In this document: one piece after another, positions 1 through 42,492 of the stretch | Layout of the letters: every line of letters starts with the position of its first letter | How positions within the stretch are numbered: position 1 is the stretch's first letter | IMG/VR virus record: IMGVR_UViG_3300028414_001077 | Coordinates: 1 to 42,492 of that record | Direction: 5' to 3' (one strand) | DNA length: 42,492 nucleotides | Source: a virus | Notes under the pieces: model-generated | The model's input: only the letters and a program-made list of their open reading frames with translations | What the model was told of the DNA's origin: nothing | Database searches by the model: none | Translations under genes and position numbers: made by a program

Positions 1-984
1 AGCAGTTATAGATGTACCACCACTATTTGTAGTACTAATGATAATATCAGCATTGTCCTCTTCATTCCTAATAAATAAGGCATCTGTATTAAAAGTTGAT
101 ACATACCCTAAAAAACCTTTCCTTTCTGTAGGGTCCCAAAACTCAATATAATTATTATTTGTTAGTGATGTAGTTTCCAACCTAAGTATTGAACTATTAC
201 CTTTTACATGTAATTCCACATTTGGGGTATTAGTTCCAACACCCAATCTACCCGTACTAGAGCTTAATAAGTCAATAGTAACTCCACTTGTTGACCCGAA
301 ATAAATATTTCCTTCATCATTTGGGTTTATCCTAAGTGGTGAACAAGAATGGATATTAGAAACATGTATATCACTTATACAAGTACCTGAAGTATTACCA
401 GTAAATTCTAAACCACTTAAATCAATTGATGAAGTACTTGAACCATCATTTAAATTTAATATTAAATCAGTGTTAACTAATGTACCACCAGTAACAAAAG
501 TATCATTAACATCTATAGTAGACAAATCAACAGTAAATGCTGAAAGAGTATCATTTCTATCAAAAGTGATTAAACCAGTATTATTATTATATGTACCACC
601 AGTCACGTAGTAATTAGCTAATCCACCAATTACAACACTAGCACCGTCATTCCTAACTAGAGTAAGTGTATCAGAAACATCATTAAATGTACCACCAGTA
701 ACAAAAGTATCATTACCATTTACAATATCTAATATATTAGTACCACCAGATAAATAAGTGTTAGCTTCAATAGTATTTGCTGTAAACGAATTAATACCAT
801 TAACATTACTATTAAATGTTATAACCCCAGTACCCATTGTAATAGTTGTATCACCACTACAACTTTGAATTAAATTAGTATAAAGTGATGTACAAGCACT
901 AAGTGTTGGACTCCCACCAGTTAATGATAAGGGTTCAATTATAAATGTTTTATTAATGTTAGGTGTATTACTATTACAACTCAT
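1..984 (-). CDS. Tail fibre / adhesin, C-terminus outside window
   Basis: The reading frame is open from an ATG at 984 down to base 1, giving 328 codons with no stop, so the C-terminal part lies outside the window. The protein is rich in Thr, Gly, Asn and Ser and carries repeated units of the type NDTFVTGGT followed by short beta-strand stretches. Later comes a GVGTNTPNVELHVKG unit, the VGIGT-type repeat common in trimeric phage fibres. This composition and repeat pattern point to a beta-rich trimeric tail fibre. It lies 11 bases downstream of the gp15-like gene on the same strand, so it is probably transcribed with the neck genes. Whether it ends in an S74 chaperone domain cannot be seen. 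The fibre role is well supported, the receptor unknown. Confidence 0.8.
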   Translation of the reverse strand, partial: MSCNSNTPNINKTFIIEPLSLTGGSPTLSACTSLYTNLIQSCSGDTTITMGTGVITFNSNVNGINSFTANTIEANTYLSGGTNILDIVNGNDTFVTGGTFNDVSDTLTLVRNDGASVVIGGLANYYVTGGTYNNNTGLITFDRNDTLSAFTVDLSTIDVNDTFVTGGTLVNTDLILNLNDGSSTSSIDLSGLEFTGNTSGTCISDIHVSNIHSCSPLRINPNDEGNIYFGSTSGVTIDLLSSSTGRLGVGTNTPNVELHVKGNSSILRLETTSLTNNNYIEFWDPTERKGFLGYVSTFNTDALFIRNEEDNADIIISTTNSGGTSITA

Positions 985-995
985 AAGTCCTTATG

Positions 996-2048
996 TTATA
1001 TTATATTTCCAAGTAAAGTGAATTTACCAGTGGAATAAAAATCTTTATTTATTTTAATATATATTGAGTCGCCAGTACTAACGACTATGGGTGTTACTAA
1101 ATCAATACCATTAAACTTCTCAACACCATTAACTTTTATAACTATGTTATTAACATCTTCAATATTTACAATATCTGTAAACTTAATATCAAAGTCAGGT
1201 GTAAATGTGAAATCTGGTTCTGATTTAGGTTTAAATATTACGTTATAATTAACCGAACCATCAGTAGCATTAGTACTCATAGTTACTCTAGGAACAATTG
1301 GTTTGTCATCAACTTCAACTACTGCTAAAGCTCTATTAATAGCTGGTATAACTTCAAACTTTTCCTCATCTAAAATATAACCTTGAAGTCTTATTTCAAA
1401 TGGTTGAACATAAAATCTTTTATTTTCAAAATCATCAATATTAGACTCATCACCAATACTTTCCAATAATAACGGCATTGGATGACCATTAATCTTAATG
1501 TAATACTGAATAGCGTTAAAAGCTTGTTGAATCATTATATTAAACTTATTTAAGTCTCTCATTCTGTTACAGAACAATCTAACTTCATAATTAATATCTA
1601 CTGAAGTTGGTTGAGGAATCTTATACATATCAATACCTCTTCTACCACCCTCAAATGTAGGAACTTTCATATATGTATATGTGTTTCTACCAGGAATATT
1701 ATAAAGACCAGCTTGGTTTTTACCCACTTGAGGATTCGGTTGCCTAACTATTGTTATAAAAGGCATCTTAATATTCTTATACTTATCGGAGTGTTGCCAT
1801 GTCTTTGAAAACTCTGACCACCTTTGAAGTGTTAAGAATAATACTGGAACCTTTTCACCATCTAATACAAGTTCTAAATCTTTCTCAACAAACTCTATAA
1901 ATGATTTATCCATATCTTCATACATAACACCTCTAGGTAGAAATGTACCATGTTCGGTTATATCCTCAAGAATCTCTCTTCTTCTCTCTGGACCAACCTT
2001 ACCCTTAATAAATTTTAAATTCTTCCTAAATCCTTTTGGCATTCCCAT
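996..2048 (-). CDS. Tail sheath stabilizer / tail terminator, T4 gp15-like
   Basis: A 350-residue protein whose middle resembles the T4 gp15 tail-completion family. It has an IPQPTSVDINYEVRLFCNRM stretch (a beta strand giving a partial-basis tail-terminator fold). This is followed by a helix, a PLLLES turn, a short acidic loop and a closing strand ending in RLQGYIL, matching the end of the gp15 core. The last ~120 residues look like an added beta-domain. T4 gp15 is about 272 residues, so this version is longer. In T4 the protein caps the tail tube and sheath and joins the tail to the neck. The neighbouring gp14-like gene, separated only by a homing endonuclease, supports the call. The assignment is from remembered family pattern, not an alignment, so it is moderate. 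Confidence 0.5.
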   Translation of the reverse strand: MGMPKGFRKNLKFIKGKVGPERRREILEDITEHGTFLPRGVMYEDMDKSFIEFVEKDLELVLDGEKVPVLFLTLQRWSEFSKTWQHSDKYKNIKMPFITIVRQPNPQVGKNQAGLYNIPGRNTYTYMKVPTFEGGRRGIDMYKIPQPTSVDINYEVRLFCNRMRDLNKFNIMIQQAFNAIQYYIKINGHPMPLLLESIGDESNIDDFENKRFYVQPFEIRLQGYILDEEKFEVIPAINRALAVVEVDDKPIVPRVTMSTNATDGSVNYNVIFKPKSEPDFTFTPDFDIKFTDIVNIEDVNNIVIKVNGVEKFNGIDLVTPIVVSTGDSIYIKINKDFYSTGKFTLLGNII

Positions 2049-2060
2049 ATTAAATTATTT

Positions 2061-2828
2061 TTATAATCCTTCTTTATATTTCCAGTGATAACCACCAGCT
2101 GTTTTTCTATCACCTCTAAGTACAGCATTTATATGACCATATACCAATTTAACTGAAGTAACAGAATCCCATTCCTTTATTATTTTTCCGTTTTTATCTA
2201 TTTGTAAAATCTTTTTTGGTTTTTGTTTATTATGTCTTTCTTTTATAATTTCTAATTCTTTTAATGATAGTGGCTCATTTGAATACCTCCATATAAACCC
2301 ACCAGCACTATTCCTCTTTCTTTTAACAACCAAATCAATATTAGATATACCTAAATCAGATTTAACCTTATTAACCGATTCCCACTCACCTATTAAATCA
2401 CCTTGAAGTGTATATTGTAATACACTACCTTTAATACTTGACTTAATTAATATATTAATATTCTTGGGTATCTTACCTTTTTTAGCGTTAGACATCTTCT
2501 TTTTAGTTTCTTCAGATACTATTCTACCATAGGTTCCCTCACCACCCTTTGTCATGTTTTTCAAATCAAAACCCCAAGAATGCATTTGTTCTATCCAATA
2601 CATTTCCCAGAATACCCAATCATTTACCGTAACTTCATCAATTATTTCTAATATTGGTTTTTTTCCTTTATTAATTAAAGATTTAATCCAAGCATCTCTT
2701 TTATTTAATCTATTTTTATTCCTAGCATCAAATATATGTCTATAATATCTATGTTTAATATCTTTAGCTTTACCCACGTACTTAACTCCTTCGGAATCTG
2801 ATAATGTATATATTTTAATTGTCTTCAT
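2061..2828 (-). CDS. Free-standing GIY-YIG homing endonuclease with NUMOD domains
   Basis: A 255-residue protein. The N-terminus has the GIY-YIG core in degenerate form: IYTL near residue 6 and KYVGKA near 16, then an Arg-rich helix (KHRYYRH), a Glu-containing helix (FWEMYWIEQM) and the NMTKGGEG segment typical of the family. A NUMOD3-type element (SEETKKKMSNAKKGK) follows. Two NUMOD1-like DNA-binding repeats come last, each with a GEW or KEW strand, a helix and an AGGFIWRY or AGGYHWKY end. It sits between two neck genes with gaps of 12 and 15 bases, the usual position for phage homing genes that cut intron-less or intron-free alleles of a neighbour. It probably mobilises itself by cutting a related phage's neck locus. 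The family call is strong, the target inferred. Confidence 0.88.
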   Translation of the reverse strand: MKTIKIYTLSDSEGVKYVGKAKDIKHRYYRHIFDARNKNRLNKRDAWIKSLINKGKKPILEIIDEVTVNDWVFWEMYWIEQMHSWGFDLKNMTKGGEGTYGRIVSEETKKKMSNAKKGKIPKNINILIKSSIKGSVLQYTLQGDLIGEWESVNKVKSDLGISNIDLVVKRKRNSAGGFIWRYSNEPLSLKELEIIKERHNKQKPKKILQIDKNGKIIKEWDSVTSVKLVYGHINAVLRGDRKTAGGYHWKYKEGL

Positions 2829-2843
2829 ATTAATATAATATCA

Positions 2844-3365
2844 TTAAAGGCCACGGAACTCATCTTCTTCCACACTAGCACAAACAACTGTCCTAAATGC
2901 ACCCTTATATCCCATAATAGTATGTTTGTTATCGTAATTCTTAATACCATCATTACTAACTGAGAAATATCTAATATCAGTTTCACTAACTTGATACCCA
3001 ACATAATCACCATAATTAAGTTCAACACCTAATTCCTCCAATTGAGCATCATAGATACCAAAAGTTAATTGACCATCTTGTAAATATCTAAGAGAACCAG
3101 AACCACTATTATAAGCTTTGTTTTCAGGTTCATTCATAATAGGAATAACCCTCAACTCAACTGGTGGGAAAAACTTAATCCCATCCTTAACAGCTTCACC
3201 ATATAAATCATCAGATTCAGTTCTTTCTCTATCAACCCTATATAGGATGACAACAAAGTTACCATCACCTTCTATAGCCTCTCTACCGAAAGAAACCTCT
3301 AAGTTAAAATCTTCTTCTGAAAAAAATTTATTGATTCTATTTATGGGTACGTTCTTCTTTGGCAT
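2844..3365 (-). CDS. Neck protein, T4 gp14-like
   Basis: A 173-residue protein, shorter than T4 gp14 (about 256). The order of features is similar: an LYRVDRE strand where gp14 has its YYVPRE, a DDLYGEA loop, a TFGIYDAQLEELG strand, then GDYVGYQVSETDIRYFSVS, equivalent to the gp14 segment that reads 'GD-iyfp...lFeI'. T4 gp14 forms part of the head-tail connector ring below the portal. The gene heads a minus-strand run with the gp15-like gene and lies close to the gp13-like gene across the divergent helicase unit. Its start ATG at 3365 has an ATATTTATC motif about 35 bases upstream. The fold match is from memory of the family and is moderate. Confidence 0.45.
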   Translation of the reverse strand: MPKKNVPINRINKFFSEEDFNLEVSFGREAIEGDGNFVVILYRVDRERTESDDLYGEAVKDGIKFFPPVELRVIPIMNEPENKAYNSGSGSLRYLQDGQLTFGIYDAQLEELGVELNYGDYVGYQVSETDIRYFSVSNDGIKNYDNKHTIMGYKGAFRTVVCASVEEDEFRGL

Positions 3366-3400
3366 AATAAGTTATTTTTTATTTTCGTAATATCTTTTTA

Positions 3401-3409
3401 GATAAATAT
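3401..3409 (-). promoter_or_regulatory. Late-type promoter motif ATATTTATC upstream of gp14-like gene
   Basis: Read on the minus strand, the sequence is ATATTTATC, 35 bases before the gp14-like ATG. The same ATATTTAT(A/C) element recurs before the gp13-like gene, two fibre genes, the small virion gene at 10872, the gene at 23937 and the glycosyltransferase at 26579. There is no TTG box 20 bases upstream. A promoter role is inferred from recurrence only. Confidence 0.4.
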
Positions 3410-3437
3410 TTGGAAACAAAGAATAATCAGTAAACTA

Positions 3438-3468
3438 TTGATTTTTTATAAAAAATTCGTTATATTTA
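3438..3468 (+). promoter_or_regulatory. Bacteroidota-type promoter for the SNF2 helicase gene
   Basis: TTG at 3438-3440, a 20-base spacer, and TATATTTA at 3461-3468 fit the Bacteroidota consensus (TTG, 19-21 bases, TAnnTTTG) except for the last base. Transcription would begin near 3475, giving a leader of about 25 bases before the TTG start at 3501. It lies in the 135-base divergent gap between the gp14-like and helicase genes. Confidence 0.55.
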
Positions 3469-3500
3469 AGTAATAACGATATTGTTAAATTATTTTAAAA

Positions 3501-5360
3501 TTGATAAATTTGGACGATATAAAAGGGCGTTCAGCTATTACTATATTGGAAAATTATACTGGTAAAAACCCTTACTTAAAGAAATTAAAATTAAAATTAA
3601 GTAAGAGTGGTAAGCTAAAACTTACAGCAAATCAAACCAAGTATATTATAAACAATCATGATAAGGAACCTATTCATGTGAATAAGGTTATTAGTATAAC
3701 TACGTACCTAGGTGAGGAACTAAAACAACATTATAATTTATCATTTGTTCCAGAGAAAATACTTTTTGAATATATCTTAGCAGAAAGTGAAAAGGTTTAT
3801 CACGTATATGGTAAACTAAAAAGAAATCAAGATAAATCTGAAATGTACTTCATACCAAAAACACAAGTACTTGATGACCCATTCTATAAAGAAGTTGATA
3901 TAGATGTTGACTTCACAAAATACATAGAGTTAGACCAATTCCAACTTAAAGACGGAACAATAGGTAGAACACCTTACGAACATCAAATAAATGGTGTTAA
4001 GTTCTTATTAACAAATAAGGGTTGTCTTTTAGCTGACGACATGGGGCTTGGGAAAACGATGATGAGTGTTATAGCAGCAATAGAATCTGGTGCTAAAAAA
4101 ATACTAATTGTTTGTCCTTCAGCAGTTAAGATTAACTGGGAAAGAGAAATACAATACTTCCAAGAAATGGATACAGCCATAATTGAAGGTAAGAGATGGA
4201 AGGATGCTAAGTTTACTATTATAAATTATGACATACTTAAAAATTTCCATGAAATACCAGATAAGAATATAAGGGAAGAAGATATCTGTTGGGATAGTCA
4301 AGAACTAGTTAAAGCTAATTTTGATTTAATTATTATTGATGAGGCACATAAATTAAAAAACCCTAATAGTAATAGAGGCGCTATAATGAAAGACTTATGT
4401 ACTAACTACGGTGACAAAAAAGTGTGGTTACTTAGCGGTACCCCAGTAGCTAACAGACCAATGGATTATTATAATTTATTGAAGTTGATAAAATCACCAA
4501 TAGCTGATAACTGGAAACACTTTGTTTTAAGATATTGTGAGGGTAGACAAATAACCACAACACTTAAGAATGGTAGACAAAAAAGAGTTTGGTTGACAAA
4601 CGGAGCTTCCAACCTAGAAGAACTAGCATTAAAGACTAAACATGTTTACTTACGAAGACTTAAGACTGAGATAGGCGATATGCCAGAAAAGAATGTCGTA
4701 CCATTATACCATAAGTTTAATAAGAAACAATGGGCTAATTATGACAACCTATGGGAAGAGTACCTTGAAGAAAGGAGAGCTAAGAAAAAAAGAGGTGAAC
4801 CAGAAAGAGACTTAGTTGAGTTAGGTCTTTTAAGGAAATATGTTGCCATGGAAGCCATTCCTAAGACCATAGAGCAAGCCGAAGAGATTTTAGAGCAAGG
4901 ACATAAGGTTATTATATTTTGTAGCTTTACAGACGAATTAATGGAGTTGGAGAATTACTTTGGTAATAAATGTGTCATACATCACGGTTCTATGAGTGAT
5001 AAGGATAAACAAAAATCAATCGATAAATTTCAACAATCAGATAAGGTTACAGTGTTTATTGGTAATATTATATCAGCTGGTGTTGGTATCACACTTACTG
5101 AAGCCACACATGTAATATTTAATTCATTTGACTGGGTGCCAGGAAACAACGAACAAGCGGAAGATAGGAGTTACAGAATTGGTCAGAAGAATAATGTAAC
5201 GGTGTATTATCAATTATTTGAAGATACGGTATCAATAAGAATATGGGGTACTCTACAAAGAAAACAAAATATCATTGACACCATAATGGGTCAAGTAGAA
5301 ATAAATGAAGATGACGTTATAGGTCAGATGCTAGATGAAATAATAGAAGATTATGAATAA
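3501..5360 (+). CDS. SNF2-family DNA helicase/translocase
   Basis: A 619-residue superfamily 2 ATPase of the SNF2 branch. Motif I is DDMGLGKT (179-186), motif II is DEAH (280-283) and motif III is LSGTP (311-315). Near the C-terminus are the SAGVGITLTEA segment and the EDRSYRIGQ arginine-finger motif typical of SNF2 proteins. About 150 N-terminal residues precede the ATPase core, including an NYTGKNPYLKKLK segment, and may bind DNA or a partner. Such phage enzymes probably remodel replication forks or recombination intermediates, as T4 UvsW does, but the exact role is inferred. The start is a TTG at 3501; no in-frame ATG occurs before residue 115. The last 8 bases overlap the glutaredoxin gene, showing coupling. 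A host-type promoter lies just upstream. Confidence 0.92.
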   Translation: MINLDDIKGRSAITILENYTGKNPYLKKLKLKLSKSGKLKLTANQTKYIINNHDKEPIHVNKVISITTYLGEELKQHYNLSFVPEKILFEYILAESEKVYHVYGKLKRNQDKSEMYFIPKTQVLDDPFYKEVDIDVDFTKYIELDQFQLKDGTIGRTPYEHQINGVKFLLTNKGCLLADDMGLGKTMMSVIAAIESGAKKILIVCPSAVKINWEREIQYFQEMDTAIIEGKRWKDAKFTIINYDILKNFHEIPDKNIREEDICWDSQELVKANFDLIIIDEAHKLKNPNSNRGAIMKDLCTNYGDKKVWLLSGTPVANRPMDYYNLLKLIKSPIADNWKHFVLRYCEGRQITTTLKNGRQKRVWLTNGASNLEELALKTKHVYLRRLKTEIGDMPEKNVVPLYHKFNKKQWANYDNLWEEYLEERRAKKKRGEPERDLVELGLLRKYVAMEAIPKTIEQAEEILEQGHKVIIFCSFTDELMELENYFGNKCVIHHGSMSDKDKQKSIDKFQQSDKVTVFIGNIISAGVGITLTEATHVIFNSFDWVPGNNEQAEDRSYRIGQKNNVTVYYQLFEDTVSIRIWGTLQRKQNIIDTIMGQVEINEDDVIGQMLDEIIEDYE

Positions 5361-5622
5361 AGTAAGATTATACGGATTTAAAGATTGTCCATACTGTCAA
5401 GAAATTAAAGGACTATTTGATAAAGATGGTTTAGATTATATCTATGTTGATATTGAAGACAAAAAAAACGACAAAGAGGTTGATAAGATAATGAAGATTG
5501 GTAAAACAGATAGTGTGCCAATCATATTGGTTAATAAAACATTGTTATCACCAGAAGTAAGTTTCAAGACTATACAAGAAGCTTTTGATTTAACTAAAAA
5601 ATTCTTATCTGAAGAAAATTAA
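5353..5622 (+). CDS. Glutaredoxin
   Basis: An 89-residue thioredoxin-fold protein with the CPYC redox motif at residues 12-15, preceded by the first beta strand (VRLYGFKD), and the cis-proline loop DSVPIILV around residues 55-62. Length and order match bacterial and phage glutaredoxins such as T4 NrdC, which supply electrons to ribonucleotide reductase. No reductase gene is in the window, so the partner may be elsewhere in the genome or the host enzyme. The ATG overlaps the end of the helicase gene by 8 bases, so the two are translated together. Confidence 0.9.
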   Translation: MNKVRLYGFKDCPYCQEIKGLFDKDGLDYIYVDIEDKKNDKEVDKIMKIGKTDSVPIILVNKTLLSPEVSFKTIQEAFDLTKKFLSEEN

Positions 5623-5641
5623 AAGATTACTAGTTTTTATA

Positions 5642-5650
5642 ATATTTATA
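5642..5650 (+). promoter_or_regulatory. Late-type promoter motif ATATTTATA upstream of gp13-like gene
   Basis: ATATTTATA ends 15 bases before the ATG at 5666, in the 43-base gap after the glutaredoxin gene. No TTG box lies 20 bases upstream. It would give the neck gene its own late start inside an otherwise early unit. The function is inferred from recurrence of the motif. Confidence 0.45.
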
Positions 5651-5665
5651 TAATAAATAGATATT

Positions 5666-6814
5666 ATGCCGATTAGTAACGAAGACAAGAACAGAATATT
5701 TGAACAATTTAGGGTATCTATGGGTGCCCCTCTTCGTCAGATTGAATTAACTGACGATATGTTGTGTACGCTATTGGATATTGCTATTGAAGACTATGCG
5801 CAATACGTACAAGAATGGCTTATAGAACATCAATGGCAATCATTACTAGGTCAAAACATAGACACTACAGACATGGCTTTCGCTTTGAGTGTTAGAGATT
5901 TTGATTTCATGACCCAATACACATACGCATACTCAAAACAAGTAGGATTACAAGCTAGAGGTCCTTGGGAACTTAAAAAGGATTATGTAACATTAGAAAA
6001 TGGAAGACAAGTTTATGAAATACCACCTGGTAGAGAAGTAAATGAAGTTTTATGGATTACACCTCCCACAACACAAGCAGCCTTATTCGCTAACTACGGT
6101 GGACTAGATTATGGTTTCGCTGGTGGTTACGGACAACTTGGTGGTGTTGGTGGTGGTGGAAACGGATATGGTTTCGGTGGAAACGGTGGGTACTACATCG
6201 CACCAGCATACGATATTTTACTTACTGCTAGTGATTTAAACCTTAAGAATAGGTTATTAAGAAGTGAATTAGCATATAAATTAACTGCTGGTCCTAACGG
6301 AAGTAGATTATTACACCTATTATCAACACCAGGTTCTAAGTTTACCTTTGGTCATGGTATTGGTGGTCCAGGAAGTTCTATTAACTTAACTGGATGTCAG
6401 GTATGGTATTTTTATTATGATACAGATGCATCGAATGTTGATGATTGTAGAGCAGATAACCCAGACATTATTAAATTACCTAATGATGTACCTTTATCTA
6501 AATTAGATTTTGCTGATTTTAATGAACCTACCAAGACACTTGTTAGACAGTTATTTATATCTGAAGCTAAAAGAGCTCTAGGTAGAACAAGAGGAAAGTT
6601 TGGTGGTATTGTAGGTCCTCCAGAAGCCGAAAGAACTATGGATTATGAATCTTTATTATCTGAAGGTAATGATGAAAGAAAATCAGTACTTGAAAGACTT
6701 GATACTAGACTTGATAGATTGTCATCCACAAAACAAATTGAAAGAGCAGCTAATGAATCTGAATTCTTAAATAAACATTTAAAATTCCGACCATTAGGTT
6801 TCTACATAAAATAA
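5666..6814 (+). CDS. Neck protein, T4 gp13-like
   Basis: A 382-residue protein. The N-terminus carries LGAP-type helices close to the T4 gp13 start: FRVSMGAPLRQIELTDDML and then IAIEDYAQYVQEW, where gp13 has RRLGAPIINVELT and ALELYGEYH. A glycine-rich loop follows (about residues 143-182), at the same relative place as the Gly-rich segment of gp13. The C-terminus has an EAKRALGRTRGKFGGIVGPP helix-and-loop and an ERL-rich end as in gp13. T4 gp13 (309 residues) joins the portal to the tail with gp14. The length difference is mostly in the glycine-rich loop and the C-terminal tail. It lies on the opposite strand from the gp14 and gp15 homologues. A strong terminator follows. Confidence 0.65.
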   Translation: MPISNEDKNRIFEQFRVSMGAPLRQIELTDDMLCTLLDIAIEDYAQYVQEWLIEHQWQSLLGQNIDTTDMAFALSVRDFDFMTQYTYAYSKQVGLQARGPWELKKDYVTLENGRQVYEIPPGREVNEVLWITPPTTQAALFANYGGLDYGFAGGYGQLGGVGGGGNGYGFGGNGGYYIAPAYDILLTASDLNLKNRLLRSELAYKLTAGPNGSRLLHLLSTPGSKFTFGHGIGGPGSSINLTGCQVWYFYYDTDASNVDDCRADNPDIIKLPNDVPLSKLDFADFNEPTKTLVRQLFISEAKRALGRTRGKFGGIVGPPEAERTMDYESLLSEGNDERKSVLERLDTRLDRLSSTKQIERAANESEFLNKHLKFRPLGFYIK

Positions 6815-6826
6815 ATACAAAAAAAT

Positions 6827-6855
6827 AAAGGAGCTTTAATTAGCTCCTTTTTTAT
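6827..6855. terminator. Bidirectional intrinsic terminator
   Basis: A perfect 9-bp stem (6827-6835 with 6842-6850, core AAAGGAGCT) with a 6-base loop. An A-run lies on the left and a T-run on the right, so it can work in both directions. It lies between the converging gp13-like and DNA polymerase genes and reaches to the polymerase stop codon. Confidence 0.9.
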
Positions 6856-6856
6856 T

Positions 6857-9800
6857 TTAATCGTTTTCAAATTTTATAATTAAATCATCTGGTTTTTGAT
6901 TCTTAGCTTTATCTAAATTATTTTGATAACTCATTTCCATTTTATAAGCTTTTTCTAAAGTAAGGCTACCAGTTTGATTATAATCCCAGTCTTTTCTAAC
7001 CCACTCACCATCATAACCCATTTCCCAGTAATTATCTTCTAAGAATTTAATCATATCAGCTTTTAACTCATCCATATTTTGAGAAACTGTTTCTGGGTCT
7101 TTATGATTACTTATTGATTCTTTATAATCTAACCATTGTTGATATCTATCATCTACATCATCTTCTAATGTATTATAATAAATCTGTCTTTCTTTAGCTT
7201 TAGGTTCGTATTTAAGTAATATCGAACTATCAGCTAACTCAACACCCCACTTATTGGAAATTAACATGAACTTACCATCCACTTCGAATAAATCACAAAA
7301 ACCTAGAAGTTCTTTAGGTAATTTATTTTTACTCTTCATTTCATCATAATCAGCTATCTCAAGTCTCATACAGATATCATCTAGAAGTCTTTTCTCTTCT
7401 TTAATACCTTCAATTCTTTCTATACGTTTTCTTTCTTTATAATCAGCCCTAAGTTCATCCCATTCTTCTTGTTCCATAAAGTTAGGTAATTTATTAACTG
7501 AATCCCAGAATCTAATTTCTTCATCACTCATACGCATAACATATTCATATGAATCTTGGTCTGATTCTTCAAAAGGTTTACCAGCAATCATTTCACATTG
7601 TTTTTTAGTGAAAGCACTTCTCTCTTTCAATTTAAGAACCTTAGTTTTTTTATCTTTATAAACATCGATAATTATATCATTCCTAATTTCTGGGTCGAAA
7701 CAAACTAATAATGGTTTAATTCTTTTATTAAATGCATCCAAATACTTAGCTACATTATATTCATCAGTTGTATAATCTGGATTCTTCTCTATCTCAACTA
7801 ATGGTACTAACTTACAGTTAAATGCAACCTCTACAACTTGTTTAGTCTTTTTATCCTTAATAGTTTTAATATCAGCATGACTCTTAGCAGTACCAGTGTT
7901 AACATAATAAATAACATCACCTAGATTAACTTTTAAATCATGTTTAAGTATTAATTCCATGTGTGCTTGCCTAGATTTAAGGTTACCAGCTTTATTCTTT
8001 TGTCTACAATAAACATTCTTATAATTGTCTGGTGTAAGTTTAACCTTAGACTTTGATGCAATTTTTGCTACAGGTATTTCATAATTATAAATCTTACTTA
8101 CATAATCATAATACCATTGTATAAACTCATAACCCTTACCATCTAAAAGAAGTCTAACACCCTTATCTAAGAATTCTTCAATATAAACTGGCATTGCCTT
8201 TGACTTAATTGAGTTACCAACTAATTTAACCTTACCATCAATCAAGTTAGCATAATTCTTTCTAGCAAAGTTAATTGTTGAATCACAAACATCATCAATA
8301 TCCAACCCCATTCTACCTTCCATATAGGTTTCATTGAAATCAGCTAATACAGATTCAAGACCAGTTAACTCTGTACCTGGTTCATACTTAGATGTTTTCC
8401 AGTGATTAGCCTTAACAACATACTTAATATCATTAATATGTTCTGGTAATGCAAAGTTAGCACCATCAGTATCCATCACTAATGGCCTGAACCCATGTGT
8501 TTCTTTAAAATGTTTAAGCATAAGTCTTAATGACTGTCTACCTCTACATGTTGTTTCTTCAGCACAATCACTATCACCCCAATTGAATATATAAGGTGCA
8601 CCGTAAGCACCAAAGAATGAGTTAGCTAATATCTTAAGAGGTAATTGTTTTTTATCAAAGTCAGATGCAAATTTATTTTGCTCACTAATCATATTTTTAG
8701 CGTTAGTGGTTCTTTCTGGTGATAACTTATCTTTATTTTTATCAAATAAATCTTGATACTTAGACTTTAACTTCTTAGCATCACCCATCTTAAACTTAAA
8801 TTCATCCCTCTTATCAACAACATATGTTAAAAGACCTTCCATAACACCAGATATATCTAAACTTGGGAATATACCCCATGTTAATTGAGTTTTAGGGTAT
8901 AGTGCCGCGAAATCCAGTTTAGCAACATCTCTAGCGTAACCAACTTCAATAAGTCTAGAAAGACCACCAACGAAGTTTCTCTTCTTCTCTAACGCTGGTA
9001 TACCTAAACCATTTTCATATGACCATGCAGCCATAATCAATTTCCATTGTCCAGCAGTACCCATTGTAGATGAACGCATATATGACGTTGGTAATAACTT
9101 AGCAATTAAATAAGCGGCTTGGTTATATATTGCATCTACCTGGTCTGTTTCCCAAAGGTCATCTAATAGATATCTTTGAACTATATAATCACCCTTGACA
9201 ACCACATACCCTTTTTCTAAGACTCTATCTTCTGTAATCTTATACCAATCACCATCAGAATCATTAAAAGCGTAATCAGAAGTGTCTGACCATGTCTTAT
9301 TAAGAATATCACCAGGAACGTAAACCCTATTCTTTTTAGCCACACCAGAAAATTGTGTAATATACTTAAGTGACCATGATTTTATATCTGAATTAATAGC
9401 TTGTGCCCTACGAACTGAATGTGAAATATCTAACACATTATAACCCCACATAAGAGTTTGTTCAAAAAGTTCTGATTCACCACCTAATTTAAGCATCGAA
9501 TCTTTCCATCTAATTTTTTTATTAGGATTAAGTGTTCTAGCAATACCTGTGATATCTATACTAAGTCTTTCACAACGTCTTTTAATAAATGGCCAATCAA
9601 AGTTAGCATCATTATAAGCTGTTATTAAATCTGGTAATCTTTCATCTATTATTTGGAAGAATCTAATAATATTACGTCTTTCTGAATCTCTTTTTTCTTG
9701 TTCAGTATTACCTCTAGTTTCTAGAACTTCTTCATAACCTCTATTATCTCTCATACCGATTTGGAATATTGCATCAGTTGATGCGTCTAATCCTTCGGTC

Positions 9801-10354
9801 TCAAGGTCAAATTGAAATCTATGTAAGTCGTTATAATCATCCATACCCTTAAACAATCTCTTACCTGTTTGTATAAGAAATTGCTCATCTGGGGATAACG
9901 CAACAAATAGACTCTTAAATGTCGGTGAATTTTTATCAGTGGGGTCTATATTATCCGAACTATATAAATCAACACCGCCCTCTCTAAAAAAGTTAATTAG
10001 ATTTGAATAACTACCATTACATATTGCTATGAATTTATAACCATTATCTAACCTTTCTGGGGTATTACCTTCATCATCATCAACCCTAAGCTTTTTAATT
10101 TTAACTTTATACTTAGTCATTGCAGCTTTTATGTGTGAAGATTTTCCACCATATAATAAAACAGAAACCTCATGCTTCAACCAAACAAATGGTTTATAAG
10201 AATGTTTCTCAATCCTCTTACCAGTTTCTGGGTCATTAATAATTAAATCTACTGTGTTATCTCTATACGAACTCTCAATTCCTATTATGTATTTTTGAGG
10301 GTCTTTACCCTCAAGAAATTGTTCTATTATTTCAAAACTAACTGCATTACTCAT
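6857..10354 (-). CDS. Family B DNA polymerase with 3'-5' exonuclease
   Basis: A 1165-residue replicative polymerase. Exonuclease motifs: FDLETEG (Exo I, 182-188), YNDANFDWPF (Exo II, 247-256) and the YLLDDLWETD region (Exo III, 395-404). Polymerase motifs: A, DFAALYP (481-487); B, KILANSFFGAYG (574-585); C, MDTDG (627-631), with D481, D628 and D630 as likely metal ligands. A KSKAMP segment near 717 corresponds to the DNA-contacting KKRY region. The thumb appears to end near residue 890 (YNVAKYLDAFNKRIKPLL). A further ~270 acidic and Lys-rich residues have no counterpart in T4 gp43 (898 residues). The C-terminal DDLIIKFEND could be a clamp-binding peptide, though this is speculative. Two host-like promoters lie just upstream, fitting early expression. 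Confidence 0.95.
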   Translation of the reverse strand: MSNAVSFEIIEQFLEGKDPQKYIIGIESSYRDNTVDLIINDPETGKRIEKHSYKPFVWLKHEVSVLLYGGKSSHIKAAMTKYKVKIKKLRVDDDEGNTPERLDNGYKFIAICNGSYSNLINFFREGGVDLYSSDNIDPTDKNSPTFKSLFVALSPDEQFLIQTGKRLFKGMDDYNDLHRFQFDLETEGLDASTDAIFQIGMRDNRGYEEVLETRGNTEQEKRDSERRNIIRFFQIIDERLPDLITAYNDANFDWPFIKRRCERLSIDITGIARTLNPNKKIRWKDSMLKLGGESELFEQTLMWGYNVLDISHSVRRAQAINSDIKSWSLKYITQFSGVAKKNRVYVPGDILNKTWSDTSDYAFNDSDGDWYKITEDRVLEKGYVVVKGDYIVQRYLLDDLWETDQVDAIYNQAAYLIAKLLPTSYMRSSTMGTAGQWKLIMAAWSYENGLGIPALEKKRNFVGGLSRLIEVGYARDVAKLDFAALYPKTQLTWGIFPSLDISGVMEGLLTYVVDKRDEFKFKMGDAKKLKSKYQDLFDKNKDKLSPERTTNAKNMISEQNKFASDFDKKQLPLKILANSFFGAYGAPYIFNWGDSDCAEETTCRGRQSLRLMLKHFKETHGFRPLVMDTDGANFALPEHINDIKYVVKANHWKTSKYEPGTELTGLESVLADFNETYMEGRMGLDIDDVCDSTINFARKNYANLIDGKVKLVGNSIKSKAMPVYIEEFLDKGVRLLLDGKGYEFIQWYYDYVSKIYNYEIPVAKIASKSKVKLTPDNYKNVYCRQKNKAGNLKSRQAHMELILKHDLKVNLGDVIYYVNTGTAKSHADIKTIKDKKTKQVVEVAFNCKLVPLVEIEKNPDYTTDEYNVAKYLDAFNKRIKPLLVCFDPEIRNDIIIDVYKDKKTKVLKLKERSAFTKKQCEMIAGKPFEESDQDSYEYVMRMSDEEIRFWDSVNKLPNFMEQEEWDELRADYKERKRIERIEGIKEEKRLLDDICMRLEIADYDEMKSKNKLPKELLGFCDLFEVDGKFMLISNKWGVELADSSILLKYEPKAKERQIYYNTLEDDVDDRYQQWLDYKESISNHKDPETVSQNMDELKADMIKFLEDNYWEMGYDGEWVRKDWDYNQTGSLTLEKAYKMEMSYQNNLDKAKNQKPDDLIIKFEND

Positions 10355-10368
10355 AAAAACTTTTTTTA

Positions 10369-10400
10369 CAAATATAGTTAATTAAATTTTTTAAAACAAA
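10369..10400 (-). promoter_or_regulatory. Bacteroidota-type promoter P1 for DNA polymerase
   Basis: On the minus strand, TTTG (10400-10397), a 20-base spacer and TATATTTG (10376-10369) match the Bacteroidota consensus at every fixed base. The ATG is only 14 bases past the -7 box, so the leader would be very short. Confidence 0.7.
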
Positions 10401-10423
10401 TTTTTAAGGAATATTCTTCTTTT

Positions 10424-10443
10424 AATCTTTTTGTAAAAAGATT
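10424..10443. terminator. AT-rich hairpin between promoters P1 and P2
   Basis: A perfect inverted repeat: AATCTTTTT, two bases, AAAAAGATT. It lies downstream of the small virion gene (minus strand) and upstream of P1. On the minus strand it is not followed by a clear T-run, so it may be a weak terminator, or a leader hairpin or operator for transcripts from P2, whose predicted start falls within or beside it. Confidence 0.45.
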
Positions 10444-10445
10444 AA

Positions 10446-10476
10446 CAAATATAATTCTTTATAAGTAAATTAGCAA
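10446..10476 (-). promoter_or_regulatory. Bacteroidota-type promoter P2 for DNA polymerase
   Basis: On the minus strand, TTG (10476-10474), a 20-base spacer and TATATTTG (10453-10446) give a second exact match to the host-type consensus, 77 bases upstream of P1. Transcripts would carry a leader of about 85 bases containing most of the hairpin at 10424-10443. Confidence 0.6.
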
Positions 10477-10485
10477 CTTTTTACC

Positions 10486-10872
10486 TTACTTTTTTATAGA
10501 ACCATCAAGGACGTTAATAAATAATTCTTCTCTGATTGGAACAATAAGTGTTCCTTCTGGATGTGCAGTACCATCTAAAAACTCAATTACAAACTGACCA
10601 ACGTACCTACCAGCCTTATTAGTATCCTTACTAGTAAATTGATATGCTATGTAGTACTCTTCATCTTCACAACCATTATATTGTGATTTAAGTATACACG
10701 TTGCTGGTTTTTTACCTATTTTTTTAACTCCAGTAACAACATCTGTCATACAGAAGTATATATCACTATTCTGTAACATATCATGAAATTCTTTATATGT
10801 ATACCTACCATCCTTAATTAATTCCATTTTAAGTATTGGTAATGTTGCTCCTTTGTTAATGTAAAAATCCAT
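10486..10872 (-). CDS. Small beta-sandwich virion protein, BppU-N-like
   Basis: A 128-residue protein that reads like the N-terminal domain of phage BppU-type baseplate proteins. It has an opening GATLPIL strand, a middle FCMTDVVTG strand, a YYIAYQFTSKDTNKAGRYVG segment where the family has 'Y-w-x-x-x-D-t-x-x-x-G-x-Y', a FVIEFLDG strand, and a final P-x-x-G-T-LIVPI strand. In siphophages this fold links receptor-binding proteins to the baseplate. Here it stands alone immediately downstream of the fibre genes, so it could be a fibre adaptor or small head/tail decoration protein. The fold call is tentative. The hairpin at 10424-10443 follows its stop. Confidence 0.45.
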   Translation of the reverse strand: MDFYINKGATLPILKMELIKDGRYTYKEFHDMLQNSDIYFCMTDVVTGVKKIGKKPATCILKSQYNGCEDEEYYIAYQFTSKDTNKAGRYVGQFVIEFLDGTAHPEGTLIVPIREELFINVLDGSIKK

Positions 10873-10875
10873 AAT

Positions 10876-10884
10876 TATAAATAT
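10876..10884 (-). promoter_or_regulatory. Late-type motif ATATTTATA at the start of the small virion gene
   Basis: Read on the minus strand, ATATTTATA ends 3 bases before the ATG at 10872. Other copies of the motif lie 11 to 45 bases from their start codon, so this copy is unusually close. If it is a -10-like element, the transcript would be leaderless or start inside the gene, so a promoter role here is less certain. Confidence 0.25.
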
Positions 10885-10908
10885 TCATTTTTTTTATTTT
10901 ATATCATC

Positions 10909-13900
10909 TTATGAAGGGGTATTCCATTTACTAACTCTAGCTACTGCTGGAATAGATGTAAAGGTACCATTAGATACTGTAACTTTTGCTTCATAATATG
11001 GGTAAGTTGCATCTTCAGGTGCCCATATTACAAAATCTACAACATCGTCTGCCGAAACCTCAGTATTTAAAGGTATTTGCCCAGATGCTGTGGTAACATT
11101 TGCTGAACCAGATGTTCCAGCTGTAGGTTCACTCCATACAACATGAACTGGACCTGTAGAAGGGTTAGTTAATACCACAATTTCAATATCATCTGTAGCA
11201 GCTTCGTCAAATAATAATCTAATATTACCATCATCGTATATCGTATAAGGGTCTGGAGAAGTTGGGGACGTATTAAATATTTCAAATGTCATTGAATCTG
11301 GTTCAGTAGAACCACTAACAACATTACCATTAGAATCAATCCCTAAGTTTGTAATTGGTGTTGTCCCACCTACATTGTTTATATTAAGATTAGGAACATA
11401 AACAGTATCGTTTGTTGTACTTGATATGTTTTTACCACCTAAAATAACACTTCTATTATGAGATATTGTGTTACCACTACCACCTATAATAACAGAATCT
11501 TCTGGTCTCCCAGGAAATGAAGATATTACATTAGAATCTCCACCTATTATAGCACCTCTACTAGTTTTAGTAATTGTATTGCCAGTACCACCTATTATGG
11601 ATGATGATATTGATGGATTTAGTCCATTGCTATTTTCCATTCTATTTTGGGAACCAGTAATAACACAAGACTCATTATTTCTTATTGTATTATTGCTACC
11701 AAAAACAGCGTTACCACTACCACCTTCAAAGTATATATAATCACCAACAGCAATATTACATAACGAATCGGTTGCGTCACTATACATTTCTACATTTCTA
11801 CCCCAAGATATACTGTAATTTGCTGAATTACCACCATATATAATTTGTGTGTTTGTAGATGTACCACCAACTAACAAACCATCTCCAATAGCTCTTAAAT
11901 TATTACCAAGTGTCATTGAGTAATTCCCCCCCAAAGTGTTACCTGAACCAGCATTAATAGAGTATAGTGCATCATTATTTATAATGTTAATCGGTGGTCC
12001 CGCATCGACACTTGGGTTAGGTGTCCCTATGTTAACGCTATCAATTACTCTTAAATAAGGAACGTAAACTGTATCATCCGTTGTACCTGTGATATTTTGA
12101 CCACCTAAAATAACACTTCTAGATACACCATTTAATTCATTGTTGAAACCACCTACTAGACCACTGAAAAAAGATGAATTAACTAATGAACCAGACGAAC
12201 CTAATATAAAACCATATTGTGTTGATGGTCCAGTGATATCGGACAAACCAGAACTTAGAATAATTGAATCACCAGCGTTATTAATATCATTGTTTACACC
12301 ACCAATTATAAATGACCTATCTGAATCCGAAGAAACATCAACAATATTATTATTAATACCACCTAAAATACCAGCTTCACTTAAATTAGAACCAGGTCTA
12401 GCTTGAATATCATTATTATTACCACCTATAATAAATGAGGTATCACCAGTTAATATATTGTTATTAAAACCACCAATAATTGAAGCATTATCAGAGTTAT
12501 CTAATTTATTATTTCTACCACCACCAATTATACTATCTGTGTTTGTGTTTAATGTTGTGTGTGCAATTGTTGTATTAGTATCTATTAATGCTCCTGTTTG
12601 TGAAGTCCAATAAATACTACTACTTGATGTACCACTAACAACATTACCACTTGAATCAATACCTAAGTTATTTACCGATGTTCCTGTACCTAATGTTCCA
12701 ATATTAAGTGTACCACTTATTTTAGTATTACCACTAACATCTAACTTTTCTTGAGGGTTTCTAATACCAATACCCACATTACCCTTAGTACTACCACTAC
12801 CATATAATGTTAGTGTTGGTGTTGGTGTTGATAATGGGGTGTTACCAGCATAAAACAATAAACTATCTTCCTTATCACCAATACTCGACTCACCATTTAC
12901 AATATGGAAATTATTAGTTTCACCATAAGCATTTAAAAAAGCATCGTTAGCCTCACCAAATTGTCCCAATTGAGCAACAGGAGTTGAACCTACAATACCT
13001 AAACCAACACCATATGATGGGTTATCACTAACTGCGTTAAACACAGTTAAACCACTAGAATCTAAAGATTTTACATAAATTTCACTTCTAATTCTATCAT
13101 CGCCAAGTCTATTACCATCGGTATCTATCATAACTCTACCAGTAGAACCACTAAATTGACCTATATAGGTATTGTCATTTGTCCCTACAGATAATTTACC
13201 ACTTATTTTAGTATTACCACTAACATCTAACTTTTCAGTTGGCGTTGCAGTACCAACTCCTACATATCCTCTTGTACTTCCTGAACCATGAACATGTAAA
13301 TGTGGTGTTACACTATATTGTTCACCAGCAAAAAAGTTAATATTATCACTACCACCTGGTGAATTGACAAAATTTAAATCATTAGCGTTACTTGATGCCA
13401 CTATTGCAGTATCACTATTTTCTCCATATATAGCAAGATTTGAATATCTATTATCAGATAAAGCTATTATTGCAATACCTTCTGACCCTGTAGAAACATT
13501 ATTCACGATATTGATTGCTGTTGAACCACTTGGAGTATCATAAGATTCAAAAAGAGTATGATTACCAAATCTACCATCTGGTAAATAATCTGATTCTACA
13601 TTAAATCTTACACTACCACCTGTTCCATCAATGTGTAATTTAGCAGTAGTAGCACTAAGTCCAATTCCTATATTACCATCAATATCAATGATAAAAGGTG
13701 TTGCATCTGGATTAGCTTCATCCTCCACTAAAACAATAGGTTGACTACCTGAAGTAGAGTATACATGTAATGTAGCCTGTGGTACTAAACTATTTGTACC
13801 TATACCAACCTTATTAGCTGATGATACTACTAAAGGGCTAATACCAGTATTGTCACTATCAAACCTTAATAAGTTTTCACCTCCACTTAATACAGACCTA

Positions 13901-14658
13901 AAGTTGTATTGAGAACCATCATTAGTGTTTTTAATCCTAAATGCTCTTTCTGGTGATGCATCATCATACTCTATCTGTAGTTTAGTATTAACCGAACTAG
14001 CACTCATACCGATACCCACATTACCACTATTATAATGTATACCATTAACATTTGTTGACCATAAAGAAGAGGTACCACCAGTAGTTCCACTAACAACATT
14101 ACCATTAGAATCAATCCCTAAGTTAGTAACTGATGTAGTCCCACCTATATTGTTTATATTAAGATTAGGAACATATACTGTATCATCAGTAGCACCTGTT
14201 ATATTCTGACCACCTAAAACAACACTTCTATCACCTGTTACTAATGAATTTGTTGAATGTATGAATGATGTTAAACCACTAGCAGTTGAAGAAACCCCAC
14301 CAGAATGTGAGGCATTACCACTAGCCAATGTATTAAATCCTTGAGCAACAGAATAGTTACCTGTAGCATCTAAACCACTATCATTAATTGTTTTAATTGA
14401 ATAGAATCCAGTTGAACCAGAAGTCCAATAATCACTTCCACCACCAGAACCAACATTAAAAGATAAATCATTACCATTTATCTTTTTAAGTGTTACTAGG
14501 TTACCAACTGTTGTGGCACTATATATTAGTTCACCTCTAAGATATATAAAGTTATTATCAACATCAATATGTTTTAATACTGACGATTTAGTTATATCTG
14601 GTGTTGGTGTTATCCATGGACTTATTAAAGTCCTAAGTATTAAATTATTATTTGGCAT
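10909..14658 (-). CDS. Tail fibre with YadA-like head repeats
   Basis: A 1249-residue fibre. Residues 1-70 form an N-terminal domain shared with the next fibre (LILR, SPW, ITxxxxLxHxDxDNNFIxLxGE), probably the virion anchor. Then follow repeats of two kinds: YadA/Hep_Hag-type units (SIIGGFNNNI, SVILGGQNI) and VGIGT-type units (YVGVGTATPTEKLDVSGN). Three copies of a DTVYVP module recur along the gene. The C-terminus is an Ig-like or beta-sandwich domain ending in VARVSKWNTPS and has no S74 chaperone. YadA-like heads are trimeric left-handed beta-rolls that often bind host surfaces. The gene is 38 bases downstream of the related 1590-residue fibre on the same strand. Confidence 0.85.
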   Translation of the reverse strand: MPNNNLILRTLISPWITPTPDITKSSVLKHIDVDNNFIYLRGELIYSATTVGNLVTLKKINGNDLSFNVGSGGGSDYWTSGSTGFYSIKTINDSGLDATGNYSVAQGFNTLASGNASHSGGVSSTASGLTSFIHSTNSLVTGDRSVVLGGQNITGATDDTVYVPNLNINNIGGTTSVTNLGIDSNGNVVSGTTGGTSSLWSTNVNGIHYNSGNVGIGMSASSVNTKLQIEYDDASPERAFRIKNTNDGSQYNFRSVLSGGENLLRFDSDNTGISPLVVSSANKVGIGTNSLVPQATLHVYSTSGSQPIVLVEDEANPDATPFIIDIDGNIGIGLSATTAKLHIDGTGGSVRFNVESDYLPDGRFGNHTLFESYDTPSGSTAINIVNNVSTGSEGIAIIALSDNRYSNLAIYGENSDTAIVASSNANDLNFVNSPGGSDNINFFAGEQYSVTPHLHVHGSGSTRGYVGVGTATPTEKLDVSGNTKISGKLSVGTNDNTYIGQFSGSTGRVMIDTDGNRLGDDRIRSEIYVKSLDSSGLTVFNAVSDNPSYGVGLGIVGSTPVAQLGQFGEANDAFLNAYGETNNFHIVNGESSIGDKEDSLLFYAGNTPLSTPTPTLTLYGSGSTKGNVGIGIRNPQEKLDVSGNTKISGTLNIGTLGTGTSVNNLGIDSSGNVVSGTSSSSIYWTSQTGALIDTNTTIAHTTLNTNTDSIIGGGRNNKLDNSDNASIIGGFNNNILTGDTSFIIGGNNNDIQARPGSNLSEAGILGGINNNIVDVSSDSDRSFIIGGVNNDINNAGDSIILSSGLSDITGPSTQYGFILGSSGSLVNSSFFSGLVGGFNNELNGVSRSVILGGQNITGTTDDTVYVPYLRVIDSVNIGTPNPSVDAGPPINIINNDALYSINAGSGNTLGGNYSMTLGNNLRAIGDGLLVGGTSTNTQIIYGGNSANYSISWGRNVEMYSDATDSLCNIAVGDYIYFEGGSGNAVFGSNNTIRNNESCVITGSQNRMENSNGLNPSISSSIIGGTGNTITKTSRGAIIGGDSNVISSFPGRPEDSVIIGGSGNTISHNRSVILGGKNISSTTNDTVYVPNLNINNVGGTTPITNLGIDSNGNVVSGSTEPDSMTFEIFNTSPTSPDPYTIYDDGNIRLLFDEAATDDIEIVVLTNPSTGPVHVVWSEPTAGTSGSANVTTASGQIPLNTEVSADDVVDFVIWAPEDATYPYYEAKVTVSNGTFTSIPAVARVSKWNTPS
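11311..11454 (-). repeat. SVILGG/DTVYVP fibre module, copy 1
   Basis: About 145 bases encoding RSVILGGKNI, NDTVYVPNLNINN and TNLGIDSNGNVVSG. It is nearly identical in DNA to the copy at 14088-14229 at the other end of the same gene. Confidence 0.75.
12057..12120 (-). repeat. SVILGG/DTVYVP fibre module, copy 2
   Basis: A shorter copy encoding RSVILGGQNITGTTDDTVYV. The sequence after DTVYVP differs from copies 1 and 3. Confidence 0.7.
14088..14229 (-). repeat. SVILGG/DTVYVP fibre module, copy 3
   Basis: Near-identical to copy 1 in DNA and protein: RSVILGGQNI, DDTVYVPNLNINN, TNLGIDSNGNVVSG. Confidence 0.75.
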
Positions 14659-14669
14659 AACTTTTTATT

Positions 14670-14678
14670 TATAAATAT
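14670..14678 (-). promoter_or_regulatory. Late-type promoter motif upstream of fibre gene
   Basis: ATATTTATA on the minus strand, inside a palindrome (TATTTATAAATA), 11 bases before the fibre ATG at 14658. It would allow the second fibre gene to be transcribed independently of the upstream fibre. Confidence 0.4.
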
Positions 14679-14696
14679 GTAGTTTTTTTTTATTTA

Positions 14697-17600
14697 TTAT
14701 TTAGTAGTAGTAACTGTTAATGTAGAAGCTCTACCATCACTAGTTGCAAATCCTATCGTACCTCCATCACCAGGTTCAGTTTGGTAAACGGTTATTTCTT
14801 GACCATCAATACCGCTAGTAATATTAGCTGCTACATTACCAGTAGTTTCGGTGATAAACCAATTCGAACCAGCTACCCCATCATCAGCCTTTACATTTGC
14901 ACTATTGAAGTTATTAGTTGTATGTACATAAACCTTTTGAGAACTAGCTGCAATATTTACAGATGTAACAATATTACTAAGGTTAGGTGACCCGAAATAT
15001 ATTCTAGTATCACCACCAATAGGGTCATTAGTATAAAAGAATCCAGGTATATCACCAAATATATTTTTATAATGAGATTTTATATACCAATTAATACCAT
15101 CACAATAAAAAGTTATTGAGTCACCATTAGTTATATTAACTGAACTATAATATTTATCTATTTTTGTAACACCTGGTGCTACTATTACAATACTTTGTTT
15201 ACCACCAACATGTTTTACAACGACTTCATTACCCTTTGATTCAGAACTAATTACTGGTAAGATAAAATCAGGTGTGTTATTCTCTTGAGTCTCCCAAGTT
15301 AATACTTTTGTAAAGGTATTTTCTAATAAATTATAACTACTACCAAAAGAAATATTTTTTACATTAACATAATCAAGTTTTAACCCATAATAACCCCAAG
15401 TAGTATTACCTTCATCGTCTGAAACTAATACTTTACCAGCACCTTGTGAACCATTATTTAATGTAAATCCACCATCAACAATAACCTTATCATTAGTTAA
15501 ATCAATAGTCATTGTTTTCTTACTATCATTAGGCCAAGATGCTCCAGCACCTATAGAGCTTTGGAAACTAATTGATTCGTCAGCTTGTATTGATAGTATA
15601 GCATTTTCTGCGTCATTATCAGCGGATATGATATTTACATTATTACCACCAGAGTTCATTATCAACCCGTTATAACTAATATCTGCCCCACCATTATTAA
15701 AATATGTTGTTAATTCAATAGAGGTTTTGTCTGTATCGCCAGTACCACCATTCCTTATTTGAATACTTGAGGACGTATCAGAAGTACCACCAATATTTTT
15801 ATGTTTTAATATTAAATTATTAGTGAAATTACCTACACCACTAATACCACCATAAGTTAAATTACTATACTTACTTTCAACAGATAAAATATCTGATGTA
15901 CTATTAGGATTAGTAATAAGTGTACTTCCAGCAACCTCTAATTTATTGGTTGGTGATGTTCCATTACCAATACTAACATTACCACCATTAGTGATATATA
16001 ATTTACCACCAGCAGTTTCACTATTTCTACCTATTTCAAACCCATCAGCCCCACTAGAAAAAGACCTTGAACCCATCAACCAATAATCCTGATTACCAGT
16101 AAAACCACCAGCAGTATTTAAAAATCTAATAGCTGAATTATCAAACCCAGAACCTTCAATATGTAACTTATTTTGTGGTGAATTAGTACCAATACCTACA
16201 TTACCTGAAGGTAAAGAATACATATTATTACCGTTAACACTCCAGTCATTATCTGCTGAATTTAACGGACTTAAATCAACACTATATGTCTGACTATCGT
16301 TACGATTAAATGTAAGAGTGTTATTACTTAATGAAACTGATTCTGTAAACGTATCAGCGTCCTCAGCATTTTCTAAGTCACCTAACCTATCTTTTAATGG
16401 TTGTAACATTGTAGAAAGGTCAACACTATATAAACCATCACCATTTACATTATTATCAAAACTAATAATTTCACCGTTAAGGTTAGCGGCAGTAGTATAA
16501 CTATCAGTAAGTTCTTTTGCAAATCCAGAAACTTCAAAAGTAGTACCCACATTTGTTGTATAAGTTACTATACCTGTTGACGGGTTATATAAACCGCTAA
16601 CAACATGAATATCATTATCAGTAAATAAGGCAGCTGCATTAGTCACTTCAAAAGTTCCACCATCTGTGTTAGTGAATATTAATTTTTGATTTAAAGCATC
16701 TACACTACCTTGATTAACATATACATCATCAATCGATAGTATTGACTTGTTAATACCATCTAATTCACTCTGTAAACCAATAACATCACTAATTGTATGT
16801 GTATGAGCAGTGCTAGTTAGATTATCGAATGAAGTTTGATGTGGGTTATTTATATCATTAATATGTTCATTAAGTAATTCATTAACTTCTTTAATATCAC
16901 CACTATTTGACTTAATCACTTTATCAAAATCTCCTAATGTTGTTTGTGTTGTACTAGTATAAGAATTAAATAAATTAGTAATATTACCATTACCAACTTC
17001 AACAGACTTACTAACCTCCTCTACCCTAATATCTTGTAAAGTATTGGTCCAACAGTTAAAATTAGATTCATTAACTGGCATATAATCAGCAAAATCTAAA
17101 TCACCAGAAGCCTCTATTTCTTTTATTTGAGCCTTTGTTTGTTTTAAATCCTCTTGATTTTGTTTTATTTGTTTCTCTAGTTGATTAACAAGTTCTTCAT
17201 TAACTGGATTTTGATTTTTAGTATCAAATAATTGAGATTGTAAATCTGCTATAGTAACTTCTAATTGTTGTACACTATTTTGTAGTGCATCATATTCGTT
17301 CTTAGTATTTGTATAATTTTCAGCTAATGCTCTATATTCAGTGAATGAATCTAATGAACAAACACCTCTATCATTATAACCAATATTATTTACTACCTCA
17401 TTAATAGTTTTATTTATTATTTCTACTTGTTCAGTTACATTATTATTGGTTATATTAATTTCATTACTTAATGATTCAGTCTGCTTAGCATTAACCCAAC
17501 AATTAAAATTAGCCTCATTAACTGGTATGTAAGCTACGAAATCTAAATCACCAGAAGACTCTATCTCTTTTATTTGTTCTAGAGTTTGTTTTAAATCTAC

Positions 17601-19469
17601 TTCATTCTGTTGTATTTGACCATTTAAAATATCACGTTCTTCTTGTGTTGTTGCATTAACTAATTGAGATTTTAAATCGGCAATATTGGTTTCTAAATCT
17701 TGTTTATAAGATTGTAGCACATCATATTCGTTATTAGTATTTGTATAATTTTCAGCTAATGCTCTATATTCAGTGAATGAATCTAATGAACAAATACCTC
17801 TATCATTATAACCTATAGTGGTAATAATATTATTTATTTGTTCTTCTTGTATTTCGTGAAAAAATATATCTCTCCAACAAGTGAAATTAGCCTCATTTAA
17901 TGGTGTGTATTTTTGAAAAAACTCATATCCAGATTGGTCAGCTCTTAAACTAGTATTATACCATTGATTTATTTGTCCACCCAAAAATGAAATATTTTGG
18001 GTATAAGATTTTACAGCTTGTACTTCATTAGCTGCTAACTCTTTTAATTGTGATTCTATATAGGCAATTTGTTCTTCTAATAATGCTATTTGTTGTAGTT
18101 CTTCTGGAGTAGGAGATACAATCTCTTTTAAAACATCTAATTCATTTTGTTTACTAGATAAATCATTTTCCAGTTGATTCTTTTCAGAAATATAATTAGC
18201 GTGTTCTTGATTTCTTATCTCTTGAATGTTTGATAATTCCTGTTCTAATTGTTTAATTGATTCTTGTTCTTTTAAACTTTTTTGATATAGATTTTCATAG
18301 AGAGCATACATCTTGTATGAACATTCCCCTCTATCATTATAACCAATAGATTTAATTACTTCACTTCTTAACCAACAATTAAAGTTAGCCTCATTAACTG
18401 GCATATATATTATAAATTCTAAATCACCAGAAGCCTCTATCTCTTTTATTTGGGCATTTGTTTGAGCTAAATCCTCTTGATTTTGTTTTATTTGTTTCTC
18501 TAGTTGATTAACAAGTTCTTCATTAACTGGATTTTGATTTTTAACATCAAATAATTGTGATTGTAAATCTGCTATAGTATCTTCTAATTGTTGTTTATTA
18601 GATTGTAATTCATCATAAACTTTTTTAATCTTTGTATACTCATGAGATAAATGTTCATATTCAGTATATGATTTTAAAGAACATTCACCTCTGTCATTAT
18701 AACCTACAGAATTAATAACATCATCTAATATAGGACTTATATCAACACTATAGATATCATCACCTTTAATATTACTATTAAAATATATTGTATTACCTTT
18801 AAGATACGCTTCATCAGTATAACTATCTGTCATACCACTTGTAAACCCAGATATCTCAAAAGAACCACCTTCATTATTAGTAAGTTTTACAATACCACTT
18901 TTAATATCATAAACACCACTAACAACATTTAAGTCAGTAAATGATTTAATATCCTTATACTTTACATTACCATTGTCGTCTCTAACTAAAACTTGTGTAA
19001 GTGAATTATCATTAGCTGGTTCTATATTGATGTTCAGTTTAGGTGCGTAAACAATAGTATCTGTGTTACCACTACCTTTAATTTTTACCTCATTTTTTCT
19101 GTTATCAACCCACTCCCAAACACTATTGTTTTCAACATCTGATTTAAATTCATTTATTGTTGTGTTTATGTTAGTAACATCAGTGTTGAAGTTATTTTTA
19201 ATTTCATCCGATGTGTCAGAAAGTACTCTTAACGAATCTTCATTGGTTTGAGTTAATGCACTTAAATTAAGTTCTATATCTGCACCGCAAATTTTAGTTA
19301 ACTTTAATGTTTCACCATCTAATCGTGCTGAATCAATTACTTCACCCTTCAAGAAGATGAAGTTATTATCTAAATCTGCATGTGTTAAAGTAGTTCCTCT
19401 AGTTATATCCGAATGTTGTGTTCTCCACGGAGAACCCATTTTTCTAAGTATTAATCTGTTACTAGGCAT
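14697..19469 (-). CDS. Giant tail fibre with tandem coiled-coil repeats
   Basis: A 1590-residue fibre. Residues 1-70 match the N-terminal domain of the 1249-residue fibre (LILRKMGSPW, HADLDNNFIFLKGE). From about residue 253 to 808 four repeats follow. Each opens with IGYNDRG-x-CS, continues as a Gln/Glu/Asn-rich helical hairpin with heptad spacing, and closes with (P)xNEANFxCW. Then come NDSQTYSVDLSPL-type beta repeats, a VGIGTNSPQNKLHIEG unit, and a C-terminal beta-domain region including SITFYCDGINWYIKSHY and a final domain ending RASTLTVTTTK. The mix of rigid beta-shafts and helical hairpins suggests a jointed long fibre. No S74 chaperone is seen. It lies 9 bases downstream of the LamG-like gene, so both are probably in one transcript. 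Confidence 0.88.
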   Translation of the reverse strand: MPSNRLILRKMGSPWRTQHSDITRGTTLTHADLDNNFIFLKGEVIDSARLDGETLKLTKICGADIELNLSALTQTNEDSLRVLSDTSDEIKNNFNTDVTNINTTINEFKSDVENNSVWEWVDNRKNEVKIKGSGNTDTIVYAPKLNINIEPANDNSLTQVLVRDDNGNVKYKDIKSFTDLNVVSGVYDIKSGIVKLTNNEGGSFEISGFTSGMTDSYTDEAYLKGNTIYFNSNIKGDDIYSVDISPILDDVINSVGYNDRGECSLKSYTEYEHLSHEYTKIKKVYDELQSNKQQLEDTIADLQSQLFDVKNQNPVNEELVNQLEKQIKQNQEDLAQTNAQIKEIEASGDLEFIIYMPVNEANFNCWLRSEVIKSIGYNDRGECSYKMYALYENLYQKSLKEQESIKQLEQELSNIQEIRNQEHANYISEKNQLENDLSSKQNELDVLKEIVSPTPEELQQIALLEEQIAYIESQLKELAANEVQAVKSYTQNISFLGGQINQWYNTSLRADQSGYEFFQKYTPLNEANFTCWRDIFFHEIQEEQINNIITTIGYNDRGICSLDSFTEYRALAENYTNTNNEYDVLQSYKQDLETNIADLKSQLVNATTQEERDILNGQIQQNEVDLKQTLEQIKEIESSGDLDFVAYIPVNEANFNCWVNAKQTESLSNEINITNNNVTEQVEIINKTINEVVNNIGYNDRGVCSLDSFTEYRALAENYTNTKNEYDALQNSVQQLEVTIADLQSQLFDTKNQNPVNEELVNQLEKQIKQNQEDLKQTKAQIKEIEASGDLDFADYMPVNESNFNCWTNTLQDIRVEEVSKSVEVGNGNITNLFNSYTSTTQTTLGDFDKVIKSNSGDIKEVNELLNEHINDINNPHQTSFDNLTSTAHTHTISDVIGLQSELDGINKSILSIDDVYVNQGSVDALNQKLIFTNTDGGTFEVTNAAALFTDNDIHVVSGLYNPSTGIVTYTTNVGTTFEVSGFAKELTDSYTTAANLNGEIISFDNNVNGDGLYSVDLSTMLQPLKDRLGDLENAEDADTFTESVSLSNNTLTFNRNDSQTYSVDLSPLNSADNDWSVNGNNMYSLPSGNVGIGTNSPQNKLHIEGSGFDNSAIRFLNTAGGFTGNQDYWLMGSRSFSSGADGFEIGRNSETAGGKLYITNGGNVSIGNGTSPTNKLEVAGSTLITNPNSTSDILSVESKYSNLTYGGISGVGNFTNNLILKHKNIGGTSDTSSSIQIRNGGTGDTDKTSIELTTYFNNGGADISYNGLIMNSGGNNVNIISADNDAENAILSIQADESISFQSSIGAGASWPNDSKKTMTIDLTNDKVIVDGGFTLNNGSQGAGKVLVSDDEGNTTWGYYGLKLDYVNVKNISFGSSYNLLENTFTKVLTWETQENNTPDFILPVISSESKGNEVVVKHVGGKQSIVIVAPGVTKIDKYYSSVNITNGDSITFYCDGINWYIKSHYKNIFGDIPGFFYTNDPIGGDTRIYFGSPNLSNIVTSVNIAASSQKVYVHTTNNFNSANVKADDGVAGSNWFITETTGNVAANITSGIDGQEITVYQTEPGDGGTIGFATSDGRASTLTVTTTK
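17047..18713 (-). repeat. Four tandem coiled-coil repeats bounded by conserved Cys motifs
   Basis: Protein-coding tandem repeats at about 18713-18370, 18350-17873, 17820-17495 and 17390-17047 (transcription order). Repeats 1, 3 and 4 are 108-115 residues; repeat 2 is about 160 and divergent inside but keeps both end motifs. Repeats 1 and 4 share long identical stretches, such as NQNPVNEELVNQLEKQIKQ, and much DNA identity. Confidence 0.9.
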
Positions 19470-19478
19470 AACGTTTCT

Positions 19479-21197
19479 TTATTTGTATCTATTTTTTATT
19501 TTATTATAATTATTTGTAATTTCACACCAATCTAAATCACAGATGTAAAATTTAAATTGTGAGATATCACCCACAAATGTTCCAGCGTAATTTTCTTGGA
19601 TTATTAAATTCAAATCATCATTATCTTGACCATCAAAAGTCATTGACTCTAAAAGACCTTGAGAACCACCACCTAATGACATATTAAATGGTACCCCTAG
19701 TTGTTTATCTTTATATTCATTAAGTCTATTAGATATAAACTCATCAACATCATCAACAACGAACTTAAGTTTTGAATCTATATAAAACATAAGTCTACCC
19801 TTTCTAGGTTCACCATATTTTAAATCACACTCATCATATTCTGGCATTGAGAATCTCACAACTATATTGTGCCATTTATTATCTTCAACAACACCACTAA
19901 GTGAATATTGTTCTTCAATGGTAACACCAGTTGTATAAGTGTCTCCAGAACAATAACCTGTTAATTTAAGAGCTCTATATCCAATACTACCATCATCTTT
20001 TATTCTAAATCCAATTGCATTGTCTATAATGTCTGCATTTTTATCTAATTCAAGCAAATCTGAAGTAAAACCACTAAAGTCACAAACAGTCTTATTACCG
20101 TAACCACTTACTGGGTTACCACAACCACTACACTTACGATTACCACTAGCTTGACCAAAAATAAGAAATGGGTTTTGTGTATTTGTTACTTCTTGAGTAT
20201 AACCAGTTACTGTGATAGAACCCCCTGTGAAATCACACACAGTTTTTTTACCATAACCGCTTATAGAGTTACCACATGTAGCACACCTATGATTATCACT
20301 AGCTTGACCATATATTAAAAATTGGTTATCAACCTCTTCTATATTAAGTGGTGGTGGTGATAAATTAATTGGATATCCCTCACTACCAATAAATGAAACA
20401 TCAGTTTCTTTAGGTATTGTACAAAATGTTGTTACAGTTCCAGTACATCCAGTATCAGCAGTACAACCACTAGTACATCCAGTATTATTACCTTCAAAAA
20501 CGTTCCAATATTTATTTTCCGCTCTTGTACCCATATAAAAGAAAAATCCTTTATTATTTGGGTATGTAACATTAAGAGTATCAGTATTACCACTATGACA
20601 ATATAATTCATTTTTATTTAACCAAAAATCAGCAACCCAACCCTTTGGTACTCTAGTTGGTAGTATTTCATATGAATAACCATCTAATTTATAATAACCT
20701 TGGTAGAAACCACCACAAAGTGATAAATAATTACCAGTGGTACCACTACTATTAGTTATTTCAAATGGATATTCATAATTACCAGTAGCACCTGTAACTC
20801 TTGTTAATGTTAACCTAGTGTCGCCAGAAGGTATTATTGTTGTTGTACCACTAAGTGTGTGTGTTAAGCCTGTATTACTAGTATCACCACTATTCTTAAT
20901 ATATTCTATATAACCATTATCAATACCAGTTAAACCAAACGTTTGGAATGTATATCCAGTATTTGTAGCTTCAGACCACGTAGATAAACTATATATGGTA
21001 TTTGCTGATGTTGACCCAGTTGAAAATATATTTGGATTATTAAAATCGTAATGAACCACTAAACAATCACCAGATATAACAGTATCACACACACATGGTG
21101 CAGAAACTTCATCTTGAGCAAGATATAAGTCATAATATTGACTATTACTCAAGTACATATCTATTTTATTAAAATTGTAGTTTTTTAAATTACCCAT
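19479..21197 (-). CDS. LamG/concanavalin-like adhesin with Cys-rich repeats
   Basis: A 572-residue protein. An early segment (CLVVHYDFNNPNIF) and a late segment (EDNKWHNIVVRFSM, FYIDSKLKFVVDDV, GDISQFKFYICDLDW) are typical strands of laminin-G/concanavalin-type sugar-binding jelly rolls. Between them, near residues 290-375, lie two copies of a unit with FGQAS or YGQAS, CxxCGN, SGYG-x-KTVCDF. Several CTSGC and CTGT segments precede it. The protein is probably a virion-bound carbohydrate-binding adhesin or fibre tip. It shares a strand with two flanking fibre genes, 2 bases after the S74 fibre and 9 bases before the coiled-coil fibre. The start is at 21197 (MGNLKNYNFNKIDMYLS). No enzyme active site is recognised. 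Confidence 0.7.
   Translation of the reverse strand: MGNLKNYNFNKIDMYLSNSQYYDLYLAQDEVSAPCVCDTVISGDCLVVHYDFNNPNIFSTGSTSANTIYSLSTWSEATNTGYTFQTFGLTGIDNGYIEYIKNSGDTSNTGLTHTLSGTTTIIPSGDTRLTLTRVTGATGNYEYPFEITNSSGTTGNYLSLCGGFYQGYYKLDGYSYEILPTRVPKGWVADFWLNKNELYCHSGNTDTLNVTYPNNKGFFFYMGTRAENKYWNVFEGNNTGCTSGCTADTGCTGTVTTFCTIPKETDVSFIGSEGYPINLSPPPLNIEEVDNQFLIYGQASDNHRCATCGNSISGYGKKTVCDFTGGSITVTGYTQEVTNTQNPFLIFGQASGNRKCSGCGNPVSGYGNKTVCDFSGFTSDLLELDKNADIIDNAIGFRIKDDGSIGYRALKLTGYCSGDTYTTGVTIEEQYSLSGVVEDNKWHNIVVRFSMPEYDECDLKYGEPRKGRLMFYIDSKLKFVVDDVDEFISNRLNEYKDKQLGVPFNMSLGGGSQGLLESMTFDGQDNDDLNLIIQENYAGTFVGDISQFKFYICDLDWCEITNNYNKIKNRYK
20075..20330 (-). repeat. Duplicated CxxCG unit in the LamG-like adhesin
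   Basis: Two ~33-residue copies (about 20330-20231 and 20180-20078) encode FLIYGQAS or FLIFGQAS, then C-x2-C-G-N, SGYG-x-KTVCDF. The spacing and the third Cys are conserved. Confidence 0.8.
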
Positions 21198-21199
21198 TA

Positions 21200-23872
21200 T
21201 TAAAATGTTTCAAGTCCAGTTCTCCTCCAACCGTTTTTAGTCCTTATATATAAGTATTCATCATCTCTCGTAACTTCACCTATTTTACCATTATTATCAT
21301 TACTAGATGTTGGGGTAAATTCTGGTATCACTAAACCATCAGGTTTTAAGTGGGTATTTGTAGTCCAATCACCAGATGAATCAACCATAAGTGTTGCATC
21401 ATTATTTTCATCAATACCCTTAACAACTGTTAAACCACCATCAAGTGACGATTCATGAGTACCACCATAATTTAATTCTATATTATTATCTTCAGAAGCG
21501 ATTGTTTGTGTTTCAAATATTAATTCTTCTTTACTAATATTAGTTACACCACTATCAATTAATTCTTTAATAGCTTCAACAAGTAATGCTGTAACATCTT
21601 GATAATGAACTCCCATTAACTTATCTTCAGTTCTTTCATTTCTGAATGTTAATTCTGGTACAATCTTTTCAACCTCTTGTGCTATAAATCCTATTCTAGT
21701 GTTATCTGTAACACCTCTATCAATATCTTCTTTCCATTTATAGTATACACCTCTAAGTTGTTTAATCTTTCCTAACGCACTATCAATAGTGATTATTTCA
21801 TCTTTCATTCTTTCATCTGATATACTGGTTGTTAAAACACCATTAGCATCATAATGTAAAGCACCAGCTGAAGCAGTTGCACCTATATTTCTAAATCTAC
21901 CATTACCATCAACATCAATTTGTTGTGTAGGCGATTCTGTTGCGATACCAACATAACCTTGAGTAATACCTGTACCTTGTATGTGCATATCAGCAGTACC
22001 ACTAGCATCTTGACCAGCATAAAATCTAATATAATCCGCACCACTACTAGCACCAGTACCATCAGCAGAAATAATATTTAAACCATTACTACTAATTCCA
22101 GCATATATGTGCATATCACCAGGTTGACCATAAGTTGCGTAAATAACGTCATCCCACGCTCTAATACCAATACTACCACCAGCGCCAGTACCAGCACCTC
22201 CAGTACCAACACTCATTTGATACCTAACTAACTTTGATGAGCCAGATATTGCAAAAAATGGACCAGCTGAATAATCCATATCACTATACAAAATACCACC
22301 AGGTTGTGTTACGGTAAGATTATTCATATACACTGTATCGTCAGCTGTAGCTGTAATACCTTGACCCCCTAAAATAACACTTCTACCAATACCAATATTA
22401 ATTGTATTACCAGTACCACCAACTACTACTGAACTATTTGAATTATTTATAAAATTATCTTCACCACCTAAAATAGACGAGTCATTAGAGTCATAAATTT
22501 TAGATATGCTTGAACTAATTATTGACGATGAGCTACTACCAGTAATTGTTACGTCATTACCACTATCACCTCTTGAACCTAAAATAACTGATGAGCTTGT
22601 AGTATCAACATAAGACCTAAAAGAACTAATGATAGAAGAAATATTACCACTAGTTAAATTAGATGAAGCAGAACCCAATATAAGTCTTTCACTACCATCA
22701 CCTATCATATATGAAGTGTTACTAGCACCTATCATATTTCTTCTAGCTATTGTAGCACCACTTATAACACCATTAAATACCCCCATAATTAAATTACCAG
22801 AATGAAAATCGCTGTCATTACCATATATTTGAGCATCTACTGAACCAAAAATATTAGTACGTCCATTACCAGTTATCCCACTATCTACAGAACTAATAAT
22901 TGTTGATGTATTAGAACTCATAATAGTGGAGTCATTTGAAGCTACTATAGCCTCACCATTACCTATTGCTCCAAAATGAATTGTATTACCAGTACCACCA
23001 GCAATTACTGAATCAGTATGTCCAGAAGTTATTGTGTTTAAGTAACCACCAATAATTGCTGACCTATTAGAAAGATTATTAATATTATTATTAACACCAC
23101 CTAAAATACCAGAATTAACAGAAGTATCAATAGTGTTAGCCTCACCACCAGCAATTATTGAAAAATCAGAAAGACCATTAATAGTATGACTACCTTTTTC
23201 ATCCTTAAGTGCACCATTACCAGTACCATCCTCTTCCCAGAATGTTGCACCAGATGTTGCAGCCGAAACTGGACTCCATATTGCCTCACCCTCAACACTA
23301 TCACATGTTAAAACATAACCAACTGAAGGGTTATTTGTTACAATAAGTCTATTTGTTCTTGTTATCTCTGGATTATCAATCCAAATTGTTCTATCTTTAT
23401 AATCAAGTGTCCCAGCACTTAAAAAGTCCACTTCGTTATGGGTTACAGTACCACTATATACTGGACCAGCACCACTAAAAATAGCGTTAACAGCTAAATC
23501 AAAACTAGTTCCTGTATATTCTAAATTTATATTATATCCATCAAGAGTTGTACCTGTAGAACTTACAACAAATACATTTCCAGTATTTTGTGTAATACCA
23601 CTATTTGAAGATGTTATTGCTGATATTGAAGAATTTGCAATATCCATTCTTGAGTCATACCAAGTGAAGTTCGTTGTTACTGCATTTCCACTAAAAGTAC
23701 TAACAACTGTAGTATATGATTCAGTAACAGCACTGTTGCTTGGGTCAACTCCTGTAGTCAATGCACTAAAAGGTACTCCAAACACCGTCCCACCAGAAAG
23801 ATTCGTTAAAGTTCTCTCTCTTTGTTTTATCTGTCTATTATCTGAATAATCTAATTTTGTTCTAAAACCCAT
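21200..23872 (-). CDS. Tail fibre with C-terminal S74 intramolecular chaperone
   Basis: The ATG at 23872 (MGFRTKLDYSDN) is preferred: a longer in-frame version from 23947 would run over the divergent promoter region and overlap the next gene. The product is 890 residues. An N-terminal anchor region is followed by many YadA-head-type units (SIIAGGEANTI, SGILGGVNNNI, SVILGGQGI), one DTVYM module and a GYVGIATESPTQQIDVDG unit. Then comes the S74 chaperone: SISDERMKDEIITID, YYKWKEDIDRG, RIGFIAQEVEKIVPEL. S74 domains fold the trimer and cleave themselves off, normally before the Ser of the SDxRxK motif. About 110 residues after the core end in YLYIRTKNGWRR. It is the first gene of the fibre block and starts near a late-type motif. 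Confidence 0.92.
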   Translation of the reverse strand: MGFRTKLDYSDNRQIKQRERTLTNLSGGTVFGVPFSALTTGVDPSNSAVTESYTTVVSTFSGNAVTTNFTWYDSRMDIANSSISAITSSNSGITQNTGNVFVVSSTGTTLDGYNINLEYTGTSFDLAVNAIFSGAGPVYSGTVTHNEVDFLSAGTLDYKDRTIWIDNPEITRTNRLIVTNNPSVGYVLTCDSVEGEAIWSPVSAATSGATFWEEDGTGNGALKDEKGSHTINGLSDFSIIAGGEANTIDTSVNSGILGGVNNNINNLSNRSAIIGGYLNTITSGHTDSVIAGGTGNTIHFGAIGNGEAIVASNDSTIMSSNTSTIISSVDSGITGNGRTNIFGSVDAQIYGNDSDFHSGNLIMGVFNGVISGATIARRNMIGASNTSYMIGDGSERLILGSASSNLTSGNISSIISSFRSYVDTTSSSVILGSRGDSGNDVTITGSSSSSIISSSISKIYDSNDSSILGGEDNFINNSNSSVVVGGTGNTINIGIGRSVILGGQGITATADDTVYMNNLTVTQPGGILYSDMDYSAGPFFAISGSSKLVRYQMSVGTGGAGTGAGGSIGIRAWDDVIYATYGQPGDMHIYAGISSNGLNIISADGTGASSGADYIRFYAGQDASGTADMHIQGTGITQGYVGIATESPTQQIDVDGNGRFRNIGATASAGALHYDANGVLTTSISDERMKDEIITIDSALGKIKQLRGVYYKWKEDIDRGVTDNTRIGFIAQEVEKIVPELTFRNERTEDKLMGVHYQDVTALLVEAIKELIDSGVTNISKEELIFETQTIASEDNNIELNYGGTHESSLDGGLTVVKGIDENNDATLMVDSSGDWTTNTHLKPDGLVIPEFTPTSSNDNNGKIGEVTRDDEYLYIRTKNGWRRTGLETF
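22325..22384 (-). repeat. SVILGG/DTVYV-type fibre module, copy 4
   Basis: Encodes RSVILGGQGITATADDTVYM. This is the same module as the three copies in the 1249-residue fibre, here in a different gene. Confidence 0.65.
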
Positions 23873-23889
23873 AATTAAAAATCTTTTTA

Positions 23890-23898
23890 TATAAATAT
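23890..23898 (-). promoter_or_regulatory. Late-type promoter motif upstream of the S74 fibre
   Basis: ATATTTATA on the minus strand, 17 bases before the ATG at 23872. It faces a second copy at 23913-23921 on the other strand, so the 64-base gap looks like a divergent late promoter pair. Confidence 0.5.
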
Positions 23899-23912
23899 TA
23901 TCGTTTTCGCTT

Positions 23913-23921
23913 ATATTTATA
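23913..23921 (+). promoter_or_regulatory. Late-type promoter motif upstream of gene 23937
   Basis: ATATTTATA ends 15 bases before the ATG at 23937. It is the plus-strand partner of the divergent motif pair and lacks a TTG box 20 bases upstream. Confidence 0.5.
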
Positions 23922-23936
23922 ATAAAAACAATATTT

Positions 23937-24575
23937 ATGAAATTCACTAAAAAAGAATTTGAGAAAAACTATTCACCTAAAGGTGATGATGTAAAAAAGG
24001 AAAGCGAGGATATAGAAGAAATCGCTGATATTGGTGATATTGAATTTGGTGGTGATAAACCAGAATTATTTGCTGTTAGTCAAATAACTACGAATACTCA
24101 AAAATCACATGATGATAATTCAGATTATGAAGAAGATATACCTACAACTGGTGACGACTATGCAACTATGACTAAAAATAAATTAAGTAGGTTTCATCCC
24201 TTTGGTCCAAACATGGGTAATCCTTTTGGCGTTGGTGGTGTATATGAAAACTCAACCAACGAAGAAGCTAAAGGAAAGATGGAGGATTTAATTAAAGAAT
24301 TACTCAGTAAATATAATTCCAGTAGGGAAATAGTAGATAAATTAAATCCAGAAGATATTAACAATAATAATATAATGGATATTGATGAAATTGATAAACC
24401 AGATGTTATTACAACTATGAATAAGTTTATTACAGCTATTTCAAGTTCTGAGTTAACTGAAGATGAGTTTGGTGCTGTTATGTACCATACAATTAAGACT
24501 ATTTCTGATAAGGGTGTTGATTTTAAAAAGATACCTAAAATAATAAAAGACGAAATTAAAAAAATCATAGGATAA
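23937..24575 (+). CDS. Unrecognised protein, acidic N-terminus
   Basis: A 212-residue protein that I do not recognise. The first ~85 residues are highly acidic and low in complexity (KKESEDIEEIADIGDIEFGG). A middle FHPFGPNMGNPFGVGGVYE segment is rich in Pro, Gly and Phe. The last ~100 residues are predicted helical and Lys/Glu/Ile-rich. No signal peptide or membrane segment is seen. The acidic start and helical tail would fit a capsid scaffold or an internal virion protein, but this is only a guess from position beside structural genes and a late-type promoter. It overlaps the next start by one base (TAATG). Confidence 0.6.
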   Translation: MKFTKKEFEKNYSPKGDDVKKESEDIEEIADIGDIEFGGDKPELFAVSQITTNTQKSHDDNSDYEEDIPTTGDDYATMTKNKLSRFHPFGPNMGNPFGVGGVYENSTNEEAKGKMEDLIKELLSKYNSSREIVDKLNPEDINNNNIMDIDEIDKPDVITTMNKFITAISSSELTEDEFGAVMYHTIKTISDKGVDFKKIPKIIKDEIKKIIG

Positions 24576-25066
24576 TGCCTAATTTGGATTTAGATAAAAA
24601 AGAAATAACAATATCTGATAATAGGGTTAAAGAGTATTTGGGTAAAGATAAAATTAGTGGTAATCATTTAACCACCGAAATATCTAGACTTAAAAGTTAT
24701 CTTAAAGAAAACCCTAATGAAGAGAAACAATACGTTCTTAATTATCTTGAAGGTAAAGCAAAGACCCAAAGAAATGCTATTGATGCCCCAAAAAGAGCAA
24801 GAATGAATATAGGTGCTCAAGGGACCAAAAAATCAATAACTGGTGACATGAACAACTATAAGGAAGGTAAATCAAAAGATGGTATTAACTTAAAAAGAGT
24901 TAAGGGTGATGCTAAGTTAACTGGTAAAGGTTTAGACGGTAAAACAAATCAATCTTCTAAAATTAATGACCCAAATAAAATAACATATTATGAGTCATAT
25001 GAGTCAGAAATTGAATCTATGAAATATTTAATAGAGTACATGAATAATAACAATAATAAAATTTAA
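24575..25066 (+). CDS. Unrecognised basic protein
   Basis: A 163-residue protein of unknown family. Residues 1-70 are mixed helical (ISRLKSYLKENPNEEKQYVL). The middle is Lys/Gly/Asn-rich and probably disordered, with repeated KGDAKLTGKGLDGKT-like turns. The C-terminus is an acidic helix (YESYESEIESMKYLIEYM) ending in an Asn run. It starts on the stop of the gene before it (TAATG) and is followed 5 bases later by another small gene, so it is translated within the late unit. It may be virion-associated. Confidence 0.6.
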   Translation: MPNLDLDKKEITISDNRVKEYLGKDKISGNHLTTEISRLKSYLKENPNEEKQYVLNYLEGKAKTQRNAIDAPKRARMNIGAQGTKKSITGDMNNYKEGKSKDGINLKRVKGDAKLTGKGLDGKTNQSSKINDPNKITYYESYESEIESMKYLIEYMNNNNNKI

Positions 25067-25071
25067 TAATT

Positions 25072-25404
25072 ATGCCAAGTCAATTAGAACAAATCGCTAT
25101 CGCAACAAGAAACACTTTAATAGCTACTAATAATTACGATAACGCAAGTAATAGTAATAATTATGGTGCAACACACACCAGAGCATTATCAGACGCATTA
25201 ACACCTGTTTATGGTAAGGGTACTGGAGTATTCTTAGACACTTACAATGGTGGGGGTGATTTTGATATTAATGGTAACCCAGCTGCTGGTGGTTCTGGTA
25301 GATTAGCTGCTTATGCTAATAACGGTGCTACATGGGGATACACACCAACAACAGAATATACAGCACCAGACACTTCAGGTAACGTTGGACAAGTAACTAT
25401 ATAA
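25072..25404 (+). CDS. Small Asn/Gly/Thr-rich protein, probable virion component
   Basis: A 110-residue protein opening with an amphipathic helix (LEQIAIATRNTLIATNNYD), then Gly/Asn/Thr-rich turns and short strands (GTGVFLDTYNGGGDFDINGN, ATWGYTPTTEYTAPD). The composition resembles small structural proteins of large phages, not enzymes. No family is recognised. It lies 5 bases after one gene and 10 before the next in the same late unit. Confidence 0.55.
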   Translation: MPSQLEQIAIATRNTLIATNNYDNASNSNNYGATHTRALSDALTPVYGKGTGVFLDTYNGGGDFDINGNPAAGGSGRLAAYANNGATWGYTPTTEYTAPDTSGNVGQVTI

Positions 25405-25414
25405 AAAAATTTAA

Positions 25415-25888
25415 GTGAAACTTTACAATTTATATAAAGAGATTATATTAGAAGCAGAAGACCAAGAGGTTAATGCTAATATTAATATACCTTGTTTTGG
25501 TGATTACACTAAAATGAGTATTGATAATATAATTGATGCGTTAATTGAAGGTTGTATAGATGCTAATAATAATAAGTTTTGGTATCCAGCCAATATATGG
25601 TATGACGGTGAAAGTACACCAAGGTATGTTTTTATCCATGCCTTAGGTAATTTTAAAGGTGGTTTAGGTATTAGAGCATGGCAAACATCAGGACCTAGTA
25701 AATCTGGAGAACAAGCCCCACCAGAAAAAAGAAATGCTAAAGTTGGTTGGAGAATATTTTTCACTAATAAAATAAATAAAATAGAACCAAGAAACTTTAA
25801 GATATATAACCCATTTAATGGTTATGCTGGTCCAGACACTGACCAGAAAATGATTAATGGGAGAACAATAAAAGGAATAAAAAAATAA
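25415..25888 (+). CDS. Unrecognised protein, GTG start
   Basis: A 157-residue protein. The GTG at 25415 is chosen because it gives an intact amphipathic N-terminal helix (MKLYNLYKEIILEAEDQ); the next in-frame ATG would remove 32 residues. The middle has an aromatic-rich core (NKFWYPANIWYDGESTPRY, GGLGIRAWQTSGPS) and a strand-like GWRIFFTNKI. The ending is basic (TIKGIKK). No catalytic motif or membrane segment is seen, and I do not recognise the family. It lies between two other unknown genes of the late unit. Confidence 0.5.
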   Translation: MKLYNLYKEIILEAEDQEVNANINIPCFGDYTKMSIDNIIDALIEGCIDANNNKFWYPANIWYDGESTPRYVFIHALGNFKGGLGIRAWQTSGPSKSGEQAPPEKRNAKVGWRIFFTNKINKIEPRNFKIYNPFNGYAGPDTDQKMINGRTIKGIKK

Positions 25889-25894
25889 AAAGTT

Positions 25895-26461
25895 ATGAAT
25901 GGAGCACCACCACCAGCAGATTTATCTAAACTTAAAAATATTTTAGGTAATGCCAAGTCTATCATGAATAAAGTAAATGATGGGAATTATGAAACAGGTA
26001 ATGTTGACGGAAATACACTTGTACAAAGTACAGATGGTTATGTTAATGAGGGAAACATGAGTCCTAATGCAACTACAATGGGTAATTCAGCAAGACAAAT
26101 GAAACAACCTAGTAAAGATGCTATTATGAATTCTAAAATGCCAGAAGTTATTAAAAAAGCTATGCTAGAAAACCCAATATCACAACCAAAAATAAATCAT
26201 ACGTTTAACTTAGATGATGTATCTGATTTAATTGATGATAAACCAATTCCAGCACCAACTACTAAAAAAAGAGTAAATGAAGGTGTTGTTAAAGGAGATA
26301 TGATTACAATTAGTGAAGCTGGATTAAGAGATATGATTAAGGATGTCTTAATCGAATACTTATCTGCTGATTATAGTAAAAACATTACTGAGGGTGTAAT
26401 TAAGAAAACTATCAACACTCTTATCAAAGAAGGTAAAATTAAAACCAAACCAACTAAATAA
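25895..26461 (+). CDS. Unrecognised protein, last gene of the unit
   Basis: A 188-residue protein of unknown family. The N-terminal half is Asn/Met/Gly-rich and probably flexible. The middle carries a PEVIKKAMLENPI helix and a DDVSDLIDDKPIPAP segment, like a short docking peptide. The C-terminal third is helical and ends in a basic tail (IKEGKIKTKPTK). It is the last gene before the terminator at 26487, so it closes the unit that starts at 23937. A scaffold or head-associated role is possible but unsupported. Confidence 0.55.
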   Translation: MNGAPPPADLSKLKNILGNAKSIMNKVNDGNYETGNVDGNTLVQSTDGYVNEGNMSPNATTMGNSARQMKQPSKDAIMNSKMPEVIKKAMLENPISQPKINHTFNLDDVSDLIDDKPIPAPTTKKRVNEGVVKGDMITISEAGLRDMIKDVLIEYLSADYSKNITEGVIKKTINTLIKEGKIKTKPTK

Positions 26462-26486
26462 TATTTATCAAATACTAAATAAATGA

Positions 26487-26516
26487 GGCTCAGTGATTAC
26501 TGGGCCTTTATTGTTT
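26487..26516 (+). terminator. Intrinsic terminator
   Basis: An 8-bp stem (GGCTCAGT with ACTGGGCC, one G-T pair), a GATT loop, and a following TTTATTGTTT. It separates the 23937-26461 unit from the glycan unit. Confidence 0.85.
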
Positions 26517-26525
26517 ACATTATTG

Positions 26526-26534
26526 ATATTTATC
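26526..26534 (+). promoter_or_regulatory. Late-type promoter motif upstream of the glycan operon
   Basis: ATATTTATC just past the terminator and 44 bases before the ATG at 26579. It is the only candidate promoter in the 117-base gap that could drive the long operon. Confidence 0.45.
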
Positions 26535-26578
26535 ATTATACTTAACTATAATTATAAAAGTTTTAACTAGTTAAGTTT

Positions 26579-27853
26579 ATGAGTAAGAAAATTAAAGTTT
26601 TAGTAGTCCCTAGTGACCGTACTGGAGTAGGATACTTTAGAAGTACAAAACCACACATTACATTAGAAAATAACCATTCAGATGAATTTCATGTAGATAT
26701 TGATTATGAACCAAAAATTCATGATGATAATTTCTTAAAACAATATGATGTTATCCATTATCATAGAAGTCTTGGTCCATTTGAAAATATGGACAAAGTC
26801 CTAGATAGATGTGATGAACTTGGTATTGTAACCATGATGGATATTGATGATTATTGGTCTCCAGGTAAACATCACCCAGCACACTTAATAATTAAGCAAT
26901 CTGAAATGGATAAGAAAATCTTAAATAATATTAAGATTGCTAGAAATGTTGTTACAACAACACCATTATTTGCTGAGGAAATTAAAAAGTACAATAAGAA
27001 TGTACACATATTACCAAACGCAATTGACCCTAATGAAAAACAATATACCTCAAACCCAGAACCATCAGATAAGCTTAGGATTGGATGGTTAGGTGGAAGT
27101 AGCCACCTTAAAGATTTAGAATTATTAGGTAACTTTATAGCTCAATTAAAAAGTAATAATTTAATTGATAAAGTTCAAATGGTTTTGTGTGGATTTGATT
27201 TAAGAGGTAATGTAACAATTATTGATGAAAAAACTGGTCAAAGAAGGCAAAGACCTATACAACCACACGAAAGCGTTTGGTATCAGTATGAAAAAATATT
27301 TACCGATAACTACTCTATCGTTAGTGAAGATTATAAGAAACACTTGTTAAGTTTTAAACAAGAAGAATATGAAGGTGTTGAAAATGAAGGATATAGAAGA
27401 GTTTGGACAAAACCAGTATCGACATACGCTACTAATTATAATCTATTTGATGTTTCTTTAGCACCATTAGAAGAACATATCTTTAATAAGGTAAAATCAC
27501 AATTAAAGGTTATTGAGGCTGGATTCCACAAAAAAGCTATTATAGCTCAAGACTTCGGACCATACCAAATAGACCTAACAAGTTATTATGATAGACCACA
27601 AAAGGGTCAACATGAATTACCTGTAAACCCAGATGGTAACGCATTATTAGTTAAGTCTAATAAAAACCATAAGGATTGGTTTAGAAATATTAAGAGATTG
27701 GTTGAAAATCCAGAATTAGTTACGGAACTAAGTTCTAAATTATATGAAACTGTTAAAGACACTTATAGTATCGATGCTGTAACTAAAAATAGACGTGATT
27801 TATACGTTAAGTTATTAGAAACAGTTAAAAAAAATAGTGAAGCTATTGCATAA
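26579..27853 (+). CDS. Glycosyltransferase, GT-B fold (GT4-like)
   Basis: A 424-residue GT-B enzyme. The N-terminal Rossmann half starts IKVLVVPSDRTGVGYFR and contains the DVIHYHRSLGPFENM and TMMDIDDYWSPG segments. The C-terminal half starts around KLRIGWLGGSSHLKDLELL, where GT4 enzymes bind the sugar nucleotide. A late KVIEAGFHKKAIIAQDFG segment takes the place of the GT4 'E-x7-E' region. A ~50-residue insert (about 210-275) in the middle is unusual. It probably transfers a sugar from a nucleotide sugar; donor and acceptor are unknown. It is the first gene of the operon and has its own late-type motif. Confidence 0.85.
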   Translation: MSKKIKVLVVPSDRTGVGYFRSTKPHITLENNHSDEFHVDIDYEPKIHDDNFLKQYDVIHYHRSLGPFENMDKVLDRCDELGIVTMMDIDDYWSPGKHHPAHLIIKQSEMDKKILNNIKIARNVVTTTPLFAEEIKKYNKNVHILPNAIDPNEKQYTSNPEPSDKLRIGWLGGSSHLKDLELLGNFIAQLKSNNLIDKVQMVLCGFDLRGNVTIIDEKTGQRRQRPIQPHESVWYQYEKIFTDNYSIVSEDYKKHLLSFKQEEYEGVENEGYRRVWTKPVSTYATNYNLFDVSLAPLEEHIFNKVKSQLKVIEAGFHKKAIIAQDFGPYQIDLTSYYDRPQKGQHELPVNPDGNALLVKSNKNHKDWFRNIKRLVENPELVTELSSKLYETVKDTYSIDAVTKNRRDLYVKLLETVKKNSEAIA

Positions 27854-27881
27854 AATAAAAAAAAGTAATAAATTTGTTGTT

Positions 27882-28307
27882 ATGAAAAATAAAGAAAAAT
27901 TAATGTTAGTGTTCGACTTTATAAGTGATTACCTAATAAACGAAGGCAATGTAAACGATACGGAAGTTGAAGTTGATAAAGTAAGAACCTCATTTGAAGG
28001 TACAATGGGAAGAGCTCATGATATAATGAAAAAGGTAGAGGAAATGGATAAAACTGATGCTAAGATTAAATCAGCTGTAAATAACGCTACTAAACCGTTG
28101 AAAGAAGCAATTAATAAGGTTAAGACTTTGCATAAAGAAGAATCAGAGCTAAATAAGAAAACTGAAGAAGTTAAAGATTTAACAGAAAAGTTTACAGAAA
28201 GAACTGGTGTTACTTTAGATGATGAAGGTAAATTAGTTGAAGTTAAGGTTGGACCATTAAAAGAGTACACAACCATATCACAACTTATGGAAGATATTAA
28301 TAAATAA
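27882..28307 (+). CDS. Unrecognised coiled-coil protein
   Basis: The ATG at 27882 is preferred to an upstream ATG at 27837, because the longer version would overlap the glycosyltransferase end by 17 bases. The product is 141 residues. A short helical N-terminus (KLMLVFDFISDYLINEG) is followed by a long Lys/Glu-rich heptad region (about 40-110) that should form a coiled coil. It ends in a small strand-helix segment (VGPLKEYTTISQLMEDINK). No family is recognised. It lies between a glycosyltransferase and nucleotide-metabolism genes. Confidence 0.6.
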   Translation: MKNKEKLMLVFDFISDYLINEGNVNDTEVEVDKVRTSFEGTMGRAHDIMKKVEEMDKTDAKIKSAVNNATKPLKEAINKVKTLHKEESELNKKTEEVKDLTEKFTERTGVTLDDEGKLVEVKVGPLKEYTTISQLMEDINK

Positions 28308-28318
28308 ATTAGTAAGTT

Positions 28319-28873
28319 ATGTTAACAGAAGAGAAAATTTTAAAAAACGCAAAAAAGTTTAATGACACTGGTGTTAAATACGAAGTGATTAATGATGACC
28401 TAATCAATATGTTAGGTAAAGAGTTTATAACCGCACCATGTTCTACAACAACAAATTTATATGGTGCTTATGATGGTGGTTTAATAAATCATATTCTTAA
28501 TACAACTAAATACGCTTTAAAGATTAATGAAGCGTTACCAGAGACTAAGCAAGTAAGTGTTACTAACATCATTAGAGTATGTCTTATTCACCAAATAGGT
28601 AAGGCTAAGATGTTTACCGAGCAAACGTCTCAATGGCATAAGGATAACAGAGGCGAAATGTACACATTCAACGAAGAGTTATTATCTATGTCAACGTCTG
28701 AACGCTCAGTATATTACGCACTTAAATCTGGTATTAACCTTAGTGAAGACGAAGTTTTTGCGATTTATAATTATAACAGTGATTTTGCACAAAGACCTAT
28801 GACTACTTTAGGTGAGAAATTAGCTGCTTTGTTAAGAACCGCTAATATGGTTGCAGTACTTGAAGAAAAATAA
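28319..28873 (+). CDS. HD-domain-like phosphohydrolase, degenerate HD pair
   Basis: A 184-residue helical protein with the order of an HD-domain hydrolase: GGLINHIL (H58) and then NIIRVCLIHQIGKAKMF. The usual His-Asp pair is here His-Gln (H91-Q92), followed by the IGK that normally comes after the HD. The Asp is a key metal ligand in this superfamily, so catalysis may be lost or changed. Relatives in phages are annotated as metal-dependent phosphohydrolases, often near nucleotide genes. The next genes are dUTPase and an IMP dehydrogenase-type enzyme, so a nucleotide role, or a non-catalytic binding role, is plausible. Confidence 0.6.
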   Translation: MLTEEKILKNAKKFNDTGVKYEVINDDLINMLGKEFITAPCSTTTNLYGAYDGGLINHILNTTKYALKINEALPETKQVSVTNIIRVCLIHQIGKAKMFTEQTSQWHKDNRGEMYTFNEELLSMSTSERSVYYALKSGINLSEDEVFAIYNYNSDFAQRPMTTLGEKLAALLRTANMVAVLEEK

Positions 28874-28880
28874 GAAACAT

Positions 28881-29465
28881 ATGGATTATAATTTTAACGA
28901 AGATGAAATGTTTAATAAGTTAATGAAAGCCATTAATGAAGAGGGTAGTTATAACTTAGAAACATTTAATGATGAATTTAACAAACTAGTGGATGATATA
29001 AGTAATACAACTTATACTGCTTATTCCGTTAAATTTATTAATAAGTCTAACAATCAAGACCCAGAATACGCAACCGAAGGTTCAGCTGGGTTTGATTTTA
29101 GGGCTGACTTAAGTGAACCTATTCACCTAAATCCTGGTGAGATAACAATGGTACCAACAGGGTTATACTTTGAGTTACCGTCTAATCTTGAATTACAAGT
29201 CAGACCTAGAAGTGGTTTATCAGCTAAGCATGGTGTTACAGTATTAAATTCACCAGGAACTGTTGATTCTGACTATAGAGGTGAAGTTAAAGTTATCCTT
29301 ATTAATCATGGTAAGGATACTTTTGTAATTGAGAACGGTGAAAGAATAGCACAAGGTGTTATTGCAAATGTGATTGGTAAAAATTTAGTTAGTCTTACAA
29401 AGACAGAAACTTTAAACGATAGTGAAAGAGGTGAAAGTGGATTCGGTTCAACAGGTACAAAATAG
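28881..29465 (+). CDS. dut: dUTP diphosphatase (dUTPase)
   Basis: A trimeric-type dUTPase that converts dUTP to dUMP, keeping uracil out of phage DNA and feeding dTMP synthesis. All five motifs are present: EGSAGFDFRADL (I), RPRSGLSAKHG (II), LNSPGTVDSDYRGEVKVIL (III), RIAQGVI (IV) and the C-terminal GFGSTG arm (V). The ATG at 28881 is preferred because an upstream alternative at 28851 overlaps the HD-like gene. The product is 194 residues, about 45 longer than usual. The extra is an acidic N-terminal helical region (residues 1-45) of unknown use. Confidence 0.95.
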   Translation: MDYNFNEDEMFNKLMKAINEEGSYNLETFNDEFNKLVDDISNTTYTAYSVKFINKSNNQDPEYATEGSAGFDFRADLSEPIHLNPGEITMVPTGLYFELPSNLELQVRPRSGLSAKHGVTVLNSPGTVDSDYRGEVKVILINHGKDTFVIENGERIAQGVIANVIGKNLVSLTKTETLNDSERGESGFGSTGTK

Positions 29466-29472
29466 AAATGAT

Positions 29473-30540
29473 ATGAGTAATTTTTTTTATGAGCAAGTAA
29501 GTTTAGATTTTAATGATTTATTGATTAAACCTAAAGCCACTAGTGATATAGTTAGTAGGAGCGAAATAACTATATTAAATGAAAATGGTAAACTACCATT
29601 ATTTACTGCTCCAATGGATACTGTTGTTGACAAAACTAATTACAATGAATTTGATAAGTTAGGTATTAATATATGCTTACCAAGAGGCGAAAATGGTGAC
29701 GACTCAATGTTTCAGTCATACTCACTTAAAGATTTTATCAAAGAATTTATATTAGAAGAAAAGGTTCTACGAACATATGCCAAAGGCTCATCTGACACTA
29801 TGTACAATATGAGGACATTTAAAGTCTTAATTGATACAGCAAATGGTCATACAAAAGAAATGTTAGACGCTGTACAAGAAGCAAAAAGATTATGGTCTAA
29901 TAAATTAATCTTAATGGTTGGTAACATAGCTAACCCACAGACATACGTTTTATTATCCGAAGCTGGAGCTGACTATATAAGAGTTGGTATTGGTAATGGT
30001 GGTGGTTGTCTAACCACACAACAAACAGGAATTGGTTTTCCAATGGCTAGTTTAATTAAGAAATGTTACGATGTATCATGTACGTTAGATAATCCAGCAA
30101 AAATAGTTGCTGATGGTGGTATGAAAAGTTATTCAGACATCATTAAGGCTTTAGCGTTAGGTGCTGATTACGTTATGGTAGGTAGTTTATTTAATAAAGC
30201 TCTAGAGTCTTGTGGTGATAACTATATAATGAAAAAAGTACCTATAACACAATTTGGTGCTGAAAAAGCATATAGTATCGGTTTACCTGTTTACAAAAAG
30301 TTCAGAGGCATGAGCACCAAAGAAGTCCAGAAGAAATGGGGTAATAATATACTTAAAACTTCTGAAGGTATTGTAACATATAGAAAAGTGGAATACACAC
30401 TTAGTGGTTGGATTGATAACTTTAAATCATATTTGCGTTCAGCTATGAGTTATTCAGACTCTAAAACCCTTGAAGAATTTATTAATAAGGCCGAGTTTTT
30501 AAAGATAAGTGAAAATTCATTTAAAAGATTTAATAAATAA
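29473..30540 (+). CDS. IMP dehydrogenase / GMP reductase family enzyme
   Basis: A 355-residue TIM-barrel enzyme; the ATG at 29473 avoids overlap with dut. Motifs: FNDLLIKP (13-20), DTANGH (121-126), the active-site loop GIGNGGGCLTTQQTGIGFP with Cys179, the phosphate site ADGGMKSYSDIIKALALGA and VMVGSLF, and a flap segment KKFRGMS. CBS domains are absent. The flap and VMVGSL look like IMP dehydrogenase, while DTANGH and the length (about 345) are closer to GMP reductase, so the two cannot be separated here. IMPDH makes XMP toward GTP; GMPR runs GMP back to IMP. Either would shift purine pools during infection. The usual loop GPGS-x-C is GNGGGC here. Confidence 0.88.
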   Translation: MSNFFYEQVSLDFNDLLIKPKATSDIVSRSEITILNENGKLPLFTAPMDTVVDKTNYNEFDKLGINICLPRGENGDDSMFQSYSLKDFIKEFILEEKVLRTYAKGSSDTMYNMRTFKVLIDTANGHTKEMLDAVQEAKRLWSNKLILMVGNIANPQTYVLLSEAGADYIRVGIGNGGGCLTTQQTGIGFPMASLIKKCYDVSCTLDNPAKIVADGGMKSYSDIIKALALGADYVMVGSLFNKALESCGDNYIMKKVPITQFGAEKAYSIGLPVYKKFRGMSTKEVQKKWGNNILKTSEGIVTYRKVEYTLSGWIDNFKSYLRSAMSYSDSKTLEEFINKAEFLKISENSFKRFNK

Positions 30541-30551
30541 AAATTTAACTT

Positions 30552-30701
30552 ATGATAAATGAAAAAATAAAAAGGATAAAAGATAGAATTAATTGGTTAA
30601 AAACTCAAATAACCATGAGTGCTTATTATGATGGGTGGACATTAAATGGTTTTAGAAAAGAATTATCTGAGTTAATTGGTAAATTAAGTAACTTAAAATG
30701 A
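30552..30701 (+). CDS. Small helical protein
   Basis: A 49-residue gene reading MINEKIKRIKDRINWLKTQI followed by a YYDGWTLNGFRKELSELIGK segment. It is mostly helix and ends in Lys. It lies 11 bases after the IMPDH-type gene and overlaps the sulfotransferase start by four bases (ATGA). The overlap and clean frame support a real gene. The function is unknown. Confidence 0.55.
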   Translation: MINEKIKRIKDRINWLKTQITMSAYYDGWTLNGFRKELSELIGKLSNLK

Positions 30702-31399
30702 AGTATATTTTTATACATATAGGTAAAACAGCTGGAACTAGTTTTAGAAATTTCTTAGAGTCTAATGTAAGTAGACCATATTGGGGGTATGCTAAAACAT
30801 ATGTTTTGACACACGAAGATTTAGATTTTAGAAAACCTGATAAATTCACACAGTTGGAACCTAGAGGGTATAGTGTGTTTGAACATTTTGATTTATTCTC
30901 TGAACATGCTCCGTGGGGATTACATAGATACTTAAAAACAAAAGAATACCAATACATAGCTATGTTAAGGGAACCAATTTCTAGAACTATATCAGCATAC
31001 AGGTACGCTATAGATAGGGGTTGGATAAATGACGATAAAAATATTATTGATTGGTTTAATGAAGTAAGAAATAAAGATAAAAAACATTACCAATTAAATT
31101 ACTGCTCTGGTATGTCAATAGACGCACCATCAGAAGTAAAACTAGACAAAGCTTTAATAAACTTAAAAGATAAAAAGTTTTTATTTGGTTTAACAAGTAA
31201 ATACGATGAATTTATTGATTTATGTTGTGCAATAAATAACTGGAAACCGCAATATAGAACAACAAATGTGACTAAAACTAAAAAAGAGATAAACCAAGAA
31301 GATAAACATAAATTACAAGAACTGCTTTCAGGTGAAATAAATTTTTATGAAGAAGCTGTTAAAATATATAACGAAAAATATAAAAACTTTATAAAATGA
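30698..31399 (+). CDS. Sulfotransferase (PAPS-dependent, carbohydrate type)
   Basis: A 233-residue protein with both PAPS-binding elements of the sulfotransferase superfamily: the 5'-phosphosulfate loop FIHIGKTAGTSFRNFL (residues 5-20) and the 3'-phosphate motif LREPISRTISAYRY (90-103, with Arg91, Arg96 and Ser99). His37-Glu40 and His63 are candidate base residues. The layout is that of carbohydrate sulfotransferases acting on glycans. It would move sulfate from host-made PAPS to a sugar hydroxyl. It is coupled by ATGA overlaps to a small gene upstream and the GT2-GT4 fusion downstream, so its substrate is probably the glycan made by this operon. The acceptor is inferred. Confidence 0.85.
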   Translation: MKYIFIHIGKTAGTSFRNFLESNVSRPYWGYAKTYVLTHEDLDFRKPDKFTQLEPRGYSVFEHFDLFSEHAPWGLHRYLKTKEYQYIAMLREPISRTISAYRYAIDRGWINDDKNIIDWFNEVRNKDKKHYQLNYCSGMSIDAPSEVKLDKALINLKDKKFLFGLTSKYDEFIDLCCAINNWKPQYRTTNVTKTKKEINQEDKHKLQELLSGEINFYEEAVKIYNEKYKNFIK

Positions 31400-33048
31400 T
31401 TAGTATAGTTTATTGTACAAGATTTGAAAATAAAAAACACCAAGAACACTTGATTAAATCTTCTGGATTACATAAACACGTTGAAGTTATTGAAATCATT
31501 AATAATGGTGAATCACTTACTAAAGCATATAATCGTGGTTTAAAACTAGCCAAAAACGATATCATTGTATTCTGCCATGATGATATTATTATTGAAACTA
31601 AACAGTGGGGTAAGAAACTTGAAAAATTATTTAACAGAAATAAGGAGTTTGGCATCATAGGTGTTGCTGGAACTAAGAGTTTATCTGAATCTGGTAGATG
31701 GTGGGATGATAGGTCAGCAATGTTTGGTAGAGTAAAGCACACACACCAAGGTAAATCATGGCTTTCAGCATACAGTGAAGACCTAGGTGAAAATATTGAA
31801 GAAACTATAGTAGTTGACGGTGTATGGTTCGCTGTACATAAAGACAGACTTAAGAAAGACTTCGATGAATCGGTTGAAGGTTTCCATTTCTATGATGTCA
31901 ACTTCTGTTTCCAAAATAGGTTTGAAGGTGTAAAGGTGGGTGTAACTACTAAGATTAGAGTCAACCATATGTCTATTGGTGAAACTAACAACCAATGGGA
32001 AGAAAACAGAAAAGAATTTGCTGAAAAATATAAAGATGAGTTACCAGTTAGAATTAAAGATAATTTTGAAGGTAGAAAATTAAAAGTATTAATGGGTTGT
32101 CTTAACTTCCAAGGATTAACTGGTTCTGAAATATCAACACTTGAAACAGCTAAAGGGTTAGCTAAAAATGGTTGTGATGTATCTGTTATATCAACAGCTG
32201 TTAGTCCAAAGTTTAAACAAACATGTAATAGATATAATATTAAGACTTATTTAATGTCTGAACCACCAGGATATAAGATGGGTGATGGTAAGTGGGGTGT
32301 TAATACACCACAAGGTCATCAACTATCTAAACCAGGGGTGCTTTACGCTGTAAAACCAACCGATTTCGATATTATTCATGCTAATCATGAACCAATTACT
32401 AAACAATTATTACAATTATATCCAGATAAGAAATTCGTTAATATTGTTAGGTCTGAGGTAATTGATTTAGAGAACCCAATAGTTGACACTAAGATTAAGA
32501 AATATATTGCAATTAGACCAAGTATTAAGGACTATATTGTAGAAAACTTTGGTATTGGTAAAGATATCGTAGAAGTTATTTATAACCCATTTGATAAATC
32601 TAGATTTAAGAAACAAAGTTTACCATCTGGAACAGATAAAAAAGTAACTCTTTTCGTTGGTACAATGGATTATTTAAGAGAAAAATCTATTAGAGACTTA
32701 GTAGATAAGTGTGTTGAACAAAATAAGGAGTTATGGCTTGTTGGTAAGGATAGTAATAGTTACGGTGTTAAATTAGGTCAAGATAATGAACATGTTAAGT
32801 ATTTCCCACCAACAGATAACATAGAAGAATTCTTTTATAAGTGCGATGAAACTGCTGGGATTATGCTTGGAAGAACAACCATTGAAGGGTTCTTATGTGG
32901 TAAACCAGCAATAATTTATAACGTGGATAAACAAGGAAATATTATTGACTCTGAATTCATGGAAGTCCCAGAAGACTTGAGTATATTTGATGTTGATAGT
33001 ATAATCCCTAAAATAAAAGAAACTTATATAGATGCATACAACACCTAA
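31396..33048 (+). CDS. Two-domain glycosyltransferase, GT2-like fused to GT4-like
   Basis: A 550-residue fusion. Residues 1 to about 225 are a GT-A domain: SIVYCTRF strand, ALTKAYNRGLK-like SLTKAYNRGLKLA helix, HDD metal motif (61-63) and a WWDDRS and VDGVWFAVHKD acceptor region. Residues from about 228 form a GT-B domain: KVLMGCLNFQGLTGSEIST, the DIIHANHEPITKQ segment, VIYNPFDKSRF, then a TLFVGTMDYLREKSI donor half and a GRTTIEGFLCGKPAIIY segment. Such fusions add two sugars in sequence or make a disaccharide unit. The start overlaps the sulfotransferase stop by four bases. Donors are unknown. Confidence 0.85.
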   Translation: MISIVYCTRFENKKHQEHLIKSSGLHKHVEVIEIINNGESLTKAYNRGLKLAKNDIIVFCHDDIIIETKQWGKKLEKLFNRNKEFGIIGVAGTKSLSESGRWWDDRSAMFGRVKHTHQGKSWLSAYSEDLGENIEETIVVDGVWFAVHKDRLKKDFDESVEGFHFYDVNFCFQNRFEGVKVGVTTKIRVNHMSIGETNNQWEENRKEFAEKYKDELPVRIKDNFEGRKLKVLMGCLNFQGLTGSEISTLETAKGLAKNGCDVSVISTAVSPKFKQTCNRYNIKTYLMSEPPGYKMGDGKWGVNTPQGHQLSKPGVLYAVKPTDFDIIHANHEPITKQLLQLYPDKKFVNIVRSEVIDLENPIVDTKIKKYIAIRPSIKDYIVENFGIGKDIVEVIYNPFDKSRFKKQSLPSGTDKKVTLFVGTMDYLREKSIRDLVDKCVEQNKELWLVGKDSNSYGVKLGQDNEHVKYFPPTDNIEEFFYKCDETAGIMLGRTTIEGFLCGKPAIIYNVDKQGNIIDSEFMEVPEDLSIFDVDSIIPKIKETYIDAYNT

Positions 33049-33826
33049 AATATTATTGGCTGGACCATGGATTGGGGAGTTTGGATGGGAATTATTTTGT
33101 TGGCAAGGATTTGTTAGAAAATTATCAAAAAATTATGACAAGACTATCATAATAGGGAGACCAACAAATAAATTATTATATTCAGACTTTGCTGATGAAT
33201 ATATAAAGTTTGACCCAGAAAGTTTTAAAACTGATGCATGGAATTGTCACGGTGCTAAATCAGCAAACGATATCATATCAAGTATTCCACATACTGATTA
33301 TTTAAATGGTGTTTTTGATATCGGCATGAGGTATAGTCAGAAAGGTGTTACAGACACTAAGGGATTATTCTTTAGTCAACAAGATTTTATAAAATTAATA
33401 TCCGATAAGAAAGGTAAAAAGTTTGATGTTATATTCCATTGTAGAAATAAATCAACTGGTTCTGACAGAAACTGGTCTTACGAACAATGGGTACAACTAA
33501 AAGAAGATTTAGGTAACTTATCGGTTGCGTGTATTGGTAATCATGAATCATTTCATATCCCAGGTACTGAAGACTTAAGAGGTATTGATTTAGATGAGTT
33601 AGTTGCGACAATGAATGAGAGTAATCTTATCATAGGACCAAGTAGTGGCCCAATGCACCTAGCTAGTCTCGCTGGTATGACACACTTAGTATGGAGTACC
33701 GAATATAATAGGGTTAGGTATGAAAAAGACTGGAATCCATTAAGAACAAAGGTTATATTTTATTCTGAAGGTGGATGGAATCCAAAACCTTTAGATATTT
33801 CAAAAATTATAAAAAATATAGTATGA
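33032..33826 (+). CDS. GT9 / heptosyltransferase-like glycosyltransferase
   Basis: A 264-residue GT-B enzyme, shorter than LPS heptosyltransferases (about 320-350). The N-terminus has a KILLAGPWIGEFGWELFCWQ segment and a KTIIIGRPTNKLLYSDF strand-helix. The C-terminal half has the GT9 signature ESNLIIGPSSGPMHLASLAG, which binds the nucleotide sugar, and HLVW after it. In bacteria this family moves heptose from ADP-heptose to lipid A-core sugars. The following HldD-like, HldE-kinase-like and HldE-transferase-like genes would supply that donor. The start overlaps the previous gene by 17 bases. The heptose donor is inferred from context. Confidence 0.75.
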   Translation: MHTTPKILLAGPWIGEFGWELFCWQGFVRKLSKNYDKTIIIGRPTNKLLYSDFADEYIKFDPESFKTDAWNCHGAKSANDIISSIPHTDYLNGVFDIGMRYSQKGVTDTKGLFFSQQDFIKLISDKKGKKFDVIFHCRNKSTGSDRNWSYEQWVQLKEDLGNLSVACIGNHESFHIPGTEDLRGIDLDELVATMNESNLIIGPSSGPMHLASLAGMTHLVWSTEYNRVRYEKDWNPLRTKVIFYSEGGWNPKPLDISKIIKNIV

Positions 33827-34689
33827 TTGCATTATTAACAGGATATAATGGTTTTATCGGTCAGAACTTGAAAAAGGTTCTGATAAAAAGAGGTTATAAC
33901 ATATTAGGTATCGAGAAAGAAAATGTTATAGAATATTTAGGTGAAGACATTAATGTGTTTGATAATCTTGTTAGAGAATGTGACGTTATTTTCCATGTAG
34001 GAGCTATCTCTGATACTGCAAATCAAGATTACCATGAAATGCTTTTATATAACTATCAATTCACTAAAATATTAACTGACTTAGCTAATAAACACGGTAA
34101 GAAGGTAATTTACTCAAGTTCCGCAAGTGTTTATGGTGATGGACACAATACAAGTGTTCCAAATAACATATACGCCTGGTCTAAGCTATTAGGTGAAGAA
34201 TATGGTAGACTTTCTTATCCAGAAGGTTTTACATCACTTAGATATTTTAATGTTTATGGGCCTGGTGAAGAGCACAAGGGTAATATGTCATCAATTGGTT
34301 ACCAAGCATATCTTCATCATCACCAAAATAATATGATATACTCATTTAATTTATTCCCTAAAAAACCAACAAGAGACTTTGTTTATGTTAAGGATGTAGT
34401 ATCAGCTAATATTGCAGCATCTGAAGCTGAATGTGGTATTTATGACGTGGGTAGCGGTTCGTCAAGGTCTTTTGAAGATTTCCTTTACAATATGAGTAAA
34501 ATTCCGTATAATTATGTGAGTGAAGATAAGATACCAGAATGGTATCAGTTTTACACTAAAGCTAACGAAGAAATGTGGTTACCAAACTGGGAACCAATGT
34601 TTCAATTAGAAGATGGGTGTAGAGACTATTTAAACTACTTAAAAGATGGAAGGAAAGAAGATACTACTACTGGGAGAAACCTGTCTTGA
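33823..34689 (+). CDS. hldD: NAD(P)-dependent sugar epimerase, HldD-like
   Basis: A 288-residue extended short-chain dehydrogenase (bacterial HldD about 310). The ATG at 33823 (MIALLTGYNGF) overlaps the previous stop by four bases; a longer start at 33775 lacks family support. It has the nucleotide loop TGYNGFIGQNL, the catalytic SSSASVYGDG and YAWSK (Tyr-x3-Lys). The segment LRYFNVYGPGEEHKGNMSS closely matches HldD (RYFNVYGPREGHKGSMAS). RDFVYVKDVVSANI is also of HldD type. HldD inverts C6 of ADP-D-glycero-heptose to give ADP-L-glycero-heptose. The heptose assignment is supported by the HldE-type genes around it. The gene symbol is by homology pattern. Confidence 0.85.
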   Translation: MIALLTGYNGFIGQNLKKVLIKRGYNILGIEKENVIEYLGEDINVFDNLVRECDVIFHVGAISDTANQDYHEMLLYNYQFTKILTDLANKHGKKVIYSSSASVYGDGHNTSVPNNIYAWSKLLGEEYGRLSYPEGFTSLRYFNVYGPGEEHKGNMSSIGYQAYLHHHQNNMIYSFNLFPKKPTRDFVYVKDVVSANIAASEAECGIYDVGSGSSRSFEDFLYNMSKIPYNYVSEDKIPEWYQFYTKANEEMWLPNWEPMFQLEDGCRDYLNYLKDGRKEDTTTGRNLS

Positions 34690-35422
34690 TAAGTTCATTT
34701 ATGGAACTTGCGATAGACTTAATCCAGAAGCTCCAACACCAGTATTCAAGGAAACTAAATCACACTCCAATGTAGGAATGGCTGGTAATGTATATGAGAA
34801 TTTAAAATGGTTAGGATTACCAACTGAATTTATTTCAAATAAAGCTCAAATAACTAAGAGTAGGTTTGTTGATGAAGTATCTAATTATATACTCATTAGG
34901 GTTGACGATGAACCAAAATTAAAAGCGTTAACATTGAAGGATATTGATGTTAGTAGGTTAGAAGAATATGATGCTATTGTTATCAGTGATTATAATAAAG
35001 GTCTTTTAGGTAAGGAATTTTTAAGTAACTTATTTACGCACACTAAGGCTTTGAATATCAAAACCTTTATGGATACTAAAAAAGATATTGATGAATGGGC
35101 TATTGAATGTGATTATATTAAGATTAATCAAAAAGAATTTAACAACCCAAAACACATCAAATACCTTTCAAATAATTTTTTCAAAAATAAATTAATTGTT
35201 ACACTTGGTTCCGATGGCTGCCTTTATTCAGGCCAACAACATAAAACTATAGAAGTACCTGTCAGAGATGTCGTTGGTGCTGGGGACACGTTTTTAGCTG
35301 GTTTGGTTTATGGTTACCTTATAGACGGTGAAATAGAGAGTGGCATAAGACTCGCTAATAGACTTTCAGCTGACGTTGTATCAAAAAGAGGTGTAGCATT
35401 ACCAGATAAAAAAATGATATGA
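34646..35422 (+). CDS. hldA: PfkB-family sugar kinase, HldE N-domain (HldA)-like
   Basis: A 258-residue kinase matching the kinase half of HldE: ILLLGETCLDKFIYGTCDRL, NPEAPTPVFKE, AIVISDYNKGLLG, KTFMDTKKD, and the PfkB end motif VVGAGDTFLAG with the catalytic Asp. The Gly-rich N-motif is GMAGNV. It would phosphorylate D-glycero-D-manno-heptose 7-phosphate at C1. In E. coli this domain is fused to the nucleotidyltransferase; here that half is a separate gene 3.7 kb away. It is shorter than usual (about 318). The start overlaps the HldD-like gene by 44 bases in another frame; no closer ATG keeps the first strand. Confidence 0.85.
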   Translation: MEGKKILLLGETCLDKFIYGTCDRLNPEAPTPVFKETKSHSNVGMAGNVYENLKWLGLPTEFISNKAQITKSRFVDEVSNYILIRVDDEPKLKALTLKDIDVSRLEEYDAIVISDYNKGLLGKEFLSNLFTHTKALNIKTFMDTKKDIDEWAIECDYIKINQKEFNNPKHIKYLSNNFFKNKLIVTLGSDGCLYSGQQHKTIEVPVRDVVGAGDTFLAGLVYGYLIDGEIESGIRLANRLSADVVSKRGVALPDKKMI

Positions 35423-36261
35423 AGATACTATTCGTAGCAGTATTTAACAAGAGCTCTACTAATTGGGCTCAGTCACAAGCATTTCAAGAGAATGGGCATC
35501 AGGTAATTGAATTCAATTATAGAGACATAGCAGCTAAGGTAGGAAACTATAAACGTGACGACATTCTTATCGAAACCTGTAATAATGAAAAACCAGACAT
35601 TCTTATATTCAGTAAATGTAATGAAATAGATGTAAGGGTTGTTATCGAATGTAACGAGATTACGAAAACCGTACTTTGGTACATGGACCCACTCAATTAC
35701 AACTTCAATAAATCATTAGTTAAAAAGATAAAACATTGTCATAAGGTTTATTGTGCATTGTGGGACCCATATGAAGCTGCAAAGCAATATGGTGGTGATA
35801 AAGTAAACTTCTTACAAGAAGGTTTCGACCACATACAGAATTATCCTGTAAATACTGATTACCTATATGAAGCCTCATTTATTGGTGTGCTTAGAAATAA
35901 AAGAGTTGATTACCATAGAGAAATAGGGTTTAAAGTTATATCTGACGCATATGGTGAAAAACATTCTGAAGCAGTTAGTCAATCTAAAATTAACTTAAAC
36001 TTCACTGAAGGTGGCACTTCCGACAGAACCTATAAGGTATTGGCTAGTAAAGGATTTCTACTTACTGAACCGTGGCCAAACATGGGACTAGATTTTATAG
36101 ACGGTAAAGACCTGGTTACATTCAATAATAGTAATGAATTAAAGAATAAGATTGAATACTACCTTAATAATGAAGAAGAACGGTTAATAATTGCCGAAAA
36201 TGGTTACAAGTCCGTTCAAAAGTTTAGTAGGCTTGAATGGGCTAAAAAAATACTAAAATAA
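35419..36261 (+). CDS. Glycosyltransferase, CgeB-like GT-B
   Basis: A 280-residue GT-B protein. The first half (KILFVAVFNKSSTNWAQSQA, then PDILIFSKCNEIDV) is the acceptor-side Rossmann fold. The second has the CgeB-type segment SKINLNFTEGGTSDRTYKVL, in which Arg-Thr-Tyr takes the place of the usual R-x-F/Y-E. GFLLTEPWPNM, ELKNKIEYYLNNEEER and RLEWAKKIL follow. These enzymes move sugars in spore or phage glycosylation. It starts on the previous stop (four-base overlap) and ends the first stretch of the operon. Confidence 0.8.
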   Translation: MKILFVAVFNKSSTNWAQSQAFQENGHQVIEFNYRDIAAKVGNYKRDDILIETCNNEKPDILIFSKCNEIDVRVVIECNEITKTVLWYMDPLNYNFNKSLVKKIKHCHKVYCALWDPYEAAKQYGGDKVNFLQEGFDHIQNYPVNTDYLYEASFIGVLRNKRVDYHREIGFKVISDAYGEKHSEAVSQSKINLNFTEGGTSDRTYKVLASKGFLLTEPWPNMGLDFIDGKDLVTFNNSNELKNKIEYYLNNEEERLIIAENGYKSVQKFSRLEWAKKILK

Positions 36262-36273
36262 CAAATATAAAAC

Positions 36274-36304
36274 TTGATTTATAGTACAATATAACCTATA
36301 TTTA
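36274..36304 (+). promoter_or_regulatory. Bacteroidota-type internal promoter before methyltransferase
   Basis: TTG at 36274-36276, a 20-base spacer, and TATATTTA at 36297-36304, followed by a leader of about 27 bases to the ATG at 36338. The spacing is identical to the helicase and polymerase promoters. TATATTTATA also contains the late-type motif, so this site may serve both phases. Confidence 0.5.
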
Positions 36305-36337
36305 TAGTAATATAAAAATAAAAGATATAGTTCAAAT

Positions 36338-36982
36338 ATGAGTAATTTAAAAAATGAATATGGAAAAATAGTGAATAAAACCACTAATCTTGAAGAAGCC
36401 TTTAAATGGGCGTGTGATGGTCCACATCATTTAGTCCCATACAATAAAGAAAATTACAAACCATTAAATGAATATGACAAAAAATCTAACAACCTATACG
36501 GTGACCATCTAAGAGATTTATTAAAACATATTAAAAATTGTAATCATATCACAGAAGTGGGACATAACATAGGTCACACGGCTAGAGTGTTTTTATATAC
36601 AAAACCAAATAAATTAGTATCCTATGACATAAAAGACTTTTCTAAAAATGGTGTGAAAGAATTGGCAGAAAAAAATAATATTAAATATGAATTTTATGTT
36701 AAAAATAGTTTAGATATTAATATTGATGATTTTGAACAAACAGATTTTTTATGGTTGGATGGGAATCATTCTGAGACACACGTTTATAAAGAATTAAATA
36801 AATTTGAAGGTAAAGTTAATAAGTATATATTCTCTGATGATACTGAAGCTGAAGGGACTCCTGGACCAACTGGTTATGGTGTCCTAAAGGCATTTAATAA
36901 ATTTTTAGCTGATAATGATAATTGGGAGTTAGAAACCCAAAGTATATTAGGACCTGGTTTTATTGGAATTAAAAGAAAGTAA
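36338..36982 (+). CDS. Class I SAM-dependent methyltransferase
   Basis: A 214-residue Rossmann-fold methyltransferase of the Methyltransf_24 type. Motif I is EVGHNIGHTARVFL (73-86). An acidic SYDIKDF ends strand 2, and FLWLDGNHSETHVYKEL (138-154) with its DGNH places the likely metal or catalytic residues. Then comes YIFSDDT. In glycan loci this family usually O-methylates sugars. It follows the only wide gap in the operon and has its own promoter, and its base composition is more A-rich than that of its neighbours, so it may have been added later. It overlaps the next gene by one base (TAATG). Confidence 0.8.
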   Translation: MSNLKNEYGKIVNKTTNLEEAFKWACDGPHHLVPYNKENYKPLNEYDKKSNNLYGDHLRDLLKHIKNCNHITEVGHNIGHTARVFLYTKPNKLVSYDIKDFSKNGVKELAEKNNIKYEFYVKNSLDINIDDFEQTDFLWLDGNHSETHVYKELNKFEGKVNKYIFSDDTEAEGTPGPTGYGVLKAFNKFLADNDNWELETQSILGPGFIGIKRK

Positions 36983-37428
36983 TGGGTTTAGTAATTTCAT
37001 ATCCAATATTTTTTAATTCTGGTAGAAAATCCACAGACATTTATAGGGATGGATTAATTAGAAACGCTAAAAAATATAAAGACATTTTCCCTAAAGCCAA
37101 AATGGTGGTGTACCATGACAATAGTGTTGATGATATCTTACTTACAACTCTTAAAGAGTGTGGAGTAACTTTAAAAGAAAGACCAAGTAATAATAACTGG
37201 TCTGGCACTTTCTGGAGGTTCGAAGAATTAGACAATATGGTTAACTATGAAAGATTCTTAAGGGATTTTGTTTGGTCACAAGCAAAAGAAAGAGCATTAA
37301 TTAATATAGAAAAAAGGTCATTCGAATCACTAAAAAACATCGTTAATAGTCGCCCACATATAGTACCCAAGTGGATGTTAGAAGATAATTATTTAGAAAG
37401 AATTTTTACGAAATGGAGCGCAAAATAA
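36982..37428 (+). CDS. Truncated glycosyltransferase-like protein
   Basis: A 148-residue protein. Its first ~80 residues (LVISYPIFFNSGRKSTDIYR, AKMVVYHDNSVDD, GTFWRFEELD) match the N-terminal part of a glycosyltransferase-like family seen in large phages. There the sequence normally goes on, after 'FWRF', to an RDxDS-type metal site. That site is absent. What follows (SQAKERALINIEKRSFESLK, PKWMLEDNYL) looks like a C-terminal helical end. An internal deletion that left a short fusion of the two ends is likely. It may be inactive or act as an accessory subunit. Its end overlaps the next gene by 16 bases. Confidence 0.55.
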   Translation: MGLVISYPIFFNSGRKSTDIYRDGLIRNAKKYKDIFPKAKMVVYHDNSVDDILLTTLKECGVTLKERPSNNNWSGTFWRFEELDNMVNYERFLRDFVWSQAKERALINIEKRSFESLKNIVNSRPHIVPKWMLEDNYLERIFTKWSAK

Positions 37429-38417
37429 AAATACTATTTATATGTCCTGGTGGGCAAACCAATTTAAACTCACCAAGCGAAAATTTAGCCAAATATATTA
37501 ATTTAAATTATGGTAATATAGAAATAGATATTTTTAATCAAACTTACAGACCAGTTAAAAATAGCGCTATAGGTTATGATTTGATTTGGGGCGACATGGA
37601 TGGTAATAATGTACCATCAATTGCTATTAAACTGTCAAAAGAAGCCAACATCCCCTGTTATATTCATGGTGAATGGGTACCACCATATAGATTTGAAAAT
37701 GGATGGTCCAAATACTTTAACGAACCAACCAACTTAGGTCACAAAGGTAGGTACATGCAGAACTTAAAAGCCATGCAAGACGCTGATGTTGTTAGTCTCG
37801 CACTTAGTTCTACTCCAGGTGGGTTTGAATGGATTAAGGAAAAGACTGGGATTGATTTCAACAATAAGTTTGTTAGGTATCCAGCCTGTAAAGAATATGA
37901 TATAATTAACTTACCAAAGAAGAATCAAGTTGCAACTATTGCCAGGGTTAATGATGGTAAGAAAAGAGTGTCACGCACAGTTGAAGCTATCGCTAAGACT
38001 GAAACTAAACCCAAGTTCGTTGTGATTGGTGGAAACATATCTCACCCTAACGTTAATATTGAGGCCCTGGGCGCTTTTAATAATGATGACAAGGTAAAGA
38101 TTTACGCTGAGAGTAAATTAGCCATACAACATTGGTCTGGTATTCCACCAGCTGAATCAATACAACAATTATGCCCAGTAATTAGTTTCGATATTCCATA
38201 CATGAAAGAATTATATGGCGATGGACTTATCTGGGTTAATAAAGACGACACGGACGATTTAGCGAGTAAAATAGACTACTGGTTAACACACGACAATGAG
38301 AGAGAAGAGTTTGCTCATTATAGTAGAGAAAAGCTATTAAATGGTGAATATGGGGTTAAATTAGATTCTAAGAGAGCAGAATTAGTTGTCCAAAATATCT
38401 TAAATGTTATTAAGTAA
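37413..38417 (+). CDS. Glycosyltransferase, GT-B fold (GT4-like)
   Basis: A 334-residue GT-B enzyme. The N-terminal half (KIKILFICPGGQTNLNSPSE, then GYDLIWGDMDG, IPCYIHGEWVPP) resembles the acceptor-side fold of GT4. The second half has VATIARVNDGKKRVSRTVEA and FVVIGGNISHP (donor-side strands). QHWSGIPPAESIQQLCPVIS stands in place of the usual E-x7-E motif, and LYGDGLIWVNKDDTDDLASK follows. It starts inside the preceding short gene and overlaps the cupin start by one base, so it is fully embedded in the operon. Donor and acceptor are unknown. Confidence 0.82.
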   Translation: MERKIKILFICPGGQTNLNSPSENLAKYINLNYGNIEIDIFNQTYRPVKNSAIGYDLIWGDMDGNNVPSIAIKLSKEANIPCYIHGEWVPPYRFENGWSKYFNEPTNLGHKGRYMQNLKAMQDADVVSLALSSTPGGFEWIKEKTGIDFNNKFVRYPACKEYDIINLPKKNQVATIARVNDGKKRVSRTVEAIAKTETKPKFVVIGGNISHPNVNIEALGAFNNDDKVKIYAESKLAIQHWSGIPPAESIQQLCPVISFDIPYMKELYGDGLIWVNKDDTDDLASKIDYWLTHDNEREEFAHYSREKLLNGEYGVKLDSKRAELVVQNILNVIK

Positions 38418-38791
38418 TGAGTAAACCAATACCAAAAAAAGGAAAATTAGTACCAAAGAAATGGGGCTACGAATTATGGATACACAATAGTGAAGCTTAT
38501 TGTGGTAAATTACTTGTATTCAATAAAGGAGCTAAGTTTAGTATGCACTATCATATTCGCAAGGAAGAGACATGGTACATATCTAAAGGTGAATTTGAAT
38601 ATAATTGGATTGACACTACAAACGCAAATAGAATAACACAAACAATTAAAGAAGGTGATATAATTCACTTAGTTCAGGGACAACCACACCAGCTTAAAGC
38701 ACTAACTGATGGTGCTACAGTTTTTGAAGTATCAACAGAACACTTTGATGAAGATAGCTATAGAGTCGAACCAGGTGACTCTCAAAAATAA
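38417..38791 (+). CDS. Cupin, sugar-isomerase-like
   Basis: A 124-residue single-domain cupin. The N-terminal WGYELWIHNS segment is followed by GKLLVFNKGAKFSMHYHIRK, with HxH, and then EETWYISKGEF with the Glu (cupin motif 1). Motif 2 is EGDIIHLVQGQPHQLKAL, with the fourth metal-binding His. This resembles the C-terminal domain of type II mannose-6-phosphate isomerase and sugar-phosphate isomerase-like cupins. It sits directly before the HAD and HldE-transferase genes. No GmhA-type heptose isomerase is in the window, so an aldose-ketose isomerase step in heptose synthesis is one possibility. A binding-only role is another. Confidence 0.75.
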   Translation: MSKPIPKKGKLVPKKWGYELWIHNSEAYCGKLLVFNKGAKFSMHYHIRKEETWYISKGEFEYNWIDTTNANRITQTIKEGDIIHLVQGQPHQLKALTDGATVFEVSTEHFDEDSYRVEPGDSQK

Positions 38792-38793
38792 AT

Positions 38794-39084
38794 ATGCTAA
38801 TATATGTTGACATAGACGGTACTATTTGCGAGTCATTTAACTCGGATTACCATAAATCGATTCCCATCCAAGAAAACGTTGATAAAATAAATAAACTTTA
38901 TAATGAAGGTCACACCATAATATATTGGACAGCCAGAGGTCAAACGTCTGGTAAAAACTGGACCGAACTAACTAATAAACAGTTAGTAGAATGGGGTTGC
39001 TTATTCCACGAAATAATTTGTAACGAAAAACCACATTATGATTTACTCATATGTGATAAAACTAAAAGGATTGAAGAGATATGA
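38794..39084 (+). CDS. Mini HAD-family phosphatase
   Basis: A 96-residue capless HAD hydrolase. Motif I is YVDIDGTIC (DxDGT), motif II is the Thr in YWTARG, motif III the Lys of NEKP, and motif IV YDLLICDK. All catalytic residues are present, so it should be active on phosphate esters. Its WTARGQTSGKNWTELTNKQL segment is of the kind found in capsule and LPS loci. It lies between the cupin and the HldE-transferase half, so it may do the GmhB step (removal of the 7-phosphate from heptose 1,7-bisphosphate). GmhB is about twice as long and has a zinc loop, so this is a functional guess. Confidence 0.8.
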   Translation: MLIYVDIDGTICESFNSDYHKSIPIQENVDKINKLYNEGHTIIYWTARGQTSGKNWTELTNKQLVEWGCLFHEIICNEKPHYDLLICDKTKRIEEI

Positions 39085-39488
39085 TAGTATGGGTTAATGG
39101 GTGTTTTGATGTATTACACATAGGTCATATAGAATTACTTAGATACGCAAAAAATTTAGGTGATAAATTAATAGTTGGTATAGATAGCGATGAGCGTGTT
39201 AAAGAGCTCAAAGGTGATACTAGACCATTCAATAATCAATTTGATAGAACTGAAATGCTTAGAGCTATTAAATATGTTGACCAGGTAGTTATATTTAACT
39301 CTGAAAAAGAACTAATAGCGTCAATAGATAAATATAATGTTCATACAATGGTAGTGGGCGATGATTACAAGGATAAGGAAGTTATTGGTTCTGAAAATGC
39401 AAAAAAGGTAATGTTCTTCCAAAAGCTTGACAATTATTCTACAACACATATATTAGAGTATGAAAACATTTGTAACAGTAAAAAGTGA
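39081..39488 (+). CDS. hldC: Nucleotidyltransferase, HldE C-domain (HldC)-like
   Basis: A 135-residue cytidylyltransferase-fold protein matching the second half of HldE. It has WVNGCFDVLHIGHIELL with the HxGH motif, LIVGIDSDERVKELKGDTRP (HldE: R-LKGDSRP), an R-TEMLRAIKYVDQVV helix, MVVGDDYKDKEVIGSENA (HldE: VKGGDYKPEEIAGS) and the C-terminal YSTTHIL, equivalent to STTNII. It would join heptose 1-phosphate to ATP, giving ADP-D-glycero-heptose. The four-base overlap with the mini HAD gene suggests the pair works in one pathway. The nucleotide used (ATP or CTP) cannot be fixed from sequence. Confidence 0.85.
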   Translation: MIVWVNGCFDVLHIGHIELLRYAKNLGDKLIVGIDSDERVKELKGDTRPFNNQFDRTEMLRAIKYVDQVVIFNSEKELIASIDKYNVHTMVVGDDYKDKEVIGSENAKKVMFFQKLDNYSTTHILEYENICNSKK

Positions 39489-39621
39489 TGGGTCCAAGGG
39501 ACCAAAAATTAACGCTAAAGACTTCAATGAAGCGGAAGAATTATTAAAATCAATGAATCAAAATAAAGAAAAGGTACGATATAAAATTGTTGGTGAAGAA
39601 ATCATAATACCGATACAATGA
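39460..39621 (+). CDS. Small unrecognised protein
   Basis: A 53-residue protein beginning MKTFVTVKSDGSKGPKINAK and ending VRYKIVGEEIIIPIQ, with a predicted beta-helix-beta outline. It starts 29 bases inside the HldE-transferase-type gene and overlaps the next start by four bases (ATGA), which supports it being translated. No function is suggested. Confidence 0.5.
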   Translation: MKTFVTVKSDGSKGPKINAKDFNEAEELLKSMNQNKEKVRYKIVGEEIIIPIQ

Positions 39622-40592
39622 TAGATAAAATTAAAAAATGGTTTAAAAGACAAGCAACCGCATTCGCATTAGCAACAGCTAGTGTTGAGAAGGATTCCCT
39701 TAAACAATCATCTATTGAGTTAGAAGGTAATATCGGTCAAGTACAAAGACACAATCAAGGAACTCTAGCAGATGCACTAGATAGAGGTGAAATAACTCAA
39801 GAAGTAAAAGAATTAAGGTGGAGACTATTTAAAGTCTTGGAAGCTTCTGATAAAATGGTTATTAATTCATTATCTGTAGATGATGAAGGTTACCATGATT
39901 TAAATGTTAAAAAAAGTACTTCAGCTACAATAAAATCTGGTTTAAAGAAAATTAAATTAGATACTCATGATGACTACCCACTTGAAATGGTTATAAATAA
40001 TAAAGAAGTTACTCTTAGTGGAATTGACATTATATCAAATGATAATATTAAGGAATATGATTTAGATGAAAGAGTTGAATCAGTTAAATCTGATGATGAG
40101 TCTAAATCAGCGACATTAGGTGAAATAAGTAATGATGATTACCACTCTAATATTAAAACTGATAAACCAATTAAAATAATTAGAGATTTAAGACCTAAAT
40201 TTGAGTTGGAATCCTTTACTAATAAACTAAATATCCGTATAATAAATGACAAGGAAAGGTTATTAGAATTCTACGTAAGTATTTACCCTGATGAGTATGA
40301 TAGAAAAACTAGATTATTTTTATCTGAGGTTAAAAAAGCGATTAAAAACCCTAGAGCTAGTAACATGTTAGATATTATTGGTGTTGGTTTTACATCATAT
40401 AAAGATATTGGTGTTAAAGACTTCCATCAATTTCATTATGAAGTTAAGGAGTTTGATAAGATAGTTCAGTTTGATGGTTATTATGTGATTAAATTTAAAT
40501 CTGAAGTAATCTTAAATGGTGAATATTTATTAGAAAAGTACAGGTTAGAAGAACTAGACCAAAAATACAAAAATAAGGAATCAAAAAGGTAA
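39618..40592 (+). CDS. Unrecognised phage protein
   Basis: A 324-residue protein. The N-terminal ~75 residues are helical and basic (MIDKIKKWFKRQATAFALAT). A Gln/Asn stretch and an ELRWRLFKVLEASDKM helix follow. The middle (about 125-190) is acidic and probably flexible. The C-terminal ~130 residues are compact, with the alternating pattern of a small alpha/beta domain (RPKFELESFTNKLNIRIIND, LLEFYVSIYPDEYDRKTR, FDGYYVIKFKSEVILNGEYL). I do not recognise the family. It lies directly upstream of phoH, 3 bases apart, so the two may be coupled. Confidence 0.55.
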   Translation: MIDKIKKWFKRQATAFALATASVEKDSLKQSSIELEGNIGQVQRHNQGTLADALDRGEITQEVKELRWRLFKVLEASDKMVINSLSVDDEGYHDLNVKKSTSATIKSGLKKIKLDTHDDYPLEMVINNKEVTLSGIDIISNDNIKEYDLDERVESVKSDDESKSATLGEISNDDYHSNIKTDKPIKIIRDLRPKFELESFTNKLNIRIINDKERLLEFYVSIYPDEYDRKTRLFLSEVKKAIKNPRASNMLDIIGVGFTSYKDIGVKDFHQFHYEVKEFDKIVQFDGYYVIKFKSEVILNGEYLLEKYRLEELDQKYKNKESKR

Positions 40593-40595
40593 TAT

Positions 40596-41450
40596 ATGTC
40601 CAAAACACAAAGAAGAAGTTCAACATCAGTTTTAGTAGCAGAAAATAATGATAGGGTTATAGATGTTATCCTACCAAAAAAACACAGACTTAAGTGTAAA
40701 AATATAAAACAAAAAGAATTCGCAAACCTAATTAATGAAAAAGAAATAGTTATAGCGGCTGGTCCAGCTGGTGTAGGTAAGAGTTATATTGCGATTGCAA
40801 GAGGTATCGAATTGTTACAAAATAAAACTAGCCCATACGACACATTAATTATCACCAAGCCAGCTATTGAAGCTGGTGAAAAACTTGGTCACTTACCAGG
40901 TGATATGAAAGAAAAGATGGAACCACATGTTGCCTCTTCATTAGATATTATTGATAAAATTATAGGTAAAGCTAATAGACAAAAATTAGAAGAATTAGAA
41001 ATAATCAAAGTAGAACCGTTAGGGTTCATTAGAGGTAAAACAATTGATAATTCAATAGTGGTCATCGAAGAAGTCCAAAACATGTCGCCAGAACAAGTTA
41101 AAACCATTCTAACAAGAATAGGTGAAAATTCTAAATATGTTTTATCTGGAGACTTAGACCAATCAGATAAATATAGAAATGTGAAACAAAGTGGTTTATA
41201 TGATGCCATGAACAGACATAAGAACATCGATGAAATTGGTTTCTTTGAATTTGAAAAAGAAGATATAGTTAGAAACAAAATTATATGTAAGATTCTAAAA
41301 AACTATGATAATGTTTCTAATAACGTACCTACTAAAAGGAATCAAAATAAAGATTTAACTGATAAACAAACTAAAAAACCAAACAAAAAAAAGAAACACC
41401 CATTACTTAGAAGGTTAAATATATATTTAAAAAGAAAATTTAAATTATAA
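40596..41450 (+). CDS. phoH: PhoH-like ATPase
   Basis: A 284-residue P-loop ATPase of the PhoH family, common in large lytic phages. Walker A is GPAGVGKS (56-63). The ITKPAIEAGEKLGHLPGDMK segment is diagnostic for PhoH. Walker B is VIEEVQNM (156-163), with Glu in place of the usual Asp. The sensor segment is LSGDLDQSD. PhoH is thought to act on RNA or phosphate metabolism, though its role in phages is unsettled. The last ~45 residues form a Lys-rich tail (QTKKPNKKKKHPLLRR) not seen in the core family and may bind nucleic acid. Confidence 0.93.
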   Translation: MSKTQRRSSTSVLVAENNDRVIDVILPKKHRLKCKNIKQKEFANLINEKEIVIAAGPAGVGKSYIAIARGIELLQNKTSPYDTLIITKPAIEAGEKLGHLPGDMKEKMEPHVASSLDIIDKIIGKANRQKLEELEIIKVEPLGFIRGKTIDNSIVVIEEVQNMSPEQVKTILTRIGENSKYVLSGDLDQSDKYRNVKQSGLYDAMNRHKNIDEIGFFEFEKEDIVRNKIICKILKNYDNVSNNVPTKRNQNKDLTDKQTKKPNKKKKHPLLRRLNIYLKRKFKL

Positions 41451-41458
41451 ACTTTACT

Positions 41459-41487
41459 TTAACTAAAATGTGATGTATTTTGGTTAA
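41459..41487 (+). promoter_or_regulatory. Long hairpin in front of the HAD gene
   Basis: An 11-bp stem (41459-41469 with 41477-41487, one G-T pair) and a 7-base loop end one base before the ATG at 41489. No T-run follows, so it is not a typical terminator. It could block or position the ribosome at the start, protect a 5' end, or be an RNA-processing site between phoH and the next gene. Confidence 0.45.
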
Positions 41488-41488
41488 T

Positions 41489-42094
41489 ATGAAAATAGGT
41501 ATAGATATTAACGAAGTTTTAAGGGATTTTATAGGGCAATTAGCATACACCTATGAAAAGTATATCGGTGAAGTAGATATCGATAAAAACCCTGTGGATA
41601 GTTTTGATTTAATTAATCATTTTAAATTTAAAACTATTGATGAAATGAATAAGTTCTTATATTTGGAGGCATCTTTAGAAATATTTGGTCATGCTGACCA
41701 ACTTCATGAAAACTTAATGAACCAATTCAACATGTTCCTTATGGACACGAAGGATGAAGAAGAACACGAAATCATTATAACATCAAAAGAAGTTGTTAAA
41801 AGTATCCCATCAACATATTTTTTCCTATCTAAATTAGGTTGTCGTGTAGAACAAATAAACTTTGTTCAAAATTATGAGGATATTTGGGGTAATGTTGATT
41901 TATTAATCACAGCCAACCCAAGAGCATTAGAAACTAAACCTAACGATAAGATATCAATCAAGATTAACTCATCTTATAATAAAGAATCAAAATCAGATTT
42001 TGAATTAGATTCTATTTTGGAATTCATTAAAGATAATGAGTTAAGGGATAAGATATTGAATACTAAAATAACGACTTACGAAGAAATTAATTAG
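41489..42094 (+). CDS. HAD-like protein, 5'-nucleotidase type
   Basis: The ATG at 41489 is used; an upstream TTG at 41480 lies inside the hairpin. The product is 201 residues. It opens with KIGIDINEVLRDF, the place of HAD motif I, but the second Asp is Asn (DIN in place of DxD). A helical cap (about 25-90), an EIIITSKEVVKSIPSTYFFL segment (motif II Ser/Thr) and a DIWGNVDLLITANP segment follow. The order resembles deoxyribonucleotidase or 5'-nucleotidase HADs. With the Asp changed, catalysis may be weak or absent. It may act on nucleotide pools or be a binding protein. Confidence 0.6.
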   Translation: MKIGIDINEVLRDFIGQLAYTYEKYIGEVDIDKNPVDSFDLINHFKFKTIDEMNKFLYLEASLEIFGHADQLHENLMNQFNMFLMDTKDEEEHEIIITSKEVVKSIPSTYFFLSKLGCRVEQINFVQNYEDIWGNVDLLITANPRALETKPNDKISIKINSSYNKESKSDFELDSILEFIKDNELRDKILNTKITTYEEIN

Positions 42095-42098
42095 AGAT

Positions 42099-42443
42099 AT
42101 GTTAAGTTTTGGAGGAAAAATTTTTAAAATCGATATTAATAAAATCGATGAAATTATCAGAGTTAATAACCCAGAAATCAGTGAAGAGATTGAAGAAAAA
42201 GTTATAACTGATAAAGACGGTAACACTGTTACTGAAACTACTAAAACAACCATGCCACGCTCTAGAGAGATTGATGCTGCGAAGTATGAATCTATTAGAT
42301 GTTTTTTAGAGGTTGTGTTAATTTATAATGAAGAAGTTGACGATGCCTTAGGTATTGATAGGGCGTTTTTAGAAGCCCCAATGTCATTTAAATTGGCCTT
42401 TAATACACTACTAGATTATGATATTATAGTAGAAGTAGAATAA
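42099..42443 (+). CDS. Unrecognised small protein
   Basis: A 114-residue protein. It opens with MLSFGGKIFKIDINKIDEII. A charged, probably flexible VTDKDGNTV-type stretch follows (VITDKDGNTVTETTKTTMPR), then a helical C-terminal half (ESIRCFLEVVLIYNEEVDDA, MSFKLAFNTLLDYDII). No family is recognised. It starts 4 bases after the HAD-like gene and is followed by an (TAAA)6 tract and the next gene start. Confidence 0.55.
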   Translation: MLSFGGKIFKIDINKIDEIIRVNNPEISEEIEEKVITDKDGNTVTETTKTTMPRSREIDAAKYESIRCFLEVVLIYNEEVDDALGIDRAFLEAPMSFKLAFNTLLDYDIIVEVE

Positions 42444-42467
42444 TAAATAAATAAATAAATAAATAAA
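42444..42467 (+). repeat. (TAAA)6 tetranucleotide repeat
   Basis: Six perfect TAAA units just after the stop at 42443 and 10 bases before the ATG of the next gene. Short tandem tracts like this can change in copy number. In this place a change would alter the leader or promoter spacing of the next gene. Confidence 0.9.
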
Positions 42468-42477
42468 ATTAAAAAAA

Positions 42478-42492
42478 ATGAGTGAACAAGTA
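42478..42492 (+). CDS. Start of a further gene, cut by the window end
   Basis: ATG at 42478 after an A-rich leader, reading MSEQV to the end of the window. Only five codons are visible, so the product cannot be identified. The position and the leader like those of other genes here suggest a genuine start. Confidence 0.4.

Follow-up and report, generated by a model that had tools for sequence, protein, structure and literature searches.

Known insertions in the stalks of trimeric autotransporter adhesins are the FGG module, in which three beta strands are inserted, and the saddle, which is likewise not helical (PMC7247746). Disulphides in phage tails have been described for Agrobacterium phage Milano, where they are found in tail and receptor-binding proteins, join different subunits, and lock sheath and baseplate (PMC10811340). 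The fibre considered here comes from an uncultured large phage and is encoded on a virus contig of 42,492 bases (the window, i.e., the whole stretch of DNA analyzed). It contains four tandem repeats spanning positions 17049-18710 on the minus strand, each bounded by a Cys-containing motif at either end. An FGG-type beta insertion is absent, the insert being predicted as helical and free of strands both in this virus and in a second one, G002, and a family of YadA-like C-terminal anchors is not among the Pfam matches of the full window protein. The features of the fibre open reading frame (ORF) are as follows.

14697..19469, minus strand: fibre ORF with the repeat array, a single ORF of 1590 amino acids
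19245..19469, minus strand: N-terminal domain, aa 1-75, common to the adjoining fibre and to fibres of relatives (blastp)
18711..19073, minus strand: pre-array segment, aa 133-253, whose counterpart directly precedes the G002 array
18372..18710, minus strand: repeat R1, aa 254-366, 113 aa, Cys 263 and 365, VGYNDRGECS / NEANFNCW
18351..18371, minus strand: linker R1-R2, 7 aa, 9 residues from W to GY
17874..18350, minus strand: repeat R2, aa 374-532, 159 aa, Cys 383 and 531, IGYNDRGECS / NEANFTCW
17820..17873, minus strand: linker R2-R3, 18 aa, 20 residues from W to GY
17496..17819, minus strand: repeat R3, aa 551-658, 108 aa, Cys 560 and 657, IGYNDRGICS / NEANFNCW
17388..17495, minus strand: linker R3-R4, 36 aa, 38 residues from W to GY, predicted helix
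17049..17387, minus strand: repeat R4, aa 695-807, 113 aa, Cys 704 and 806, IGYNDRGVCS / NESNFNCW
16980..17048, minus strand: first part of the post-array segment, aa 808-830, predicted helix (model residues 151-169)

When aa 1-75 are used as blastp query, 14 fibre ORFs are retrieved from the collected loci; the identity is 49% with the downstream fibre and 49-54% with other fibre ORFs of the same slot. This domain is the probable common anchor of these fibres, and the array ORF is classified, from its sequence, as a phage tail fibre of the group that the shared domain defines. A module of the type NPHxTSFxxLxSTAHTHTIS is present once in the window fibre, after the hairpin array, while a further fibre gene on the near-identical contig (L020:16312-19604, a 1097-aa frame) contains such modules repeatedly.

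According to the preliminary description, each repeat would begin with IGYNDRGxCS and end with NEANFxCW. Both end motifs are present in four of four repeats, except that R1 starts with V instead of I and R4 ends with S instead of A, which gives [IV]GYNDRGxCS and NE[AS]NFxCW as the consensus. Ten Cys residues are found in the ORF; the eight of the motifs are the only ones in the array, and the remaining two (61 and 1456) are located outside. The likeness of R1 and R4 that had been noted is reflected in 77% amino acid identity, followed by 60% for R3, and R2, described as longer and divergent, is both the longest (159 aa versus 108-113 aa) and the least similar to R1 (44%).

When the four window repeats are combined into a profile and compared with the ORFs of relatives, the array of G002 (IMGVR_UViG_3300030102_006951, an uncultured phage, 158 kb) is matched at E 1.1e-83, a value that derives in part from coiled-coil composition; single copies with both end motifs score 1e-14 to 1e-16. 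The G002 fibre (L069:9544-16608) comprises 2355 aa, is located in the same gene slot, and has seven divergent copies, H1 to H7. It is a true relative of the window fibre, with which it has in common the slot, the N-terminal domain, the pre-array segment (47% identity between query aa 133-303 and L069 11578-12069), and the module with both end Cys. Since both end motifs occur in each of the four window copies and an independent virus has them as well, the repeat is not a product of chance. The start motif of the G002 copies ranges from [IV]GYxxRGxC to [KR]GxC, and their end motif is N[ED]xNFxCW. The end Cys pair is kept in 11 of 11 copies (four in the window and seven in G002, including the long H1 and H4), which come from only two virus lineages and do not represent 11 independent observations. 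Across the nine aligned copies, G8, C10, Y18, P104, N106, E107, N109, F110, C112, and W113 are invariant. The G002 fibre differs from that of the window in its higher copy number, extra Cys pairs, CC linkers, and long inserted heads in two copies (H1 and H4, in each of which more than 100 residues are added while the enclosing end motifs are unchanged). Found in G002 only are two further helical inserts in the beta-roll and a protein end that follows about 200 aa past the array.

AlphaFold2 was run for a single chain on the nine aligned copies, and one repeat was modelled from each of the two viruses (R4 and H7). The predicted order along the chain is an axial helix, the loop with the first Cys, an antiparallel helical hairpin, the loop with the second Cys, and the next axial helix; for both viruses, the confidence is high in the hairpin. 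In the R4 model, the hairpin helices comprise residues 45-93 and 100-138, mostly with pLDDT of 95-98, and are flanked by helices 2-37 and 151-169; in the H7 model, the helices comprise 16-70, 88-123, and then 139-165. The base motifs of R4 are of low confidence (block pLDDT 49-60). In H7, by contrast, the region round the end motif reaches about 90. By heptad analysis, 57-88% of the core a/d positions are hydrophobic compared with 5-16% of the remaining positions, i.e., there is a single stripe; such low values outside the core would make the hairpin likely to be solvent-exposed rather than packed in a bundle. The tandem coiled-coil hairpins first proposed from the letters of the sequence are, as far as these two models and the heptad analysis predict, borne out. 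Comparison of the model with PDB structures yields generic antiparallel hairpins, among them that of LSD1, aligned over model residues 40-147, and the resemblance is one of shape only. Foldseek gave no match among viral models at E <= 0.001.

Phage fibres commonly contain long parallel coiled coils, and coiled coils may fold back on themselves in a single-chain prediction. The fold-back might consequently stem from the single-chain model, with the helices forming one long axial rod devoid of side branches and the motif pairs serving as its joints. We consider this quite improbable, however, because turn-like tips with Pro or Gly are found between the two helices, the Cys pairs are symmetric about the tip, and the residues added in H1 and H4 would be easily accommodated in a branch but only awkwardly in a rod bound to its register. 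In addition, similar helical inserts interrupt the G002 beta-roll. These are the two long hairpin-like inserts at L069:10351-11400 (aa about 290-440 and 490-630), located in a YadA-head-type beta-roll. The tip loop of the second is flanked by Cys (C550 to C570) in a manner similar to the tips in the array, which suggests that the hairpins move between fibre contexts.

On balance, we favour portable, Cys-stapled helical hairpins that interrupt a probably trimeric stalk and project from it. The stalk would be made up of axial helices in a parallel trimeric coiled coil, the trimer being what we infer from fibre practice. At each repeat, the chain would exit the axis via the GYNDRGxC loop, extend outwards in one helix and come back in a second, the two forming an antiparallel coiled-coil hairpin, and return via NE[AS]NFxCW into the next axial helix. 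After the virion has left the reducing cytoplasm, the end Cys pair would close the base of the hairpin by a disulphide, most probably an intra-chain one, by which the point of departure from the stalk would be fixed. Each fibre would possess four tiers of three hairpins, which would make it bulkier or let it touch the host surface weakly at multiple sites, and the copies would have been duplicated and recombined and their tips remodelled. We likewise infer the sideways projection and a role of the hairpins in host contact or fibre spacing.

The putative disulphide staple at the base is supported indirectly by the pattern of Cys residues. Four Cys are found in each of H2, H3, H5, H6, and H7, six in H4, and three in H1. 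The five copies with four Cys have one added pair inside the hairpin, and a disulphide would for this reason be favoured over metal. The added pair of H6 (C1921/C1970) is placed symmetrically about an IPVD turn, and both of its residues are in core register (Cys scored neutral); that of H7 bounds the predicted tip loop; and an L-x-L-L stretch lies between the two tip Cys in H2, H5, and H7. The odd number in H1 counts against a staple, as does the fact that phage fibres are made in a reducing cytoplasm. Folding under these conditions would suit Cys that remain reduced as buried packing residues or that bind metal in the trimer, two per chain making six round the axis. Such a role is nevertheless improbable, given that neither a conserved His nor another ligand pattern is present in the nine aligned copies, that the hairpin Cys mostly come in twos, and that other fibres with the same N-terminal domain contain 0-4 Cys as opposed to the Cys-rich G002 array. 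Glutaredoxin is encoded by both viruses (in the window at 5353-5622; Pfam PF00462, E 4.7e-9) and thioredoxin by G002 also; as both proteins serve nucleotide metabolism as well, these genes are neutral as evidence.

Instead of closing its own hairpin, the first Cys of one chain might bond the second Cys of the next, so that each hairpin tier would have at its base a covalent ring locking the trimer. In the models, both Cys are located where the chain meets the axis, and inter-subunit disulphides do occur in Milano phage tails (PMC10811340). Suited to rings are also the CC pairs in the G002 linkers (1081/1082, 1399/1400, 1733/1734, and 2177/2178), which sit where the start motif has lost GYxxRG, albeit this correlation rests on three linkers, two of them near copies. 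Inter-chain rings are possible, above all at these CC pairs. As the general explanation of the end Cys they are rather unlikely, because the extra Cys pairs flank the tips of single hairpins, which suggests bonds within the hairpin; as these pairs belong to single hairpins, the intra-chain staple would be preferred.

The linkers preceding full GYxxRG motifs, counted from the W of the end motif to the next GY, measure 9, 20, and 38 residues in the window and 20, 20, and 9 in G002. The two 20-residue linkers of G002 are near copies, so that about five values are independent. Only three lengths are found, separated by steps of 11 and 18, which fits helical segments obliged to keep register. Within the array, R4 is a DNA mosaic of an R3-like start and an R1-like remainder: its codons 1-35 agree with R3 in 99 of 105 bases and with R1 in 75, and its codons 40-95 agree with R1 in 158 of 168 bases. 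Together with the copy numbers of four in the window and seven in G002, this mosaic indicates that the array recombines. The expansion of the array surmised in the preliminary description, for which a comparison of repeat numbers in related phages had been proposed, is supported by the mosaic and by the seven divergent G002 copies, with recombination as an additional element. The longest exact DNA matches between copies, 76 bases for R1/R4 and 61 bases for R3/R4, are shorter than usual short reads, which should therefore resolve the array; four copies are credible, and an assembly artefact is unlikely, although the near-identical contig, G001, breaks within R4.

A scan with the adjoining DNA polymerase yielded 41 loci. 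Among these and 18 whole records, the repeat is not found beyond G001 and G002. The gene order is conserved (orf212, S74 protein, orf572, one or more fibres, orf128, polymerase, orf382, helicase), and the slot at 10354-21197, between orf572 (19479-21197) and orf128 (10486-10872), is occupied by differing fibres across the relatives. At L026, L027, and L028 the slot holds no fibre, orf572 and orf128 being separated by about 500 bases, and the fibres of other relatives that have the same N-terminal domain contain no long helical runs. With conserved flanks and changing fibres, this slot is a variable fibre site, and the hairpin fibre is one of its options. Two relatives score above the cut-off of a tail-sheath profile and G002 below threshold (E 2.8e-7); judged from sequence, the group probably has contractile tails.

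Elsewhere in the window, positions 21200-23947 encode a fibre protein of 915 aa, whose S74 endosialidase-chaperone domain (aa 710-766) is followed by about 150 further residues and is thus not at the very C-terminus. A cluster at 26579-38417 comprises glycosyltransferases, a nucleotide-sugar epimerase, and a dehydrogenase, suggestive of glycan modification, and a gene resembling homing/HNH endonucleases (2061-2828) adjoins the helicase region.

The preliminary description knew of no named fibre module with these end motifs, and this holds for Pfam, PHROGs, PDB sequences, INPHARED, and the collection scans. Profile searches of Pfam, PHROGs, and PDB returned sub-threshold coiled-coil matches for the module, with R1 giving none above the curated cut-off; as these reflect coiled-coil composition, they are not regarded as relatives. 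In tblastn searches of INPHARED, the window fibre has no match, and the best matches of the G002 fibre are confined to its beta-roll. When viral contigs and bacterial genome contigs were scanned with DNA and peptide patterns, all matches other than G001 and G002 were due to chance, being located in frames that are short or unrelated; two from Caldisericia consist of 10 residues in 68-residue frames lacking any repeat and were discarded. A fibre of this kind was not found in the open-access subset of the literature.

Summarizing, we regard the module as a sequence family that is new within phage fibres, though its architectural theme is a familiar one. The parts list of these fibres gains a module that has no name in the sequence libraries and is recognisable by its end motifs, with an apparent design rule of Cys-capped hairpins and linkers in fixed steps. 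More tentatively, the architecture as a whole may be an undescribed one, in which a trimeric stalk would bear disulphide-stapled hairpin tiers at coiled-coil-quantised intervals, with number, length, and tips varied by recombination, so as to form a multivalent, tunable brush for host contact. If this is true, a fibre would grow side branches by duplication and recombination, the role of the branches in host contact could be tested, and a natural scaffold for loop display along a trimeric rod would be at hand.

Among described systems, the LSD1 tower resembles the hairpin in overall shape, being a long two-helix hairpin that aligns end to end, but is unrelated: the identity is about 15%, the context is another one, and a Z of about 10 is background for helical models. 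Milano provides the precedent for disulphides in phage tails, whereas the Cys of the array cap repeated hairpins in one fibre, where the bond is putative and proposed from the Cys pattern. Closest in concept are the trimeric autotransporter adhesins, in which a coiled-coil stalk is likewise broken by repeated inserted modules; different from these, the insert described here consists of two long helices in a hairpin, contains paired Cys, and is found in a phage fibre.
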